Shown here piece after piece: positions 1 to 64,000 of a stretch of 64,000 nt of DNA (within the stretch, counting starts at the first letter, position 1; every line of letters starts with the position of its first letter). The notes under the pieces were generated by a model. It was not told the DNA's origin and ran no database searches. It worked only from the letters and a program-made list of their open reading frames with translations. Source of the stretch: Bacteriovoracaceae bacterium. Its GTDB lineage: Bacteria > Bdellovibrionota > Bacteriovoracia > Bacteriovoracales > Bacteriovoracaceae. Position numbers and translations under genes: made by a program. The stretch is taken from the NCBI GenBank assembly GCA_016784965.1, contig JADHTQ010000005.1, positions 59,652-123,651 of the forward strand, in the 5' to 3' direction.

Positions 1-237
1 AACACGGCCCTAAAGAGCAGTTACAACAGTATCAAGGAAGAGTGTGAGGATCTCAAGAGAGAGAACTCTATGTTTAATACAGAGAGAGTTCGAGGTCTAA
101 GCGAAAAAGATGAAATTATAAGTGACCTAGAAAGAAGACTCAAAACTGCAAGCATTGAAACAGTTGAAATCTCAAAAGAGCTAGAGCAGACAAAAGAGGA
201 ACTTGTGAGCATTTATAAAACCTTAAATGTTAGATAG
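1..237 (+). CDS. C-terminal end of a coiled-coil protein (partial)
   Basis: Frame 1 is open from the left edge to the TAG at 235-237, so this is the 3' end of a gene starting outside the window. The 78 visible residues are almost entirely charged heptad-like sequence rich in Glu, Lys, Leu and Ile, which points to a coiled coil. No catalytic motif is visible. The stop is 12 bases before the next ATG, so it is probably co-transcribed with the following coiled-coil gene and may act with it. Function unknown. Confidence 0.7.
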   Translation, partial: NTALKSSYNSIKEECEDLKRENSMFNTERVRGLSEKDEIISDLERRLKTASIETVEISKELEQTKEELVSIYKTLNVR

Positions 238-249
238 GGAAATAAACAG

Positions 250-1014
250 ATGAAAAATAAAGTATCACGTTTAAAGAATAAACTAGATGAAAATTGGGAA
301 GCGATTAAAGATCGCTTCCCGATTGTTATTGATGCAGAACTTGTCGATAAGGATTCTGTTCAACAGGATGTCTTAAAGTACTTTGATGGATTAAAAAGTG
401 CCGACGAGATAAGAGAATATCTGTCCTTAGACAAAAGCGATGCACATCTAATCTTTGTTGACCTGTTAAGATCTGGTGCGGTGCGCTTTTTAGAAGATAT
501 TGAGCGCCCAAAGTATATTAAAAATCGCAACATCGAACTCAAAAACAACTTAGAGTTCTTAAAATCAGAAAAAACGCGCTTGATCGGTGAAGAGTTGTAC
601 CTTAAAGAGCAAATTGTTGATAAGGAAAGGGAATTAGAAGCTTATAAGGCCAAAGTTCCCGAGAATGAAAAGGTCTTAGGTGATCTCAACCAGAAGCTTG
701 AGAAGCTTAAAATTGAGCCTGACAAGCTATGGAAAGAAAATGCGGATCTGTTTGCTTTAAAAAATGAAATGTTTGGAAAAGAAAAAAAGATTCGAACTGT
801 TCTTCGTGAGCTAGAGACTGGATTGCCAAGATTAATTAAAAGAAAAGTACGATTAGATAACTTGATTAAACAGTCAGAAAGTGGTATCGATGTAAAGAAT
901 GTTGAACGAGATAATAGCTTGAGCGAACTCTTTACTTACCGTGATACCATCGATGAGATTAAAAGTGATCTTTTTGCGACTAAAGCACGGCTTAGAGAGT
1001 TAGCTGACGAGTAA
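250..1014 (+). CDS. Coiled-coil protein with N-terminal winged-helix-like segment
   Basis: A 254-residue cytoplasmic-looking protein without signal peptide. Residues about 35-80 (Phe-Asp-Gly-Leu, then Ser-Ala-Asp-Glu-Ile and a helix ending Leu-Arg-Ser-Gly-Ala-Val) resemble the winged-helix tail of DUF4388/PatA-like proteins that decide between few and many copies of a signal; this is a weak match made by eye. Residues about 85-254 are continuous charged coiled coil. It follows the upstream coiled-coil gene by 12 bases and precedes the DUF2231 gene by 17, so the genes look like one operon. Function unknown; a scaffold or structural role is inference. Confidence 0.7.
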   Translation: MKNKVSRLKNKLDENWEAIKDRFPIVIDAELVDKDSVQQDVLKYFDGLKSADEIREYLSLDKSDAHLIFVDLLRSGAVRFLEDIERPKYIKNRNIELKNNLEFLKSEKTRLIGEELYLKEQIVDKERELEAYKAKVPENEKVLGDLNQKLEKLKIEPDKLWKENADLFALKNEMFGKEKKIRTVLRELETGLPRLIKRKVRLDNLIKQSESGIDVKNVERDNSLSELFTYRDTIDEIKSDLFATKARLRELADE

Positions 1015-1031
1015 ATTGGACACAAACTGAT

Positions 1032-1541
1032 ATGTACACGTTTGATCTATCTATTCGCACAGAATTGATTCATCCTTTCTTTGCACACTTTCCCATTGCC
1101 ATGTTACTTCTAGTGCTTGTGTTTAAGCCACTTGTAATGTTTCTAAAACCATCTCCAATGAGAAAACAATTAGAGCTATTTGTTAGTTTTCAGCTCTATA
1201 TAGGCGTACTTTTTTTTATTCCTGTAATTGTTACAGGAAATATGGCTGCCGATATAGTCGGAGGTGAATTATGCGACTATATGGCCATCTATATGCACAA
1301 ACAATGGGCCTATTTTTCTTTTTTCAGCTTTATACTTGTTGCAGCGGTAGATTTAGTGGTTTTGATTGCTCAGGATAGGAGTAGTTGGAAATTTCTTGAA
1401 ACAAAAAGATTTAAGTTTATAATACTAATTATGTTAGCGTATAGCTCATTTACAGTTTTGAAGGTAGGACATTACGGCGGCCTTCTAGTATATGAGCAGG
1501 GGGCGGCCATAGAGGCGTTTACACCAACTTGTCAGTACTAA
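1032..1541 (+). CDS. DUF2231-type integral membrane protein
   Basis: 169 residues with four hydrophobic segments (about 17-40, 52-75, 92-115, 125-145). The start has the hallmark of the DUF2231 family: a His-Pro-x2-x-His-Phe-Pro-Ile-Ala sequence at about residues 14-22, just before the first membrane helix. The family is uncharacterised; some members are thought to bind haem through conserved histidines, and His residues are present near the first and third helices here. It lies between coiled-coil genes and EcsC in one orientation. The Shine-Dalgarno sequence is weak, so expression may depend on coupling to the upstream gene. Confidence 0.75.
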   Translation: MYTFDLSIRTELIHPFFAHFPIAMLLLVLVFKPLVMFLKPSPMRKQLELFVSFQLYIGVLFFIPVIVTGNMAADIVGGELCDYMAIYMHKQWAYFSFFSFILVAAVDLVVLIAQDRSSWKFLETKRFKFIILIMLAYSSFTVLKVGHYGGLLVYEQGAAIEAFTPTCQY

Positions 1542-1554
1542 CTTAAGGTGTATT

Positions 1555-2307
1555 ATGAACGAATACGAAAGACGACAATTAGAAAAAGTGCATGCTTGGA
1601 AAGTGCAAGAACCAAGCGTGTTAAACAAGTACCTCATCCCAGCAAGTCTTCCCTTTGCATGGCTCATAGAAAAAGTTATACCCATAAAAGTGATGAATGC
1701 TATTGTCCAAGGGCTCAATTCAACGGGTAAATGGGCCACTGACAAGTCTGATATTATGAAGATGAGCGATATCGAAGATATTGGGGAGCTTAAAAATTTT
1801 GAAATGGAGTTTTTAGACGAAATGTCTAAAGAGATGAGAAAGTGGTCTATTGGCATGGCCACAGTAGAAGGTGCAGCAACAGGTGCAGGAGGCGCATTAC
1901 TGTTAGCGGTAGATGTTCCTGCCATCATTGTATTGGCCCTTCGTACAATTTATAAGATTGGGCTTTGTTATGGCTTTGAGCCCACTACTGTAGAGGATGA
2001 AGAGTTTGTATTGATGATACTTGCTACATCAGGTGCCAATACCATGTCAGAAAAGATTGCTGCTTTAACACTGATAAAAGGTGTAGAAAAAAAGATCGCA
2101 AAAGACTTGGCCGTGCAGAAGTTGGCCAATCAACTTACAACCAATATGGCCAAAAGAAAATTCCTCCAAATTGTCCCAGTAGTAGGGGCAGTGGTTGGTG
2201 GAGGCATCAATGGCATGTTTATGAAAGACGTTGGGCTTGCGGCCCAACGATCATTTCAAAATAAGTGGCTTGAGCAGAAGGTTTCCAAGAAAAAATCTAA
2301 TTCATAG
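1555..2307 (+). CDS. EcsC family protein
   Basis: 250 residues. The central Gly/Ala-rich stretch (about residues 100-145, Ala-Thr-Gly-Ala-Gly-Gly-Ala then Asp-Val-Pro-Ala-Ile-Ile), followed by a Tyr-Gly-Phe and acidic segment and a second Gly-rich hydrophobic helix near 205-225, is the signature layout of EcsC-type proteins. B. subtilis EcsC sits beside an ABC transporter, but the biochemical role of the family is unknown. The start ATG at 1555 has an AAGGTG ribosome site. The 3' end overlaps the convergent ParA-like gene by 11 bases. Confidence 0.75.
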   Translation: MNEYERRQLEKVHAWKVQEPSVLNKYLIPASLPFAWLIEKVIPIKVMNAIVQGLNSTGKWATDKSDIMKMSDIEDIGELKNFEMEFLDEMSKEMRKWSIGMATVEGAATGAGGALLLAVDVPAIIVLALRTIYKIGLCYGFEPTTVEDEEFVLMILATSGANTMSEKIAALTLIKGVEKKIAKDLAVQKLANQLTTNMAKRKFLQIVPVVGAVVGGGINGMFMKDVGLAAQRSFQNKWLEQKVSKKKSNS

Positions 2308-3112
2308 TTGATTCAACTCTTTCAACTATTTCATTGCTAAAATTTAAAAAATCTTTATAACCCTTGCCAGACTTGCCTTCCATTTCAAAAATAGTTTTTT
2401 GGAATTTGGGAAGTTGTCTGAACGTTGAGTTCGTTGAAATCATAGTTTCAAACATCTCTTGTCCGAACTGATCTTTTAAAAAGGCGGAAACACCAGCAGT
2501 GTCTTTAAACCTAAGGTCTAGTTTGGTTATAAGAGAACCTAAACTTTTTAATTTGGGATTAAGTTTTTTGACCTTGTCAGCAATTTTAAAAGTATCAGCA
2601 AGACCTACCAAAGAGAGCATATCAGTGTTAGTAGGCACTATAAAATAATCGCTTGCATTTAAGGCATTAATGGTCAAAAGGCTAAGCTCAGGTCCTGTAT
2701 CTATCAAGATGAAATCAAAGTTCTTTGCAAATTCGCAGTCTAAGAGTTCTTTTAAAAAATTTTCTCGTCCTATTTCACCCGATATTGCCATGTCTAAAAA
2801 AGAATCTTTACCGCGGTATTCCTTCTCACTGGGAGCGATATATAGGTTAGGGGTAGGTGTTTCATACACTATGTCCTCTAAAGTAACCTCGTCCTCTAAA
2901 AATCCACTAATTATTCCTTTGGATTCTGGAGCCATAGGACCAATTAAAGAAACAGTTAAGCTTGCTTGACTAGGGTCTAGATCAATGAGTAACACTCGTT
3001 TTCCATTAATCGCAAGGCCGGCACCCGTATTAACAACGGTTGCTGTCTTGCCGACACCACCTTTTCTATTAGTAACAGTGATCGTAATTGGATCATCAGA
3101 TTGATCATACAT
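2297..3112 (-). CDS. ParA/Soj-family ATPase (orphan)
   Basis: 271 residues. A deviant Walker A motif (Lys-Gly-Gly-Val-Gly-Lys-Thr, residues about 17-23, with signature Lys17 and Lys22) opens the protein, followed by the Walker A' segment LLIDLDPSQ (about 42-50) and the Walker B-like ILIDTGPELS. These define the ParA/MinD/Soj group, which forms ATP-dependent dimers that move or position DNA or protein cargo. No ParB gene or parS-like cluster is adjacent, so the cargo is unknown. GGAGGAT stands 6-12 bases before the ATG at 3112. The 3' end overlaps EcsC by 11 bases. A chromosome-partition ParA is less likely than a cargo-positioning orphan. Confidence 0.85.
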   Translation of the reverse strand: MYDQSDDPITITVTNRKGGVGKTATVVNTGAGLAINGKRVLLIDLDPSQASLTVSLIGPMAPESKGIISGFLEDEVTLEDIVYETPTPNLYIAPSEKEYRGKDSFLDMAISGEIGRENFLKELLDCEFAKNFDFILIDTGPELSLLTINALNASDYFIVPTNTDMLSLVGLADTFKIADKVKKLNPKLKSLGSLITKLDLRFKDTAGVSAFLKDQFGQEMFETMISTNSTFRQLPKFQKTIFEMEGKSGKGYKDFLNFSNEIVERVESTMN

Positions 3113-3465
3113 AAAAATCCTCCGTGATTTAAATTTATAATTTTTTCGACCTTTAAATTATCAATGTTTAAAATCAATGTGTCAAACTTATCATTATAAG
3201 TGGTTTGCATTTTGGGCATTAAAAAATAATTTTTTTAATTTTATGTATTCTGATAACATTTGCCACAAAGAGCATTCCATAGATTTAATATGCCAATGAT
3301 GTATCAATTTATAAGCACTTACCACAAAATGCCGCGGCGCTGCAGGGCTATATAATCGTCCATTTGGATACAATAGGCAAAAATGCCCCCCCCTTTTTTG
3401 TGCTCCACGTTCTGGTGTAGAATAAAGTTGTTCGGTATCACAGTACTTAAATAGGAGAAATTAGT
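3113..3465. other. Divergent intergenic region (353 bp)
   Basis: Separates the divergent ParA-like and YihY-like genes. It is very AT-rich except for a short GC island near 3331-3350 and a run of eight C followed by six T at about 3391-3404. A TATAAT at about 3350-3355 could be a -10 element for the rightward gene, but I see no matching -35. A copy of the 18-base motif described separately lies at 3434-3451, and AGGAGA precedes the ATG at 3466. No convincing ORF or RNA gene is visible. Confidence 0.5.
3434..3451 (-). repeat. 18-bp motif, copy 1 (shared with aldolase upstream region)
   Basis: GGTATCACAGTACTTAAA here is the exact reverse complement of the 18 bases at 5033-5050. It lies just before the Shine-Dalgarno of the YihY/BrkB-like gene. 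An exact 18-base match in two intergenic regions flanking one gene is unlikely by chance in this amount of sequence. It may be an operator or a small extragenic repeat. Confidence 0.6.
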
Positions 3466-4938
3466 ATGGAATCGAGATTAACAAGACTTTTTCGTGGCTA
3501 TCTAAATTACTCATGGAAATACCTCTTCCATTCAGGGATGGCGGGTTTTGCCTTTTTTGGCCTTAGTATCATGAGTATACTTTTTGGAGTTTCTTACGTT
3601 CTACTTATCGGTAATAGCATGGAAGTATTCAAAGATACTTTTCCAACACTAATACCTTACTTTGAGGTAATTGATGAAACGTATCCATCATATTTGGTGG
3701 TACCTCTATTTTTTGCAAGTATTCCAGCAATGTGGGCCGGACTTGTAGTTTTATTTCATCACTTAGATCATGCCTTTGAGGACATCTGGAACAGAATTGA
3801 AGGACATACCCTTAGGCATAAGTTAAACTCCTACTGGTTGTTGGCCTCAATTTTTACAGTTCCTTTTGTAACTGCAATTGTGCTTCCTTTATTATCGCAA
3901 CTAAATGGCCAAGATAACACATTTTGGTTCTACATGAAGGTTGTGGAGTTTGTAGTTATCTTTGGGATCTTTGCTACATATTTATGGTTTTTCTGCCAAA
4001 AGACTATTTCCTGGTCTTCTCTGTGGCGCTCAATGCTTGTTACAAGTATTATGTTTTCGCTAAACTCTACATATTTTCTCTCATACCTGTTAGAAAATAG
4101 TTTAGTGAATCAACACAGCTTGTTAATATGTGCTTTCTTCTTACTAACTTGGTCACTTGTTAGTATGTTGATCTTCACATTCTCAGCAAAGCTGGCCATG
4201 GCAATAGATGAGTCAAATAGCGGCAGCAAACATCTATACAGCTTTAAAGAGTTAAACCTCTTATGCTTACTAGAGATGTCTAAAAAACTAATTGCCAATG
4301 GGAAAAACAGGGCCGAAAGAATTCATCTATATCACTATGAATTTTCAAAGCTTGCTGAAATTACCTTAAAAGAAGCCAGAGAGATTATGAACTATCTCCA
4401 CCTGGAAGGCTTTATTACAATGATGCGCTATCATGATGGCCATTATGTCGGGGCGTTAAATATCTCTCCCTATAATCTGACTATGAAAGATTTTTTAACC
4501 ACCCTAGACAAAGAAAACGGGACGCTGTCTTATAAGTTCACTAAGTCGCCAGATCAACCACAAAATGATTTCTGGAGCGACTACGATGAAATGCTTGAAC
4601 AAAAATTTGGTGGTCTTACCTTAAAAGACCTCATCGATGAGATGGAGGCCGAGGAAGATGTTTACGAGGAAGAGGAAGAAGTTGTAGAAATGAGAAAACC
4701 TCGAGTCAAAAACATAGTTAAGAGCATGAAAAGAAGCAAAAGAAATGCTCCCAGAAAGACTAAAGGTTCAAAGAAGAAAGTAGAAATCATTCACGATGAT
4801 GAGATAGATGATGCTGAAGATTATATTGATTCAGTAGATCATCACGATGAAGTATTTCAAAATGTGTATGATGACGAAGTTGATGAAGTAGTTGATTCAA
4901 CTGATAGCATCTTGGACCGCATTAGAAAGGCCAGCTAA
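3466..4938 (+). CDS. YihY/BrkB-like inner-membrane protein with long charged tail
   Basis: 490 residues. Residues about 1-265 contain some six hydrophobic segments (about 22-48, 75-100, 118-142, 155-175, 185-210, 220-245), in the layout of YihY/BrkB membrane proteins. Residues about 265-340 look like a winged-helix domain (a helix pair followed by a beta hairpin near Tyr-His-Asp-Gly-His-Tyr), as seen at the C-terminus of many YihY proteins. The last 120 residues alternate acidic blocks (Glu/Asp runs) and a Lys/Arg-rich block near 405-430, probably disordered. AGGAGA precedes the ATG by 7 bases. The family assignment is by layout, not by a decisive motif; substrate unknown. Confidence 0.6.
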   Translation: MESRLTRLFRGYLNYSWKYLFHSGMAGFAFFGLSIMSILFGVSYVLLIGNSMEVFKDTFPTLIPYFEVIDETYPSYLVVPLFFASIPAMWAGLVVLFHHLDHAFEDIWNRIEGHTLRHKLNSYWLLASIFTVPFVTAIVLPLLSQLNGQDNTFWFYMKVVEFVVIFGIFATYLWFFCQKTISWSSLWRSMLVTSIMFSLNSTYFLSYLLENSLVNQHSLLICAFFLLTWSLVSMLIFTFSAKLAMAIDESNSGSKHLYSFKELNLLCLLEMSKKLIANGKNRAERIHLYHYEFSKLAEITLKEAREIMNYLHLEGFITMMRYHDGHYVGALNISPYNLTMKDFLTTLDKENGTLSYKFTKSPDQPQNDFWSDYDEMLEQKFGGLTLKDLIDEMEAEEDVYEEEEEVVEMRKPRVKNIVKSMKRSKRNAPRKTKGSKKKVEIIHDDEIDDAEDYIDSVDHHDEVFQNVYDDEVDEVVDSTDSILDRIRKAS

Positions 4939-4956
4939 TTTATATATAATTCAATT

Positions 4957-4986
4957 GAAATGCCGAGCTTATACGGTCGGCATTTC
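4957..4986. terminator. Perfect 10-bp hairpin after YihY-like gene
   Basis: GAAATGCCGA at 4957-4966 pairs perfectly with TCGGCATTTC at 4977-4986 around a 10-base loop, 18 bases after the YihY-like stop codon. There is no long T run after it, so it is a weak intrinsic terminator or an mRNA 3'-end stabiliser. Confidence 0.5.
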
Positions 4987-5015
4987 ATTACTCAAATAAG
5001 ATTTACCTCCCTTAA

Positions 5016-5050
5016 ACTGTGATACCCTATACTTTAAGTACTGTGATACC
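5016..5050 (+). repeat. Direct repeat ACTGTGATACC x2 upstream of aldolase promoter
   Basis: ACTGTGATACC occurs at 5016-5026 and again at 5040-5050, a 24-base period. The second copy is the core of an 18-base sequence (5033-5050) found inverted at 3434-3451. Both copies lie 20-80 bases upstream of the predicted -35 of the aldolase promoter, a usual position for activator sites. The regulator is unknown. Confidence 0.55.
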
Positions 5051-5070
5051 GTCATTATTTAATTAATATA

Positions 5071-5099
5071 TTGCAAATAATTAGATCTCATCTTACAAT
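5071..5099 (+). promoter_or_regulatory. Predicted sigma-70-type promoter for fba
   Basis: TTGCAA at 5071-5076 and TACAAT at 5094-5099 are separated by 17 bases, a near-consensus pair. The aldolase ATG follows 48 bases after the -10. Confidence 0.6.
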
Positions 5100-5147
5100 T
5101 TTTTATACTCTAATATTAAAAAAAACTATTTAACAGTGAGGATCAAA

Positions 5148-6158
5148 ATGACTGTAAACTATCAAGAGCTAGGCTTGGTTAATACCAAAAAAATGTTTAA
5201 AGCAGCATTTGACGGAAAATTTGCAATACCTGCTTACAACTTTAACAATATGGAGCAACTCCAGGCCATTGTAACAGCTTGTGCTGAATCTGATTCTCCA
5301 TTTATACTCCAAGTTTCAAGTGGTGCTAGAAAGTATGCCAATCAAACCCTTCTTCGGTATATGGCCCAAGGGGCCGCCCAAATGATGAAAGATATTAATC
5401 CCCATTTGAAGTTTGCACTACACCTCGATCATGGAGATACTCTAGAAATCTGCAAAGCATGCATTGATTCTGGCTTTTCATCAGTCATGATTGATGGCTC
5501 TCACCACTCCTTTGAAAAAAATATTGAACTTACTAAGCAAGTTGTGGAATATGCCCATCAATTTGATGTGACTGTTGAGGGAGAGTTGGGAGTTTTGGCG
5601 GGCATTGAGGATGATGTTGTTGCCGAAGAGTCTACCTATACAAGGCCAGAAGAAGTTTTTGAGTTTGTAGAAAAAACAAAAGTGGATTCTTTGGCCATTT
5701 CAATTGGTACCTCCCATGGGGCAAATAAATTTAAGCCAGATCAGTGTACTAAAAATGCTAAAGGCGTTTTGGTCCCACCACCTCTTCGATTTGACATTTT
5801 GGAAGAAATTGAAAATAAAATTCCAGGCTTTCCCATTGTTTTACATGGCTCTTCATCGGTGGTTCCAAAGTATGTTGATATGATCAATAGTAACGGTGGC
5901 AACTTAAAAGATGCAGTAGGAATTCCCTCAGAGCAGCTAAGACAAGCTACAAAATCTGCGGTTTGTAAAATAAACATTGACTCCGATGGGCGACTGGCGA
6001 TGACTGCAATCATTAGAAAGGTTTTTAACGATAGCCCCGAACAATTTGATCCCAGAAAGTACTTAGGACCGGCCAGAGAAGAGCTCAAACAGATGATTAT
6101 AGAAAAAAACAAGGTTGTACTTGGATCAGCAGGTAGGGGCAAAGAGATTTTTACTTAA
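5148..6158 (+). CDS. fba: Class II fructose-bisphosphate aldolase
   Basis: 336 residues from the ATG at 5148; a GTG four codons earlier is in frame, but GAGG at 5138-5141 lies 6 bases before the ATG and overlaps that GTG. The enzyme cleaves fructose 1,6-bisphosphate to dihydroxyacetone phosphate and glyceraldehyde 3-phosphate. Zinc-site sequences are present: LHLDHG with the metal His, VEGELG with the Glu, the GTSHG region and VLHGSSS with a further His. Length fits class II aldolases of the larger (type B-like) group. It has its own promoter, preceded by the paired 11-base repeats. The stop interlocks with that of the convergent giant gene (shared TTAA). Confidence 0.95.
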   Translation: MTVNYQELGLVNTKKMFKAAFDGKFAIPAYNFNNMEQLQAIVTACAESDSPFILQVSSGARKYANQTLLRYMAQGAAQMMKDINPHLKFALHLDHGDTLEICKACIDSGFSSVMIDGSHHSFEKNIELTKQVVEYAHQFDVTVEGELGVLAGIEDDVVAEESTYTRPEEVFEFVEKTKVDSLAISIGTSHGANKFKPDQCTKNAKGVLVPPPLRFDILEEIENKIPGFPIVLHGSSSVVPKYVDMINSNGGNLKDAVGIPSEQLRQATKSAVCKINIDSDGRLAMTAIIRKVFNDSPEQFDPRKYLGPAREELKQMIIEKNKVVLGSAGRGKEIFT

Positions 6159-9100
6159 TTTCTGATGAGTATTAATCCTTGACTTGACCCGATCCCAAAA
6201 TCAAAGTCCACGGAGTTTGTGTCACTTGGTTGGTAGATGAATGTTTCCTCTACTGTTGTGCCCGAGAGCGTGCTGGTGTCTGTTATTGAAAGCGAGGGTG
6301 TCACGGTTTCAAGATTTGTAAATGTTAAGATGGAAGTGTTGCTACTATCGTCGGTTAAGTAGAGCTTCCCATCAACATTATTTCCATCTGAACTGTTGAT
6401 CGCAAATGAATTGATCGCAAAGTTATCATCTTCCCAAGTTGGCCTGGAAAACCAGGGGCTATCAGTGGTGCCGCCAAAGGTAGCATTTTGCGTACCATTT
6501 GTGGTACAAGAGTCTTCTGCGGTGTTGGCATCAGTCTCATTGAAGTGATATAGGTACAAACATGAGGTGATTGGAACTTCTGTAGTAGGATATTCACTAG
6601 TGGGAATAGCAAACTCACTAGCAGTGTTTAGACGGTTAGTGGTAATTAGTAGCTCATCAATACTGCCTCTAAAGTTTCGTCCAATAACGGTGCTTTCTGC
6701 CCCAGCATTGGTATATCTGGTATCAGAACTAGACCAAGTGCAGACGCCGCCGTCTAGTACACCATCTACATAAATGCGTACATATGTGTCAGGATCAGAA
6801 TATACAAAATTGATCTCTAGGTGATACCACTGCGCATCTGACCATGAACTACTTTCTGTCTTACAAGTGTTATTATCACCGTTTCTGTTTCTAAGAGTTA
6901 TATTCAAATTGGCGCTACTATCAAAGTAAATTTGATATTCACCAGAACCACTATAATCACTGCCCGACATATCACCTTTTTCTGCTAGATAGATATTGGA
7001 GTCAACACTTGCTGCATTTAGGGTGTCAGCAGGCTTGAACCTCAAGGTGATTGCATGCTCAGTTTGGATTTCATGACTGACTCCAGGAATAATGAGATTT
7101 GCATCACTGACATTATTAGAGTCGTTGCCAAAATTTATAACATCGTTGAAATCAGCAACTCCTGCGCCTGTGTAGCCCTTGGAGAGAGTAATGATATTGG
7201 GTGATGCCCCCTCTTGAATAATAGTAAAACCCTTATCAGTGCCTAGGTATACGGTGTTGTTACCATCACTTGGTAGGTTTGGCGCTATTTCAATTTTAAA
7301 AATAGCTCGAGCGGGCAGCTGGGTTTGATAATCTGTTACTTCAGATAGCCCGAAGTTGCTTACATACAAGCTATTGGTACTTTCTCGGTGGTGATATATA
7401 GACCGGTCGCTACTGAGTTTAACTGCTGTTACACCTTGAGTGCTAGTGTCTGTGGCGATGGTATTGGGTGTTGCACTGACATTCCAAAGCTCAATACTGC
7501 TACTTGTGCCAATTGCTAGATATGAGTTTGGATCAATATCTATGCTATCAATATCTAAAACGGTATCTGAGCTGTTGGGATTAAAGGTTGAAACTCCAGC
7601 AGCATTGGCCCATGAGACTGAGTTAGTATTTCTATTTGCAATATTATCTATGAAATTATTTTCGCTTTTGTTGATGCGATAAACTCTATCTTGAGTAAAG
7701 TCAAAGATAACTAAACCGTTTTTCATGCCAACAAAAACTTTGCCATCTGTAGCGGAAATGGCGTTAATGGGGAACCTATCATTGATTAGCACAAAGTTTG
7801 GATCAGAACTTGATGTGGCCCTTAAAAATAGTTTGTTAGTTTTGGCGTCAATGATACTAAGAGCACCACCTTGATTTGGGTCATTGGCATCTGTCAGGGA
7901 GCCTACAATGTAGGCGTGAGTTGGAAAATCATCTCTAGTGCCTCGGACAGAGGAGGCGGCTTCTGTGTACCAAGTCGCGCTACTGCTGTTTCTCCAGCTA
8001 TCATTGTTGGGGTCGCTTGCATCCCAGTAAAATGATGAAGAAACAGAGTTATTGGCAAGGCAATTTTGGGAATCGCCACAAGAGAGTGTATTGTTCATAA
8101 TTAAGCGACTATTGCCTCCGACATTGACGGTAATGCCCATTAAGGAGTTGGTGTCTCCATTTAAAGCAATGGTGCCACTTCCAGTTTGCACACCAACAAA
8201 ATTGCTACTTGTGGCCTGGTTAAATGGGTATAAAGTATTAATCGCCACACCGGTTTGCAACCAATTGGGGTTAATGGACATAAAGTTGCCATACTTATCA
8301 TATCCTGCAGCAAATAGGCTTAGTTCATCGTCGAGGTCAATGACTTGGTTGGTGTCACTTAAAATACTTCCTCCACCACTTGCGGCGGACCTTATGCGCA
8401 AGCAGCTGGTGCTTGCTTCGGGACTAATGGTCACATTATTTGAATCACTGGCAAAGGGCTCCAAAGCAGAAATTGATTTGTTTGACCCGGCAACGGTTAA
8501 AATGACGTTGAAATCCCCCGATTGTCCACTGGTAAAAGTAAGAGTGTCTGGGAAGTTTGGTGAGAGCTGAGATTCTCCGGTTTCACACAAGTCGGTGCCA
8601 ATTTCTGATGTGTCCCAGGCCATCTGTTTTGTACCAGAAAAGTTGGTGGCATTTGTGTTGCTATCATTTTGAGCTGTTAACCTAATTCTGGTATTGTTGC
8701 CAGCAACAATATTTGAGTCAATAATTTCGATTAAAAACTTTGATGCTCCTTGGGATACTAGGGTTAGGGCACCAGTACTATCTGTGATGTTGGTATCACT
8801 TGTTAGCCTTGCTGTAATGATCGTGTCACCATATTTAGTGGTTTGGTTCCAATCCCAGTCAATTGTTGTAAAGTTAGCGTTAGTAATGCGATTACTTCTT
8901 AGTACTACTGAGTTACTGTCAGTACTCCAGTTGGCGTTTGGATCTGATTTGTAGTTGCCCCAAGTATCGTAACCTTTGGCCATAAATTTGGGGTTATTGT
9001 CGCCGAGATCGGTGGTGACCATGTTATTTGTGTCATACGTGGCAGTGGCCAGTTCAGGGTCGTAATTGCCTGGATCTGCAGTATTTTCAAAATCTTCTAA

Positions 9101-12100
9101 GATTTTAATAGCAGTTAAATCCCCTGCTGTAATATTTGGAATAGGTGCAGGGGAGCTCTCATACTGCTCGTTGCACATCTGGTCGACGCAGGCAAAAGCG
9201 TTGATGGTTGGATAGTTGGGATCGGCATTGTAAAAAATGATGTTACTATCTAGAGTCGCAGAATACAAGTTGTTGGCGTCGTCGTAAGAAAATTGTACCA
9301 GTTCTGTGCCGGGGATAACAGCAGCTGTTCCCGACCGAGAATTTTTGCCATTTTCCACAGTAAATGGCACCACTTGAGTGTCGTTGCAGTCAGAACATTG
9401 AGTGTTGTTTAGAGCATAAAACCTATAATCAACTGCGATTAGTCTGATTTTAAAAGGTTCTCCGGCCGTGATGTTTGGATCGACACTACCTACTGCTTCA
9501 AGTTGGGTGCCCACACCACTATTTACCAGGGATTGTCCGGGATATAAAATGAGATAGCGCATTTTATCACCAATTGCTGAGGTGATGTTAATCTGGTCGG
9601 CTTGCAGGCCAGTTTTTGAAATAACGACATTAGTGTCGACATCTCGCAGTCCATCGGCCTTGATCTCTCTTCCAAAATTCTGGGCGCCTGAAATGGTGTA
9701 TAAAGATACTGCGTTGGAGTCGCCGTCGGTATTACTCCAAACGACGTCGTTTTCATCAGTTACAAAGTTGCCAAAATTATCATAAGCAGCTGCGTAGGCA
9801 TTTATGCTTTCTCCAATTTTGAGGGTGCTGCTGTCGGCAAGAGGGGAGCCTTCACCGCCACTTACTGATCTTAACTGTAGGCAGTTTGGATCACTTACTC
9901 TGATATTGAGGGCAGTGGCCAAATTGGCAGAAAGCAGTCCTGTTGTGTTTTGAACCCCTACTGATACACCATTTTCTTGTTTTTTAAATGCTCCGGTAAA
10001 GACGGTGTTGCCGTCTGTGAAGTTGACGTCAAAGTTGTCCACGTCGTTGCCGTATACTAAGGCGTTTTGGTTTGAGTCAAACTCAGGTCTAAGAGTGTTG
10101 CTATCTGCTCCACAGTAATCTTGCCCACTGCCTGCATTACTTGTGATGTTAATCTGTTTCACTCCGCTGTAATCAGTTGCAGTGTTGCCATCTGCATCGA
10201 CAGCAGTCAAAGTAAAGGTCACATTTTCACCGGCATTTGGATCACTTGTGCGAGTGAGGGTGTAGCTTGTTGCTCCATTTTCAGAGATGACGATATTACC
10301 TGTTTGGTCAGTCGCATTGCTATCGTAAGAGAGTGCCGTGGAGACGTTGATGGTACCTGGTCTTGTATTTAAAGTTACTGAAGATACCAGGGTTAGATCG
10401 TTGCCTTCAAAATCTGCAGTATTATAGTCACCAGCAACAGAGGTAAAGCTCCAATTGGCATTTGGATCATCGGTCAAAAAGTTTCCATATTTATCATAAG
10501 TGGCAGCAAACATTTGGATTTGATTGGTGTCACTAGTTGATACTGTTTGAGCAGCAACTTCTATTGCGTTGCTGTCACCACCAGTTTTATCCATTATCTT
10601 AAGGTGGTCTAGTGTACTGGCCTGAACTGAATTGATCGTACGAGACGTTCCTGAAGTTTCGCTGGAGATGGCCATGAGGGTAGGAGTCTCTCCTGCTTTG
10701 TACAATATGAAGTTGGCGTCAAATGTTAATTCTCCACTTGTAAAGGCCCTATCTCCTGCACTGACAACGTTGGGCCCAAACCCTCCAGCAGATTTACTGG
10801 CCCCCACAAAGGTAAAGGATAAGTCGTTTGCTTGCTCAAAGGTCGCCACGGTATTATATGCACTATCAACGGCTTTGACTACGACCTTAAATGGGGTACC
10901 GGCTACGATATTATTTGGATCTAAAGTGATCGCTTCCTCTAAGGTAGCAACACCTTCGTTGTGGACTTGATCGCCAATTAGCACTATAAAGCGGGCAACA
11001 TCCGAGGTGTTGATATTATAGTTAGAAGATTGGATTGAGTTTGGATAAGCAGAAGAGGTAAATACTAAAAATTTATTATTACCGGCTGTAGTATTTGTGA
11101 CTTTAACAGCTGCAATCCCTTTGGTAAAAGATATCGGTACATTTGGATCAAAAGTAGCATCATTGGCGTCACTGGCAATTGTTTCCACTGCATTGGTGTC
11201 GTCTTCAATAACATTAAACCTGTCATCAACGCCGTAAATATTGATCGTAAACTCTTTTTCAGTTTCTTGGTCTAAGGTGTTGCCGTCTAAGGCATCATTG
11301 GCATCAGGTGCACCAGGCACCAACGTTTCACCCGGCAGGGCAGCTATGAGGTATTTTTTACTGCTGGGCCTTACATTATAGGTAGAAGATGTAACTCGTT
11401 CATAGCCCTCAGTGCCTATAAACTCGGGTGTCATCGAGCGCGTGCTGGTGTAGCTTGGATGGGTGTTGGCAGTGTTATTTGTGACGGCGATGCTTGTTAT
11501 ACCGTTACTTAGTGTGAAGTTGTTGGGATCAATGACACTTGCAAAGCTATCAGTGGATGTTAGGTCTACTCCTACATTTAAGCTGTCATTGTCTACAATG
11601 TTATAGTATTGGTCGACCAAGACGATATTGACGTCGAATGAACTTCCTGTCGTTTGCTCATTTGGATCATTAACAATTGCAGTAGAAGTCGAGGTTTGAC
11701 CGCTTACTAAGCTCTGTCCGGGAAGGATTGCTAGTAGCTTGTTGGCATCAGCAGCATTAATATTAAACGATGACGAAGTGTTGTTGCTCAGGGTCGTTTC
11801 AGTTAGAGTGATCGTCTTGCCTGTTTTCTGTAAAATATCTCTGTAGCTAACGGTGGCTTCGCCACTACTAAATGATCCAATCGGTGGCAGGTTGGGGTTA
11901 TTATCACTTGAAGTAAACTGATATGAACCGTTAAAGCTAGAAATTGTGTTATAATAGACGTCCACTGCTTTTATGGTTACATTAAAATCTGTGCCTGCTG
12001 TTAGGGTAGAGCTTACAGTCCCTGTGATGGCGCTACCTATTGTGGTCTTTCCTTGCACATGAGTTTGGCCTGGTAAAATAACTATGGTTTGATTGGCATC

Positions 12101-15100
12101 GGCAAAGCTCACATTATAGTTTGAGCTTGTAAAGGCCCCCGACGTGTTGCCATCAACTGTGGCAGTAATGGTGCTGCTATCTGCTAGGATATTGACTACA
12201 TCATAAACCTCTATGCCGGTTGTCGTATTGCTATTGCCATCGTTGGGATCAAAGGTCCCATTTGGATCAGTGAGTGAGATCGACGTTGCATAGCTGCCAA
12301 CAATAGTGTTGTAATATTGATCCACAACTCGCATGGTAGCTTGAAAACTTGATCCTGCTACTTGGGAGCTGGGAGTACCAGTGATGGCCGAAGCTGCACT
12401 TTGATTAATTTGCCCAGGATTATAGCTCTGTCCAGGCAAGATGACGATAGGTCTGGCGCCAGTTGAGTTAGCTATAACGGTGTAAAAATTTGATTCTTCA
12501 AGGGCGTCTAAAGCGTTACCTTCGATTACTGACGGAGTTAACTTATGTCCAGAAGCTGCTTTGTAACTAGTCGTGGCGGCTACCAATAAGTCGTTGCCAT
12601 CAAAGTAAACATTGGGGTCAGGGGCGTCGGCCAGGGTTGCAACTTGAATCCGAGTATCACTTAGAGGGCTTTTATTGTAGCAGGCATCTGTTGCTATAAC
12701 ATTTACATCAAATGCAACACCAGCAGTGACAGTTAGTGGTGTCGATGATGTAATAGCGTTTCCATCTGCCCCGATACCTTCATTAAAGGTTTCACCAGGC
12801 AGTTGTAAAACAATTTTTGTGGCCTCTGCAGCACTGACTGTAAAGTCAGGCGGGGTTCTCTCTTGTACCCCTGAGAGTGTTTCAGGGATAGCAATGGAGT
12901 GGGTAGTTGCCTTTTTGGGACTAACATTAAAGGTGGCCTTACCATCGACAAAATTGGCATCATCGGCCAATAGAGTTACATTATCTGAGTCCGTTATTGT
13001 GATTGATACAAGGTTGCTATCGTAATCCGATGTAAAAATTCGGTTGTAGTACTGGTCGGTGACTATGACGTCGAGTGTGTTGTTAGGCTCACAAGCTACT
13101 AAATTGGCAGTTTGGTTGGAAAGAGCATTTTGATATCTAACATTTAAGTCTGCTTCGACTCTTCCCGAGTTTAGAGTTTGAGAGGGAAATAGGGCTACTA
13201 GGTTACTGACGTCGCTTCCTATAACTTCATAGCTATTGGATGAATATTGAGTACCATCATCGAGTAAGTTGTTATCCAGGCAGTTACTGGTGCAGGTTGC
13301 CCTGAGCTGCTGTTGAGCAACGTTTTTAATACTGCTGGCCTTAAAGGTTGTTACCTTGACTTTAACCTCTCCATTTTGAATGCCGTTTGGATCTACTGTA
13401 ATTATCGCATTTGGATCATTTGAGACCTCTACATCAATGCCTGCGCTACTGTCTTCATACACAATATTGTGGTATTTATCAGTAATGTAGACTGATGCCT
13501 CAAACTCCACAGCTGCGGTTTGAACGCTACCATCTTGATCAAAAACCAGGTTGCTATCAGCCTGGCCTTGATTCATGGTTATCTGACCAGGCAGCTGGAT
13601 TAAAAGTTCATGGTTGTTTGGATCACGATTTACCGTGAACTCACTGCTGACTACACAATCTGTGGGGTTGCCGCAAATGGTGGATTCAATTTTGATTGTA
13701 TGTTTAAAGCCTCGATCTTCTGATGCTGTTTGGATGGTGACTGGAACATCTACTGCGTTACCTTCTGTGGTGTAGTTACTAGCTGAAGTTTGCTCAAACT
13801 TATCACCATTGACTTGCACGGCAAATGGAATAGCATCTAAAGATGCTTGACTTACAATTCCAAAAGCAGCATTGACGTATAAGACGTTAATTTTAATTTC
13901 TTGGCCGACAGTTACATCATTTGGGGTACCCGTGACGGCATCGTTTAAGTCAGCGGCGACGCCATTGTAGGTTTGGCCCGGTAAAACCACTATGGCCATG
14001 GTTGCCCCTGACTCGTCGACCACTAATTTATTACCGATAGGTAGTATCCCTCCATTGGGGTCTAAGGAGGCCTTTAAAATAATATTTGCATCGGTGGTCG
14101 CTTCTTCTAAGTATTGCAGGTCACTGTACTCGACATTTCCTTTTTGCAATTGTTTAGTCTTGGTACCTCTAAAGACTGTGTTGCTGTCGGCAATGTTTAC
14201 GCTTAAGGCAATATTGCTGGTGTTTGTATTCCATAGAGTATTTCCATACTGATCAACTAGCAAAACCCCCAGGTCTGACCAAGTAGAGTTTAGAAGATAG
14301 CTAGACCTTGGCAGGTTATCCGGATCCCAAGTCAAGCGGTTGGGATCACTGGGGATTATTTCCACTGTCTCAGTATCTGTAACACTGGGGTTAAACTCCG
14401 ATGCTACGGCCCTGACTGCAAAGTTGTAAGATCTGTTACCTGGATCAGGAGCATCCTTATTGTTGAAAGTTACAGTTGCAGCTCCGTTTGAAAGTGCACC
14501 AATAATTTCATAGGCGTCACTGGCGTTACCTGTTGAGCTAAAGACGTTGTTTGTATTTGTATCGTATTCAATAATATCTCTCCAAAATTCGGTGGTACCA
14601 GTACACTGTGCTTTAGTGCGATATACAGTAGGATTTACGTTGCACGATCCTGGAGTCCAAAAGTCATTGGGGTCACTTGCAGGGCAATTTGCTTGATCAT
14701 TACTTCCGCTAAAGCAGCGACCAGGTGTCCAGGTTCCAGCTGTTCTTGTTAATGTGAGGCATGTTGCGGGGTTTTCTGTATCAGCTCTGCTACATGGTTC
14801 AGGACGGTACATGCCGTTTGCATCATCTTCCATTATTTCAAAGATAACATTTGAATCACTGTCAACACCTGTCGTTACAGTATTATCCCAAACATCGGTT
14901 AGACGAATGGTGCAACTAAAATCAACGCCCGCTTTTATTGGATTTTTTGTGCTTTCACAGGCACTTTGGGTAGTTTTATCACTGATAGTATTGTTATCTC
15001 TATCTTGACAAAAAGCTGCAGTCCAGATAGCACTGTTGCCCTCACAAGTCCCCTTTGTTAAATAACTAGAGTTCGAGCAGCTGCCTGGAATCCATCTATA

Positions 15101-18100
15101 ATACTCACAAGCGATATCAATACCACTTGCAGGTCCGTGGAGGACAGAAAAAGATTTGCGGTCACTTGCAACCACACCCTCTGCTGAGGTGCCCACCTCT
15201 ACGACGTAACTGTCACCGGGAAGAGTTGCTCTAAAAGAATTGGAGTCACTGGGGAGATTAGAAATACATCCATTGCTAAATGAATAGCTGCTATCGTTTG
15301 GTTTGGTATTGGATGTAACACTTGTGGTATCGTCCCCATTTGCGTCCTCAAATTTAAAATATAGTATTTTATTGCCATCTCCCTCATCATCTTCTAGTAA
15401 ATTGTCATCGGAGTCATACAGACAGATGCTGTTAATGGGAATAGTTGCTCCAGCAATTAGGTTTGGATCACCGTTATTTGGAAAATCATTGGCATCGGCA
15501 TCATTTGGTGGGAATTTTATTTTACTATATACACCATGCTTTAGATTGATGTTAATTATCGCTTCTGCTGTTTCTGTGTTGCCGTCAACTCCCAAAGAAC
15601 TCCAAGAAGCAAGCAGTTGACCTGCTCTGTTGTCAGTAATATCTAGTAGGTTGCCGTCGTTGTCGGGGACATTTGTCAACACGATTTGATTAACACTATT
15701 GAAATTAATGTCAGCACAATTTTTTAGATCATCAGTGAAGCTACTTCGGTGCAAGATGGAGCTTTTATAGATATATTTTTTAATTGAGGCATCAATGTTA
15801 TCTTCAAAAGAGTCACTAGTTTCAAGCCCAGGAGTTCTACGCGCTTCTATGGTCGAAGAAAATGAACCACTACCATTTGTAATACACCTTTCACAGTAAT
15901 TATCATGAGAGTCGTAGGGTAACATACAAAACTTGGCAGTCTGGTCAGCAGTGAATAAAAAGGTGTTGGGGTCTTCTTTGGATGTAGGACAGTTAACGGG
16001 ATTACTACAGCCTGTAGGAGGCAGAGGAACTGTCGTGTCGCTATAATCATAATCGGCCAGAGAGTCGATATCATTTTTAATGCGCAGTGAATTTATGTCA
16101 CCTGCTAGCATTGTTGCATTAAAAAATGAACTATAGGCAATGCGGTTTTCGTTACCGTTAACGGCAGGATCAAGTAGTACTTGCATACTTGCTGCAAACC
16201 ATACATCCTGGTTGGCCCGTGGTAAATTGATGGGAATACGATATATCTCCTTGGTAGAGGATACACGAGTATCAATTACTTTGGTATATGTTTGCTCCAA
16301 AATCCAAGAGTTATTTCCGTCAATGGTATCGTTGGCGTCGACTAGGATATAAGTGTTGGGGTCATTGATATCCGTAGTTGGAAATGGGTAGGTGTTGGGG
16401 TCTCTTAAGTATTTGCCGGCATCATTAAGCAGATTTGTGTTATTTATAATCCAAGGTGTGTCGTTATCTGGAGCTGGAGCGGGCCTAGTCGATCCGTTTC
16501 TGGTTAACATATATATCTTGATAGAGCGGGTTTCGTCCTTGGCAGTAATCCAGTTGTTGTATTTATCGTAGGTTTTTACAACGAGATATTGGTTGGGATC
16601 AGTTGCATCAGTTGTTGCAAGTGCGAGCTCAATGTTAAAGGGCTGTTGTGAGTATATATAAGCGGTGTTAGATGAAGTGATATTTGGGTCATTTAGTGTT
16701 GCACTACTGCCGTCTCTTCTTGTCCATGTTGAAGAGCCGACGTCTGCTGTGAGGGTCAAGCTACCTTGCCCCATTTTTTGGGGAGTAAGCCTAATACTAA
16801 AGGCCCGCTCGCCACTTGGATCAATCAATTCTATAATGTTAGTGTCGTCAAAAGCGTCGGCTCCAGTCCATGAGGCAGAAACTTCTAGGGGATCTAAAAC
16901 AGCAGTCGCGCTATTTGCATCAAATAGGTTTCCATACTGATCTTCAAGGTATGCAGTATACTCGCTGGCGTTATTGGATGTAGGTATGTCTTGTCCTCCT
17001 GGCTTGCAATAACTAAATTCTTTGCCCTCACATAAGTAGCTAGGAGACTGTGAACTCTGTTGCAGCCCTGCACAGCTATCGAGAGTGAAAATATGGGAAG
17101 CCCCATAATTAAGAGTGTCCGCCTTATAAACGCCATTTTGACATATTGGTGTATTGGTACCATCTGAAGTTTTGCGGATGTTGATATGAGTGGGATCTCC
17201 AGAATAGATCGTGATGCCATTTAGGGCACTTTTTGATGGGTCAGGTACCCAAGTTACCGCTGGATCATAGTCTGCCCAATCCTCGGTGACCAAACGTCGA
17301 TTGTTCCAATTTGAAGGGGTTTTTGCCGTCACCTCACATGTCTCACGAGAAGTCCTATCTGCTTTGCTACATTTTGCCGCAGTCCAAGTATAGACCGGCT
17401 TAGTAGTTGTGGTACATGTTCCTGCACTTTTGATACTTGCATCACTACAGCGGCCAAACCTCCACGTTTCGTTACTTGAAGTACAATCAGCTGCAGTATA
17501 GTAACCAGAGCCGCTGCATTTACCTTCGGTCCAGACCTCTCTGGTTCCTTCACAGTCTGCTTGAGTGGTGTATGCCAAATTGTCACAAGCACCAGAGACT
17601 GTAAAGTCACTGTACCCATAAGAGTCATCTACCTCTATATGAAAAACAGGTTTAAAGTTAGTATCTCTAAACACCATTTTAAGTCCAGTAGGAGAGTCAC
17701 CGCTGACGACACCTTTATAAAAATACATATCTACAACTGAGTTGCCATCGGGAGTTTTTATCCAGCGATCATTGTAATCGTCGGTCCAGGTGCTTGGGGT
17801 TTTAGTGGCCGCTCTACAGTCTGTAGCGTTATCGATGTCTGGATCAGAGCAGCTGCCGTTGCGCCACACCTGATTGTTAGATTTACAATCGTCTTTTATG
17901 TTAAATTGAGTATCCGAACATGTGCCCCCAGAATCGATAAAGGCCCTGTTGACTCCTTTTAGCTCTAATTCGATAAACTTGTTGTTAAAAGGAGCGAGTG
18001 TACTTTCATCACTTTCGTTGTAACGGGGATCAGTGTAGCCTCCACTAGCGCTTGGGAAAAATCCATTTGGGAAGAGGTCGTTGTCGTCAGCGTAGTTATC

Positions 18101-19813
18101 TTTTTCAGTATTGAGGTTATATCGATCCAGTGTTAACTTAACAGGTACCGTACCGCTGACATGGGTACAAATATTATCTCCACTGTCGCGAATCGATACT
18201 TCAATTGGAGTGAGTGCACCCGCCCAAGCCACATTTGATAATGCAGAAGCATTTCCATCTTTTGAGACTGAAATTGCTCTGGCGGCCAAGTGGTGAGGAA
18301 TGCCGGGGGTGACCGTAAATTCTGCAGTATGGTCGTAGCTGTTAGCATCCTGGGTGAGTGTAATTCTTCCGGTCCCCTTGGTGCCTGGCTGATAGAATAA
18401 GGTGCCAAACTTTACACCATCGTTGGGATCGGCCAGTGTTGTTGTTGCCTTATCGGCGTACGTACTGCCACTAAAAACCTCAGGTGTAGAAGTGCTCCAG
18501 GTGACAGTTCCATCTGTAAGGTTATATAGAAAGTTACCCATGTTGTCGACTATAGCGGCATGCAATTCATGTGGCTCATTGGGATCTCTGTCTACATTCG
18601 TCGTCGTCTCGTTATATACCTTGGCACCACTGTTGGTCCTGATGGTTATACTAGGGTCATCGGGATCGGGGAGGTACTTCCATATAGGCATTCCTCTTTT
18701 ATCGGCTATTACAACATCGGCGGCTAGGTTCTCTTCTACTAAAATCTCCACACCGGTGGAGTCAAATAGATCTCCTCCATCATCAACCCACATTTTAGTT
18801 ATCCCAGAAGAGGCGATGTAAAAGTCAAAATTATCATTGGGGTCTGCTGCCACAGCTGCTAGTAGCTTTGTTTTTATTTCAGCGGCAACATTTTCAGGGG
18901 TATCGGCAGTATTTAAACCAGCTAGTGCGGTTTGAATTTCGGCAACAGTGGTGCCCGAGCCTAATACACAAATTCCTCTAACAAACAAGCAAGTATATGC
19001 CTGATATTTATCGGGAAGTTTTGAAAGCTGCCCGGTCCAACTTGAGGTTGCATCGTGGTTGAAGTGAATTGTCTTTTGTCTGGGTTCTTCAACTGATCCA
19101 CAACTATTACAAACATTTTGCTCAAAGTTTTCTAAATATACAATTATATTAAATGTTTCACCTGCAGTTTCAAAGTTTCTACCTCTTTGAGTGGACTCTG
19201 GGTTAGGTGAGATATCCGAATCTGGTTTTAAAATCTGATCGCTTGGATCAGTTGACCATCCGTAGAGCTTATGGCTGCCATCGATACCTACAGGTGCACC
19301 GGCAGAGGCAGGGGAGAAACCAGAAGTCTCAACGCCAATTGCAAACTCGTCATAATCTCCTTGACCTTTTTCCGTGACCAGCTCAAAAGTTACTGATTGT
19401 TTGATCATAGGAACTGTCGCAGTTATATTAAACACGATGTCGTCGATGGTCCCGGAGCGGACCTGGGTCAATGCAAATCCATTCTCATCTGTATAGGAGA
19501 CAGGAGTTGTGGGCCTTACTTCCTTGGTATTTGCACTTGTGACCACATTAAAATTTACTTCAATGCCAGACATTGGTTCTCCGTCAGTAGTAACGACTTG
19601 AACAACTAGTGGTCTTGAATAGAGTGTTGTAATTGCAGCAGTTTGATTATTACCACTTGTCATGTATAGACGCATTCCGAAGGTGCCGCTTTCTAGCTCC
19701 TTTTCCATCTCAGGGTCTTTGGATAGACAAGATATAAAAGTAGCAAGCGTTAACAAAACGATGATGGTGTGTACGATCAGTGAATTTCCTCTATAGTATA
19801 AATTTTTCACCAT
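6155..19813 (-). CDS. Giant surface lipoprotein with Ig-like repeats, propeller-like and LamG-like regions
   Basis: 4552 residues, uninterrupted. The N-terminus has a basic start, a hydrophobic core and Phe-Ile-Ser-Cys (Cys29), a slightly atypical lipobox, so outer-membrane anchoring is likely. Residues about 45-150 resemble an invasin-type Big domain. Two blocks (about 620-840 and 1565-1745) hold Cys/Trp mini-repeats. From about 1940 to 3430 run roughly ten copies of a 110-150 residue module that begins with Leu-Pro-Gly-Gln/Glu-Thr and contains Thr-Ala-Gly...Phe...Ala-Val-Asp-x-Tyr-Tyr-Asn. About 3960-4215 looks like a WD/propeller region and 4245-4400 like a LamG (concanavalin-type) domain. 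Tripeptides Asp-Pro-Asn and Asp-Ser-Asn recur throughout. An adhesin or prey/host-contact role is inference. Confidence 0.9.
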   Translation of the reverse strand: MVKNLYYRGNSLIVHTIIVLLTLATFISCLSKDPEMEKELESGTFGMRLYMTSGNNQTAAITTLYSRPLVVQVVTTDGEPMSGIEVNFNVVTSANTKEVRPTTPVSYTDENGFALTQVRSGTIDDIVFNITATVPMIKQSVTFELVTEKGQGDYDEFAIGVETSGFSPASAGAPVGIDGSHKLYGWSTDPSDQILKPDSDISPNPESTQRGRNFETAGETFNIIVYLENFEQNVCNSCGSVEEPRQKTIHFNHDATSSWTGQLSKLPDKYQAYTCLFVRGICVLGSGTTVAEIQTALAGLNTADTPENVAAEIKTKLLAAVAADPNDNFDFYIASSGITKMWVDDGGDLFDSTGVEILVEENLAADVVIADKRGMPIWKYLPDPDDPSITIRTNSGAKVYNETTTNVDRDPNEPHELHAAIVDNMGNFLYNLTDGTVTWSTSTPEVFSGSTYADKATTTLADPNDGVKFGTLFYQPGTKGTGRITLTQDANSYDHTAEFTVTPGIPHHLAARAISVSKDGNASALSNVAWAGALTPIEVSIRDSGDNICTHVSGTVPVKLTLDRYNLNTEKDNYADDNDLFPNGFFPSASGGYTDPRYNESDESTLAPFNNKFIELELKGVNRAFIDSGGTCSDTQFNIKDDCKSNNQVWRNGSCSDPDIDNATDCRAATKTPSTWTDDYNDRWIKTPDGNSVVDMYFYKGVVSGDSPTGLKMVFRDTNFKPVFHIEVDDSYGYSDFTVSGACDNLAYTTQADCEGTREVWTEGKCSGSGYYTAADCTSSNETWRFGRCSDASIKSAGTCTTTTKPVYTWTAAKCSKADRTSRETCEVTAKTPSNWNNRRLVTEDWADYDPAVTWVPDPSKSALNGITIYSGDPTHINIRKTSDGTNTPICQNGVYKADTLNYGASHIFTLDSCAGLQQSSQSPSYLCEGKEFSYCKPGGQDIPTSNNASEYTAYLEDQYGNLFDANSATAVLDPLEVSASWTGADAFDDTNIIELIDPSGERAFSIRLTPQKMGQGSLTLTADVGSSTWTRRDGSSATLNDPNITSSNTAYIYSQQPFNIELALATTDATDPNQYLVVKTYDKYNNWITAKDETRSIKIYMLTRNGSTRPAPAPDNDTPWIINNTNLLNDAGKYLRDPNTYPFPTTDINDPNTYILVDANDTIDGNNSWILEQTYTKVIDTRVSSTKEIYRIPINLPRANQDVWFAASMQVLLDPAVNGNENRIAYSSFFNATMLAGDINSLRIKNDIDSLADYDYSDTTVPLPPTGCSNPVNCPTSKEDPNTFLFTADQTAKFCMLPYDSHDNYCERCITNGSGSFSSTIEARRTPGLETSDSFEDNIDASIKKYIYKSSILHRSSFTDDLKNCADINFNSVNQIVLTNVPDNDGNLLDITDNRAGQLLASWSSLGVDGNTETAEAIININLKHGVYSKIKFPPNDADANDFPNNGDPNLIAGATIPINSICLYDSDDNLLEDDEGDGNKILYFKFEDANGDDTTSVTSNTKPNDSSYSFSNGCISNLPSDSNSFRATLPGDSYVVEVGTSAEGVVASDRKSFSVLHGPASGIDIACEYYRWIPGSCSNSSYLTKGTCEGNSAIWTAAFCQDRDNNTISDKTTQSACESTKNPIKAGVDFSCTIRLTDVWDNTVTTGVDSDSNVIFEIMEDDANGMYRPEPCSRADTENPATCLTLTRTAGTWTPGRCFSGSNDQANCPASDPNDFWTPGSCNVNPTVYRTKAQCTGTTEFWRDIIEYDTNTNNVFSSTGNASDAYEIIGALSNGAATVTFNNKDAPDPGNRSYNFAVRAVASEFNPSVTDTETVEIIPSDPNRLTWDPDNLPRSSYLLNSTWSDLGVLLVDQYGNTLWNTNTSNIALSVNIADSNTVFRGTKTKQLQKGNVEYSDLQYLEEATTDANIILKASLDPNGGILPIGNKLVVDESGATMAIVVLPGQTYNGVAADLNDAVTGTPNDVTVGQEIKINVLYVNAAFGIVSQASLDAIPFAVQVNGDKFEQTSASNYTTEGNAVDVPVTIQTASEDRGFKHTIKIESTICGNPTDCVVSSEFTVNRDPNNHELLIQLPGQITMNQGQADSNLVFDQDGSVQTAAVEFEASVYITDKYHNIVYEDSSAGIDVEVSNDPNAIITVDPNGIQNGEVKVKVTTFKASSIKNVAQQQLRATCTSNCLDNNLLDDGTQYSSNSYEVIGSDVSNLVALFPSQTLNSGRVEADLNVRYQNALSNQTANLVACEPNNTLDVIVTDQYYNRIFTSDYDSNLVSITITDSDNVTLLADDANFVDGKATFNVSPKKATTHSIAIPETLSGVQERTPPDFTVSAAEATKIVLQLPGETFNEGIGADGNAITSSTPLTVTAGVAFDVNVIATDACYNKSPLSDTRIQVATLADAPDPNVYFDGNDLLVAATTSYKAASGHKLTPSVIEGNALDALEESNFYTVIANSTGARPIVILPGQSYNPGQINQSAASAITGTPSSQVAGSSFQATMRVVDQYYNTIVGSYATSISLTDPNGTFDPNDGNSNTTTGIEVYDVVNILADSSTITATVDGNTSGAFTSSNYNVSFADANQTIVILPGQTHVQGKTTIGSAITGTVSSTLTAGTDFNVTIKAVDVYYNTISSFNGSYQFTSSDNNPNLPPIGSFSSGEATVSYRDILQKTGKTITLTETTLSNNTSSSFNINAADANKLLAILPGQSLVSGQTSTSTAIVNDPNEQTTGSSFDVNIVLVDQYYNIVDNDSLNVGVDLTSTDSFASVIDPNNFTLSNGITSIAVTNNTANTHPSYTSTRSMTPEFIGTEGYERVTSSTYNVRPSSKKYLIAALPGETLVPGAPDANDALDGNTLDQETEKEFTINIYGVDDRFNVIEDDTNAVETIASDANDATFDPNVPISFTKGIAAVKVTNTTAGNNKFLVFTSSAYPNSIQSSNYNINTSDVARFIVLIGDQVHNEGVATLEEAITLDPNNIVAGTPFKVVVKAVDSAYNTVATFEQANDLSFTFVGASKSAGGFGPNVVSAGDRAFTSGELTFDANFILYKAGETPTLMAISSETSGTSRTINSVQASTLDHLKIMDKTGGDSNAIEVAAQTVSTSDTNQIQMFAATYDKYGNFLTDDPNANWSFTSVAGDYNTADFEGNDLTLVSSVTLNTRPGTINVSTALSYDSNATDQTGNIVISENGATSYTLTRTSDPNAGENVTFTLTAVDADGNTATDYSGVKQINITSNAGSGQDYCGADSNTLRPEFDSNQNALVYGNDVDNFDVNFTDGNTVFTGAFKKQENGVSVGVQNTTGLLSANLATALNIRVSDPNCLQLRSVSGGEGSPLADSSTLKIGESINAYAAAYDNFGNFVTDENDVVWSNTDGDSNAVSLYTISGAQNFGREIKADGLRDVDTNVVISKTGLQADQINITSAIGDKMRYLILYPGQSLVNSGVGTQLEAVGSVDPNITAGEPFKIRLIAVDYRFYALNNTQCSDCNDTQVVPFTVENGKNSRSGTAAVIPGTELVQFSYDDANNLYSATLDSNIIFYNADPNYPTINAFACVDQMCNEQYESSPAPIPNITAGDLTAIKILEDFENTADPGNYDPELATATYDTNNMVTTDLGDNNPKFMAKGYDTWGNYKSDPNANWSTDSNSVVLRSNRITNANFTTIDWDWNQTTKYGDTIITARLTSDTNITDSTGALTLVSQGASKFLIEIIDSNIVAGNNTRIRLTAQNDSNTNATNFSGTKQMAWDTSEIGTDLCETGESQLSPNFPDTLTFTSGQSGDFNVILTVAGSNKSISALEPFASDSNNVTISPEASTSCLRIRSAASGGGSILSDTNQVIDLDDELSLFAAGYDKYGNFMSINPNWLQTGVAINTLYPFNQATSSNFVGVQTGSGTIALNGDTNSLMGITVNVGGNSRLIMNNTLSCGDSQNCLANNSVSSSFYWDASDPNNDSWRNSSSATWYTEAASSVRGTRDDFPTHAYIVGSLTDANDPNQGGALSIIDAKTNKLFLRATSSSDPNFVLINDRFPINAISATDGKVFVGMKNGLVIFDFTQDRVYRINKSENNFIDNIANRNTNSVSWANAAGVSTFNPNSSDTVLDIDSIDIDPNSYLAIGTSSSIELWNVSATPNTIATDTSTQGVTAVKLSSDRSIYHHRESTNSLYVSNFGLSEVTDYQTQLPARAIFKIEIAPNLPSDGNNTVYLGTDKGFTIIQEGASPNIITLSKGYTGAGVADFNDVINFGNDSNNVSDANLIIPGVSHEIQTEHAITLRFKPADTLNAASVDSNIYLAEKGDMSGSDYSGSGEYQIYFDSSANLNITLRNRNGDNNTCKTESSSWSDAQWYHLEINFVYSDPDTYVRIYVDGVLDGGVCTWSSSDTRYTNAGAESTVIGRNFRGSIDELLITTNRLNTASEFAIPTSEYPTTEVPITSCLYLYHFNETDANTAEDSCTTNGTQNATFGGTTDSPWFSRPTWEDDNFAINSFAINSSDGNNVDGKLYLTDDSSNTSILTFTNLETVTPSLSITDTSTLSGTTVEETFIYQPSDTNSVDFDFGIGSSQGLILIRN
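9520..13990 (-). repeat. Tandem Ig-like modules of the LPGQT type within the giant lipoprotein
   Basis: At least ten modules start with a hydrophobic strand and Leu-Pro-Gly-Gln-Thr/Ser or a near variant (for example at residues near 1943, 2075, 2560 and 3426), then a Gly-Thr-Pro and Thr-Ala-Gly segment, and then a strand ending Val-Asp-x-Tyr-Tyr-Asn. Spacing is about 110-150 residues. The copies are diverged at DNA level, so the array is old and not freshly amplified. The form resembles filamin/Big-type beta-sandwich repeats of bacterial surface proteins. Confidence 0.75.
14580..15115 (-). repeat. Cys/Trp mini-repeat block 2 in the giant lipoprotein
   Basis: Residues about 1565-1745. Several units follow the pattern Thr-x3-Cys-x(5-8)-Trp-Thr-x-Gly-x-Cys-Ser, about 20-25 residues each, some separated by ordinary Ig-like sequence. 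The even cysteine number suggests local disulfides in an extracellular setting. Confidence 0.7.
17320..17950 (-). repeat. Cys/Trp mini-repeat block 1 in the giant lipoprotein
   Basis: Residues about 620-835. Successive units share Cys-Ser, a Thr about four residues before a second Cys, then Trp about seven residues later and a third Cys after Trp-x3. The units are inserted between strands of neighbouring domains, so they look like loops added to an Ig-like backbone. Confidence 0.7.
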
Positions 19814-20010
19814 GGTACCTACTCGTCATAAACGGACATTAACTTAAACTTAAGCAAGGTATACTGTTATTTTAACTGACCTAGTTGACTAATTTAGTAT
19901 GGACGTGATTTCACAGGTTTATCTAGGGGTGAGCTAGCAGTGAAAATGAGAAAGTGGCAATAAAGTGTGGCATAATTTGCAAATCATAGAATATGTGCAA
20001 GCTAAACAAC
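19814..20010. other. Intergenic leader of the giant gene (197 bp)
   Basis: Lies between the giant gene start and the LuxR-type gene end, both on the minus strand. It is AT-rich and must hold the giant gene's promoter if it is separately transcribed. No clear -35/-10 pair, terminator or ORF stands out to me. Confidence 0.35.
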
Positions 20011-20913
20011 CTACTGTTTACTTGTTTCTTCGACTAATAGTTCAGATAGATATGTTTTTAAGTTGATGGGTTTATTGGTCAGGCCTAGTTTTTTTCGAAT
20101 TTTTTCTTTGTGTACATGAACTGTAGAGGCTGCAATATGCATTAATGAAGCAATCTCTTTTGCTTGGTATCCGGCGCGTACTAGTTGACAGACCTTTATC
20201 TCTGTTGGAGAGAGTTTTAGTTTATAGTTGTTAATTTTATGATAAAAGTCCATGGACAGGCGATTTAAATTGGTTTCAAGTAGTTCTATTAGTTGAGGCC
20301 TGTTATGTGCTTCTTCTTTAATTCTTTGGAGTACCGGTTTGACCGTTTTTTCTATGTTGAGATTGATATTTTCTTTAATACTAATTTTTTCCTCTTCAAT
20401 GTGGGCAAGTACATTTTTTAAAGTAATGTTGGCCTCTTGTAGTTTATGATTTTTTTGCTTGATATTTTCTTCTGCTAGTTTGCGCTCGGAAATATCTTTA
20501 AAATCCTCCACTACACCGATTAGATTGCCTTCGGGGTCACTAAAGGGAGTCGCTGTAACAATACATGGAACTAAACTTCCATCTGCTGTAATTTTATCTA
20601 TCTCTACCTCCAGCTTGGACTTGCCGTTTTTTATTTGAACGATTGGGCATTGTTTGCTGTGGCAGATTTCTCCTTTAAAAACATCATAGCAATTGTGCCC
20701 AATGTTTTGCGAAAGCGTTGTATTTGTAAGTTGTAAAAAAGTTTTGTTAACTCGCAAAGTAGTAAAGTTTAAATCAATTACTCGCATCCCGTCCGCTGCA
20801 GTATTAAATATTTGCATCAGCTCTTGTTCGAGTAGCTTGTTTTGATTTACCTTCACTGTCAGTTGTTCAATAAGTTCAATCAACTCCAGCTTTTTCATTT
20901 TGCTATATGACAT
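20011..20913 (-). CDS. PAS domain - LuxR-type HTH transcriptional regulator
   Basis: 300 residues. Residues about 22-145 form a PAS domain: an opening Phe-Asn-Thr-Ala-Ala-Asp-Gly-Met-Arg-Val-Ile-Asp segment, a CPI segment with cysteines, and closing strands ending Asp-Ile-Ser-Glu-Arg. About 150-215 is coiled coil. Residues about 230-295 are a LuxR/GerE helix-turn-helix (Leu-Ser-Pro-Thr-Glu-Ile-Lys-Val-Cys-x-Leu-Val-Arg-x-Gly, then Lys-Glu-Ile-Ala and the recognition helix Ser-Thr-Val-His-Val-His). There is no receiver domain. Its start overlaps the end of the CZB gene by 19 bases, so translation is coupled. It likely converts a redox, ligand or zinc signal into transcription; the signal is inferred from the partner. 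Confidence 0.9.
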   Translation of the reverse strand: MSYSKMKKLELIELIEQLTVKVNQNKLLEQELMQIFNTAADGMRVIDLNFTTLRVNKTFLQLTNTTLSQNIGHNCYDVFKGEICHSKQCPIVQIKNGKSKLEVEIDKITADGSLVPCIVTATPFSDPEGNLIGVVEDFKDISERKLAEENIKQKNHKLQEANITLKNVLAHIEEEKISIKENINLNIEKTVKPVLQRIKEEAHNRPQLIELLETNLNRLSMDFYHKINNYKLKLSPTEIKVCQLVRAGYQAKEIASLMHIAASTVHVHKEKIRKKLGLTNKPINLKTYLSELLVEETSKQ

Positions 20914-21791
20914 GAAGGCCCCCCATGGTGGTCTAGGTGCATTTTTTTCATGGATGCTATAAACAGATTACTGGAGTCCAGGAGGTTTTGTGTACTAAAG
21001 ATTGTATCGGAGTTTAATAACTTAAACTCAATCAAAGATAATAAATATATGGTCTCACGACTAAACCATAACATGTCTAAATAGGCGTGATCTGCTCTGG
21101 CGTCTCTTTTGTGAATTAGATTATGAATAGTTGATTCTGCTTTTTTATGAAAAGATTGATGGACACTATCGAGCATTTCAATTTCATCTATGTTGGGGTG
21201 GATTTTTAGTCCGACGTCTTTAATCCAGGCCCCAAGGGCACAGTTATTAGCAGACTGCAGGCATACATTTTTTCCTCTACTGCCAAATGTTTTGGTAAGA
21301 TCACGTGCCCACCGAAGATGAACCAGGCGTGCGTGACTTACATCGAGTACTTTAAAATCCTCTGGCATGGCACTAAATGGCCCTTCAAATAAACGCAGCA
21401 GAAGATTGCGGGCCTTTGTGGGTTTTTTGCCTTTATTTTGTCTTTCCAAAGAGCGCAATTCGATATCTGTTAGTAGCGAGATAATTTCTCTGCTCATGTT
21501 GCGAACTTCTTGGAGGTGCAGTTTTGCTTTATCTTGGTCCTGTTGCTTTAAGGAGGCGACAACCTCCTTGGCACTCATGTGGAAGTGTTTGTGTATGTCA
21601 ACTAAATGACGAGTTGAGTCGTGCTCTTTGTAGGTATCTAGTGCTGTAGTGTGCAGCCAAACTCCCAATTCACAGTCATTATAGGACTGCAACTTAATAT
21701 CCTTTTTACCACCGTGGACAATGGCCTCAAGCTCCATTTCCCAATTGAGATGAACATTTCTGGCCATACAGATATCTAAATTTGCTCCCAT
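20895..21791 (-). CDS. Tandem CZB (chemoreceptor zinc-binding) domain protein
   Basis: 298 residues with two CZB domains. Copy 1 has His14, Cys40 (in Asn-Asp-Cys-Glu-Leu-Gly-Val-Trp), His67 and His71; copy 2 has His158, Cys184 (Asn-Asn-Cys-Ala-Leu-Gly-Ala-Trp), His211 and His215. Each is the full 3-His/1-Cys zinc set of the family. In known members the zinc-thiolate Cys responds to zinc level or to hypochlorite. There is no transmembrane, methyl-accepting or GGDEF part, so this is a stand-alone cytoplasmic sensor. AAGGAG precedes the ATG at 21791. It overlaps the PAS-LuxR gene by 19 bases. Confidence 0.9.
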   Translation of the reverse strand: MGANLDICMARNVHLNWEMELEAIVHGGKKDIKLQSYNDCELGVWLHTTALDTYKEHDSTRHLVDIHKHFHMSAKEVVASLKQQDQDKAKLHLQEVRNMSREIISLLTDIELRSLERQNKGKKPTKARNLLLRLFEGPFSAMPEDFKVLDVSHARLVHLRWARDLTKTFGSRGKNVCLQSANNCALGAWIKDVGLKIHPNIDEIEMLDSVHQSFHKKAESTIHNLIHKRDARADHAYLDMLWFSRETIYLLSLIEFKLLNSDTIFSTQNLLDSSNLFIASMKKMHLDHHGGPSCHIAK

Positions 21792-21943
21792 CGAATGTTC
21801 TCCTTGCTAGAGGCGATATTTATCTGGTTTTAAAGACTTATTTACAAATTACATGAGATATTCATGGTCAGCAATACATATAAGATACATATATACTGCA
21901 TATATATTACGGGTGTTTTGTATATGTGGATCTAAACTACTAT

Positions 21944-22855
21944 TTACTTACCAGGTGGAATAAAACTATATTGAAGACCTGTATCTGTTTGTTCCAAGTA
22001 ATACTCGACATCAGGCGACAGGGTAGCACTGCCTCTTTGCATCATTTTCTCTGTCCCGATGGCCTTGACTGCGGCCTTCTGGTTACAACCAAAACAAAGC
22101 TTTCTGATATTTTCTGTCGAGCTATCTCCGCCTAACGAAATTGGGCGTAAATGGTCATATTGCAGATTAACTCGACTGGTACAACGCTTCCCTGTTATAG
22201 GAGAAAACCCTTCGCATCTATTTTGTGCCCTTAAATCTACTGATTCTTTGACCTCTCTGGTAATATATCTCTGGCTTTTAGATTGTTTAGTAGATGTTTT
22301 TTTTGCTTTGGCAAGTTCTCTTTGTTCAATATATTTATCGAGCAAACATTCGATCACTTCAAGCTCACTGCAATCATCAAAATCCTGCCCAACCTTTTCA
22401 AGCTTCTTTAACAAATGCTCTGGAAGGGTAATGTAAAACATTCTTGGTGGTGGATTTTTAGATAGTGAATGGAAAATGTTTTTTACCTCTTTACTCGATC
22501 TGCCGCATACATGTTCAACTAACTTGCTTTTGTTTTGAATTCTATTGTTTTTAAAAAATGCATATAGTGAAGCAGCAGTTGTTAAACTTAAACTTCCGTC
22601 TTTAATTTTTTCCTTAATAATGGGCGTCGCTTTGATAGCGCGTGTAGTTTTTACCCGTATCGCAGCTTCGGCATCAGAGTATTTCAAAATTCGTGTGCAA
22701 AACTTAAACAACGAAGGTGCGCCATAATCGACAAACAATTTCCTTTTATCAATTTCTTCTAAATAATTTAAGACTTCTATGATAATTTGTTTTTCCTCTT
22801 TAACTTTTATTTTAATACCAGCAACTAATTGTTTGTCACTCAATTTACAAATCAT
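21944..22855 (-). CDS. HNH endonuclease family protein with Cys4 zinc site
   Basis: 303 residues. The N-terminal half (about 1-130) is helical and includes Asp-Tyr-Gly-Ala-Pro-Ser-Leu-Phe, as in the multicopy HNH proteins I recall from Bdellovibrio-like bacteria. The C-terminal nuclease has Cys214, Cys225, Asp234-His235, Asn249 and Cys254-x2-Cys257-Asn258. The four cysteines look like a structural zinc knuckle; His235 is the presumed general base, while the usual final His of the HNH is replaced by Cys-Asn. GGGGAG precedes the ATG. Target unknown: a homing-like, restriction or repair role are all possible. Confidence 0.85.
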   Translation of the reverse strand: MICKLSDKQLVAGIKIKVKEEKQIIIEVLNYLEEIDKRKLFVDYGAPSLFKFCTRILKYSDAEAAIRVKTTRAIKATPIIKEKIKDGSLSLTTAASLYAFFKNNRIQNKSKLVEHVCGRSSKEVKNIFHSLSKNPPPRMFYITLPEHLLKKLEKVGQDFDDCSELEVIECLLDKYIEQRELAKAKKTSTKQSKSQRYITREVKESVDLRAQNRCEGFSPITGKRCTSRVNLQYDHLRPISLGGDSSTENIRKLCFGCNQKAAVKAIGTEKMMQRGSATLSPDVEYYLEQTDTGLQYSFIPPGK

Positions 22856-23307
22856 TTCACTCCCCTTGTTTAAAATTTTTTAGAAACTATCATAACGATT
22901 ACATAAAGACCAATGTAAGAAATCGCCGAACGCTTTTGGTAATGAGGGCGTAGGTAAATAAATAACTCGCCTAAGATACTTCTTGGCGTGTACAAAACGT
23001 TTGCTTTAAAAAGATAAAAAAGATGTTACATTTTTGATTTTCGAAGGCCTAGAGAGCAAAAAAGCAAGGCCTAATTTTTTTTTTAAAAAACCTTACTTCT
23101 AGCAATGTCTCACTATCCCGCTGTAGCAGCGACGCAAAGATTAAACAATTTAAAAAACGTCTCTGGAATAAATTACGTTTATAAATTAAGTTAAGTCTAG
23201 GTTCAAAAAGGATTGCTTCGTATCTAGTCCAGCAGAGCATAGACAACACTGCGCGGCCCTTAAGTGCTGCCTAAACTTAAAGGCCAGCAAAACGCTTGAA
23301 AACCTTT
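22856..23307. other. Long intergenic region (452 bp)
   Basis: Lies between the minus-strand HNH gene start and the minus-strand porin end. It holds a plus-strand terminator-like hairpin (23044-23084) with no plus-strand gene upstream. A 66-codon minus-strand frame at 23049-23249 shows no family resemblance and no good ribosome site. The part nearest the HNH gene should contain that gene's promoter. Confidence 0.4.
23044..23084 (+). terminator. Rho-independent terminator-like hairpin, plus strand
   Basis: AAGGCCT at 23044-23050 and again at 23066-23072 can pair through the self-complementary AGGCCT, with an extra GC pair around an A6 loop, followed by ten T at 23075-23084. The T tract makes sense only for plus-strand transcription. 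No plus-strand gene lies upstream, so a small RNA ending here is possible. Confidence 0.5.
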
Positions 23308-24582
23308 TTAAAACCAAAGCTCTCCTTGAATGCCATAGGCCGAACCGTGATTGCTACTTGCATATGTTGGTGCTTTATCTGTGGCGCCGATACTTGCTTT
23401 ATTGGCATCATTCCAAAAACTCATAGTGTAAAATAACCTGATTACAGGACGCCCCCAAATCCCTTTGCCAACACTTACTTGAGAGGCAAGTGTCACTCTA
23501 GTTAGCCTGCGGCCACCAAGTGTGCTGCCATCAGGGTTAACTTCTGAGTTATCTTTTATCCAAGAATGTCCAAGTTCAGCAAGTACTTGATAGTGATCTG
23601 TAAAAAAATACATCGGTCGAATTCCTACATTGTACCACTTCGTCGTGTGGGCCCCGCTGTATCTAAGCTCAAAGCTAGTTGCAAAGTGAAAAGAAACTCG
23701 AGAGGATAGTCGTAGGGTGGCCTGTTCTACAAAGCGCAATCTATAAGCATCATCCTGCCGACTGACATCTTTTTCTGGGGCTGAATCTCCATCAAGGCCT
23801 AGAGTATGTAAAATTCCACTACCTCTCATCATAGAAAACTCATTAAAGCCCTTTCTAAACTCATAGCGATGTTTGGCACCAAAAATTGTTCCAAAACCTC
23901 TTTTGTAAAAAGTGTTAGAAGCAGTACCTTTTGGTGAGCTGCCAATACCTACCCAAAAATGTAATGATTGATTGTCTGTAATTTTAATATCGGTAAGTCT
24001 TGCGTCCCATAGAGCTAAACCATGAGTTCCCGAACTACTCTTTTTGTCGCCAATTTCTCTCATTAAAGCAACCGCCAGCTTCCCCGATAAAAGTGGTATG
24101 TTGCCGACTCCACCGCCCATGCCTTGAGTGTTGGAGTAGTGGTTCCAATCGTTCATATGCACATCATTGGAATAGTAATATTTTTTACCAACCCAATAAG
24201 TTAGTGGTAGATCCCCAAAACCTCCGGCTTCGACATATCCTTCACTCATCCACATCTTGACATCATTGCTGTCAAATACTTCAAACATTTTATGGCCCGG
24301 CATAGAAAAAGCAAAATTTATAGTACTTTTAAAAAAGGGATCATCTTTATTTTTTTGACTGCCCAAATGATATGATTGTGCTCCAAGCTCACTGTACATA
24401 TTACATTCATTACCCAAACGAAACTCGTTACCAATAGTTCCATTATTATAAAAACACTCTTGGTCTCCTCCTTTGGAATTAAATCCAACTCCTGTCCTAA
24501 GGTATCCAAAAAATTTTGTAGAAGTACTTGCAAAACTCAATGTGCAAAACAACAGAGCAATAAAAAAAATCCATCTTTTCAT
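23308..24582 (-). CDS. LamB/maltoporin-type outer-membrane sugar porin
   Basis: 424 residues. A 19-residue signal peptide is followed by Phe-Phe-Gly-Tyr-Leu-Arg-Thr-Gly-Val-Gly, matching the Phe-His-Gly-Tyr-x-Arg-Ser-Gly opening of mature LamB, and by Arg-Leu-Gly-Asn-Glu-Cys at about residues 55-60. The rest alternates aromatic and polar residues as in beta strands and ends in Trp-Phe, the terminal aromatic needed for BAM assembly. Length fits an 18-stranded trimeric porin. GGAGG precedes the ATG. It lies about 2.3 kb from the amino-sugar operon, so it may supply that operon's oligosaccharide; this link is inference. Confidence 0.85.
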   Translation of the reverse strand: MKRWIFFIALLFCTLSFASTSTKFFGYLRTGVGFNSKGGDQECFYNNGTIGNEFRLGNECNMYSELGAQSYHLGSQKNKDDPFFKSTINFAFSMPGHKMFEVFDSNDVKMWMSEGYVEAGGFGDLPLTYWVGKKYYYSNDVHMNDWNHYSNTQGMGGGVGNIPLLSGKLAVALMREIGDKKSSSGTHGLALWDARLTDIKITDNQSLHFWVGIGSSPKGTASNTFYKRGFGTIFGAKHRYEFRKGFNEFSMMRGSGILHTLGLDGDSAPEKDVSRQDDAYRLRFVEQATLRLSSRVSFHFATSFELRYSGAHTTKWYNVGIRPMYFFTDHYQVLAELGHSWIKDNSEVNPDGSTLGGRRLTRVTLASQVSVGKGIWGRPVIRLFYTMSFWNDANKASIGATDKAPTYASSNHGSAYGIQGELWF

Positions 24583-24662
24583 AAGGTTCCTCCAAAAAAT
24601 AAAATGTAGAAGTTAATTTTAGCATTAAGGGGCCAAAGACTTCAAGGAGAACCTGCTTGGAT

Positions 24663-26597
24663 TTAGAGACCGATAAATTCGGGGCGAGTTATATAGTAGA
24701 CACTATCGTTGATAGCACGATCTACAATGAATAAAGATAGGGCCATAGCATAGGCCCAGGTGCGATTTGATTCACCAATTAAGCTTTTAGTTCTTCTCAT
24801 ACCTTGCATACATAGGGTTCTATGAATTAAAAGACCAATACCAATCCCTTTTAAAAGGACCAAGTCAAACATTCTGTGATATCCCCATCGATCGACTTCA
24901 AAGTAGCCCGATCTAAAGTTCACATCTTGGTCTTCATACATTTTGATGGCCAAAATCTCTAGCAATTTTTTTCTGATCTTTTCTTGATCTAAATCATCTG
25001 GGGTGAGTTGATCCCACTCAACTTCTTTTTTATCTTTAATGAACTTTGGTAGAGCATCTTTGTACTTGCTAAAAATTTGAGGCAAAAGTTTGGCCCGATG
25101 ATGCTCAACCTGAGACATAATGTCTCCAAAATCGCGTAAAAACTCGGGACTATTTCTTAATTTTTCAAACTCAATTTGTACCTTTTCATCATTGACCCCA
25201 AAAAAGAGTCCATAAATATAGCTATTGACTAAATCGACCATGGCCAAAAAACTATACCCGCCATAAAACCTATTCATGTATTTACCTTTTGGTTTAATAA
25301 AAGTTGTAAACAAGTAGTTCATAGTAGCTGCGGTTACAAGGTCATAGAGAAGTTTTCCCATCCATAACTTCGGGCCATCTTTTTCCCAATTTTTGGCATT
25401 CTTCCAGGTGTAAGAAGACGCCATAGAGGCCGTACCTGCTGCGGTAAAGACTATGGCGGTATCTTTGACCGCTCGTTTTTGACTAGGGTTTAAATTATTT
25501 GCTCGGCATGAGTACTGAAGCTGCTCTAATTTTTTAGTCATTCTATAGGCGGTCTTTTGTGCCATTTGTTCCACTTTTTCTGGAGGATAGTCGGGCATTG
25601 TTTTTTGTATTTTTACTTTGAGTGCTTTGGTTTGCTTTTCCCAAAACTCTCTGCGCTGATGATCTAATTTGTTAAATAAACGGATAGACTTTACTTCAGA
25701 AGTAGCAGAAAGCTCCTCTTTGGCAGTTTTAAAAAATACTCCGATAGCATCTAATATTTTTGTTTTTTCTGGGGCATTATTGGTCCCAGCGGCAAATCTT
25801 AAGTAAGAAAAAAAGCGTGAAATAAATGGTAGGTAATAATTATTTGTATTGTATAAATTCCCTAATCCTTGAAGGACTCTTTGGCGATGCTCATTGGGTT
25901 TTAACTGGGTAAACCTTAAATATGCATGAAAACGTTCGATAGTCTGCTCAGAAAAGTCGGGCATTTGGATACTTCGCTTTACCACTGACCATTGAGATCG
26001 ACTCAGAGTAATGGAGTTTAACATCTCGGTAAAAACAGGTTTATGTTCTATGGGGACATGTAACTTTTCTAATATATCTTCTTTGATATATTTACTATCT
26101 GGAAAAAAATCTTCTAAGCGACTTCTGACGACAACTGATTCATCTACCCATAAGAGGTAATAGCGATAGTTCATGGTGTTTTTTTCATAGGAGATCAGAG
26201 AGTCTATTTGGGTTTTTGTTATCAGTTTTTTTTGGTACATTTTGTTTAGCAAAGTGGCATAAGATTCATGAGCATCTTGGCTCTCTTTTCGAAAAGAAAG
26301 AAGTACTTCTAATATTTTTTTGCGCATGTAAAGGTTAACATTTTTAAATCGCTCAATGGCCCAAGCTAAGTTTTGCTTGGTGGTCCACGTAATGCCTTTG
26401 GTCCAGCTTCTGGCCTTTTTAAATGGTTGTGAAGGCTTGGGTTGTAAATTACTTGCAAAGTGATCTAAAGTCTCAAAGCACTCTTTTGCTTTTTTGGTGA
26501 TAGACTTTTTGGGGGGATTTGCAAAACTTGTGGAAATGATTTGACCTTGTAGGATAAGGAAGCTTGCGGCAAAGACTATGACTAAATATATTTTCAT
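24663..26597 (-). CDS. Exported or membrane protein of unknown function
   Basis: 644 residues from the ATG at 26597, chosen because GGAAGG lies just before it and a signal peptide follows at once; an in-frame TTG region 16 codons upstream lacks both. After the signal peptide (cleavage near Ser-Phe-Ala-Asn) comes a long basic helical domain (about 30-400), then some hydrophobic segments near 420-440, 455-475, 490-520 and 585-640. I recognise no family. It stands alone between the porin and the divergent amino-sugar operon, so regulation is not evident. Confidence 0.7.
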   Translation of the reverse strand: MKIYLVIVFAASFLILQGQIISTSFANPPKKSITKKAKECFETLDHFASNLQPKPSQPFKKARSWTKGITWTTKQNLAWAIERFKNVNLYMRKKILEVLLSFRKESQDAHESYATLLNKMYQKKLITKTQIDSLISYEKNTMNYRYYLLWVDESVVVRSRLEDFFPDSKYIKEDILEKLHVPIEHKPVFTEMLNSITLSRSQWSVVKRSIQMPDFSEQTIERFHAYLRFTQLKPNEHRQRVLQGLGNLYNTNNYYLPFISRFFSYLRFAAGTNNAPEKTKILDAIGVFFKTAKEELSATSEVKSIRLFNKLDHQRREFWEKQTKALKVKIQKTMPDYPPEKVEQMAQKTAYRMTKKLEQLQYSCRANNLNPSQKRAVKDTAIVFTAAGTASMASSYTWKNAKNWEKDGPKLWMGKLLYDLVTAATMNYLFTTFIKPKGKYMNRFYGGYSFLAMVDLVNSYIYGLFFGVNDEKVQIEFEKLRNSPEFLRDFGDIMSQVEHHRAKLLPQIFSKYKDALPKFIKDKKEVEWDQLTPDDLDQEKIRKKLLEILAIKMYEDQDVNFRSGYFEVDRWGYHRMFDLVLLKGIGIGLLIHRTLCMQGMRRTKSLIGESNRTWAYAMALSLFIVDRAINDSVYYITRPEFIGL

Positions 26598-26645
26598 TAC
26601 CTTCCCAGGGCCTAGACTAGTACCAATGTTAACTTCATACAACAA

Positions 26646-26851
26646 TAATATAGTGCGTCAATTAAGTCATTATGTAACTTGAAAGCCTGTAATTATTACA
26701 AATTTTTATCCTACCCTCTCACATGGATATTATTAATAATTACAGATGGTTACTGCTGGCTTGCGCCTAAGTTGAGTTATGCTAAACTAAGTAAATATTA
26801 GCAATTGATTAATTTGAAAAAACTTATAACAAGTGTTGGGGTTTGTTTGGT
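26646..26851. other. Divergent promoter region of the amino-sugar operon
   Basis: About 200 bases separate the unknown exported protein from the kinase gene. Near 26760-26785 a TTGCGC box followed about 16-17 bases later by TAAACT could be a rightward promoter, but both boxes are poor. No operator-like palindrome is obvious. Confidence 0.3.
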
Positions 26852-27700
26852 ATGAAAAATCTTGCATGCACAGCGAAGTTAAGTGTGGTGGGCCTGGTGT
26901 TTTCTGAGGTGCACATGGATCGCCCTCAGAGTTTACCTAATCCTGGAGAGGAAGAATTTGTAAATCATATCTCTTTTAAAGTAGGTGGTGCTTACAATGT
27001 TGCAGAGGCCGCCAGTCGCTTATGTGCAACAGAGCTTATTTACCCACAAGCAAAAGAACTCTCTTTATTTATTCAGCTTGCTGACTCTTCAGACAAACTG
27101 ATTCTTACTCCTATTGCAAGTAACAATACCTCTGCATTTTCCTTAGTATTTTCAGATAAATCTGACCGATCCTTTTTAAGTTATGCTCTATATCAGGAGC
27201 TTACCTCCATTGACCTAAAAAAGTACTGTCAAACTAAATTTTTACACGTCTGTGGGCTATATGAACTTTATGCATTACAAGAGCAACTCATAAAGCTAAA
27301 AGCTGATGGTGTAGAGATATTTGCTTCAGGAAGCTGGGCACCGGATAAATTACAACAGATATCGACCGAAGGGGTGCCCAGCTTTTTGGATTGTTTGATT
27401 GTCAATGACAAAGAGTGGGATGTTTTGGGTTGGTCTGATGAATTTGCCAAAGAACAATCGATGAATCTTAAAAATGGTTTAGTCGTCACTCGTGGAAGCA
27501 AGGGAGTTGACTGTTATGCTCGAGGCAAGAAGTTTCAGTATCAGCTTAAAAAACGTTTGGAAGTAAATACTACTGGTGCAGGTGATTCATTTGCCGCAGG
27601 ATTTATACATGCAATTATGGATGGATACTCCCCATTTGAGTCCATTGAAAAAGGGTCACTTGTTGCCCATGATTATCTTACGAGGAGGTTTTTATCATAA
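26852..27700 (+). CDS. PfkB-family sugar kinase (predicted amino-sugar kinase)
   Basis: 282 residues from the ATG at 26852; a TTG three codons earlier is possible. PfkB hallmarks are an N-terminal Gly-Gly-Ala-x-Asn segment (Lys-Val-Gly-Gly-Ala-Tyr-Asn, about residue 46) and the C-terminal Asn-Thr-Thr-Gly-Ala-Gly-Asp-Ser-Phe motif with catalytic Asp near 245. Val-Thr-Arg-Gly-Ser-Lys-Gly-Val precedes the ATP lid. The enzyme would phosphorylate a sugar with ATP. As first gene of an operon with GH4, PIG-L and SIS genes, it most likely phosphorylates the disaccharide or an amino sugar. Its stop interlocks with the presumed AUA start of the next gene. Confidence 0.85.
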   Translation: MKNLACTAKLSVVGLVFSEVHMDRPQSLPNPGEEEFVNHISFKVGGAYNVAEAASRLCATELIYPQAKELSLFIQLADSSDKLILTPIASNNTSAFSLVFSDKSDRSFLSYALYQELTSIDLKKYCQTKFLHVCGLYELYALQEQLIKLKADGVEIFASGSWAPDKLQQISTEGVPSFLDCLIVNDKEWDVLGWSDEFAKEQSMNLKNGLVVTRGSKGVDCYARGKKFQYQLKKRLEVNTTGAGDSFAAGFIHAIMDGYSPFESIEKGSLVAHDYLTRRFLS

Positions 27701-28998
27701 CTTTAAATTGGAATAAAAAACTAGAAACCTTTGCAGTATTAGGTGGGGCTTCTGCATATGCTCCGGGACTTATATCTGCTTTAATTTATCACAATGAACA
27801 ACTAGGTCTTAAACAAGTTATGCTTTATGACATTCATGAACAAAACCTTGAAATTGTGCATAAGTTGGCGCAAAATTTGGCCCAAAATGTGTCGATAGAA
27901 TTTAAAAAGTCACATGATCTTGATGAGGTGGTAGCAAACTCTCAGGTCATATTAAACTCTACCAGACCAGGTGGACTTGCTGCCAGAAAAATTGATGAAT
28001 CCCTACCACTGGAATTTGGAATTCCTGGTCAAGAGACGGTGGGACCTGGAGGGTTTTTCTTTGCCATACGTTCAGTTCCACAGGTGCAACAGCTTGCCGA
28101 TGCCATAGTTAAACTAAACTCCGAGTGCATTCTTTTAAACTATACAAATCCGACAAATATAGTGACCCAGTCGCTTCTACCACGAGGCATTCAAGTGGTG
28201 GGGTTATGTGATCAATCAGATTGTGATTTGTCAGTAGTAAGCAAGTCCTTGGGTAAAAACCACAAAGATTTGCAGTTTAAAAGTTTTGGTCTAAATCATG
28301 CGGCTTGGTACACTCAGCTCACTTATGAGAGGCAGAGACTTTCTGAGTTTCCTGAGGTGATGACATTTCCAGACAGCTTAGATGGTGATTATACCCTACG
28401 CTACAAAAAATCTAAGCAATTAGTTGGTGAGTTTAACCAAGTATCGAGTTGGCCTAGCTCCTATTTGACATATTACTATTACCCTCAAGAGTTTGTGGAA
28501 ATGTTAAAAAGAGAAAAAGGGCGAGCAGAGACTATCATGGAAAAAATGCCTTCTTACTACGAGCATTTTAAAGAGGAAGCACAAAAACCAGTTGCTGATT
28601 TAAGGCACCACAGAGGAGGGGAGGACTTTGGTGATATGGCGGTGACGGTTTTAAAAGCACTAATAAGCAAAAAACCCCAAGAAGTTGTTTTAAATCTTGC
28701 TCTGCCAGAGGATTGTCAAGGGTTGCACAAGGGTACTGTTTTTGAGTCAAATGTATTGTTATCTCAAGATGGAATTTCCTTTCAAGAATTTCCTGAAATT
28801 CCTAAAGAGTCGATTTCTTTGCTATCTGAATTAGAAAACTATCAACTGCAAAGTACGCTAGCAGTAATAAGTAAAAATGAACAAAAATTGATTGACGCCT
28901 TGGCCTTAAACCCTCTTGTTGGTGATCAAAATATCGCTTTGAATATGTGGAATAGAGCAAAAGATGTATATGCACAAATTGGTGTAAAGATAATATGA
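27697..28998 (+). CDS. GH4 family 6-phospho-glycosidase with non-standard start codon
   Basis: About 433 residues if read from ATA at 27697. The NAD-binding loop Gly-Gly-Ala-Ser-Ala-Tyr-Ala-Pro (residues 16-23) lies well before the first ATG at 27820, so that ATG cannot be the true start. No ATG, GTG, TTG or CTG exists in frame from the upstream region to that loop. AGGAGG at 27683-27688 lies 8 bases before ATA (5 before ATC). Family motifs: Pro-Gly-Gln-Glu-Thr-Val-Gly-Pro-Gly-Gly, Asn-Tyr-Thr-Asn-Pro-Thr-Asn, Gly-Leu-Cys-Asp (metal Cys) and Gly-Leu-Asn-His. GH4 enzymes use NAD+ and Mn2+ in a redox-elimination mechanism on 6-phospho-glycosides. It overlaps the kinase by 4 bases. Confidence 0.85.
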   Translation: MTLNWNKKLETFAVLGGASAYAPGLISALIYHNEQLGLKQVMLYDIHEQNLEIVHKLAQNLAQNVSIEFKKSHDLDEVVANSQVILNSTRPGGLAARKIDESLPLEFGIPGQETVGPGGFFFAIRSVPQVQQLADAIVKLNSECILLNYTNPTNIVTQSLLPRGIQVVGLCDQSDCDLSVVSKSLGKNHKDLQFKSFGLNHAAWYTQLTYERQRLSEFPEVMTFPDSLDGDYTLRYKKSKQLVGEFNQVSSWPSSYLTYYYYPQEFVEMLKREKGRAETIMEKMPSYYEHFKEEAQKPVADLRHHRGGEDFGDMAVTVLKALISKKPQEVVLNLALPEDCQGLHKGTVFESNVLLSQDGISFQEFPEIPKESISLLSELENYQLQSTLAVISKNEQKLIDALALNPLVGDQNIALNMWNRAKDVYAQIGVKII

Positions 28999-29765
28999 GC
29001 TCACAACAGTTATTAAATGCAATAAATCTAAGTGAATTTGAAAAAGTAATTATTCTTTCTCCTCACCTAGATGATGCGGTTTATAGCTGCGGTGGACTTT
29101 TATGGCAGCTAAAAGACTCTTGCAACGTGCACGTGATTACCACCAACAGTGGTGATCCCAGCATGCCTTTGCGGCAAGGACACATTGCTCCGGCCATCAG
29201 ACGAAAAGAAGATATTTTAGTAATGCAAAAAATTGGCTGCCAGTTTCTTCATGTAGGATTTTTAGATGCAATCTTTAGGCGCATTGATGGTTCTTTAGAT
29301 TACATTTACGACAATATTATAGGCCTTGATAAACCTGCAGCAGAAGATCAGCTCTATCAAGAAGCATTGGCCACTTTTTTAAAAAAGATAACTCATCAGA
29401 TGGGCAAGAGTCTTATTTTTTCCCCCATGGCAATTGGTGGACATGTAGACCATCTCATCACTGCTTTGGTGAGTTTGGGCCTTGAAGATGGCCAAACGAC
29501 GGTGCTTTTTTATGAGGATTGGCCATATGTTGCCAACAATTTGCAGCAAATACCAAAAACGCCACTTAGTAAGTATGGACTTGAGCTTTCAGCTAGCTAT
29601 CACTGTACAATTGATCCAGAGGCAAAACAATCTTTGGTGCGCATGTATGAAAGTCAATTGAGTACACTTTTTGAATCAGATGCAGTTCTTTTAAAAAATA
29701 TTTATTTTAGAAAAGTAGAAGATAAACCTGTAGAACAATTCTGGAAACTAACAAAGAAGAGGTGA
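28995..29765 (+). CDS. PIG-L/LmbE family de-N-acetylase
   Basis: 256 residues. The zinc motif Ser-Pro-His-Leu-Asp-Asp (His24, Asp26, Asp27) and the distal Gly-Gly-His-Val-Asp-His (His150, His153) are both intact. The family removes acetyl groups from N-acetylglucosaminyl compounds, including diacetylchitobiose in archaea. No signal peptide is visible, so it acts in the cytoplasm. It overlaps GH4 by the ATGA junction at 28995-28998 and is 4 bases from the SIS gene. In context it probably deacetylates a GlcNAc-containing disaccharide or its phosphate, replacing NagA, which is absent here. Confidence 0.9.
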   Translation: MSSQQLLNAINLSEFEKVIILSPHLDDAVYSCGGLLWQLKDSCNVHVITTNSGDPSMPLRQGHIAPAIRRKEDILVMQKIGCQFLHVGFLDAIFRRIDGSLDYIYDNIIGLDKPAAEDQLYQEALATFLKKITHQMGKSLIFSPMAIGGHVDHLITALVSLGLEDGQTTVLFYEDWPYVANNLQQIPKTPLSKYGLELSASYHCTIDPEAKQSLVRMYESQLSTLFESDAVLLKNIYFRKVEDKPVEQFWKLTKKR

Positions 29766-29769
29766 TGAT

Positions 29770-30771
29770 ATGAAACCCTTTATGGTACAAGAGATTTCTG
29801 AAATCCCAGAAATACTAGAAAGCAAGATTTCACAGTGGAAAAAATATTATGAGATGTTTAACACTGAGCTTAGCAAAAAAAAGGACATCTATTTACTGGG
29901 GCGTGGTAGCTCGGGAAATGCCAGCATTTTGGCGTCCTACATGCTGGGAGTTAAACTTGGACGGCAGCCTGTTGAATTTCGTCTTTGGACCTCTACCCAA
30001 AGCAATGTGGGAGAGAGTGACTTAAGCGATGTTTTAGTACTCGCTTATTCTCAATCTGGTTCAAGTTCTGATATTGCTTATGCCGCTAAATGGCTTAAGG
30101 ATCGCGGAGCATCTGTTGTAGTTGTTTCAAACTCCGATGACTCCAAAAGAGCACTACTGCAGCATGCAGATAGAAACTTTTATCTAGATGTAGGGGATGA
30201 AAAAGCAGTTCCTGCCACTAAAACGTTCATAGGCCAATTGGCCGTGACTATGATTCTAAGCGGAGAAGATTTAACACAAATTTCTGAGGTTACAACTTGT
30301 ATGAAAAAAATCCTGTCTTCGCAAGATAAGGTTGCTCAGATTGCAGATGACATTTTGAAAGCTGAAGAAGTACTGTGGATGGGAAGAGGTATTATTATGG
30401 CAGCAGCACTTGATAATGCTCTAAAGTTTCAAGAAGCGGCATTTGTCAGGTCCCAGGCCTACTCTCCGGCAGAATATCTCCATGGGCCCATCGCTAGCTT
30501 ACAAAAAGGTAGTCTAGTAATACTGTTGGCACCGGAGTTAGAGCAAGATCAAACAATTATTGATAGAGTAAATCAAACTGCCAAGCAAAAGCTTGCAAGC
30601 TGTTACTCACTAGTTGACAATACTCCGTGGCAAGACCTGATGCCCAAACAAGAGTGGGGAAAAACTTTAGTGTTTGCTCTTTTAGGGGAGCTTCTTGCTT
30701 ACAATGTCGCAATCAAAAAAGGGATTGATCCCGATGCTCCCCAAGGGCTTAAAAAAGTTACTCTGACTTAG
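29770..30771 (+). CDS. SIS-domain sugar isomerase / GlcN-6-P deaminase-like protein
   Basis: 333 residues with two SIS domains. The first has Gly-Arg-Gly-Ser-Ser-Gly-Asn-Ala and Tyr-Ser-Gln-Ser-Gly-Ser-Ser-Ser-Asp (sugar-phosphate loop). The second has Ala-Glu-Tyr-Leu-His-Gly-Pro near 240 and the tail Asp-Pro-Asp-Ala-Pro-Gln-Gly-Leu-Lys-Lys-Val. These match the isomerase half of GlmS and the stand-alone NagB-II/AgaS-type deaminases. No glutaminase domain is present, so it would deaminate glucosamine 6-phosphate to fructose 6-phosphate. GAGGTGATGAT precedes the ATG. Its stop interlocks with that of the symporter gene. Confidence 0.9.
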   Translation: MKPFMVQEISEIPEILESKISQWKKYYEMFNTELSKKKDIYLLGRGSSGNASILASYMLGVKLGRQPVEFRLWTSTQSNVGESDLSDVLVLAYSQSGSSSDIAYAAKWLKDRGASVVVVSNSDDSKRALLQHADRNFYLDVGDEKAVPATKTFIGQLAVTMILSGEDLTQISEVTTCMKKILSSQDKVAQIADDILKAEEVLWMGRGIIMAAALDNALKFQEAAFVRSQAYSPAEYLHGPIASLQKGSLVILLAPELEQDQTIIDRVNQTAKQKLASCYSLVDNTPWQDLMPKQEWGKTLVFALLGELLAYNVAIKKGIDPDAPQGLKKVTLT

Positions 30772-32579
30772 GAAGCGGCCAATTTATTCATCTTTATAGA
30801 AGCAAAAATAGTGGCCGCACCAAGTATTGCCATTAAAATGGCGGCCACAAAATTCAGCATTAACACTAGTTGACCAGCTTTTAAAAATAATAAAAATCCG
30901 GTGAAGATAACTGCTAGCCTGATACAGCTTACTAAAAGGTTTTTTGTTCTGTGGGGCTTTTTATCATTCCAAAAACCCATGGGATCAATTCGCTCAATAA
31001 AGCTGTTTAAAGTTTTTTCATCAGCTGGTTTACCAAGAAATACACCGGCCAAGGTGCCAGCAATACCTGCAAATGCAATACAAATTAACTGGACTTCATA
31101 AGGGATGGAAGTAAAGTGCAAAATAACAGCGACACTAACACCTACAATAATCGCCAGAATTTCTGAGATAGCATTGATCCTCCACCAAAACCAACGCATG
31201 ATAGTAGGAAACCCAAGACCTGCACCCAAAGCCGCCATCCATTGCCAAGCGCGCTCGATAGTTGTGATTTGGGATGCAACTAAAATGGCCAAAATGGCAA
31301 AGAAAGAAACTGTCAAGCGCGCCACTTTAATTTGAGATTTAGAAGTTGAGTTGGGAAATAGTACACAGTAAAAGTCATTTACAATGTAAGATGCTCCCCA
31401 GTTAATGTGCGTATCAATAGTACTCATAAAGGCCGCCAAGAGGCTGACCAGTAGAATTCCAATAAAGCCTGGTTTTAAAATTAGCCCCATAAGAACCGAA
31501 TAAGCAGATTCTCTATCAGCTGCAACAGATTGGGCCATACCCTGAAATACAGTCCCTTCCTGGCCAAGTGGAATAAGTACCAAAGCACATAGTGCAACGA
31601 TAAACCAAGGCCAGATACGCACACAGTATTGTAGTAGTACAAACAAAAGCGTAGCCTTCCTTGCATCTTCTGGAGTTTTACAGGTACCAAGTCTTTGCAT
31701 TAGGTACCCTCCACCATCTGCGGGACTACTAGAAAAAGATTGGACCCAAAGGTAAAGACCAAAAGAAAATGCCCCCACCTGTAGTGAGCTAAACCACGAG
31801 GAGTCAGAGGATGGAAATAAATCTAGGTAGTGGTGATTCTGCCCATAAAGAGTTATAAGTCTTTCATTTAGGGCGGTTAGACCTCCCACTTCCTGTAGTG
31901 CGAAGTAGGCAAAAATAAAACTACCAAACAGGGCAATAAAAAATTGAACCAGGTCGGTGAGAATGACTCCTCTAATTCCCCCAGCAGTTGAATAAACTGC
32001 AACAAGAGCAAGCAGCGAAATAATGGTCAGCCCTTCTGAGGGGCTACCTAGTACAAAGTTTTCAGGCCATATAGATAAAAGACCTTGATACAAACTTGGG
32101 GTCCAACTTTCCCAGTGAAAAAATGGTTTAACAATTTTAACCATAGCACGCAAAACCCATCCAAGGATGATACAGTTAATAATAATTCCATATAAGAAAG
32201 CGCGAAAGGAGCGCAAGTATTTTGCAGATTTTCCGCTGTAGCGAATAGCAATAAGTTCTGAGTCGGTGAGCACCTGACTTTTTCTCCAGTTGCTTGCAAA
32301 CAAAAAGATGACCGCACAGTGAAGTAAAATGGAAGACAGCCAAATCCAGTTACCAGAGATGCCTTTAGTGGCGATAATTCCGGTAATGGCCAGGGGAGTA
32401 TCGGCGGCAAATGTTGTAGCGGCTACAGAGGTTCCAGTCCACCACCAGGGAAGATTTCTACCTGCTAAAAAATAGCTTTCTGTTCCCTTGGAAGCATCTT
32501 TAGAGGCCCAAAAACCAATAAAAAGTGTAAATATTAGGTAGCAAATTATAAACGACCAATCAAGCCAGGATAGAACCAT
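30768..32579 (-). CDS. Sodium:solute symporter (SSS family)
   Basis: 603 residues with about 14 hydrophobic segments. The N-terminal pattern Ser-Tyr-Phe-Leu-Ala-Gly-Arg-Asn-Leu-Pro-Trp-Trp (about 34-45), followed by Ala-Ala-Thr-Thr-Phe-Ala-Ala-Asp-Thr-Pro, is the classic start of SSS transporters. It drives inward transport with the sodium gradient. Convergent with and interlocking the amino-sugar operon, it is the obvious candidate for uptake of that operon's substrate, as no PTS or ABC permease is present. AGGAG precedes the ATG at 32579. Substrate is inference; sugar, amino sugar or carboxylate members all exist. Confidence 0.9.
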   Translation of the reverse strand: MVLSWLDWSFIICYLIFTLFIGFWASKDASKGTESYFLAGRNLPWWWTGTSVAATTFAADTPLAITGIIATKGISGNWIWLSSILLHCAVIFLFASNWRKSQVLTDSELIAIRYSGKSAKYLRSFRAFLYGIIINCIILGWVLRAMVKIVKPFFHWESWTPSLYQGLLSIWPENFVLGSPSEGLTIISLLALVAVYSTAGGIRGVILTDLVQFFIALFGSFIFAYFALQEVGGLTALNERLITLYGQNHHYLDLFPSSDSSWFSSLQVGAFSFGLYLWVQSFSSSPADGGGYLMQRLGTCKTPEDARKATLLFVLLQYCVRIWPWFIVALCALVLIPLGQEGTVFQGMAQSVAADRESAYSVLMGLILKPGFIGILLVSLLAAFMSTIDTHINWGASYIVNDFYCVLFPNSTSKSQIKVARLTVSFFAILAILVASQITTIERAWQWMAALGAGLGFPTIMRWFWWRINAISEILAIIVGVSVAVILHFTSIPYEVQLICIAFAGIAGTLAGVFLGKPADEKTLNSFIERIDPMGFWNDKKPHRTKNLLVSCIRLAVIFTGFLLFLKAGQLVLMLNFVAAILMAILGAATIFASIKMNKLAAS

Positions 32580-32725
32580 CTGTAAGCTCCTCTTTTTTTA
32601 GAGTGTTAAGTACTAATACCTAATTCTGTAATGACATTTGTATGTAAAAAAAGTATTGTAAATAATATTATAAGGACCAACATCAATTTGGTAAACGATA
32701 AATTAGGTGACAACAACACTACACT

Positions 32726-32878
32726 ATGGGCAAAGGTAAAAATAAAAAAAAACTTAGAAAGTGGGAAATCAAAAAGGCAAAAAACCCTAAAGTAAGAAAG
32801 CCAACAGCACCTGCCACTGTTGCTCATAAATCTAAAAAAGATTACAATAGAAAAAAGAAAAACATACTAATATTATAG
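32726..32878 (+). CDS. Small, highly basic protein (50 residues)
   Basis: An ATG at 32726 opens a 50-codon frame ending in TAG at 32876-32878. Nearly half of the residues are Lys or Arg, with a central Pro-Thr-Ala-Pro-Ala-Thr-Val-Ala segment and an Ile-Leu-Ile-Leu end. This looks like a small nucleic-acid-binding protein, although AT-rich DNA can give Lys-rich frames by chance. The ribosome site is weak (AGGTGA about 16 bases upstream). Function unknown. Confidence 0.4.
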   Translation: MGKGKNKKKLRKWEIKKAKNPKVRKPTAPATVAHKSKKDYNRKKKNILIL

Positions 32879-32900
32879 CAAATGAAGCAGACTAACTGGT

Positions 32901-33089
32901 TTGATTTTTTCAAGATCTTACAAGCGAACATGCTCTAAAAAAAAAGAAGATGAACAAAAAGAAGATTTTCACTACGATGATGCTGGTATTAACCAGAATG
33001 AAAAAGCAACAATTTGGAAAATTCTTTCATTTAGATATTTAATGAAGGTTGGGGCAGATGCTTTTTTACTAGTCCCAGCAAAAAGATAA
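32901..33089 (+). CDS. Possible small protein with TTG start (62 residues)
   Basis: The frame begins at TTG 32901 and ends 7 bases before the convergent CDF gene's stop. The first part is basic and acidic (Lys-Lys-Lys-Glu-Asp-Glu), the second has a hydrophobic ordinary-looking sequence (Trp-Lys-Ile-Leu-Ser-Phe-Arg-Tyr-Leu). No ribosome site and no family are visible, so it may be non-coding. Confidence 0.25.
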   Translation: MIFSRSYKRTCSKKKEDEQKEDFHYDDAGINQNEKATIWKILSFRYLMKVGADAFLLVPAKR

Positions 33090-33096
33090 AAAGTTT

Positions 33097-34269
33097 TTAC
33101 CATCGTCTTAACCAGCGCCTTTGATTTTTGCCATGTCTTTTGTTTGCATTAGAAGAAGCAGCGAGCTTTAAAGCTTGACTCATATATTGCTTATAAGCAG
33201 TGTAAACTGAGATTGACGGTTGATCTTTGTCTCCAACATAATACATTTGCACATTCATATCACTTAGCTTTGTATAAATTTCATCTCCGATGCGTTTTGC
33301 AATTACTACACCGATATTGTGTTTTTTGACTAGTGCAACAAGGTTAGCACTTACATCCCCTCGATAGGTGCGTGCATTATTGGGAAGTGGATTGAACGTA
33401 TTTGATTGGATATCAAAGATTATATGGAAGTGTGCCCGACCAAGTAAATCATCCATAATGGCATCAGAGGAGGGGGCCATGGCAGGTATGAGTATGTTAT
33501 TTTTTGTATGTAATATGGCATTTGTTGAGTGGGCAATGAAGGCCACTATGTAGACTGAAATTAGTAGCGTAGAAAATATGACTTTCTTTTTTAAGTCTAA
33601 TATTAAGTAAGTGTTCGCACTAAACTCATGGTTAAAAATCTCCAGTGCTCCTTTTAGCATCAAGATACCGATTATAGATGCTGAGATGGGATCACTTGCA
33701 GTAAACCCTAAATCGGCTAAAATTAATCCACCTAGGGAAATGATTGAGGCCCAAAGGTTAGTTTTATTTTGAACCACACAGATAAAGATGTTGACGTCAC
33801 TATGTTGCTTGGAAGCACATTGTGAAGCATGCCATAGATACCAGTTCAGCAATATTGCACAAAATGCCACAGGAACTCCCAACAACCCAGGACGAAAGAG
33901 GTTTCCTTGAACTAAGATAGATATATTATCTGCTAAAACCCATACACCTGTGACAAAGGTAAAAATTGCGATAATACCACTAATAGCAAGGGCCTTTTTT
34001 GTTGATATTTTATCATTTTCACCAAGACCTAAAAAATTGATTATTAAAGATAATGAGTCAATTAGAGAGTGAATTGAGTCGGCAATTAAGACCTGACTGC
34101 TTGCCAAATATCCGATAACACCTTTAACCAAAGCCAGCAAAATATTTGCAACCAAAGAGAGTGATATTACTCGTGATCGGCAAGAGCTAGCAGACTGCTT
34201 GCGCATGGCCCCAACAAGACAATATTTTTGCTGCAAAAAAATGCTACATGTATTGTCGTTTTGTTGCAT
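33097..34269 (-). CDS. CDF-type cation transporter fused to NifX/NifB-like domain, metal site incomplete
   Basis: 390 residues. Residues about 30-225 have the six-helix CDF fold; helix 2 keeps the metal pair in Ile-His-Ser-Leu-Ile-Asp (His67, Asp71). In helix 5 the usual His-x3-Asp is replaced around Gln-Asn-Lys-Thr-Asn (Asn168, Asn171), so the transport site lacks half its ligands. Residues about 255-350 resemble the dinitrogenase iron-molybdenum cofactor (NifX/NifB C-terminal) domain: Asp-Asp-Leu-Leu-Gly-Arg-Ala-x-Phe-His-Ile-Ile-Phe-Asp, then Asn-Asn-Ala-Arg and Gly-Val-Val-Ile-Ala. The tail is basic. It follows the NuoB-like gene by 12 bases. It may sense or scaffold metal instead of pumping it. 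Confidence 0.75.
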   Translation of the reverse strand: MQQNDNTCSIFLQQKYCLVGAMRKQSASSCRSRVISLSLVANILLALVKGVIGYLASSQVLIADSIHSLIDSLSLIINFLGLGENDKISTKKALAISGIIAIFTFVTGVWVLADNISILVQGNLFRPGLLGVPVAFCAILLNWYLWHASQCASKQHSDVNIFICVVQNKTNLWASIISLGGLILADLGFTASDPISASIIGILMLKGALEIFNHEFSANTYLILDLKKKVIFSTLLISVYIVAFIAHSTNAILHTKNNILIPAMAPSSDAIMDDLLGRAHFHIIFDIQSNTFNPLPNNARTYRGDVSANLVALVKKHNIGVVIAKRIGDEIYTKLSDMNVQMYYVGDKDQPSISVYTAYKQYMSQALKLAASSNANKRHGKNQRRWLRRW

Positions 34270-34281
34270 AACCGTTATCTG

Positions 34282-34932
34282 CTACAAATAACATTTGTTA
34301 AGTTCAGGGATATTTAAATCTTTAATAACTTTTTTCTGGTTGTTCTTATACCAGTTAAAGTTATCATAATATTTACTTTCACTTTCGTTTTGAGCGTTTT
34401 GGATCAACAATTTTAATTGTAAAAATCCGGCAATCAACTTGCGCTGAGTAGGCCAACAATCAGCAATATGTACATCAACAGGGATATACTGATCAATTCG
34501 GCATTTTAAATTTCTTTTGCCTTTTGGCCTTTGGCCACTACTTGAATTGCTACCAAGAGCTATGACAAACTTTGGTCTTTTGATCTGTTCATAACTTTTA
34601 ATAATTCTTTTTAAAGTTTTTACAGAAGAGTATCCTCCAATTACAAAGATCGAAGGTCTATTAAGTGGTGCCTTAGAAACATTGCTTTGTTTGTAATAAT
34701 CAAAGTGAGCAGAAAGAATCATTCTTAACTCTATGGCCCCACAAGCGGTTCCAAAGCCGAGAACTTCCAAGGAATGAGAACTTGCCCAAGTAGCAAAGCG
34801 CTCAATTATCCTTATATGAGTACTAAGAGGGTAAGGTCTTAGATCACACAAGTGGGGCCAGCGAGGTAATGTATGTTTATTTTGTAAATTTTCATTTTGA
34901 TTACTTCTTCTCATATCATACCTCCAACGCAA
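34282..34932 (-). CDS. NuoB-like protein lacking part of the N2 cluster ligands
   Basis: 216 residues. Gly-Phe-Gly-Thr-Ala-Cys-Gly-Ala-Ile-Glu-Leu (61-69), Ile-Phe-Val-Ile-Gly-Gly, Phe-Val-Ile-Ala-Leu-Gly-Ser, Tyr-Ile-Pro-Val-Asp-Val and Asp-Cys-Trp-Pro-Thr follow the order of NuoB, the complex I subunit holding cluster N2. Of its four Cys ligands only two remain: Cys64 is followed by Gly65 instead of a second Cys, the Gly-Ser-Cys is Gly-Ser-Asn (Asn129), and Cys159 is kept. No other nuo genes are nearby. It overlaps the hemerythrin-like gene by 22 bases. It is probably not a respiratory subunit; a [NiFe]-hydrogenase small-subunit relative is an alternative. Confidence 0.75.
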   Translation of the reverse strand: MRWRYDMRRSNQNENLQNKHTLPRWPHLCDLRPYPLSTHIRIIERFATWASSHSLEVLGFGTACGAIELRMILSAHFDYYKQSNVSKAPLNRPSIFVIGGYSSVKTLKRIIKSYEQIKRPKFVIALGSNSSSGQRPKGKRNLKCRIDQYIPVDVHIADCWPTQRKLIAGFLQLKLLIQNAQNESESKYYDNFNWYKNNQKKVIKDLNIPELNKCYL

Positions 34933-35321
34933 GTACTGTTACAAAAACAACAATTAAGTAGCTTAACCTCAATGTGTTCAATTACTCGCAACTTCCACCA
35001 CTCAATGCCACTTGTAGAGAGCTGACAAAGGTCTTGTTTACACTGATTAATAAATTCGAAAACATTGCTCATAAATTTATTTTTGTTATCAATAAATTTG
35101 TCAAAATCTGGGCAGGCGCACTTTCTTACCAACTCCTCTTCAAACTCAAAATGAGTTTCCACTTCCATAGCAAAATCATCCAATAGAGCAATAAGCCTTA
35201 TTTTAGAAATAGGAGTCTTAATAGCATCATCAATTTTACATAAGCTGTGCAGTAAACTTTGATGTATTGTGTTTAATTGTTCGCTAAAAATATTCCAGCT
35301 ATTATCCCATTCATAAGACAT
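34911..35321 (-). CDS. Degenerate hemerythrin-like protein with Cys-rich tail
   Basis: 136 residues. The order follows bacteriohemerythrin: His20, the His-Phe-x2-Glu-Glu segment (His57, Glu61) and a C-terminal Trp...His-Ile (His116). The His-x3-His pair of helix 3 is missing (Phe76, Lys80 in Asp-Phe-Asp-Lys-Phe-Ile-Asp-Asn-Lys), and the last bridging Asp is Leu121. So ligands for one of the two irons are lost. The end, Cys-Cys-Phe-Cys-Asn-Ser-Thr-Cys, adds a cluster absent from ordinary hemerythrins and could bind another metal. It is first in a three-gene operon. Alignment was by eye. Confidence 0.7.
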   Translation of the reverse strand: MSYEWDNSWNIFSEQLNTIHQSLLHSLCKIDDAIKTPISKIRLIALLDDFAMEVETHFEFEEELVRKCACPDFDKFIDNKNKFMSNVFEFINQCKQDLCQLSTSGIEWWKLRVIEHIEVKLLNCCFCNSTCVGGMI

Positions 35322-35465
35322 ATGCTCTCCAAAGCTTGCCCCCGGTTTTTAAGCTTTTTTGCTACTTTAAGGTATACAGGAAATAGGAAATGACAACAAT
35401 GCGTATAAATTACATATGGATTGCGGATAAATTGTGTATGAGTTGTAGGGGTATGAAGTTGCTAG

Positions 35466-35996
35466 TTAATGGAGATATGCACCCAAAATCATCATTGCAT
35501 AGTGTAATGATTGTCCGTAGCAGGCTTGGCCCATCAGTTTAAAACTGATAGTTTCATCATTTACTATTGTCTCATAGACAGGGTTAATGAAGTGAGAGTT
35601 CTCGTATCCATCAGCTTTGATTGCGACCACAATTTTTTCATCATTGAAAAGAAATTCAATGGTCTGGTTTTGCCCATCTATTTTAGAGAGTTTAATAGTA
35701 GTTGAAATTTCTTGGTCTTCCTTTTTGTGCGTGATCGTTCCACCAACTCCTTGCTCTCCGCGATTAAAAATGGTTTTAATTGTTTGACCATCTTTTCTCA
35801 TAATGAGCTCAGATGTAAAGGCCGCCTCATCTAAAAAGCCCCATACAACAAAGTCTTTGATAGAGCCAGCAAATGCATGGTCATAGTTTTTGAGGTCGAT
35901 GTTGGTTCCGCTAAGGCTACTTAGGGGGTGGTCTTCTGCAATAACACTGCTTACAAATAAGCAACTAATAAGCATTAATAAAAATTTGCGTTTCAT
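35466..35996 (-). CDS. Secreted protein of unknown function
   Basis: 176 residues with a clear signal peptide (basic start, Leu-Leu-Met-Leu-Ile core, cleavage near Val-Ile-Ala-Glu, residue 20). The mature part is rich in beta-forming residues and has a single Cys near the end, with a Gly-Gln-Ser-Leu-His-Tyr segment. AGGAG precedes the ATG. It stands alone, divergent from the antiporter gene. I recognise no family. Confidence 0.7.
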   Translation of the reverse strand: MKRKFLLMLISCLFVSSVIAEDHPLSSLSGTNIDLKNYDHAFAGSIKDFVVWGFLDEAAFTSELIMRKDGQTIKTIFNRGEQGVGGTITHKKEDQEISTTIKLSKIDGQNQTIEFLFNDEKIVVAIKADGYENSHFINPVYETIVNDETISFKLMGQACYGQSLHYAMMILGAYLH

Positions 35997-36136
35997 AGTA
36001 GATCTCCTTTTTAAAAGTTTTGGTAAAAAAGCGATGGGGAATCATCACCTATTTGATATAGAAATTCAAGCACAGAAAGTGTTTTGATAGCAAAGAATAT
36101 GGTGCAAAAAATATCAGAGGTGTTACAATCTAGCTA

Positions 36137-38065
36137 ATGTTAGACTTTAATAGTTTGTTAGTTATAGCTTCGACTTTTTTTCTGATATCGATCTCTGCAG
36201 GATGGATTGGTGATAATCTCGCAAAAATCAAGTTCCCCATTATCACAGGGTTTTTGTTGACTGGCATACTTGCTGGTCCCTATGTTTTAGGAATTATTTC
36301 TACAGAAGCGGCCAGACAGTTAGCTTTTGTTGATAAATTTGCACTGGGATTTATTGCCTTTAGCGCTGGATCAGAACTCTATCTCAAGGATATCTGGGAT
36401 CGCATTAATAGTATAAAATGGACGACTATTTGCCTGAGCTTTTTTACCTTTACCCTAGGCACCATTGCTACCTTTTTTCTTACAGACTACATCCCGTTTA
36501 CCAGTGTGATGAGCCACTATATGAAATTTGCAGTGTCTTTGCTGTCAGGCTCTGTCTTAGTTGCAATTTCACCATCTTCTGCCATTGCTACGGTCAAAGA
36601 ACTACGGGCCAAAGGGCCTTTTACTAAAACGGTGCTGGGCGTGACGATCATTATCGATATTGTGGTCATTTTTCTTTTTGCCTTTAGCTCCTCAATTGCC
36701 GATGCCATCTTTTCCAACATATCACCAAGTTTTGCCTTCTTTGGGCTGCTTATTTTGGAAATATTTGGCGCCTTTGTGCTGGGCGCAATTATCTCGTTGG
36801 TTCTACTTTTATTTTTATCTCTACACGTTCCCAAAATGCTTAGAACCTTTTTAGTCATTTCTGTGGGTTATTTAACCTTTGTAGTCTCTTTTGCCATAAG
36901 GGATTACACTCATGCCTCTTTTGACTACGAGATTTTGATAGAGCCACTTCTGATTTGTCTAATCGCAGGCTTTCTGGTGACTAATTTTTCGGCATACAGA
37001 GAGAGGTTTGCCATTTTACTTCACAAGTCACATATGCCGATCTTTATCGCTTTTTTTACTCTCACCGGTGCGTCACTTACTTTAGATGTTATTTCCAAGA
37101 TCTGGGAATTTACTCTTATTTTGTTTTTTGTGAGGCTAGGGGCAATCTTTATTGGATCATTTACTGGGGGATTGATCGCCAAAGAACCATACGTATTTAA
37201 TAAAATAAGCTGGATGTCTTATATTACCCAAGCCGGAGTTGGTTTAGGACTGGCCAAAGAGGTTGCAATTGTATTTCCCGCTTGGGGAGAAAAATTTGCA
37301 ACTATGATGGTATCTATCATCATACTCAATCAGCTAGTTGGGCCCATTTTTTTAAAGTGGGCACTGAAGCTTGCAAAGGAAGCACATGTTCCCATTGTAA
37401 ATCCACTGGGAAAGCGTGGTAGAAAAGAACGGTTTGCGGTGATTTTTGGCAATGAAGGGCAGGCACTTGCTCTGGCCATGAACCTTCGGTCCCACAACTG
37501 GGAAGTGATGGTGGCCTCAACTGAGAGCAAAAAACAAAAGCGTCTTGGCAATTTGGATATCATACCCCTGTCTCAAGTTACACTAGATCAAATGAGAGAG
37601 CTTGGTTGTGATAAAGCAAGAGCGATCATTAGTATGCTTCCTGAGGATAAGAATTTTAATGTCTGTGAGTTGGCCTTTGAGTATTTTCCTCAAGCAGACC
37701 TGATTGCCTATGTGGCAACTCAACAAAATAGTGGGCGCTATAAAGAGCTGGGAGCTTTTATCATTTCTCCATCTACCGCAATTGTTAGCTTAATGGATCA
37801 CGTTGTGCGCTCTCCATCTTCTGCCTCACTGCTTCTGGGCCTTGACCATGATCGAGATATTATTGATATCGTTGTCAAAAATCCCAACTTTCGTCGGGTG
37901 AAGCTTAAAGACCTAAAGCTTCCTCCCAATATATTAGTAGTTTCAATCCATAGAAATAAAAAACCGCTGCACATTCACGGACACACTCTCATCCAAGAGG
38001 GAGATTTGGTGACGGTAGTTGGTCCAAATAGTGATATAAATGATGCTATTTTAAAGTTTGGTTAA
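36137..38065 (+). CDS. CPA2-type K+/H+ antiporter (KefB/RosB-like) with TrkA domains
   Basis: 642 residues. About 12-13 membrane segments (residues 1-420) include Phe-Pro-Ile-Ile-Thr-Gly-Phe-Leu-Leu-Thr-Gly-Ile-Leu-Ala-Gly-Pro, typical of CPA2 exchangers. Residues about 430-545 form a TrkA-N-like RCK domain (Phe-Gly-Asn-Glu-Gly-Gln-Ala-Leu in place of the usual Gly-x-Gly-x2-Gly, so nucleotide binding may be altered), and about 560-642 a TrkA-C domain. It exports K+ or Na+ against protons across the inner membrane. The ribosome site is weak. The 3' end overlaps the convergent NAD(P)HX gene by 20 bases. Confidence 0.85.
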   Translation: MLDFNSLLVIASTFFLISISAGWIGDNLAKIKFPIITGFLLTGILAGPYVLGIISTEAARQLAFVDKFALGFIAFSAGSELYLKDIWDRINSIKWTTICLSFFTFTLGTIATFFLTDYIPFTSVMSHYMKFAVSLLSGSVLVAISPSSAIATVKELRAKGPFTKTVLGVTIIIDIVVIFLFAFSSSIADAIFSNISPSFAFFGLLILEIFGAFVLGAIISLVLLLFLSLHVPKMLRTFLVISVGYLTFVVSFAIRDYTHASFDYEILIEPLLICLIAGFLVTNFSAYRERFAILLHKSHMPIFIAFFTLTGASLTLDVISKIWEFTLILFFVRLGAIFIGSFTGGLIAKEPYVFNKISWMSYITQAGVGLGLAKEVAIVFPAWGEKFATMMVSIIILNQLVGPIFLKWALKLAKEAHVPIVNPLGKRGRKERFAVIFGNEGQALALAMNLRSHNWEVMVASTESKKQKRLGNLDIIPLSQVTLDQMRELGCDKARAIISMLPEDKNFNVCELAFEYFPQADLIAYVATQQNSGRYKELGAFIISPSTAIVSLMDHVVRSPSSASLLLGLDHDRDIIDIVVKNPNFRRVKLKDLKLPPNILVVSIHRNKKPLHIHGHTLIQEGDLVTVVGPNSDINDAILKFG

Positions 38066-39596
38066 TGGCACTGGCAAGATTGTCGATGATATCCGATGCA
38101 TTCATAGAGCGGGCATCAAGCTTTTGTTTGGCATTCTCTCCGGCCTTTCCATGAAGGTAAACACTAAGAGGTACAATTTGGTCAACATTAGTGCCAGCTT
38201 GAGCAAAGACTCCACCTAAAATACCGGCCAAAACATCGCCACTACCGGCGGTTGCCATACCATCATTGGGAGAAAAATAAATAAAGCTTAAGTTACTTGG
38301 AGTTTGGATATAGCTGCAAGCTCCCTTTAAGACGATGGTGGCATTTAAACTGTTGGAAAGTTTCTTCAAAACTTCCAGGGGGGTTTTTAAGAGTTGCTTT
38401 TTGGCAAGCCCTGAAAACTTAGATAGCTCACCGGGGTGTGGTGTAAAAACTGTTGGTGCCGTGCGTTTTGAGATGAGCTTTTGGTCCTTTATTGAGTCTA
38501 GTAGATTGATAGCATCAGCATCGACAATGACGGGCCCCATAAACTTGAGTAAGATAAGTCTGACAATTTCAAGTGCTGTCTTACTTGTACCCAAGCCTGG
38601 TCCTATAACTATCGAGTTGTATTTAGACAAGCTTGATACAAAGTGACTTATTTCATCCTTAGTCGTTGCCTTTAAAACTCCAGTCATAATTTCAGGGGCA
38701 ATTTTAGATGTCAGCTCTTGATAACAATCTTGCCAAGTATAAACACTTATAAGGCCCACGCCCATTTTTTGGGCACTGGTTGCTGCAAGGATTATGGCAC
38801 CCGTTAACCCCTTGCTACCACCGATACACAATGTATGACCAAAATCATTTTTATGGGCCAGGGGATCTCTTTTTAACAAGTTCCAAGCGACATTCAAAGA
38901 GGTGATAAGAGTCTTATCTCCTCCACATAATAAGTTGGTGGGAAATCCAACATCTATAACAGTTAATTTTCCAGAATGTGTAAGGCCCATGTCGAGAAAG
39001 TGTCCAAGTTTTGGTACAGCGACTGCCAAGGTATGAGATGCCTTTATTGCCACAGAATCCATCTGGCCATCAAGACCAGATATACCCGACGGGATATCTA
39101 GTGAAACAATTGTTGCCTTCATCTGGTTGATGACTGTGAGAACATGGCTTAGGTATTCGTTTAGAGGTGGCCTAAAACCGGTTCCGACAATGGCATCCAC
39201 AACTATGCAATGTGGTGGCAAACCTGCTACAAATGATTTTAGTTCTAAAAAAGTAGTAAAGTTTAATATTGAAACACCAAAGGCCTTTGCCTGCTTCATT
39301 TGTAGGATTAATTCAGGGGATTTTTTTTTATCTGGAAATAGTTCTATGGCGGAGACATTGACATTGCTATTTAATAGGTGTCTAGCAGCAGCAAGACCGT
39401 CGCTTGCGTTGTTACCAGATCCTAAAAAGACAACAACTTGACTCTCTTTAGGAAGGTCAGAGGAGTTGATCAGCTGTTTTATAAACTCGCAAGTACGAAT
39501 GCCTACATTTTCGATAATTTGAGTTTCGAGTATATGGTATGGGCCAAATGTGGTCTGTTCGATTTGTTTAATCTCTTCTAGACTGACAATTCGCAT
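38046..39596 (-). CDS. nnr: Bifunctional NAD(P)HX epimerase / dehydratase
   Basis: 516 residues. The N-terminal YjeF_N domain (1-215) has the Gly-Ser-Gly-Asn-Asn-x2-Asp-Gly loop and Asp-Ile-Pro-Ser-Gly; it epimerises R-NAD(P)HX. The C-terminal carbohydrate-kinase-like domain (about 230-516) has Val-Phe-Thr-Pro-His-Pro-Gly-Glu and Ala-Gly-Ser-Gly-Asp-Val-Leu-Ala-Gly; it dehydrates S-NAD(P)HX with ADP. Together they repair hydrated NAD(P)H. GAAGG precedes the ATG. It follows pdxJ by 13 bases in a glmM-pdxJ-nnr operon. Confidence 0.95.
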   Translation of the reverse strand: MRIVSLEEIKQIEQTTFGPYHILETQIIENVGIRTCEFIKQLINSSDLPKESQVVVFLGSGNNASDGLAAARHLLNSNVNVSAIELFPDKKKSPELILQMKQAKAFGVSILNFTTFLELKSFVAGLPPHCIVVDAIVGTGFRPPLNEYLSHVLTVINQMKATIVSLDIPSGISGLDGQMDSVAIKASHTLAVAVPKLGHFLDMGLTHSGKLTVIDVGFPTNLLCGGDKTLITSLNVAWNLLKRDPLAHKNDFGHTLCIGGSKGLTGAIILAATSAQKMGVGLISVYTWQDCYQELTSKIAPEIMTGVLKATTKDEISHFVSSLSKYNSIVIGPGLGTSKTALEIVRLILLKFMGPVIVDADAINLLDSIKDQKLISKRTAPTVFTPHPGELSKFSGLAKKQLLKTPLEVLKKLSNSLNATIVLKGACSYIQTPSNLSFIYFSPNDGMATAGSGDVLAGILGGVFAQAGTNVDQIVPLSVYLHGKAGENAKQKLDARSMNASDIIDNLASAINQTLK

Positions 39597-39609
39597 GATG
39601 GGCCTTCTT

Positions 39610-40377
39610 TCATACTTTTACAGAGGCCTTTTCAAAGATCTTTTTAAGATTTTTAACAGTGGGTCCAAGCCCTCTAAACACTGCCTGGCAGATAACCCAA
39701 TGGCCGATATTGTACTCTTCAAATAGTTTATGTTTCAGTAGAGGCACGACACTTTCTTGGGTTAAGCCGTGACCTGCATGACAGGCGATTTTATTTTCTA
39801 ATAAAAAGGTACGAGCAACCTCAAACTCATCGATATATTTTTCATGCCCGTCTCCACCTAAAAAAGTCCTGGCGTAGTCACCGGTATGTATTTCAATTGC
39901 ATTGGGTGCGATTTTGGTTGCCAGTTTCAAAATGTCACTTTTTGCTTCTAAAAAAAGAGAAATTTTTATTTTTGGTAGTTTGCCTCTTAGGAGCTCACAG
40001 GTTTCACTGACTCTGTTGAAGATTTGTTGATCTAGAATGTTTAGTCCACCTTCAGTTGTTTTTTCTTCGCGGTTTTCTGGAACTATGCAGATCCAATCGG
40101 GGGCAGTGGTTGTGGCAATATCAATTATTTCTTGATTACAGCCCATTTCCAAATTGAGAGGTTTGCCGAATTTTTTAGTTACAAGCTGGATTGCTGGAAT
40201 ATCGATATCTTGGATATGTCTTCTATCCTCTCTTAAATGAATTGTGATCTGATCTGCACCGTTGTTTAAACATGTATGGGCGGCATCAACGAGACTTGGA
40301 TAGTTCTCACCTCGAGCTTGTCTTAAAGTAGCAACGTGGTCAATATTTACACCTAAGCGAGGAATTGTGTTTGCCAT
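39610..40377 (-). CDS. pdxJ: Pyridoxine 5'-phosphate synthase
   Basis: 255 residues, the usual length. It joins 1-deoxy-D-xylulose 5-phosphate and 3-amino-2-oxopropyl phosphate in DXP-dependent vitamin B6 synthesis. Motifs: Val-Asn-Ile-Asp-His-Val-Ala-Thr-Leu-Arg-Gln-Ala-Arg at the start, His-Leu-Arg-Glu-Asp-Arg-Arg-His, Glu-Met-Gly, His-Thr-Gly-Asp-Tyr-Ala and His-Ala-Gly-His-Gly-Leu, covering the phosphate and catalytic residues. AGGAG precedes the ATG; it starts 10 bases after glmM. Confidence 0.97.
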   Translation of the reverse strand: MANTIPRLGVNIDHVATLRQARGENYPSLVDAAHTCLNNGADQITIHLREDRRHIQDIDIPAIQLVTKKFGKPLNLEMGCNQEIIDIATTTAPDWICIVPENREEKTTEGGLNILDQQIFNRVSETCELLRGKLPKIKISLFLEAKSDILKLATKIAPNAIEIHTGDYARTFLGGDGHEKYIDEFEVARTFLLENKIACHAGHGLTQESVVPLLKHKLFEEYNIGHWVICQAVFRGLGPTVKNLKKIFEKASVKV

Positions 40378-40387
40378 TACTTATCTC

Positions 40388-41749
40388 CTAATCCAATTCT
40401 TTTTGGACACACTCTTGCATTTTTGTACACAACGACTTGTTTAACTCTTCACTTTCACTTTCAATCATAATTCGAAGTAAGTTTTCAGTGCCAGAGTAGC
40501 GCAAAATCATTCTCCCCATATCCCCCAGTGTTTGTTCAATTTCTTTAACCATGTTTTGAATTGGGGCAAATGTATCTAGTGGTGGTTTTGATTTTACTAC
40601 AACATTCCTTAGAATTTGAGGAAAAAGTTTAACATTTTTTGTTAGCTCATGTAGGGGAGTCTTGTAAAACTTCATACATTCAACTGTTTTTAGTGCACTT
40701 AAGATACCATCTCCAGTTGTAGAGTGGGTCTTTAGAATAATATGGCCCGAGGGTTCTCCCCCCAAAATGGCCCCATTGGTGCGCATATATTCCATAATGT
40801 AGCGGTCACCAACTTTTACTCGGGCAAATTTTAGTCCAAGTGATTTAATAAAGTGTTCAAGGCCTAAGTTTGACATAACTGTTCCCACAACAGTATCGCC
40901 AACTTTAAGCTCACCCTCTGCGAGCATTTTTTTGGCAAAAAGACCAATTAGTTGATCTCCATCTACTACCTTTCCTAAAGCATCAATGACTACAAGTCTA
41001 TCTGCATCTCCATCGAGACAAAAACCAATGTCTGCTCTAAACCTTAAAATTTCATCCTGGCACAGTGAGGGATGTAATGAGCCACATTTGTTATTGATAT
41101 TAATTCCATCTGGATCGACATGGATGGGAAAAACTTCTGCCCCAAGCTCTGAAAAGATCATAGGCCCAACTTTATAACCTGCACCATTTGCGCAGTCAAT
41201 AACAACGCGCATGTCGTCCATGCTATAGTTGGGATTAAAGGTCGACTTTACGTGGACGACATATCGGCCTACTACTTCATCAAGTCTCATAGCTTTGCCT
41301 AGATCTGGACCCGTTTGCATGGGGACAATATCTGGGTTTAAGATCATATCTTCTAATTGTAGTTCGACTTCGTCGGGCAGCTTATATCCGCGACCATCAA
41401 ATATTTTGATACCGTTATCGGAGTAGGCATTATGGGAAGCTGAAATCACCACTCCCGCATCGGCCCGCATAGATCCCGTTACAAATGCAACACCTGGAGT
41501 AGGCAAGGGGCCAGTCAAGATGACTTTACCGCCCTGAGAACACACACCCGCAGAAAATGCCTGCTCTAACATGTAGCAGCTTCTTCTAGTATCTTTGCCA
41601 ACAATAATGAGTGGTCTTTTATGTTTTTTTGACTGTAGTTGGAAATGGTGGGTGACTGCTCTGCCTAGGGCCATTGCAATTTCACAAGTCATGGGGTGTT
41701 TATTTGCCATGCCACGTATTCCATCTGTACCAAATAGTTTTCTTTCCAC
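40388..41749 (-). CDS. glmM: Phosphoglucosamine mutase
   Basis: 453 residues from a GTG start (Met-Glu-Arg-Lys-Leu-Phe-Gly-Thr-Asp-Gly-Ile-Arg-Gly). It converts glucosamine 6-phosphate to glucosamine 1-phosphate for UDP-GlcNAc and peptidoglycan. Motifs: phosphoserine loop Ile-Ser-Ala-Ser-His-Asn, metal loop Asp-Gly-Asp-Ala-Asp-Arg, sugar loop Gly-Gly-Glu-Pro-Ser-Gly-His and phosphate site Arg-Tyr-Ser-Gly-Thr-Glu-Asn. It heads the glmM-pdxJ-nnr operon. The amino-sugar operon at 26.8 kb would feed the same metabolite pool. Confidence 0.97.
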   Translation of the reverse strand: MERKLFGTDGIRGMANKHPMTCEIAMALGRAVTHHFQLQSKKHKRPLIIVGKDTRRSCYMLEQAFSAGVCSQGGKVILTGPLPTPGVAFVTGSMRADAGVVISASHNAYSDNGIKIFDGRGYKLPDEVELQLEDMILNPDIVPMQTGPDLGKAMRLDEVVGRYVVHVKSTFNPNYSMDDMRVVIDCANGAGYKVGPMIFSELGAEVFPIHVDPDGININNKCGSLHPSLCQDEILRFRADIGFCLDGDADRLVVIDALGKVVDGDQLIGLFAKKMLAEGELKVGDTVVGTVMSNLGLEHFIKSLGLKFARVKVGDRYIMEYMRTNGAILGGEPSGHIILKTHSTTGDGILSALKTVECMKFYKTPLHELTKNVKLFPQILRNVVVKSKPPLDTFAPIQNMVKEIEQTLGDMGRMILRYSGTENLLRIMIESESEELNKSLCTKMQECVQKELD

Positions 41750-41846
41750 GTTAAAACCTCGTTTATTTTAAAAAAATTGACTACTTGTAAAATACACCCT
41801 CACTTATGGATTGACAAAATTAATTCAAGGGGGCACTTTAGCCTAT

Positions 41847-42281
41847 ATGAAGTTTAAGACCATAGAGATTCCCACTAGGGGAGAGAGATTTTATAATATT
41901 ACTGGCCAGGTACAGGTGGCCTTAACTGAGTTGTTGGGTCAATTGCACGGCAGTAGCAGATCGGGGATGCTTTTTTTAGTTAACTTACACACCAGTTGTG
42001 GCCTAACTATTAATGAAGCTTTTGAAGATAGTGCATCTAGTGATATGGAGAGTTTTTTAAAACACGTTGCTTCACGAGAAATGAAGTTTATTACCCATAC
42101 CACAGAAGGTGCTGATGACTCACCATCACACATGAAGTCAATGCTTCTACAACAATCTTTGGCGTTTATTGTTGATAATAATGAATTAATAATGGGCCAG
42201 TGGCAAGGGATCTATTTAGCAGAATTTCGCGATAGCCCAAAGTCTAGAAAAGTGCTTTTAAAGTTTATCCCAGATTCTTAG
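41847..42281 (+). CDS. UPF0047 / YjbQ family protein
   Basis: 144 residues from the ATG at 41847; an in-frame TTG 12 codons upstream would add residues not seen in the family. Motifs: Leu-His-Thr-Ser-Cys-Gly-Leu-Thr-Ile-Asn-Glu, His-x-Lys-Ser-Met-Leu and Gly-Gln-Trp-Gln-Gly-Ile-Tyr-Leu-Ala-Glu-Phe, all hallmarks of UPF0047. E. coli YjbQ has weak thiamine-phosphate synthase activity; the main role is unclear. Its stop interlocks with the convergent regulator gene. Confidence 0.9.
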   Translation: MKFKTIEIPTRGERFYNITGQVQVALTELLGQLHGSSRSGMLFLVNLHTSCGLTINEAFEDSASSDMESFLKHVASREMKFITHTTEGADDSPSHMKSMLLQQSLAFIVDNNELIMGQWQGIYLAEFRDSPKSRKVLLKFIPDS

Positions 42282-44257
42282 GCAGCTTTCTTTTTGTCTT
42301 CTTTTTCCACGCTTTGTTTTTGAATGCTTACGACATTACTCTCTTTGTTTAAGTTCTCTAAAATACTACTACTGAGTTGGAGCTTCTTGCGCAAGGCCTC
42401 CCGGCTGATCCCCATTGCCTTGGCAGTTTGAGATTTATTGCCGTGGTGTCTTTTAATTTCTGCAAAAATCATCTCTCGCTCAACCAAAGCGACTCGATCT
42501 TTAAGTGGGATTTTAAAGTCACTGACAAAGTCCACTTCACCAAACATTCTTCTTTTGGCATCTATATCGAACATTGGAGTTACTACCGATTCTAACTCCT
42601 TTTTGCTAATAGTGTGTTTTTTAGGGTTATAAAGCACCAATCTACCCATACAAATTTTTAACTCTTGCATATTGCCAGGCCAATCATACTGCTTTAAAAC
42701 TTCCATTGCCTCAGGGGCAATTGCTTTTAGTAAAAATCCTTGGTTGCGACATTCAAGCCTCAGAAAGTGCTCTACCAATGCTTCAATGTCATTTATCCTT
42801 TTGCGTAGAGGTTCAACCTTGATATAAGCTTGGCTAAGGAGTTCGTATAGCTCTTTGTTAAAGACACCATCTTCGACCAGTGCCCCCAAATCTTCAGACG
42901 TCGTTGCCAGTATTTTAACATTGACGGGTCCTCCACCATTTGGCAGCTCTTTTTGGGCCAAACATTTAAGTAGTTCTAACTGAGTAGCGTAGGAGAGTTT
43001 ACTAACTTCTTTTAAGACCAGTGTTCCAAATTGACAGTTTTTTAACTTGCACTTATCAGATGATGAATCAAATAAAAATGAATCGATTTTTTCTTCACTC
43101 CAAGCACCACACTCTAAAATATCATAGGGGTGTAATCCTCTTTTGCCCTCATAGTGCAAAATTCTAGCATATAGAGATTTTCCCACGCCGTGCTCACCTG
43201 CTATTAAAACTGGGTCATCGAGATCTTTGACTTTTAAAATTGCTTTTCTAAGCTCAGAGGTGTGAGAGTCTTTACCTATGAATACATAGGGTCTATCAAA
43301 TGGCGTACTAAATTTTCTAATTTGAGAAGAATCTGAAATGGGGTTGTAGGTGTGAAACACTGAAGAAAAAACAAGTGCTAAAACTTTCATGGTTTTTTCA
43401 TCTTCCACGGTAAAGCGATCTTGGTTTCTTTTGTTTAGCACTTCAATAACACCAATAATTTTATCCTCAAAATTATTTATGGGATAACAAATAATTGATT
43501 TAGTTTTAAAACCAAAATGCTTATCAAACCTTCCGTTAAATCGGGAGCGGTCAGTCCTGGTGTCAATGTTTAACGCCACACCTGTGGTGAAAACGGTACC
43601 TGCAATACCTGAGCGGTAATCAAATTTTAACTCGTCTTTTTTTACACCCATTGCACTTAGGGCCTCAAGTTGATTAGTTTCAGGATTTATTAAAAAAACA
43701 GATGCCCTTTGGGCATTCAAAACTCGGGCAACTTCTTCTACCATATTGTCAATAAAGCCATCTCTATCGCCGAAATAGGTCATGTCATTAAATAGAGTCA
43801 AAAGTAGTGAAAACATTTCAAAGCCATCGGAGGATTTAGTGTATTTTTCTCGAAGAGCAGAATCCGTTAGACAGTTTCTGGCCCGCTCGGCAGTAAAGCT
43901 TAGTACGTAATGCTCTAAAAATTTTGCGATTTTTTGATCTTCATCCAGCTCTACACCGTAAATAATCTCTGCATCAGAAATTGATGGGGAAAATGCCCGT
44001 ACAACTCTGCCAGTAAGGTCGAGGTGCAATTTTTTAAATTGGAGTGAGATATTCATTTCAGTGCCCACTGAAACTCGCTCATAACTAGAAAATCCAAGAC
44101 CTGTTACACTGATATCGACCAGGTTGGCATCTTCAATATAGGAGTATTTACCCGACTCATCGGACCTCTCGATTAGAAAGCGCAACTCATCTGCTTTTTC
44201 TACAGGAATTCTAAAGGACTGGTAAAACTTGAATTCCGAAAAACTTTTTAAAATCAT
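42278..44257 (-). CDS. PilZ - GAF - AAA+ - Fis-type HTH regulator lacking the sigma-54 contact loop
   Basis: 659 residues. About 1-125: PilZ-like domain with Asp-Ile-Ser-Val-Thr-Gly-Leu-Gly, suggesting cyclic di-GMP binding although a clear Arg-x3-Arg is not seen. About 150-325: GAF domain. About 345-580: NtrC-type AAA+ domain with Walker A Gly-Glu-His-Gly-Val-Gly-Lys-Ser, but the GAFTGA loop is absent and Walker B reads Val-Leu-Lys-Glu, losing the Asp. About 605-640: Fis-type HTH (Asn-Lys-Ser-Gln-Thr-Ala-Lys-Ala-Met-Gly-Ile-Ser). It therefore probably binds DNA without activating sigma-54 polymerase. GGAGG precedes the ATG. Confidence 0.85.
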   Translation of the reverse strand: MILKSFSEFKFYQSFRIPVEKADELRFLIERSDESGKYSYIEDANLVDISVTGLGFSSYERVSVGTEMNISLQFKKLHLDLTGRVVRAFSPSISDAEIIYGVELDEDQKIAKFLEHYVLSFTAERARNCLTDSALREKYTKSSDGFEMFSLLLTLFNDMTYFGDRDGFIDNMVEEVARVLNAQRASVFLINPETNQLEALSAMGVKKDELKFDYRSGIAGTVFTTGVALNIDTRTDRSRFNGRFDKHFGFKTKSIICYPINNFEDKIIGVIEVLNKRNQDRFTVEDEKTMKVLALVFSSVFHTYNPISDSSQIRKFSTPFDRPYVFIGKDSHTSELRKAILKVKDLDDPVLIAGEHGVGKSLYARILHYEGKRGLHPYDILECGAWSEEKIDSFLFDSSSDKCKLKNCQFGTLVLKEVSKLSYATQLELLKCLAQKELPNGGGPVNVKILATTSEDLGALVEDGVFNKELYELLSQAYIKVEPLRKRINDIEALVEHFLRLECRNQGFLLKAIAPEAMEVLKQYDWPGNMQELKICMGRLVLYNPKKHTISKKELESVVTPMFDIDAKRRMFGEVDFVSDFKIPLKDRVALVEREMIFAEIKRHHGNKSQTAKAMGISREALRKKLQLSSSILENLNKESNVVSIQKQSVEKEDKKKAA

Positions 44258-44351
44258 GACATACCTCCGGCATAAGGCATTTCGGTATTTTTTGAGATTT
44301 GTTTACAGTTTATTCATAGAATATAGCTATAGGGTGGGTACTGATATGATT

Positions 44352-45374
44352 TCAATTGTTTATAAGGGCAATATCTTTATTTCTTAGATCTAATAAGATT
44401 GCAGAGTAGAGTGACTCTTGGAATAATCCCCAAAAATATTCATGCTTGTGGGGGTCAGAATTTGGTAACTCAAGTGTATAGGTTGGAATATTGCGCTCAT
44501 TTCCCGCCCAGTTCCCTAAACTGCCGGGAAAAAAGGGGTAATCTTTTACGTTGTAACCATTGGCCAGATTGCTCATTTGGATCAGAAGTTTACTGGCCAA
44601 GCTAGCAACGACACTTTTGCCCTTCATATCCTCTGGTCCATCGTAGTCCAATAGAGTTAGAGGTGAGTGAACTGCGATGATTTTATCGGGACGATACCTC
44701 TTTATGAGATTCATTTGAAAAACAACTGACGGTTCACTCGCTGGGTGTTTTCCTGGATAGCGTCTTTTATCCCTGCGATATCTTCTCTTCCACAGTCTTA
44801 ATGCATCTTTTGCCCAGTCTCGGGTAGGGAAATTGCGGTTTATATCAACACCGTTGGCATTAGTTCTTGTGGGTCTTCTTATAAAAAAAGAATCAGGATT
44901 TACAATGGGAGCGATAACCACCATTCTATCTCTATAGTACTTTTGATTTTTTTCCATATACAAGATGAGGTCATAACACAGTTTGACCGGGGTGATTTCA
45001 TCGCCATGTATTCCACAGAAAAAAAAGGTTGTATCCTTGTGATCTTTTTTATGCTCTTTTTCATCGCCGTAGGCCATCCATATCAAGGGATCTCCCTTCA
45101 CAGAGTTTCGTACATGGTGCCAGGCAAGTTTATGGCAATTGCTTTTTCCCCACCTATATTTTTTAAATTTTTTCTCCACTTTATTACAATATTTTTTAAC
45201 TTTAGCAGAGAGGTAAGGCTTTTTTAATTTGCGTTTTTTGCGTTCAATCTTGGAGATGGCCTTGATGATTTTTTTAGCTTCTGATTTAATTTGTGCTGTG
45301 GTATCTTGGCCGCTACCTGCGTAAGGCAGAAAAGTTATGAAAAAGAAAGTAAACAACAGTGTGAAGCGACGCAT
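44352..45374 (-). CDS. M14-family zinc carboxypeptidase, exported
   Basis: 340 residues with a signal peptide (cleavage near residue 20-22). The zinc and catalytic set is complete: Gly-Ile-His-Gly-Asp-Glu (His123, Glu126), Asn-Ala-Asn-Gly-Val-Asp-Ile-Asn-Arg-Asn-Phe-Pro, Val-His-Ser-Pro (His236) and Leu-Glu-Leu-Pro (Glu302). This subgroup includes murein-peptide amidases such as MpaA, so peptidoglycan peptides in the periplasm are a likely substrate. The start of the mature part is very Lys-rich. It is divergent from the RimK-like gene. Confidence 0.85.
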   Translation of the reverse strand: MRRFTLLFTFFFITFLPYAGSGQDTTAQIKSEAKKIIKAISKIERKKRKLKKPYLSAKVKKYCNKVEKKFKKYRWGKSNCHKLAWHHVRNSVKGDPLIWMAYGDEKEHKKDHKDTTFFFCGIHGDEITPVKLCYDLILYMEKNQKYYRDRMVVIAPIVNPDSFFIRRPTRTNANGVDINRNFPTRDWAKDALRLWKRRYRRDKRRYPGKHPASEPSVVFQMNLIKRYRPDKIIAVHSPLTLLDYDGPEDMKGKSVVASLASKLLIQMSNLANGYNVKDYPFFPGSLGNWAGNERNIPTYTLELPNSDPHKHEYFWGLFQESLYSAILLDLRNKDIALINN

Positions 45375-45446
45375 AACAGGCTTTGGTTAATTGTACATAT
45401 ACACAGTTATTTTTAATAAAGACAATATGGTAAGGCAATAGTTTTT

Positions 45447-46337
45447 ATGAACTTTTTTATTTTATGCGAAAATTTACAACTTTACAGTGCAAAGCGTCTG
45501 GTGGAAGAGGCCAGCAAGCTTGGCATAGATACCACTTTCATCAATCCATACAGGTATCATTTAAACCTTTTACCGACCTCTGGTATGCGAAAAGACACAC
45601 ATTGTGGAGACCTTGTCTTTCATCGTACTACCGGTATACGTTTTGATGATTTTGATTTGGCTATCAGCTTTGATATGGAACAAAGAGGAGCAAAAGTTGT
45701 CAATTCCCCCTCAAAGTTATTAAAGTTTCGAGATAAACAACTACAAACTGTTTTTTTGCACAATCAGCAAATTAAGCATATTCCAAGTTTTAGTTTCAGA
45801 GGTCCCCCACAAAACGAACACTACGAACAAATTAATGAATATATGAAAAGCTTAAGCTTACCAAATGGTAGACAATCGTTTGTGGTTAAAACTATTCGTG
45901 GAAATCAAGGAATTGGGGTCAACCTTATCAACGGCCTAGAATCCCTTAAAAGTTTATTGGAAACCTTTCATGCCCTAAGGGATCAACAATTTATCATTCA
46001 GCCATACTTAAGGTCACCTGAGGAGTACCGCCTTTTAATTGTAAAAGGTGAAATCATGGGCATTGTAAAAAAGGATACAAGTGATGACACTTTTCGAAAC
46101 AATGCAAAAAGAAACACCAACGCAAAATACTTAAGTAGCAGCTCCCTTTCTAAAGAGATAGTTGACTTGGCCTTTAAAGTATATAACAGCATCGATTGTT
46201 TTTATGCGGGAATTGATATTCTTGTTAGTGATGGTAAATTATTTGTCTTGGAGCTGAATATGGTCCCGGGGTTTATGCAATTAGAAGAGCTTTCAGGAAT
46301 CAATATTGCCAAAGAATTACTGGTGCGTGGCCTTTAA
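45447..46337 (+). CDS. RimK-like ATP-grasp ligase
   Basis: 296 residues. ATP-grasp features: Phe-Val-Val-Lys-Thr-Ile-Arg-Gly-Asn-Gln-Gly-Ile-Gly-Val (nucleotide lysine and glycine loop, about residues 148-162), a Gln-Pro-Tyr hinge, and Leu-Glu-Leu-Asn-Met-Val-Pro-Gly-Phe near 270 with the metal Glu and Asn. RimK enzymes add glutamate to proteins or form short peptide bonds on small molecules. It stands alone between M14 and fabH; substrate unknown. Confidence 0.85.
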   Translation: MNFFILCENLQLYSAKRLVEEASKLGIDTTFINPYRYHLNLLPTSGMRKDTHCGDLVFHRTTGIRFDDFDLAISFDMEQRGAKVVNSPSKLLKFRDKQLQTVFLHNQQIKHIPSFSFRGPPQNEHYEQINEYMKSLSLPNGRQSFVVKTIRGNQGIGVNLINGLESLKSLLETFHALRDQQFIIQPYLRSPEEYRLLIVKGEIMGIVKKDTSDDTFRNNAKRNTNAKYLSSSSLSKEIVDLAFKVYNSIDCFYAGIDILVSDGKLFVLELNMVPGFMQLEELSGINIAKELLVRGL

Positions 46338-46405
46338 CAAATTTGGATAACTTAAAAAAGCATGTTAAGATATTAACACTTTAGGTAAGTTGATAAAGGA
46401 TTATT

Positions 46406-47416
46406 ATGAGAAGAAGTAAAATTACAGGGATGGGGTCTTATGTTCCCCCTAGAGTCGTGGCCAATATTGATCTAGAAAAGTTAATGGATACCTCAGATGA
46501 GTGGATTACTCAAAGAACTGGCATCAAGACGAGACATTGGGCCAGTGACGATGTGGGTAACTCTGATTTAGGTCTTGAGGCTTCTAATATCGCTATAGAA
46601 AATGCAGGTATCAAAAAAGAAGATATTGATATGATCATCTATGCCACAATTAGTGGTGACTATGATTTTCCAGGTACTGGATGTTTTTTACAGGCCAAAA
46701 TGGAGCTGCCGGATATACCTATTTTTGATATAAAGCAGCAATGTACTGGTTTCATTTATGCTCTTTCTATGGCAGACATGTATGTTAGGCAGGGGGACTT
46801 TAAAAATATTTTGATTGTGGGCGCTGAGCTGCAGTCCAAGGCCTTGGATAAAAGTACTAAAGGGAGAGATATCAGTGTGCTCTTTGGCGATGGAGCCGGA
46901 GCTGTGGTAGTCAGTGCAACTGATATAAATGATGAAAAAAATGATCCCTATATTTACTCTACGCACCTACATACCAATGGCCAATTTGCAGATAAGCTAT
47001 GTTGTCCAGCACCTGGTACCGCACTTGGACCTGAGCGCATGTCCCAAACTTTAATTGATAAAGGGCTTCATTTTCCAGTTATGCATGGAAAGGTAGTTTT
47101 TGTTCATGCCGTAAAAAAAATGACAGAAACCATTTGTGAATGCCTAAGCGCCAATAATTTAAAAATGGAAGACATCGATATGTTTTTCTTTCACCAAGCT
47201 AATATGAGAATTAATGATGCTGTCGGTGAGAAACTAGAAATCCCCGCAGAAAAGATTTTCAATACTGTCCAAAAATATGGCAATACTACTGCTGCTACCA
47301 TTCCACTTGGTATGCATGATGCCATGAAAGAGGGTAAGTTAAAAGAGGGAATGCTAGTTGCTACTGCAGCTTTTGGCGGTGGATTTACTTGGGGATCTGC
47401 CATCTTTCGACTATAA
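46406..47416 (+). CDS. 3-oxoacyl-ACP synthase III family (FabH-like)
   Basis: 336 residues. The catalytic triad is visible: Cys113 (Gln-Gln-Cys-Thr-Gly-Phe), His263 (Phe-Phe-His-Gln-Ala-Asn) and Asn293 (Gly-Asn-Thr-Thr-Ala-Ala). FabH condenses acetyl-CoA with malonyl-ACP to start fatty-acid synthesis; relatives such as OleA-type or branched-chain starters share the fold. No other fab genes are adjacent, so a secondary FabH-like role is possible. AAGG precedes the ATG; the next gene starts 7 bases after its stop. Confidence 0.9.
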   Translation: MRRSKITGMGSYVPPRVVANIDLEKLMDTSDEWITQRTGIKTRHWASDDVGNSDLGLEASNIAIENAGIKKEDIDMIIYATISGDYDFPGTGCFLQAKMELPDIPIFDIKQQCTGFIYALSMADMYVRQGDFKNILIVGAELQSKALDKSTKGRDISVLFGDGAGAVVVSATDINDEKNDPYIYSTHLHTNGQFADKLCCPAPGTALGPERMSQTLIDKGLHFPVMHGKVVFVHAVKKMTETICECLSANNLKMEDIDMFFFHQANMRINDAVGEKLEIPAEKIFNTVQKYGNTTAATIPLGMHDAMKEGKLKEGMLVATAAFGGGFTWGSAIFRL

Positions 47417-47422
47417 ATTGTT

Positions 47423-48013
47423 ATGGATTTTCAAATTGCAATTGAGACATTTGTAAAATATTTAAGCCAGCTGCATCCTCTGGACCCACAAATCCAGCAG
47501 TTAGTTAGCAAACTTCTATGGGTGCGCACTTTCAAAAAAGGTGAAATTTTTATTAAAGATGGAGAAGTGGCCAAGGAATTTGGATTTATTATCAAGGGCT
47601 TGGCAAGAGGATACTATTTAACAAAGGATCGAGTAGAGCTGACTAAAAGCATATGGTGGGAAGGCCATTTTATGAGTAGTTACCGCTCACTGCTTTTAAA
47701 TAAACCCTCAAATCACTATGTACAGGCCCTTGAAGAGACGACTTGTTTGATGGCCGCTTGGAGCGATTTTGTCGATATTGCAAAGGGCAATTATTCCCTA
47801 CAAGTGATACTTAAAAAAATAAATGAACAGCAGTATTTAGAAAAGGAAGAGCGCGAATATCAATTTATGACGATGTCTTTAATTGAACGATATAGAGCAC
47901 TTTTGGAGCAAAACCCAGGTATTGAAAAAAGAATTCCTCAACTCTATTTGGCATCCTATTTAGGTACCACCCCGAGCTCTCTTAGTCGGGCAATTCGCTT
48001 AGGGACCAGTTGA
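47423..48013 (+). CDS. Crp/Fnr-type cyclic-nucleotide-binding regulator
   Basis: 196 residues. Residues about 20-130 form a cNMP-binding beta roll (Phe-Lys-Lys-Gly-Glu-Ile-Phe-Ile-Lys-Asp-Gly, then Phe-Ile-Ile-Lys-Gly-Leu-Ala-Arg-Gly). The Arg-containing phosphate cassette of true cAMP binders is not evident, so the ligand may differ. The C-terminus (about 150-196) has a short winged-helix-like segment: Ala-Ser-Tyr-Leu-Gly-Thr-Thr-Pro-Ser-Ser-Leu-Ser-Arg. It sits between fabH and truD, overlapping truD by 4 bases. Confidence 0.8.
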   Translation: MDFQIAIETFVKYLSQLHPLDPQIQQLVSKLLWVRTFKKGEIFIKDGEVAKEFGFIIKGLARGYYLTKDRVELTKSIWWEGHFMSSYRSLLLNKPSNHYVQALEETTCLMAAWSDFVDIAKGNYSLQVILKKINEQQYLEKEEREYQFMTMSLIERYRALLEQNPGIEKRIPQLYLASYLGTTPSSLSRAIRLGTS

Positions 48014-48969
48014 AACTACCATATCTAACTAAAAATTTACCGCGGTTTATAGGCGAAATAAAAGTGCTACCAGAGCACTTTGAGGTAGAAGAAGTACCAC
48101 TATATCCTGCGTGTGGTGAGGGCCAACATATCTATGTAAATGTGACGCGAAAAAATTATAATACCAAAGAAATTGCTTTTAGCTTGAAGAAGCTGTTTTG
48201 TGTTTCAGAGTGTGACGTAGGTTGTGCAGGGCTGAAAGATAAAAACGCCCAAGCAACTCAGACCTTCTCTTTGTCACTGGGGGTGACATACGAGCAAGAT
48301 AGGGCAGTTGAGCTGATCAATAAAAATCTGCCGGACCTTACCATTAACTGGGTTTTACGTCACAAAAACAAGCTAAAGACAGGCCACTTGTTGGGCAATA
48401 AATTCAAAATTTTGGTCACCACTGATGATCCACAAGCTCTAAAAAAGAGCAACGATATCTATCAACAGCTAGGGGGCATTGGCTTTGCCAACTACTTTGG
48501 TCCTCAAAGATTTGGGAGCAAGGGGGATAATGCAATTAACGGCAAAGAGATTCTTCTGGGAAATAAGAAAAAATCAAAAAAGACTGCAAGCTTTCTTCTG
48601 AGTGCTTACCAGTCCTATTTGTTTAATCTATGGCTTGCTCAACGTATCACGGATGAACTGTATGATGAACAGGTGGAGGGAGATGTTTATCATGGCAGTC
48701 GTGATGAAAAAATTTATACAGGGCCTATCTTTGGTCCAAAAATGATTGAAGCTCAAAGCATAGAGAAGTTAAGGGAAGAGTCAATTTTAACAAAAGAGGA
48801 AGTAACAATTAATCACTTCAAAAGATGTCACTGTGCAGGAGGACGTAGAATTGCTAAACTAAAAATCCCCGACTTACAAGTTAAACAAATGGCGAGAGGC
48901 CTATCATTTACTTTCTTTTTACCCAAAGGGGCGTACGCAACAAGTGTGCTAAGAGAATTTCTTGTTTAA
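48010..48969 (+). CDS. truD: tRNA pseudouridine(13) synthase TruD
   Basis: 319 residues from a TTG start that overlaps the previous stop (TTGA, 48010-48013). Motifs: Phe-Glu-Val-Glu-Glu near the start, Ala-Gly-Leu-Lys-Asp-Lys-Asn-Ala-Gln-Ala-Thr-Gln with the catalytic Asp, and Gly-Phe-Ala-Asn-Tyr-Phe-Gly-Pro-Gln-Arg-Phe-Gly. It makes pseudouridine at position 13 of tRNA-Glu. Slightly shorter than E. coli TruD. Confidence 0.95.
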   Translation: MKLPYLTKNLPRFIGEIKVLPEHFEVEEVPLYPACGEGQHIYVNVTRKNYNTKEIAFSLKKLFCVSECDVGCAGLKDKNAQATQTFSLSLGVTYEQDRAVELINKNLPDLTINWVLRHKNKLKTGHLLGNKFKILVTTDDPQALKKSNDIYQQLGGIGFANYFGPQRFGSKGDNAINGKEILLGNKKKSKKTASFLLSAYQSYLFNLWLAQRITDELYDEQVEGDVYHGSRDEKIYTGPIFGPKMIEAQSIEKLREESILTKEEVTINHFKRCHCAGGRRIAKLKIPDLQVKQMARGLSFTFFLPKGAYATSVLREFLV

Positions 48970-48988
48970 GATCTACTTTAAAAAAAAT

Positions 48989-49306
48989 CTATTTCTTTGC
49001 TTTTTTAGATCGACCAGCTAAAAAGCTTGCACCAAAAACTGCACCCGCAAGGCCACCAGCAACAGGAGCTGACATTGCTAAAGCTGAAGCAACAAATGGT
49101 AGCGCAATTGCACCAGCTGCCGCAGGAACTGCAACGGTTAGAGTCTTTTTGATTGTACCTTTTTTAGGTTTCTTATCTTCTACTTTTTTAACAACTGGCT
49201 TCTTTTCTTCAGCCTTTTTAGTATTAGCTTTTTCTTCAATCTCGTCTAGCCAGATTTTTCTTTGTTTTTTAGGTTCTGTAGTGGAAGTGGTGTCGTTGGT
49301 TAACAT
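48989..49306 (-). CDS. Small Lys-rich protein with hydrophobic Ala/Gly segment
   Basis: 105 residues. The first half is Lys/Glu-rich with Val-Lys-Lys-Val-Glu-Asp-Lys-Lys-Pro repeats; residues about 57-97 are Ala/Gly/Val-rich and could be a membrane hairpin; the end is Ser-Lys-Lys-Ala-Lys-Lys. AAGGAG precedes the ATG. No family recognised; an inner-membrane-associated or DNA-associated histone-like tail are both conceivable. Confidence 0.65.
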   Translation of the reverse strand: MLTNDTTSTTEPKKQRKIWLDEIEEKANTKKAEEKKPVVKKVEDKKPKKGTIKKTLTVAVPAAAGAIALPFVASALAMSAPVAGGLAGAVFGASFLAGRSKKAKK

Positions 49307-49376
49307 ATGAACTCCTTAATAATTAAATATAGAAAGTACTGGAATATCTCCGATAAGAATCAATTTGGCAAGAGAA

Positions 49377-50024
49377 TTATTCTTGAAATTTAATAACATT
49401 TACACTCGCCGGAGGGAAGTTCCACAGCACTCTCTTTTTTTCTAATCTGTATGGATAAATCTCTTTTGTGAAGTATCTGGTTAGTCCCTGAATATGTTCT
49501 AGCTTTTTTCCAAAGTAAAAGACATGCTTAAATCTTCTTAGTGCAGTGTATTCAAAATAACTAAAAAGACCATTTTTGTGCGTGATGGCTTTTACCTGTT
49601 TAATAAACTTATCAACAAACTTAGATGAAAAATTATTCAGAGGAACACCTGAAATAATGAAATCGTATTGATTGTCATCGTTAAACTCTAAAAAGTCCTG
49701 AGTGACAATTCTGATTGTTGGGCAATCAGGTCTCTTCATGAATTTTTCCAATTTTTCTTTTAGCAGTTTGGAAAAACATGGACAGATTTCAACGATGGTA
49801 AAAAAATCATCAGCGGTCAAGTTCCTAATAATTTCTTGAGAAAATACACCCGTACCGGCACCAACTTCGAGCACTCGAAGTGGCTTCTTATAAGCGATTT
49901 TATTAGTGCTTTGAATGATGACTGAAGATATTGCTTTTGACAGCGCCTTAGAGCTTGGAAGGACCGCCCCCGTGCTCCCTGAGTTCTTTAAAAACTCTTT
50001 GAAAAAAATAGTTCTCTCGAACAA
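49377..50024 (-). CDS. SAM-dependent methyltransferase (PmtA/KsgA-like)
   Basis: 215 residues from a TTG at 50024, chosen because AAAGGAG lies 9 bases upstream; a TTG seven codons earlier would put that site inside the gene. Motif I is Val-Leu-Glu-Val-Gly-Ala-Gly-Thr-Gly-Val-Phe-Ser. The preceding Gly-Ser-Thr-Gly-Ala-Val-Leu-Pro-Ser-Ser resembles phospholipid N-methyltransferases, and Ile-Ile-Ser-Gly-Val-Pro-Leu-Asn-Asn stands at motif IV. Phosphatidylethanolamine is therefore a possible substrate. Monocistronic. Confidence 0.8.
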   Translation of the reverse strand: MFERTIFFKEFLKNSGSTGAVLPSSKALSKAISSVIIQSTNKIAYKKPLRVLEVGAGTGVFSQEIIRNLTADDFFTIVEICPCFSKLLKEKLEKFMKRPDCPTIRIVTQDFLEFNDDNQYDFIISGVPLNNFSSKFVDKFIKQVKAITHKNGLFSYFEYTALRRFKHVFYFGKKLEHIQGLTRYFTKEIYPYRLEKKRVLWNFPPASVNVIKFQE

Positions 50025-50133
50025 AATTCCTTCTCCTTTTTTCAAAGTAAATTAAAAAATTTGACATTAAAAAAACTTGACCATAAGTGCGGACACTAAC
50101 ACACAATTATTCATATTACAATTATTTTTATTG

Positions 50134-50163
50134 TTGACATAAAGCTTTTTCTTTGGATTTATA
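50134..50163 (+). promoter_or_regulatory. Possible sigma-70-type promoter for the thioredoxin-fold gene
   Basis: Consensus TTGACA at 50134-50139 is followed after 18 bases by TTTATA at 50158-50163, with further TATATA just downstream. The ATG is at 50200. Confidence 0.45.
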
Positions 50164-50199
50164 TATACTACAAAACGCCACAAATAGGGGGATTTAACA

Positions 50200-51729
50200 A
50201 TGAGAGCCGCTGTTTTTTTATGTGTAATAATTACATCTTTTCAAATTTTTGCAAAAGTTCCTACAGGAATTGACTGGTATCAGGGAACTGTTGAATCTGC
50301 CTTCAAAGAGGCCAAAAAGACTAAGCGTCCACTGTTTCTCTACTGGGGAGCTATTTGGTGTCCTCCATGCAATCAAATTAAAAAAACAATATTTTCTACG
50401 AAACCTTTTAAAAAAATGGTCAAAAAATTTATTCCTGTCTATTTAGATGGAGATGAAAAAAGGGCCCAGATTTGGTCTGACAAACTGGGAACTAGGGGCT
50501 ATCCGACTATGTTAGTACTAAGCCCTTTGGGAAAAGAAATAATGAGATTACCCACAGGGGTTTCAGTCTCTGAATACGTCAATCTCATGGACCTCACCCT
50601 TAAAAAGATGTTACCAATTTCTAAGATTGTCGAAAATGCCCTGCAGGGCAAGGCAAGTGATGATGATTGGAAGCTTATGGCGGGCTACTCTTGGTATCAA
50701 GATAATAAGAAACTTAAGGCCAAAACCTTTAAGCAACTTTACGACACTGTTCCAAAAAGACTACTAGGTGATCGCTCCAGGTTTTTCTTCCTTTATATGA
50801 GTGCTCACCTGCAAGAAAACAAAAAGGCAACCCCCAAAGAGCTGGCCCAATTTATTCCTACCTTAGAGAGTTTCTTGGACTCTCCCAGGCTCATTCGAGC
50901 AAACCTTGAAACATTTTTTTATGAAGCATCTGATATTGTTTCCAGGCTATTTGCTGCCACTGATCCAAAAAGAGAGCTGTTTATCAAAAAGTGGTTGAAG
51001 GCAATGGAGGACATTGAAAATGATGAAGGGCTTTCTTTAGATGAGAGGTTTTCGGCCCTGGCACCTATTGTATATTTTCACATTTTAAAAAATAAACCTC
51101 CTAAAAAAGAGGGCAACAAAAAGGATAAAAAAGAAAAAGTTACTATCAAGTTTCCCAAAGCTATCCAGCAAAGGATTAGTAATAAAGCTAGTTGGGTGGA
51201 CAAAAATGCCCTAGATTCTTACTCTCGGCAGTCGGTAATGAGTACTGTCGTTTGGCTTTTGAGGAAGACAAATCAGGTTAAGTTAGCACAAAAATATGCC
51301 ATTGCAGAGCTGGCAAAATCCAGCGCTCCCTGGTATTTTATCAGCAGTTTGGCCTATATGAGTGAGCAAAAAAAAGAGAATAAAAAGGCCCTGAAGTGGC
51401 TGGAAAAAGGATGGCAAGTCGCCAAAGGGCATGCCACAAGATTGCAGTGGGGAACGTCTTATATAATGGGAATTTTACGATTGGCACCCAAAAATGAAAA
51501 GCTATTAAAAGAGGTATCATTGCAAGTTATGGATGAAATTTTAGTAGAAGATGATGCCTTCTACGGAAGAAATAAAAAGCGGCTCCAAAGACTGGCCAAA
51601 AAACTGGTTAAATGGAATGAGGATAAATCACATACTAAAGTGTTGCAGGATTTAAAAGTTAGCCTTAGTCAAAAATGTGAAACTGTAAATGTTAAAAATA
51701 GCTGTTTGGATTGGGTTAAAACATTTTAG
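50200..51729 (+). CDS. Exported thioredoxin-fold protein with helical C-terminal domain
   Basis: 509 residues with a signal peptide (cleavage near Phe-Ala-Lys, residue 18). Residues about 25-135 form a thioredoxin fold with Trp-Cys-Pro-Pro-Cys (Cys54, Cys57) and the cis-Pro in Gly-Tyr-Pro-Thr. The remaining 370 residues are helical, with a Lys-rich linker near 305-325 and TPR-like spacing at 385-460. A periplasmic disulfide or redox role is likely; the partner is unknown. The DUF6485 gene follows at 10 bases. Confidence 0.85.
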   Translation: MRAAVFLCVIITSFQIFAKVPTGIDWYQGTVESAFKEAKKTKRPLFLYWGAIWCPPCNQIKKTIFSTKPFKKMVKKFIPVYLDGDEKRAQIWSDKLGTRGYPTMLVLSPLGKEIMRLPTGVSVSEYVNLMDLTLKKMLPISKIVENALQGKASDDDWKLMAGYSWYQDNKKLKAKTFKQLYDTVPKRLLGDRSRFFFLYMSAHLQENKKATPKELAQFIPTLESFLDSPRLIRANLETFFYEASDIVSRLFAATDPKRELFIKKWLKAMEDIENDEGLSLDERFSALAPIVYFHILKNKPPKKEGNKKDKKEKVTIKFPKAIQQRISNKASWVDKNALDSYSRQSVMSTVVWLLRKTNQVKLAQKYAIAELAKSSAPWYFISSLAYMSEQKKENKKALKWLEKGWQVAKGHATRLQWGTSYIMGILRLAPKNEKLLKEVSLQVMDEILVEDDAFYGRNKKRLQRLAKKLVKWNEDKSHTKVLQDLKVSLSQKCETVNVKNSCLDWVKTF

Positions 51730-51739
51730 GAGATAAATT

Positions 51740-51937
51740 GTGGATTGCAAAAAACAACAAAATTTAAAAAATTGTAGCTGTACATATCCGGGATGTGAAA
51801 AAAAGGGTGCTTGCTGTGATTGCTTGGCATATCATCTAAAGTCTAAGCAGCTGCCGGCATGCTGTTTTCCCGCCGATGTGGAAAAAACTTATGATCGCAG
51901 CTTTGAGACTTTTGCCAAGGCTTGGGGATTAAAGTAA
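51740..51937 (+). CDS. DUF6485-type small Cys-rich protein
   Basis: 65 residues from a GTG start with AGGAG 7 bases upstream. Cysteines follow Cys-x-Cys-x4-Cys-x4-Gly-x-Cys-Cys-x-Cys...His...Cys-Cys-Phe, then Glu-Lys-Thr-Tyr-Asp-Arg-Ser-Phe; this is the pattern of DUF6485. It probably binds zinc or an Fe-S cluster. No signal peptide. Co-transcribed with the thioredoxin-fold gene. Confidence 0.8.
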   Translation: MDCKKQQNLKNCSCTYPGCEKKGACCDCLAYHLKSKQLPACCFPADVEKTYDRSFETFAKAWGLK

Positions 51938-52043
51938 ATATTTTTTCACTATAAAAGTTACAAGGATTCATATTTCAATTGTCATTTTTTAGAGTCTATG
52001 TTTAATTGCCAAATTCATATACGTAATTGCAAGGAGTTATATC

Positions 52044-52517
52044 ATGTTCAATAGATTTGGCTTATGGTCTTTATGTTTTATTCTAGCGGGTTTAAGTATT
52101 TCTAGTGCCTATTCAGCAAGAAGTGTTAGATACTACCGCCCAGATGCTACCAAAAATAGATGTAGTGCTCGTTGTGAGACGCGTGCTGGAAACGGCAGCT
52201 GCATGAGCTATCGATCTGATTTTTGTGGGTATTATGCACGCTGTGTTCCGCGCTGTTTGGTTCGTACTTCAAACCGGGACTGTATGATCTATGGTTCAGA
52301 TTATTGTGGAGTAAATGCAAGATGTGTTAAAAGATGTGCTGATGTCAATTCTGATAAGACTTGTTTTAGGTGGGCAGCGGATTATTGTGGGGGGGCGGCA
52401 ACTTGTGTTTTAAAATGTGTTCGTCGCTATTCGCGAAATGATTGTGGGAAGTATACTCACTACTGTTCTGCTAACAAATACAAAAAGAAGACTAGGCGCG
52501 GAAGAAGGCGAAGGTAG
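52044..52517 (+). CDS. Secreted Cys-repeat protein with Arg/Lys-rich tail
   Basis: 157 residues. Signal peptide of about 27 residues ending Ser-Ala-Tyr-Ser-Ala. The mature part has four repeats of about 28-30 residues with the pattern Ala-x-Cys-x2-Arg-Cys-x(7-9)-Cys-x(6)-Asp-Tyr/Phe-Cys-Gly. The last 15 residues are Lys/Arg-rich. Regular cysteines imply disulfides outside the cytoplasm. AAGGAG precedes the ATG. No family recognised; a small toxin-like, matrix-binding or DNA/LPS-binding role is speculation. Confidence 0.8.
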   Translation: MFNRFGLWSLCFILAGLSISSAYSARSVRYYRPDATKNRCSARCETRAGNGSCMSYRSDFCGYYARCVPRCLVRTSNRDCMIYGSDYCGVNARCVKRCADVNSDKTCFRWAADYCGGAATCVLKCVRRYSRNDCGKYTHYCSANKYKKKTRRGRRRR

Positions 52518-52520
52518 AAA

Positions 52521-52552
52521 ATCTGAGGTCTGAATCTGAGGTCTGAATCTGA
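52521..52552. repeat. 13-bp tandem repeat after the Cys-repeat gene
   Basis: ATCTGAGGTCTGA occurs at 52521-52533 and 52534-52546, with the first six bases again at 52547-52552. It fills the gap between two convergent genes. Possibly a slippage-generated array. Confidence 0.7.
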
Positions 52553-52555
52553 AAT

Positions 52556-53314
52556 CTAGATTGAAAATATATTATTTTCGATGAAATAGAAAAAGGAATT
52601 AATCACTTCATCTACTTCTTCAATCGGATTTTCTACCTTTATCCTGGGCCTATTGTTCACGTCAAGATTTAACAATACTCCCTTTTCAACAGTAGGGAAT
52701 TTATTAATATCGATTACTCCTGACTGAGCTTCATCAGGCTTAAGTTGAATATTTTTTACTTCGTAATCTTGAACCTCATAATTAACATATAAATTATGTT
52801 TTTTATCTAAATAACCTAATCTTGTATTAAATGTTATCAGACTGTCACAAGCAATCTTATCTGAAAATTTTGATGACAATTGCTGAATAAGCTCTTCTTT
52901 TTCAAGTTTCATAGATTGAGGAAATCGCACCGGTCCAATAATCCCAGTAAAGCTTTGCTTAAAGTTATCTCGACCAAAGTAGCTTTCTAAAACTCCCTTT
53001 GCCTCAGTTATTTTACTCTTTAAAAGTTTGTATAATGATTCAGATTTCATATGTTTTCTATCCCCTGCAATCTCTATCTGGATTCGACTTGATGCAAAAG
53101 AAATATTAAACTTTTTAGATTGAACTATTACTACTGAAGATTCAGGGGGGGCGCCTTGAGCGACATGATGATTAATTAATTTTCCATTTAGATTCTTTGC
53201 TAATTGCTTAAAATATGCTCCATGCGAAAAAATTAAATCACTCTTAATGTCATGGTTAAAAACTATTCGAATATTTTCCAAATAACATTTGTTAAACTGT
53301 AGACTCGAAGTCAT
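52556..53314 (-). CDS. Unknown cassette protein C (TIGR04255-like layout)
   Basis: 252 residues from the ATG at 53314, which overlaps the upstream stop in an ATGA junction; a GTG four codons earlier is in frame. The sequence alternates strands and helices and ends with Leu-Leu-Asn-Leu-Asp-Val-Asn, a Glu-Glu-Val-Asp-Glu-Val helix and an Asn-Asn-Ile-Phe-Ser-Ile end. This resembles the sporadic TIGR04255 family, but it is a weak impression. Last gene of a three-gene cassette beside a recombinase remnant. Confidence 0.65.
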   Translation of the reverse strand: MTSSLQFNKCYLENIRIVFNHDIKSDLIFSHGAYFKQLAKNLNGKLINHHVAQGAPPESSVVIVQSKKFNISFASSRIQIEIAGDRKHMKSESLYKLLKSKITEAKGVLESYFGRDNFKQSFTGIIGPVRFPQSMKLEKEELIQQLSSKFSDKIACDSLITFNTRLGYLDKKHNLYVNYEVQDYEVKNIQLKPDEAQSGVIDINKFPTVEKGVLLNLDVNNRPRIKVENPIEEVDEVINSFFYFIENNIFSI

Positions 53315-53991
53315 GAAATACTCCACTCTCTTGGATACGCCGTCGCTCTCGCTTTATAATCTCCATTCGATGGTCGAGTTAAATGGTTAACGATAAAAGC
53401 ATTAAGTAAATGCCAACCAATTTCACTCAAAGATGCAACTCTTAAGGATGATTGTAAAATGCTATTTTCGATATATGATATTTCTTCAAAAATAGCATAG
53501 AAGCCAATTGGTCCAATATTTATGTCTTTTATTGGGGGAAAGAAAAAAACCTTTCCATTTTTGAATTTCAATACATTTTCATAATAAGATCTTTTTGGTT
53601 CAGTATCTAGCTCCCCGATAGGCGATAATCTAGCAAGAAGCACCCATTTGTACCTACCTGGTTGAACAGAACAGCTAGAAGGAATAATTACATATAAAGT
53701 CTCATTCATAGGATTATAATCATCGACCACAGGATTATTTGTAATCGCTGCTTTTGTCTTTATGATATCTCCTTGCAAAACATTGAAGTCACCAATTAAC
53801 TTACTAGTATTTTGCGGGGTAAGTACACTTGGTGTATACATTATACTTGTCAAAAATTTTGCACGTTCTATATTGTTACGCTTGAATGGTTCAAACCATT
53901 CCTGTGTTTTTGTCCAACATTCCTTATTATGATATGTCTCAAGAATGTCTTTTAATTCATCTACATTTAGTTTTGCTTTCGTTGATACCAC
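53311..53991 (-). CDS. Unknown cassette protein B
   Basis: 226 residues from a GTG start at 53991, with GAGGGG just upstream and inside the end of gene A; A and B are 1 base apart. The centre is beta-rich (Leu-Tyr-Val-Ile-Ile-Pro, Trp-Val-Leu-Leu-Ala-Arg, Val-Phe-Phe-Phe-Pro-Pro) and the end helical. No signal peptide and no recognised motif. B ends in the ATGA overlap with C, so A, B and C are translated together and probably form one functional unit. Confidence 0.65.
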   Translation of the reverse strand: MVSTKAKLNVDELKDILETYHNKECWTKTQEWFEPFKRNNIERAKFLTSIMYTPSVLTPQNTSKLIGDFNVLQGDIIKTKAAITNNPVVDDYNPMNETLYVIIPSSCSVQPGRYKWVLLARLSPIGELDTEPKRSYYENVLKFKNGKVFFFPPIKDINIGPIGFYAIFEEISYIENSILQSSLRVASLSEIGWHLLNAFIVNHLTRPSNGDYKARATAYPREWSIS

Positions 53992-53992
53992 A

Positions 53993-54463
53993 TTACCCCT
54001 CTATATCTTTTCGACTAGATGGGAAAGTAACCTCATCACCACTGTCTTCTTCACCTTCAGATAGGAAGGTACTGAAGTATTCATCGGTGCTTGTCGTTGT
54101 TGGTATAACAGTAAATTCAATTGCCATTCTAGCTTGTTCATGAATTAGACTAATCACATCTGTAGGGTTTTTTGCATTTTCATATGTGGTAGTCATTTTA
54201 TCTATTTGCATCAAACACCTAGAAACTGTAGACGACATATTGGACAACATATTCAAGTTATCAAAGTCACGTCTTCTAAAAACAATCAAACTATCACCAT
54301 TGAATTTATTATCAAATACTTCTAAAAATTTACCTACCGGAATAGCGGAAATAATAGATGTTGCAGAGCCAAGCTTCCTCGTAAATTGGCTCCAGCTAGA
54401 ATGACTCTCCGCTGGAGTGAGACTGTAACAGTTATTACTTAGTGCTACGGCTTGATTAGGCAT
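53993..54463 (-). CDS. Unknown cassette protein A
   Basis: 156 residues; AAGGAG precedes the ATG at 54463. The N-terminal half is mixed, the middle (about 75-115) helical, and the tail acidic (Gly-Glu-Glu-Asp-Ser-Gly-Asp-Glu). No homologue is recognised. It is the first gene of the cassette and follows a leader with nested inverted repeats and an extended -10 promoter. Confidence 0.65.
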   Translation of the reverse strand: MPNQAVALSNNCYSLTPAESHSSWSQFTRKLGSATSIISAIPVGKFLEVFDNKFNGDSLIVFRRRDFDNLNMLSNMSSTVSRCLMQIDKMTTTYENAKNPTDVISLIHEQARMAIEFTVIPTTTSTDEYFSTFLSEGEEDSGDEVTFPSSRKDIEG

Positions 54464-54481
54464 AAATTGTCTCCTTTTAGC

Positions 54482-54546
54482 GTAAGTTTCTTCTTATATA
54501 GGTTAACATTTTCTTAACCCCTTTACTTGTATCGGCAGAAACTTAC
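54482..54546 (-). promoter_or_regulatory. Nested inverted repeats in the cassette leader
   Basis: GTAAGTTTCT at 54482-54491 is the exact complement of AGAAACTTAC at 54537-54546. Inside, GGTTAA (54501-54506) pairs with TTAACC (54514-54519) around 7 bases. The structure lies between the promoter and the first cassette ATG. It could be an operator, an attenuating RNA fold or a recombination site. Confidence 0.6.
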
Positions 54547-54555
54547 ACGGAAATT

Positions 54556-54612
54556 AGCATATTTTGCACAAAATAACATTAGTTTTAAGTACATTATAGC
54601 ATATTTTACACG
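54556..54612. repeat. 15-bp direct repeats 42 bp apart
   Basis: TAGCATATTTTGCAC (54556-54570) and TAGCATATTTTACAC (54598-54612) differ at one base and are 42 bases apart, four helical turns. The right copy overlaps the cassette promoter, so the pair may bind an autoregulator. Confidence 0.6.
54594..54602 (-). promoter_or_regulatory. Extended -10 promoter of the three-gene cassette
   Basis: On the minus strand TGCTATAAT is a consensus extended -10. It lies about 130 bases upstream of the first cassette ATG. No good -35 is seen, which is usual for extended -10 promoters. Confidence 0.5.
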
Positions 54613-54647
54613 CTTTATGGATAAATATGCGTAATACAATATGATAT

Positions 54648-54686
54648 TGAGGACTTAGAAGAAAATAATTCAACCTAAGTTCTCAA
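54648..54686. terminator. Hairpin after the recombinase remnant
   Basis: TTGAGGACTTAG (54648-54659) pairs with CTAAGTTCTCAA (54675-54686) with one G-T type mismatch and a 15-base loop. It begins 4 bases after the remnant's stop on the minus strand. No T tract follows, so termination is uncertain. Confidence 0.45.
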
Positions 54687-54689
54687 TAA

Positions 54690-54932
54690 TTAATTATTAA
54701 AAAGTCTCACAATATTCTCCATCACTTCAGCCTCTGAAGGCAAGATATGTAGACAATCTGTAGCTCCTTTTTCACCCACTCCGGCAACCCTGATATAAAA
54801 TTCCATGGTCTTTAAATCTTTCCAACCACAAATTTTCATCACAATCGCAGGCGGCACACCTTTCGATAATAGCTGAGTTGCAAAGCAGGCCCGTTTATGC
54901 CGAAATCGGCATAAAAGGCATACTACGACCAT
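54690..54932 (-). pseudogene. Tyrosine recombinase C-terminal remnant
   Basis: 80 codons that match only the end of a phage-type integrase: His-Lys-Arg-Ala-Cys-Phe-Ala-Thr-Gln-Leu-Leu-Ser-Lys-Gly-Val-Pro (box II start, in place of Leu-Arg-His-Thr-Phe-Ala-Thr), Ile-Cys-Gly-Trp-Lys-Asp-Leu-Lys-Thr-Met, and the nucleophile Tyr in Glu-Phe-Tyr-Ile-Arg. The N-terminal core-binding and first catalytic Arg regions are gone. The break coincides with an IS-end-like sequence starting at about 54933. So it cannot recombine DNA; it marks a former mobile element. Confidence 0.8.
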
Positions 54933-54985
54933 GTGCCTAAAAAGTGTTACCTAATTGCTCGGTATAAAATGTTACCTAAATTAAA
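54933..54985. mobile_element. IS-end-like remnant with repeated TGTTACCTAA
   Basis: TGTTACCTAA occurs at 54945-54954 and 54970-54979, 25 bases apart, beside TGTGCCTAAAAAG. Repeated short sites near an end are typical of IS21/IS481-type transposase binding. No transposase gene and no second end are found, so this is a scar or a solo end. Confidence 0.4.
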
Positions 54986-55002
54986 GGTTGTACATAGCCG
55001 CT

Positions 55003-55065
55003 CTCCTTATTTTTTTATTAATGGGGCCCCATGCGCGCGAATCCCTATTAATAAAAAATAAGGAG
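55003..55065. repeat. Long inverted repeat with GC-rich loop
   Basis: CTCCTTATTTTTTTATTAAT (55003-55022) and ATTAATAAAAAATAAGGAG (55047-55065) are complementary over 19 pairs with one extra T. The loop holds GGGGCCCC and GCGCGC, unlike the AT-rich surroundings. The right arm carries the ribosome site of the following broken gene, so folding would hide it. Confidence 0.7.
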
Positions 55066-55072
55066 AACTCGT

Positions 55073-55298
55073 ATGTTGCAGAATTTTAGAACTTTTAATG
55101 TTTCAGTTGTTTTAAATCTTGCTGAGGGGCATGGGAACGATTTACAATGACCAGCGGAAGTTTTTTCATATTGCTATGGGGAGTTTGAGAGAGTCGCAAT
55201 CAATTCTCATACTTGCTGGGCTAGAAAGTAGCAAGGCATATGATGTTTCAAATCATCTTGGTGCATGTTTATATAAGCTTATAAATTCGATGCCTTAG
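55073..55298 (+). pseudogene. Frameshifted four-helix-bundle protein (23S rRNA IVS-type)
   Basis: From ATG 55073 (AGGAG upstream) one frame gives Phe-Arg-Thr-Phe...Val-Val-Leu-Asn-Leu-Ala-Glu-Gly-His-Gly and then stops at 55148-55150. From about 55131 another frame gives Asp-Gln-Arg-Lys-Phe-Phe-His-Ile-Ala-Met-Gly-Ser-Leu-Arg-Glu-Ser-Gln and continues to TAG 55296-55298. Together they read as the family pattern, Ala-Leu-Asn-Leu-Ala-Glu-Gly...Phe-Phe-x-Ile-Ala-x-Gly-Ser. The first helix region is also too short. So it has both a frameshift and an internal deletion. Confidence 0.75.
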
Positions 55299-55368
55299 GG
55301 AGATATCTCGATGTAAACTTTATCCTTTAACTGCCGACAAGGTATTGGGGTGGTATAGAGGATAAAAA

Positions 55369-58300
55369 TTGTATTATACAAAGATTATTACAGCGATATT
55401 AGCTTTAACTATTTATTTAAATAGTATTACTATTTATGCTAAATCTTTGCCAAATCCCCGCCCAAAGCGTCGGCGAACTAGCATACAGAGGCCTATACCC
55501 ACTCCGTCACCTAGAAGAATCAGAAGGCAAAAAAGCTGTGATACACCTGTATTGGAAAAACCGCGGCTGGAGCAGATGGATGATTTTTCTGAGCAGTTGG
55601 ATCGATATTGGGGGAGGATTTTTAATAGAAAAAAAGGTAGTGATCTCTTGGCGGGTGATTCAAGACCCAATGACAAATATGGGGGGGATAATGATGTGGG
55701 CATTGGCTCGATTTTTATTCTCATTTTGACATTGGGAATTCCTATCTTGGCGGTAGCATTAATTGCTATCAGCTGGTCCAGCAAAAACCTACAGGAGCGT
55801 ATAAAATATATTGCCGATAATATCTTTGACAAAATTGATGATGATGCTGCTTTAAAAAAGGGGTTGATAGATATTTTTGGCTCAGAAAAAAAGATGAAAG
55901 ATGTTATCAACAAAATTGTTACCAAATATTTTAGTGATCCAGATAACAAAGATTGGCACCCGGTAAGTGGGGATGATCGCTTGGCATTTGAGAAGTATCT
56001 CAAGCTAGAGCTGATTAAAGAAATTTCAAACCTTAAGCTTTCAGAAAAGTTAAAAATTCCAAGTGACCACGATATTGTTTTGGCCAGTGTTAAACAGATG
56101 ACAAAAGCTGCTAAAAAATGCATTAATGATTCAAACTCTTCTCAAGGAATTACCAACTGCCAGGTCTTATATCAACGATCTTCGCTGTTGCGAGGTGGAC
56201 GGGAAATTTTAAAAGTAAACTTAAATGAGAACCTCGCACCTGTGCTTGAAAATAGATATCAAGACTTGGAGGATGTTGCTGTTATTCACTATGATAGTTG
56301 TGCTCAACGTGACTATCTTGCCCACCATGATCGTGTGGAGGCACAGATTGCTAGATTGAGAGACCAAAGCATTGCCCGTGCATTTTTGGAGCACACGGGT
56401 GAGGAGCGTGTTCCCACCCACAGTATAATGGATATGGAGTATAGTAGGATTATTGAAGCTGCTAAGAAGAAATTTAATGAAGAGCAGGCCCTAGAGATTA
56501 GAAAGAAATTTGATGCACAGGGGGAGCAGATTATTAATGCTTGTGCACTAGAGTCAATGTATCGAGGTATTGAGGGGACACTGGCTTCAAAATTACTACA
56601 GGGGCTTGGTGAGTTTTTAAGTGGAGCGGCCAAAATTAAAAAGGTTAATGGTCTTTTGAAGGATTTTAGTTATTGTGTAAAACATGTTGGAAAAAAGCAA
56701 GGTAGCTCATTCATAAATGCGGCCAATATTCCAGCATTGCTGGATTTAAAAAAGCTTAAAAAATTGACACCTGATGAGTTTAAAGCAGTAGTAGAGCCTT
56801 GTGTAGATGAAACTATTAAAGACGCCGGCAAAGAGGCCTTTAGCTTAGGAGTGCGGGCCAATAAGGCCCTCAATGATGCTCTCTATGGCGTAGTTTTAAC
56901 CCAGAAGGATAAAAGAAATGGTAAATATGTAACTGCAATGCAGCGGGTGGAGGATATTGTTTTGCGCGATGGTTATGACCACTGTATTGAATTGTATACA
57001 AACAAAGATCCCACACGTTGTATGGGATATGCAAATGTCGTGGGTACCAAAGAAGCTCTAGCAATAAATTTGAGAATGCAGATGAATGAATTTGCACTAC
57101 CTCCTTACAGAGCAAATATACGTAAAATTGATAAAAAGGTGACAAGGGCAGTAGATGGGTGCTTTGGCAATATCAAAAGACAGATGGACGATAAGGTTTC
57201 GGCCTATAATGTGCAATATCGCAAATACCTGCAAGCAAAAAAGCAAAGAAAAAAAGTTGTGGAGCCAGTCGAAGATAAATTTAGTGAGAAGCAGTTAGGA
57301 GATAAATTATTAGATTGTCAAATATTGGGTATTACAGAGTATGCAGGACACGTCACAGGTATCAAGGTTGAAGCAGAAATTAAGGCGATGGGGGAGAGTT
57401 TAGAAATCTTAAAAAGATTAGATCGTTTAAAGAGAAAAAAGATTGGCCACCATTTAAATGAAATTAAAAAAGTGGGAAGTGCTTGTTTTCAAAAAGAGTT
57501 AAATAAAGATCGTGGCAATAAAGATCTTTTTTCAGAAGAAAGTATGAGTGCCATTACTGGACGCTGCGAACTGGAAGTAAAGAGGTATGCCACGCCACTT
57601 ATTGCTGATGCTTTTTTGCGTACCAAGCATACGGAGGCCTTGCGTGATGCGCTGGCAGGTATTGTAGATGTTGAGCAAAAAAAGAAACTCAAAAAGAAGT
57701 GGCATAGGAGTTTAGCAAAACTTAGACAAAAATTATTGCGTACCCTAAAGGCCAATATTAAAAGTGTGAAGTTTAGAGCAAATAAGCGTGCAGGCAAACA
57801 GTTAAATGACTATTTGGCCAAATTTAAAGTAGATGCTACCGTTAAAACAGTAGAGCTTGTGGCCTCATTTTCAGTATCTAGATATTTACCACCAGTTGAT
57901 GGTAAAGCTAATCCCGATTATCTGCTTGTTATGGAGCAGGTTAGACAAAATGAGCTTAGCAGGTTGAAAAAAGGTATTAGACATACTATTGACCAAGAGA
58001 GACAGATCGATAGTACAATTGGAGAAGCTGTCAGCGATGAACAGTTGCAAAGAAGAAGACAAAAGGCGCAAAAAGAGTTAAGTCGGAAGCAGGATGTGCT
58101 TATTGCCGGCTTTTCCCTAGAGGTGACAAAAAGAGTTGTTCCTAAAGTAGCGATGCAAAAGCTTAACACTCAACACGGCAAGGCCTTGAGGGATGCTTTT
58201 AGTGACCTCGATGCCACCAAAATGCCGGAGAGCAAGAAAAAGGCATTAAAGCTGCTTTGGGAAAAAGATTTAGTAAAGTTGCGCGAAGATTTAGTTGCAA

Positions 58301-59466
58301 AGCTAAATGCAAAATTGCAGCAGATCAAAGCAGGCAGTAGCAAAGACACTGATAAAAAAATTGCAAAGCTTATCAAAGAGTTTCAAATAGAGGCCACTAC
58401 TAAAACGGTGGATTTGATGGCATCTCATCAAATTGCGATATACTATCCTCCCAAAAAAGATGGCACGCCAGATAAGTCCTTTTTACTCATTATGAAGAAG
58501 TTGAGGAAAAAAGCACTGGTAGAGTTGCAAGCAGGAGTTGAGCAATTAGTGAGTAAGGAGCAGGCCTTAGATGAAGATTATAAAAATAGAAAAATTAAAA
58601 CCAAGGAGTATGATGCGGCAAAAGTAAAGATTGCAAAAAAGCAAGACAGGCTGATTAGGCAATTTTCCCTCAGTGCTGCCAAACAAGTTGGTAATCAACA
58701 GATCTCTGATGTGATCAATGAACAACTGCCGTTTGATCCCAAGCACCCCTTTGCTGCAAGCTTAACTAGAACTAGATCAAAGATAAAAAGGGGCACCTAC
58801 AGGCAGTTTAAAAAGTGTATAGACAGCAAAACTCCAACTGCCATTTTGGCCTCAAATGTAATTAACTATTGTAAAAATAGTATTACCAAGTCTATGCTGA
58901 CAGATTTATTTATGACACAGCTAAAGTTTAACATGAACGACATTTTGTTAAATACTGGAAGTACAACTCTAACTTTGCTGTTTAAGTCTCTATCTCTAAC
59001 CCCTGAAAAACTAAAAAAGCCTTTACAAGCAACAAAAGCAACTCTCAGGCATTGCCTGAACTTCAGAATTGATCTTCAAGCAGATAAAGAGGACGAAGCA
59101 ACCAACAAGGGGATGGCCTGTGCTATTATGAGCACGTTTGATTTTGTCGAGCACATAGTACGGATGGTGAGGTTAGAAAACCTCAAAAAGGGATTTTTGC
59201 TAGAGTTTACCAAGTCCAGTGTGCTTGGAACTGACTTTAGTGCAGGGACTATAGTAAAAAGGCTGCAAAACTGTGTTGCCAAGGTTAAGCGAAAAAATAA
59301 TTTATCGAGAACAAGGCACACCGATGCCCAGAATATTCAATTTGATTTTAAAAAGATTAAAACTCAAGTTGCAAGTGATCCAAAATTAATGGATAAAGTA
59401 ACAGATGGTATCTCTGAGTGTATCTCTAATTGGGATAAGTATGTTTTGGGTAATGTTGGTCTTTAA
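55369..59466 (+). CDS. Large exported helical protein with paired-Cys modules and an internal duplication
   Basis: 1365 residues from a TTG start with AGAGGAT 5 bases upstream. Signal peptide to about residue 24, an Arg/Pro-rich stretch (about 28-55), then a hydrophobic segment (about 113-136). The rest is charged helix. About nine modules carry two cysteines 20-70 residues apart, the second usually followed by an amphipathic helix (for example Glu-Pro-Cys-Val-Asp-Glu and Gly-Arg-Cys-Glu-Leu-Glu). Residues about 750-930 and 933-1110 are a tandem duplication (both begin Ala-Leu-Arg-Asp-Ala and include Val-Asp/Glu-Leu-x-Ala-Ser and Tyr-x-Pro-Pro). No family recognised. It was probably exported and disulfide-stabilised. 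Confidence 0.85.
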   Translation: MYYTKIITAILALTIYLNSITIYAKSLPNPRPKRRRTSIQRPIPTPSPRRIRRQKSCDTPVLEKPRLEQMDDFSEQLDRYWGRIFNRKKGSDLLAGDSRPNDKYGGDNDVGIGSIFILILTLGIPILAVALIAISWSSKNLQERIKYIADNIFDKIDDDAALKKGLIDIFGSEKKMKDVINKIVTKYFSDPDNKDWHPVSGDDRLAFEKYLKLELIKEISNLKLSEKLKIPSDHDIVLASVKQMTKAAKKCINDSNSSQGITNCQVLYQRSSLLRGGREILKVNLNENLAPVLENRYQDLEDVAVIHYDSCAQRDYLAHHDRVEAQIARLRDQSIARAFLEHTGEERVPTHSIMDMEYSRIIEAAKKKFNEEQALEIRKKFDAQGEQIINACALESMYRGIEGTLASKLLQGLGEFLSGAAKIKKVNGLLKDFSYCVKHVGKKQGSSFINAANIPALLDLKKLKKLTPDEFKAVVEPCVDETIKDAGKEAFSLGVRANKALNDALYGVVLTQKDKRNGKYVTAMQRVEDIVLRDGYDHCIELYTNKDPTRCMGYANVVGTKEALAINLRMQMNEFALPPYRANIRKIDKKVTRAVDGCFGNIKRQMDDKVSAYNVQYRKYLQAKKQRKKVVEPVEDKFSEKQLGDKLLDCQILGITEYAGHVTGIKVEAEIKAMGESLEILKRLDRLKRKKIGHHLNEIKKVGSACFQKELNKDRGNKDLFSEESMSAITGRCELEVKRYATPLIADAFLRTKHTEALRDALAGIVDVEQKKKLKKKWHRSLAKLRQKLLRTLKANIKSVKFRANKRAGKQLNDYLAKFKVDATVKTVELVASFSVSRYLPPVDGKANPDYLLVMEQVRQNELSRLKKGIRHTIDQERQIDSTIGEAVSDEQLQRRRQKAQKELSRKQDVLIAGFSLEVTKRVVPKVAMQKLNTQHGKALRDAFSDLDATKMPESKKKALKLLWEKDLVKLREDLVAKLNAKLQQIKAGSSKDTDKKIAKLIKEFQIEATTKTVDLMASHQIAIYYPPKKDGTPDKSFLLIMKKLRKKALVELQAGVEQLVSKEQALDEDYKNRKIKTKEYDAAKVKIAKKQDRLIRQFSLSAAKQVGNQQISDVINEQLPFDPKHPFAASLTRTRSKIKRGTYRQFKKCIDSKTPTAILASNVINYCKNSITKSMLTDLFMTQLKFNMNDILLNTGSTTLTLLFKSLSLTPEKLKKPLQATKATLRHCLNFRIDLQADKEDEATNKGMACAIMSTFDFVEHIVRMVRLENLKKGFLLEFTKSSVLGTDFSAGTIVKRLQNCVAKVKRKNNLSRTRHTDAQNIQFDFKKIKTQVASDPKLMDKVTDGISECISNWDKYVLGNVGL

Positions 59467-59984
59467 TTTGTAGAGAGATGGGCCTTTATACCACGTTCAA
59501 TCTTTTTAGCGATGCCAGAGCATTTGTTTTCTGTATAAAAATCTAGCACCTGTAAGGGATAACCTAACATTTTGTGCTCACCATTTGAGAGCTTAACCTC
59601 ACAGTTGAGTAAATTGATATAAGAGTAAATTTTCGACCTATAGCAGTAGCAATCGATGGTTTTCATAGTAACGTTAGTGGTGATGCCTCTTTTTAAATAG
59701 GCATCTTGTTTTAAACTTAACATCGACTCTCTGCCTACTGCAGCATTGTTGCATGCAGATCCCATGAGATCTGTTGGATAATTGGGCATTACAGGTTGCT
59801 CGGCACTACCATCGGAGTAGATTTCCATACAGTTTAAATAATCTCTTTTATATCCATTGCCATGGTCGGTTCGGTAGCAACCACAGGCAATTAATAGTAG
59901 GCGTTTAACATTAGATCCAGACTGTACCACAATTGGTCCATATGCAAATGCGGCCAGCAATAGATAAGTTACTAATTTGGACAT
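59463..59984 (-). CDS. Small exported Cys-rich protein
   Basis: 173 residues. N-terminal signal peptide (cleavage near Tyr-Gly-Pro or Gln-Ser-Gly) followed by eight cysteines, including Ala-Cys-Gly-Cys-Tyr and Asp-Cys-Tyr-Cys-Tyr. The Cys-x-Cys pairs suggest disulfides or metal binding in the periplasm. Its stop interlocks with the convergent 1365-residue gene. The start codon ribosome site is weak. No family recognised. Confidence 0.7.
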   Translation of the reverse strand: MSKLVTYLLLAAFAYGPIVVQSGSNVKRLLLIACGCYRTDHGNGYKRDYLNCMEIYSDGSAEQPVMPNYPTDLMGSACNNAAVGRESMLSLKQDAYLKRGITTNVTMKTIDCYCYRSKIYSYINLLNCEVKLSNGEHKMLGYPLQVLDFYTENKCSGIAKKIERGIKAHLSTN

Positions 59985-60070
59985 TTGTATTCCATCTGCT
60001 AATTCCTAACCCTACTTTTACCATTATATCGAGTTAGATGCAAAATTATGAGATGAAGCAAATGTTTCCT

Positions 60071-60601
60071 TTAATGATCTTTGCAACCATCATCACCGCA
60101 ATCACCTTTTTTAGGACAAGTGCATTTACCTTTGCGGCAAACATGTTTTTTAGGAATGAGATCCTCTTTAGTGGCCTGGCGCATAGACATAATTTCTACG
60201 TCAAAATTAAGTGTTTTACCGGCCAAGGGATGGTTGGCATCAACTGTGATGGTATGTGATTCAATTTTTATAATTCTAAAAGATTGAGGAGGTCCGCCAA
60301 CTTGTGGAATATGAAACATCATTCCGACTTTAAGACTTTGGGCATCTTCAAAGTCCTCTGGTGCAACAGTACTGACAAGACCTGCGTCATACTCGCCATA
60401 GGCATCATTTGGCAAAAGGGAGACGATAAACTTGTCTCCAGTTTGTTTGCCACCCATTTGTGCTTCTAGGCCTTTGAGCATTTGCTTGTGTCCATGAACG
60501 TACTGAAATGGTTTATTTGCATCAGTATAATCCAACAGCTGACCTTCACCGTCTGTCAGAGTGTAGTTTATTTCTACAAAGATATCTTTGGCGATTTTCA
60601 T
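60071..60601 (-). CDS. slyD: FKBP-type peptidyl-prolyl isomerase SlyD
   Basis: 176 residues. The FKBP part has Tyr-Val-His-Gly-His-Lys-Gln-Met-Leu-x-Gly-Leu-Glu and Asp-Ala-Tyr-Gly-Glu-Tyr, with the SlyD insert-in-flap chaperone domain between them and Val-Asp-Ala-Asn-His-Pro-Leu-Ala-Gly-Lys-Thr-Leu after it. The C-terminus (about 150-176) is rich in Cys, His, Lys and Asp, a nickel/zinc-binding tail. It is a cytoplasmic folding helper and metallochaperone. It follows the cyclophilin gene by 23 bases. Confidence 0.93.
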   Translation of the reverse strand: MKIAKDIFVEINYTLTDGEGQLLDYTDANKPFQYVHGHKQMLKGLEAQMGGKQTGDKFIVSLLPNDAYGEYDAGLVSTVAPEDFEDAQSLKVGMMFHIPQVGGPPQSFRIIKIESHTITVDANHPLAGKTLNFDVEIMSMRQATKEDLIPKKHVCRKGKCTCPKKGDCGDDGCKDH

Positions 60602-60624
60602 GCTACCTTCAAAGTCATAGGTTA

Positions 60625-61200
60625 CTATTTTTTCATACGAATACTTTCTATTACCACAGGCTCTATCGGAGTATTTTGAGAAAGCTTTGCAACGGCAACT
60701 TTTACTTTTTTAATTTTATCTACAACATCTTGACCACTTACAATATTTCCAAATACTGCATAACCATAAGTTAAGGGATCTTTTCCACGGTGATTTAAAA
60801 AAGTGTTGTTTCTAACATTGATGAAAAACTGAGCAGTTGCACTGTCAACGATATTAGTTCTGGCCATGGCAACAGTTCCTAAATTATTTTTGAGGCCATT
60901 TGTTGCTTCATTTTTGATAGGAGGATTTGTACTTTTTTCTTTGCCGTCTTTGGTAAATCCTCCACCTTGGATCATAAAATTTTCAATTACTCGATGAAAG
61001 ATCGTTTTGTCGTAGAATTTAGCGTCGACATATTTTATAAAGTTTTTAACTGAAATTGGTGCTTTGTCTTGAAAAAGTTCAATTTCAATTGTGCCATGGT
61101 TGGTGGTCATAATGGCGATAGGATTTTTTGCAAATATTGGCCCTGCTTGGAATAAACATAATAAGGCCACAACTAGTGCACTGAATTTAAACTTTTGCAT
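60625..61200 (-). CDS. Cyclophilin-type peptidyl-prolyl isomerase, exported
   Basis: 191 residues from the ATG at 61200, chosen because AGGAG lies 8 bases upstream and a signal peptide follows (cleavage near Ile-Phe-Ala-Lys); a frame extension upstream lacks both. Motifs: Phe-His-Arg-Val-Ile-x-Asn-Phe-Met-Ile-Gln-Gly-Gly, Met-Ala-Arg (active-site region), Ser-Ala-Thr-Ala-Gln-Phe-Phe-Ile-Asn and Tyr-Ala-Val-Phe-Gly. PpiA-like, acting in the periplasm. Confidence 0.93.
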   Translation of the reverse strand: MQKFKFSALVVALLCLFQAGPIFAKNPIAIMTTNHGTIEIELFQDKAPISVKNFIKYVDAKFYDKTIFHRVIENFMIQGGGFTKDGKEKSTNPPIKNEATNGLKNNLGTVAMARTNIVDSATAQFFINVRNNTFLNHRGKDPLTYGYAVFGNIVSGQDVVDKIKKVKVAVAKLSQNTPIEPVVIESIRMKK

Positions 61201-61210
61201 CAAGAATCTC

Positions 61211-61849
61211 CTATTTAAATGCTTGTTTGATAAATTGTTGATATTTTTCAATAGACAGTGGGTCTTTGTTTTCAACAAATTTTAAAAGGTGAGGGATGGA
61301 GTCATTTCCCCAAAAAAGCTCACCTTCAACGATAAAAGTGGGAAAACCAAATACGCCACTATCCAATGCTCTTTTCACATTTTCTTTAAGTAAAGCTCTA
61401 CTATGTTTTTCCATGGCCAATTTTAGCAGATGCTCACCATCAAAGTTGGCGCCGCTTAGGACACTTTGTAGAACTTGGGGGTCACCAACATTTATTCCCC
61501 TTGACCATGCGGCATCAAAAATAGTATCAATTATTGCAAATTGCTGGTCTTTACTATTTTGACTGAGTGCTATGCGCAGTGCGTACAGGGAGTTAAATGG
61601 TAAAATGGTTGGAACAACAAATTCGATGTTGTTATTAGCTGCAAAGCGCAGGCAGTCCTTAAATAGATAGTTTCTCTTGGGAACTATCTCTGCGGGTCCT
61701 TTGGTCTCGTAGTGATGGATGACTTTGCCCAACAGTGACGGGATAAATTCAAACTCAATAATGTCTTGTTTTTTTGCTCGTTTAACCCATTGCCATGAAA
61801 GATAGGAGTAGGGAGATAAAAAATCAAAATAATATTCGCATTTTTTCAT
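61211..61849 (-). CDS. DsbA-fold isomerase (2-hydroxychromene-2-carboxylate isomerase family)
   Basis: 212 residues. The start Tyr-Tyr-Phe-Asp-Phe-Leu-Ser-Pro-Tyr-Ser-Tyr-Leu matches the HCCA isomerase family, with the glutathione-contacting Ser in place of the DsbA Cys pair. The middle is helical; the end has Gly-Val-Phe-Gly-Phe-Pro-Thr-Phe-Ile-Val (cis-Pro loop) and Phe-Trp-Gly-Asn-Asp, all family features. It likely acts on aromatic or glutathione-linked substrates; the true substrate is unknown. It is 10 bases upstream of the cyclophilin gene. Confidence 0.88.
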   Translation of the reverse strand: MKKCEYYFDFLSPYSYLSWQWVKRAKKQDIIEFEFIPSLLGKVIHHYETKGPAEIVPKRNYLFKDCLRFAANNNIEFVVPTILPFNSLYALRIALSQNSKDQQFAIIDTIFDAAWSRGINVGDPQVLQSVLSGANFDGEHLLKLAMEKHSRALLKENVKRALDSGVFGFPTFIVEGELFWGNDSIPHLLKFVENKDPLSIEKYQQFIKQAFK

Positions 61850-61941
61850 ATATTGACCGCCACCGCCACTTTATCGGGCCATACCTCAGTTTTAAAGTAG
61901 CACATGATTACATATTATTGAATCTTCTACAATACTTTAAA

Positions 61942-62229
61942 ATGATTTTACTGCTCATTTGTCCAGTGCTTATAGCTAGCTGCAGCAAGACGGTGGATTT
62001 ACAATATTGTGAAGAGCTTTCAATGAAGGCCTACAAGGGGTTTCCCCAAGCAATAACCAACTTTAAGAGGGATTGTCAGGAATATAATGTAAAATTCACC
62101 GCTCAAGTGTGCCAAGCAGCATTACAAGATCTAATATTTATGGGAGATGTAGACAAAGTTCAAAAAAAGTATGGAAAAGATGTGATTGGTTGCTTTACTC
62201 AAAATGATTTAAAAAAGTTTAAAAGGTGA
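61942..62229 (+). CDS. Small predicted lipoprotein
   Basis: 95 residues from the ATG at 61942, which is followed at once by a hydrophobic core and lipobox Ile-Ala-Ser-Cys (Cys15 or so). An upstream in-frame extension has no ribosome site. The mature part has four cysteines (after the lipid Cys) and Lys-rich ends. The next gene starts 3 bases after its stop. Function unknown. Confidence 0.6.
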   Translation: MILLLICPVLIASCSKTVDLQYCEELSMKAYKGFPQAITNFKRDCQEYNVKFTAQVCQAALQDLIFMGDVDKVQKKYGKDVIGCFTQNDLKKFKR

Positions 62230-62232
62230 AAG

Positions 62233-62883
62233 ATGTCGGATGATCAATTAGTGGTCAAAGCTACCAGAAAAGATTTGCAAATATCTAGGCGCATTTTTCA
62301 TATGGTCAACGGATCAGTTATTGCAACTGCCTATAACCTTACCTTGACTCATAAGCAAGTGGTTTACATGTTGGGGACAGGTGCTTGCTTGTTATATTTG
62401 TTTGATCAAATTAGAATTTCATATCCCGAGCTCTCCAACAATTTTGCTAGGTTTACAAAGTATATATTGCGCGCTGAAGAGCAACTCAAAGAGTCTGCTG
62501 CAGTTCCTTATATCATTGCCATTTTGCTGACAATTTTGAGTTTTCCCAAAGTGATAGCACTTTGTAGTATATATACCTTGGCCTTTGCAGATCCCTTATC
62601 GGCAATCATTGGTATCCGTTTTGGTAAGCGCCATATAGTAAAAGAAAAAAGTGTTGAGGGCTCCATTGCTTTCTTTTTAACCACCTTTTTATGTGTATTG
62701 TTGGTCTTTGACTCCTATCACATCAACGGATGGAAATCTTGGGTGGTAGCAGGACTTGTTTCTTTTATGGGGGCCGGTATTGAAATGCTTCCCTTGCGCT
62801 TAGATGATAACCTTACCATTCCTCTTTTTACGGCCTTTACGCTTTGGATCTTTTGTAGCACCTTTGGGGTACATGTAGTCTAG
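62233..62883 (+). CDS. Dolichol/phytol kinase-like (SEC59/CTP-dependent lipid kinase family)
   Basis: 216 residues with about six hydrophobic segments. Family motifs: Arg-Arg-Ile-Phe-His-Met near the N-terminus, Ala-Phe-Ala-Asp-Pro-Leu-Ser-Ala-Ile-Ile-Gly-Ile-Arg-Phe-Gly-Lys-Arg, Lys-Ser-Val-Glu-Gly-Ser and a Glu-Met-Leu-Pro...Asp-Asp-Asn-Leu-Thr-Ile-Pro end. These enzymes use CTP to phosphorylate lipid alcohols such as dolichol, phytol or diacylglycerol. AGGTGAAAG precedes the ATG. Its stop interlocks with that of rapA. Confidence 0.82.
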   Translation: MSDDQLVVKATRKDLQISRRIFHMVNGSVIATAYNLTLTHKQVVYMLGTGACLLYLFDQIRISYPELSNNFARFTKYILRAEEQLKESAAVPYIIAILLTILSFPKVIALCSIYTLAFADPLSAIIGIRFGKRHIVKEKSVEGSIAFFLTTFLCVLLVFDSYHINGWKSWVVAGLVSFMGAGIEMLPLRLDDNLTIPLFTAFTLWIFCSTFGVHVV

Positions 62884-64000
62884 ACTACTAATCGCAATGA
62901 ATCTAAGTGTATCCGCGCCTCACTAATAGTTTGTAGTACTTTGGCCTTATTATCTTGTAACAAGATTATTTCTTGAGGATCAACAACTAACTCCTTTTTC
63001 TGCAGATCTTCTAGCCTTTTTATCTCTCTATCAAATTCATCAGTAGTTGCTTTTAGATATCTATTTTTAACATCTTCAATTTTATGTTCAATATACTTGT
63101 AAGATTTTTTTAACAGATCATTCATAATATGTTTGGGAATTTCTTTAACTTGCTCGATTTTGTCTTTTTTAGCATTGATGAGCTGAGCATTTAGCTCATC
63201 GAGCTTAAAGCGTGCTGACATATTGTTTCCAAGTTGATCAACAACCACCCGCAAAATGGTCGGTGGAAAATGTCTACTGGCCTCTAATGCCTGTGGTGCG
63301 ACAACTTTTAAGATATAAATACTTTCAAGCAGAAACTGTGACATGTTCTCATCGGCCCATGAAGCAATGGTAGCATTGCCAAACTCATGTCCTAAAATCA
63401 ACTCAAAAGTATCATAAACCATGGGGTGATCCCAAGTGATAAACTTTAAGTCTTCTCGCTCTAGTGCTTTTTGCCGATTATAGGTGACAGACAAGCCGTC
63501 TTTGGGCAGATGGGGAAAATGGGGGACAAACATATTGTCAGTGGGACACAAATAGATAGAGGTGGCATCAAGATCATTACTGTGAACTCCAAAATGGTGA
63601 AACACTTTATCCATATATTCTTTAAGCTGATTGGAGCTATCAATTTGCTTTATTTCATCTACAATTTTTTTGGCAATCTGTTGGTCAAATGAGGCCATTT
63701 CGATTAAGCGGTCTCTACCTTTTTCTAACTTGTCCTCCAATTGCTTATTGATGGATCTTGCTTCATTTAGAAATTTGTTTAACTTATCGCTGCCAGACGC
63801 TAAGTAATCTTTGCTATGGTCAAGGCAGTGATTTAGTTGATCACCCACCTGCTCAAGCAGTGCTTGGGCACCTTTTACTGGCGCATTAAAGGCATCAAGC
63901 CCCTCATGGTACCAGTGAAATAATATCTCTTCATAACTATTTTGGATGTAGGGTACGTGAATATGAATGTCTCTTTTTTGTCCAATTCTATCAAGGCGAC
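62880..64000 (-). CDS. rapA: RNA polymerase-associated ATPase RapA, C-terminal part (partial)
   Basis: Open on the minus strand from the right edge to a stop at 62880. At the edge the frame reads Arg-Leu-Asp-Arg-Ile-Gly-Gln, the SWI2/SNF2 motif VI, then His-Ile-His-Val-Pro-Tyr and His-Trp-Tyr-His-Glu-Gly-Leu-Asp-Ala-Phe, as in RapA. Next come Asn-Met-x-Val-x-His-Phe-Pro-x-Leu-Pro, Leu-x-Phe-Ile-Thr-Trp-Asp-His-Pro and a final Leu-Asp-Ser-Leu-Arg-Leu-Val-Val. RapA binds RNA polymerase and recycles it after transcription. About 370 C-terminal residues are visible; the ATPase core lies outside the window. An internal ATG near 63848 is not the start. Confidence 0.93.
   Translation of the reverse strand, partial: RLDRIGQKRDIHIHVPYIQNSYEEILFHWYHEGLDAFNAPVKGAQALLEQVGDQLNHCLDHSKDYLASGSDKLNKFLNEARSINKQLEDKLEKGRDRLIEMASFDQQIAKKIVDEIKQIDSSNQLKEYMDKVFHHFGVHSNDLDATSIYLCPTDNMFVPHFPHLPKDGLSVTYNRQKALEREDLKFITWDHPMVYDTFELILGHEFGNATIASWADENMSQFLLESIYILKVVAPQALEASRHFPPTILRVVVDQLGNNMSARFKLDELNAQLINAKKDKIEQVKEIPKHIMNDLLKKSYKYIEHKIEDVKNRYLKATTDEFDREIKRLEDLQKKELVVDPQEIILLQDNKAKVLQTISEARIHLDSLRLVV

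What the first reader, a model, noticed from the sequence alone, without database searches (positions are those of the whole stretch)
33097..35321. Three-gene operon of metal-protein homologues, each missing key metal ligands
Reading on the minus strand: a hemerythrin-like protein keeps His20, His57, Glu61 and His116 but lacks the helix-3 His pair and the bridging Asp, with a Cys-Cys-x-Cys-x3-Cys tail added. A NuoB-like protein keeps two of four N2 cluster cysteines. A CDF transporter keeps His67/Asp71 but has Asn in helix 5 in place of the His/Asp pair and carries a NifX-like domain. Genes overlap or lie 12 bases apart, so they are one operon. Loss at all three suggests a shared new role, such as an iron/oxygen sensing complex, rather than decay, since all frames are intact.
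Basis: partly seen in the sequence, partly recalled or inferred. Interest (0 to 1): 0.8.

Follow-up and report, generated by a model that had tools for sequence, protein, structure and literature searches.

The report
Disarmed magnetosome iron-transporter homologue
A bacterium that carries the genes for magnet-making organelles also has a third relative of the organelle's iron transporters, whose metal-carrying site is altered in the same way in all three copies found and which is fused to a cofactor-type domain, so it likely serves the organelle as a helper rather than a transporter; the two odd metal-protein genes beside it were not found with it in any other genome searched.

Summary
The CDF-NifX protein falls with magnetosome CDFs (MamB/MamM) and apart from 25 other CDFs (support 97/94). 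Its helix-2 His/Asp is kept and the helix-5 His/Asp is Gln/Asn in 3 of 3 homologues (33-41% identical to the window's); 45 of 45 other CDFs compared keep the helix-5 Asp. The usual cytosolic domain is replaced by a predicted seventh membrane helix and a NifX-like domain. In 368 genomes of the phylum it was found in 2, both among the 7 with an MGC. That argues for a conserved new role of this one gene, likely a non-transporting partner of MamB/MamM. The hemerythrin-like protein keeps one half of the di-iron site, as does a paralogue in the same genome. The NuoB-like protein's loss is private: 60 of 60 relatives compared keep the lost cysteine. The other readable CDF-NifX locus lacks both partners. 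An iron/oxygen-sensing complex has no support beyond the operon.

The parts
33097..34269 (-). CDF-NifX protein, 390 aa: magnetosome-type CDF membrane domain + predicted seventh helix + NifX-like domain
34057..34071 (-). helix-2 half of the transport site, H67...D71, kept
   Evidence: HD in 3 of 3 CDF-NifX
33757..33771 (-). helix-5 half of the transport site, Gln167...Asn171 in place of His/Asp (Glu/Asp in MamB type)
   Evidence: QN in 3 of 3 CDF-NifX; Asp at position 171 in 45 of 45 other CDFs compared
34180..34182 (-). Cys30, second Cys of the N-terminal CxxC seen in magnetosome CDFs; first Cys lost here, kept in the two homologues
   Evidence: MamB cysteines and the C9Y mutant in PMC4287615 (passages)
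33511..33609 (-). predicted seventh membrane helix, residues 221-253, with K227-K229 at its start
33181..33498 (-). NifX-like (orange-protein fold) domain, residues 258-363
   Evidence: PF02579, AF2 model, Foldseek 2wfb/1rdu/2yx6
34282..34914 (-). NuoB-like protein (210 aa), closest solved relative 6u8y chain J, with altered cluster-site loops
34911..35321 (-). hemerythrin-like protein (136 aa) keeping H20, H57, E61, H116
250..3112 (.). end of a gene block with homologues (250-1014, 1032-1541, 2297-3112) on the MGC contig of G102; about 30 kb from the trio on the same contig
   Evidence: 54%, 51% and 77% identity to L046/L047; three more homologous genes lie just before the window

Best explanation
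The third gene encodes a MamB/MamM-type CDF protein whose helix-5 metal ligands are replaced by Gln and Asn and whose usual cytosolic domain is replaced by a NifX-like domain, and it likely works in the magnetosome membrane as a non-transporting partner of MamB/MamM. The predicted seventh helix would put the NifX domain in the magnetosome lumen or periplasm, the side where the MGC's magnetochrome-PDZ-NifX protein (FmpB type) would also work; there it would bind or pass on iron or a cofactor. The hemerythrin-like and NuoB-like proteins would be cytosolic partners added in this lineage: a half-site hemerythrin (His-His-Glu, likely at most one iron) and a likely cluster-less NuoB fold used as a binding scaffold. 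Shown: sequence state, conservation of the CDF site, clade, co-occurrence with the MGC in two genomes, profile and fold matches. Inferred: membrane location, topology, partnership, absence of transport, everything said of the two partners' roles.
For: The genome has NCBIfam matches to MamA, MamQ, MamB, MamM, MamN and MamE/O-like proteases and a magnetochrome protein on contig C81. CDF-NifX + 10 MGC CDFs split from 25 other CDFs, 97/94. N-terminal CxxC in 10 of 10 Bdellovibrionota MGC CDFs and 10 of 10 Mam-type CDFs of Desulfobacterales, 0 of 25 others, 2 of 3 CDF-NifX, the window keeping one Cys. Gln/Asn in 3 of 3. Of 368 genomes CDF-NifX is in 2 and an MGC in 7; both falling in the 7 has probability 3e-4, kinship ignored. 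NifX domains also in the MGC protein next to the MamB-type gene in G000 and G102 and in RS-1 FmpB, whose mutants have rare particles (PMC4287615 passages). Seven hydrophobic helices, model pLDDT 80. Precedent: ZNT6 is an auxiliary subunit of ZNT5 (PMC5666860 passages); MamB/MamM suggested as landmark proteins (PMC7170241 passages).
Against: The gene lies outside the mamAB-type cluster in both readable genomes. 5 of the 7 MGC genomes show no CDF-NifX. The window copy lost one Cys of the CxxC. Its NifX domain does not group with the MGC NifX domains, and in G000/G102 those score lower against the CDF-NifX profile (10-20 bits a domain) than ordinary NifX proteins of Desulfobacterales (35-56). MamB score 69 bits, cut-off 350. 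The seventh helix of the window protein is weak by hydropathy (1.35, threshold 1.3). The P0122 genome could not be checked for an MGC. Topology and location are predictions.
Confidence: 0.5

Rival explanations
1. CDF-NifX is still a transporter with changed metal preference: His/Asp plus Gln/Asn would carry another ion or Fe(II), possibly loading the NifX domain.
For: Gln and Asn can bind metals (general knowledge); an Asn in the site gives ZNT10 manganese transport (PMC5666860 passages). The site is a fixed Gln/Asn in 3 of 3, not random, and the helix-2 ligands are kept.
Against: The helix-5 Asp is kept in 45 of 45 other CDFs compared, also in the 3 MamM-like ones that changed other positions; the ZNT10 change is in helix 2.
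Confidence: 0.25
2. The three proteins form one iron/oxygen-sensing complex.
For: Tight gene set with 4-base overlap and 12-base gap; all three altered at metal sites; a half-site hemerythrin could read iron or oxygen.
Against: Trio found in 1 of 368 genomes; the other readable CDF-NifX locus has neither partner; no output or DNA-binding domain among the profile matches of the three.
Confidence: 0.12
3. NuoB-like and Hr-like are acquired or duplicated genes in early decay, carried along with a functional CDF-NifX gene.
For: NuoB-like has changed 37 of 89 columns that at least 95% of 60 relatives share, many of them in the cluster-site loops, and stands alone in the phylum.
Against: Frames intact and codon use normal; 52 of the 89 columns kept; the Hr-like state is shared with a paralogue at 31% identity.
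Confidence: 0.3

Closest known systems
MamB / MamM magnetosome CDF proteins
   Same: CDF membrane domain; N-terminal CxxC (whole in 2 of 3, one Cys in the window); same side of the tree
   Different: Gln/Asn in helix 5; cytosolic domain replaced by a predicted seventh helix and NifX; gene outside the mamAB-type cluster
MamV, a further magnetosome CDF (NCBIfam NF040994)
   Same: a CDF beyond MamB and MamM in magnetotactic bacteria (recalled); profile match 31.6 bits
   Different: weaker match than to MamB (69 bits); the 319-position model has no NifX part as far as matched; MamV sequences were not compared
FmpB (DMR_41100) of strain RS-1, magnetochrome + PDZ + NifX protein
   Same: NifX-type domain in a protein of a magnetosome bacterium (passages)
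   Different: no CDF domain; its NifX domain is not shown to be the source
CDF + ZT_dimer + NifX of Desulfocicer vacuolatum (L068); CdfB of Acidithiobacillus ferrooxidans
   Same: CDF fused to a NifX/MTH1175 domain
   Different: L068 keeps the cytosolic dimer domain and has His/Asp and Glu/Asp at the site; CdfB seen only in a passage
ZNT6, auxiliary subunit of ZNT5
   Same: a CDF relative working as auxiliary subunit in a heterodimer (PMC5666860 passages)
   Different: animal secretory-pathway zinc protein; analogy only
NuoB/MbsJ-type proteins, where named mostly from Spirochaetes and Cloacimonadota
   Same: 42-52% identity over 78-97% of the query among the 119 others listed of 178 matches
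   Different: relatives keep the Cys at 123 in 60 of 60 compared; the window has Asn and altered loops
Hemerythrin-like proteins of the MSR-1 magnetosome island
   Same: hemerythrin-type genes in a magnetotactic bacterium; deletion of two gave no phenotype (PMC3197154 passages)
   Different: their ligand state and neighbours were not compared here

Membership tests
MamB/MamM magnetosome CDF | falls with magnetosome CDFs, apart from other CDFs | tested here: met
   97/94 split, 13 against 25 rows; midpoint root, long CDF-NifX stem (2.8)
MamB/MamM magnetosome CDF | N-terminal CxxC | tested here: inconclusive
   2 of 3 CDF-NifX; the window keeps only the second Cys
MamB/MamM magnetosome CDF | cytosolic C-terminal dimer domain | tested here: not met
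   no ZT_dimer match; extra helix + NifX instead. The second MGC CDF of G000 also shows no ZT_dimer match at E 0.1
MamB/MamM magnetosome CDF | NCBIfam equivalog cut-off, 350 bits | tested here: not met
   69 bits to MamB; the MGC's own CDFs also fall below it, at 211 and 206
MamB/MamM magnetosome CDF | gene inside the magnetosome gene cluster | tested here: not met
   on another contig than the Mam-type CDFs in G000 and G102
metal-transporting CDF | helix-2 and helix-5 ligand pairs | tested here: not met
   HD/QN in 3 of 3
NifX / orange-protein fold | profile and fold match | tested here: met
   PF02579 31.4 bits, cut-off 26.3; 2wfb TM 0.80 by target length
NifX / orange-protein fold | binds a metal cluster or cofactor | not testable with these tools
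   no Cys in the window's domain; needs protein
bacteriohemerythrin | seven di-iron ligands | tested here: not met
   4 of 7 kept (ligand roles recalled); an acidic residue lies near the lost Asp
bacteriohemerythrin | NCBIfam cut-off, 84 bits | tested here: not met
   43.9 bits, E 2.3e-11: a relative, below the cut-off; no PDB match at E 0.1, while the paralogue matches DcrH
NuoB/MbsJ cluster subunit | core cluster cysteines | tested here: not met
   C58 and C153 kept, position 123 is Asn; 60 of 60 relatives compared have Cys

The most novel reading that the evidence does not exclude
Some magnetotactic bacteria turned a further magnetosome CDF into a pseudo-transporter: it docks on MamB/MamM, no longer carries metal, and holds a cofactor-type NifX domain in the organelle lumen where iron is received. 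In this genome its operon adds a half-site hemerythrin and a cluster-less NuoB as cytosolic iron/redox readers of that gate.
Probability: 0.27. Interest if true: 0.8.

Novelty: new variant of a known kind. Interest (0 to 1): 0.57.

Why it matters
A further magnetosome-type CDF, changed at the transport site in a fixed way and carrying a NifX domain on the predicted lumen side, would be a new kind of magnetosome component and would link iron entry with the NifX domain, which a 2015 paper knew from one magnetosome protein only, FmpB (PMC4287615 passages). It also gives a marker gene outside the cluster and a test case for a CDF that serves as partner rather than carrier.

Tried and rejected
Decay of all three genes: rejected for the CDF gene (fixed Gln/Asn in three homologues) and made less likely for Hr-like by its paralogue; left open for NuoB-like. 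dN/dS was not computed: the homologues are too far apart and no near strain was at hand. Origin of the NifX domain from FmpB: tree poorly resolved and scores point the other way, not claimed. Full-length CDF-NifX in Desulfobacterales: 242 genomes drawn evenly from a larger order gave Mam-type CDFs but no full-length match; two further hits in longer frames (L188, L189) are other CDFs. Only the best few candidates of each genome are scored in such searches, so misses are possible. The first genome-contig scan with two rows found nothing; the second with three rows found the G102 record and 49 distant loci. The NuoB-like AF2 model was poor (pLDDT 61) and was not used. Other magnetotactic phyla (Nitrospirota, Omnitrophota and others) were not searched as such. 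The search for homologous proteins scored only 7998 candidates for the CDF and did not list the G102 protein, so its two hits are a lower bound. Promoter and terminator scan: no more than in shuffles.
Full report
What is there. Three minus-strand genes at 33097-35321 form a tight set: Hr-like (136 aa), NuoB-like (210 aa from its ATG, overlapping the Hr stop by 4 bases) and CDF-NifX (390 aa, 12 bases further). Profiles: bacteriohemerythrin NF033749 E 2.3e-11 but 43.9 bits against a cut-off of 84; NuoB NF005012 E 5.7e-29, 100.8 bits against 116, while Pfam's Oxidored_q6 passes (35.3 against 27); Cation_efflux E 1.6e-13 and Nitro_FeMo-Co E 2.4e-7, both over Pfam's cut-offs; the best NCBIfam match of the CDF protein is the magnetosome protein MamB, 69 bits, far below its equivalog cut-off of 350. 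Codon use is like that of 14 neighbouring genes.

The genome. Contig C81 carries a magnetosome gene cluster: NCBIfam matches to MamA, MamQ, MamB, MamM and MamN (E 8e-19 to 6e-91, all below the equivalog cut-offs), two MamE/MamO-like proteases (best match there the general DegP/HtrA model), and a protein with magnetochrome (PF18509), PDZ and two NifX domains next to the MamB-type gene. G102 (same family) has the same cluster; matched frames of C81 are 36-75% identical. Its contig C4 has the length of, and yields the same CDF protein as, record JABGUH010000003.1, a Bdellovibrionales MAG, SI034_bin15. A 2026 paper reports MGCs in Bdellovibrionota, among them two Bacteriovoracia genera from Saanich Inlet and the Black Sea; I saw the abstract, one section (18) and passages (PMC13200544). 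So the magnetosome cluster as such is known; the words hemerythrin, NifX, NuoB, MamB, cation diffusion and dinitrogenase do not occur in that main text (supplements not read). In the left end of the window three genes (250-1014, 1032-1541, 2297-3112) and, in the 3.5 kb before it, three more have homologues on the MGC contig of G102 (54, 51, 77% and 48, 43, 30%). I call this block mad-like from memory of the mad gene types; no profile names it. Actin-like and long coiled-coil frames 8-18 kb before the window (L108) were recognised by eye only; one of them had no NCBIfam match. The trio is about 30 kb from this block.

The CDF-NifX family. One further full-length relative came from the protein database (P0122, 40%) and one from the search of 368 genomes of the phylum (G102, E 1.3e-92; next best genome 2.1e-20). 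In the three, H67 and D71 of helix 2 are kept and the helix-5 positions are Gln167 and Asn171. I compared 45 other CDFs: 10 from the Bdellovibrionota MGC contigs, 10 Desulfobacterales loci (the ten given as loci, called Mam-type by score only) and 25 others (19 of the 49 distant loci and 6 loci). The Asp at 171 is present in 45 of 45. Of the 25 others 22 have His/Asp with His/Asp, 3 have Glu or Asp for the helix-5 His; 17 of the 20 magnetosome-type ones have His/Asp with Glu/Asp, 3 have Ala/Asp with Asn or Cys in helix 2. A tree of 38 rows puts the three with the 10 Bdellovibrionota MGC CDFs, apart from the 25 others, at 97/94; root by midpoint, CDF-NifX stem long (2.8). The N-terminal CxxC, whose two Cys a 2015 paper calls conserved in magnetosome MamB and whose C9Y mutant is non-magnetic (PMC4287615 passages), is in 20 of 20 magnetosome-type CDFs, 0 of 25 others and 2 of 3 CDF-NifX; the window has only the second Cys.

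Distribution. I counted a genome as MGC-bearing if a magnetochrome hit (E <= 1e-3) and a Mam-type CDF lie on one contig: G000, G102, G019, G025, G179, G332, G333, 7 of 368. Only 4 of 368 (G000, G102, G019, G333) pass Pfam's own magnetochrome cut-off. Five further genomes with weak magnetochrome hits (G104, G029, G162, G201, G266) were not counted. CDF-NifX is in 2 of the 7 and was not found in the other 361. Drawing two at random from 368, both would fall in the 7 with probability 3e-4, kinship ignored. In 242 genomes drawn from the order of Desulfocicer there was no full-length CDF-NifX. Fusion of a CDF with NifX as such is not new: Desulfocicer vacuolatum has CDF + ZT_dimer + NifX (1 of 10 long CDF frames tested), and CdfB of Acidithiobacillus ferrooxidans was described with a C-terminal MTH1175 signature (PMC2631029 passages); CdfB was not checked here for the dimer domain.

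Architecture. Hydropathy gives seven membrane helices in the window protein, the seventh weak (1.35, threshold 1.3); in both homologues a hydrophobic helix likewise follows the last CDF helix with basic residues before it, though other helices fell below the threshold and P0122 gets one call inside its NifX domain. AlphaFold2 on 18 rows, only three or four of which cover NifX, gave pLDDT 80, pTM 0.61, a helix at 221-253 and an alpha/beta domain at 258-363. Foldseek matches the domain to the orange protein 2wfb, 1rdu (TM1290) and 2yx6 (PH0822), and the membrane part to YiiP and ZnT proteins. With the CDF N-terminus in the cytosol (established for CDFs, recalled), a seventh helix would put NifX on the lumen/periplasm side; this is a prediction.

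The partners. Hr-like keeps H20, H57, E61 and H116. By the known ligand scheme of hemerythrin (recalled), H20, H57 and E61 make up one iron's share; the other iron has lost two of its three His, and the bridging Asp is not at its usual place, although an acidic residue three positions earlier (E118) could stand near. So at most one full iron site is likely. A second intact copy of this kind lies on contig C40 (31% identity; same four kept, same helix-3 His lost, Asp likewise shifted); its tail lacks the Cys cluster. The phylum-wide search with both found no third member (20 of 368 genomes with any match at 1e-5; next best 49 bits). NuoB-like is 42-52% identical to the 119 other proteins listed of 178 matches, where named mostly from Spirochaetes and Cloacimonadota; its best solved relative is 6u8y chain J, which I recall as the MBS complex of Pyrococcus. 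Of 89 columns conserved in at least 95% of 60 relatives (60 of the 119 were aligned), it has changed 37, C123 among them, and kept 52. With one of these relatives (P0003) as query, 288 of 368 genomes match at 1e-30, the window's gene at 203.7 bits and the next at 135.1. Its own genome has one other NuoB-family match.

Mechanism. I commit to this: CDF-NifX is a magnetosome-family CDF that likely no longer transports and serves as a partner of MamB/MamM, carrying a NifX domain on the lumen side. Precedents: ZNT6 as auxiliary subunit of ZNT5 (PMC5666860 passages), MamB/MamM as suggested landmark proteins (PMC7170241 passages), FmpB for NifX in magnetosome formation (PMC4287615 passages). Against a shared origin with FmpB's domain: the MGC NifX domains group together (88/97) without the CDF-NifX ones, and those of G000/G102 score 10-20 bits a domain against its profile while eight ordinary NifX proteins score 35-56. 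The two operon partners are lineage additions of unknown effect. Hemerythrins in magnetosome islands have been suspected before; deletion of two in MSR-1 gave no phenotype (PMC3197154 passages; also PMC9549626 passages).

In print, as far as searched: magnetosome + NifX, 2 papers (one opened in passages, PMC4287615, the other seen in the listing); MamE + magnetosome + dinitrogenase iron-molybdenum, 0; magnetosome + cation diffusion facilitator + dinitrogenase, 1 (passages); magnetosome + MamV + cation diffusion facilitator, 3 (listing only); at least three of magnetosome, hemerythrin, cation diffusion facilitator, NuoB, 3 (listing only). What I saw of these describes no magnetosome-type CDF fused to NifX; subscription papers and supplements were outside the search.

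Noticed in passing
L041, L043, L044 (G179, G102, G000): The second (MamM-like) CDF of these MGCs has Asn or Cys in helix 2 and Ala in place of the helix-5 His, so this CDF too lacks a full ligand set.
   Followed up: partly
G000:C40:2614-2997 (L132:1471-1857): Second half-site hemerythrin-like gene, between a chloride-channel-like gene and an acetyltransferase-like gene, both named by eye.
   Followed up: yes
G332:C220:353-736 and G333:C15:53549-53932: Hemerythrin genes about 5.5-6.5 kb from the Mam-type CDF genes of two other MGC genomes; the one read (L128) has the usual ligands.
   Followed up: partly
L006:19536-19991 (G000:C81) and G102:C2:21526-21897: A NuoB-family gene on the MGC contig in both genomes; the G000 one keeps the usual cysteine motifs by eye.
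   Followed up: no
L198 (G409:C17): Desulfobacterales genome with Mam-type CDFs: open frame of at least 1117 residues with three NifX domains beside a CDF gene.
   Followed up: no
window 6155-19813, minus strand: Single open frame of 4552 aa with repeated segments rich in DPN motifs; looks like a large secreted or surface protein, by eye.
   Followed up: no
window 20011-21791, minus strand: Protein with two repeats that look like the zinc-binding CZB domain (by eye, recalled), followed by a PAS + LuxR-type regulator: possible metal or redox sensing pair.
   Followed up: no
L046:14144-15844 (G102 MGC): Protein with three PDZ domains and one NifX domain, next to the magnetochrome-PDZ-NifX protein.
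   Followed up: partly
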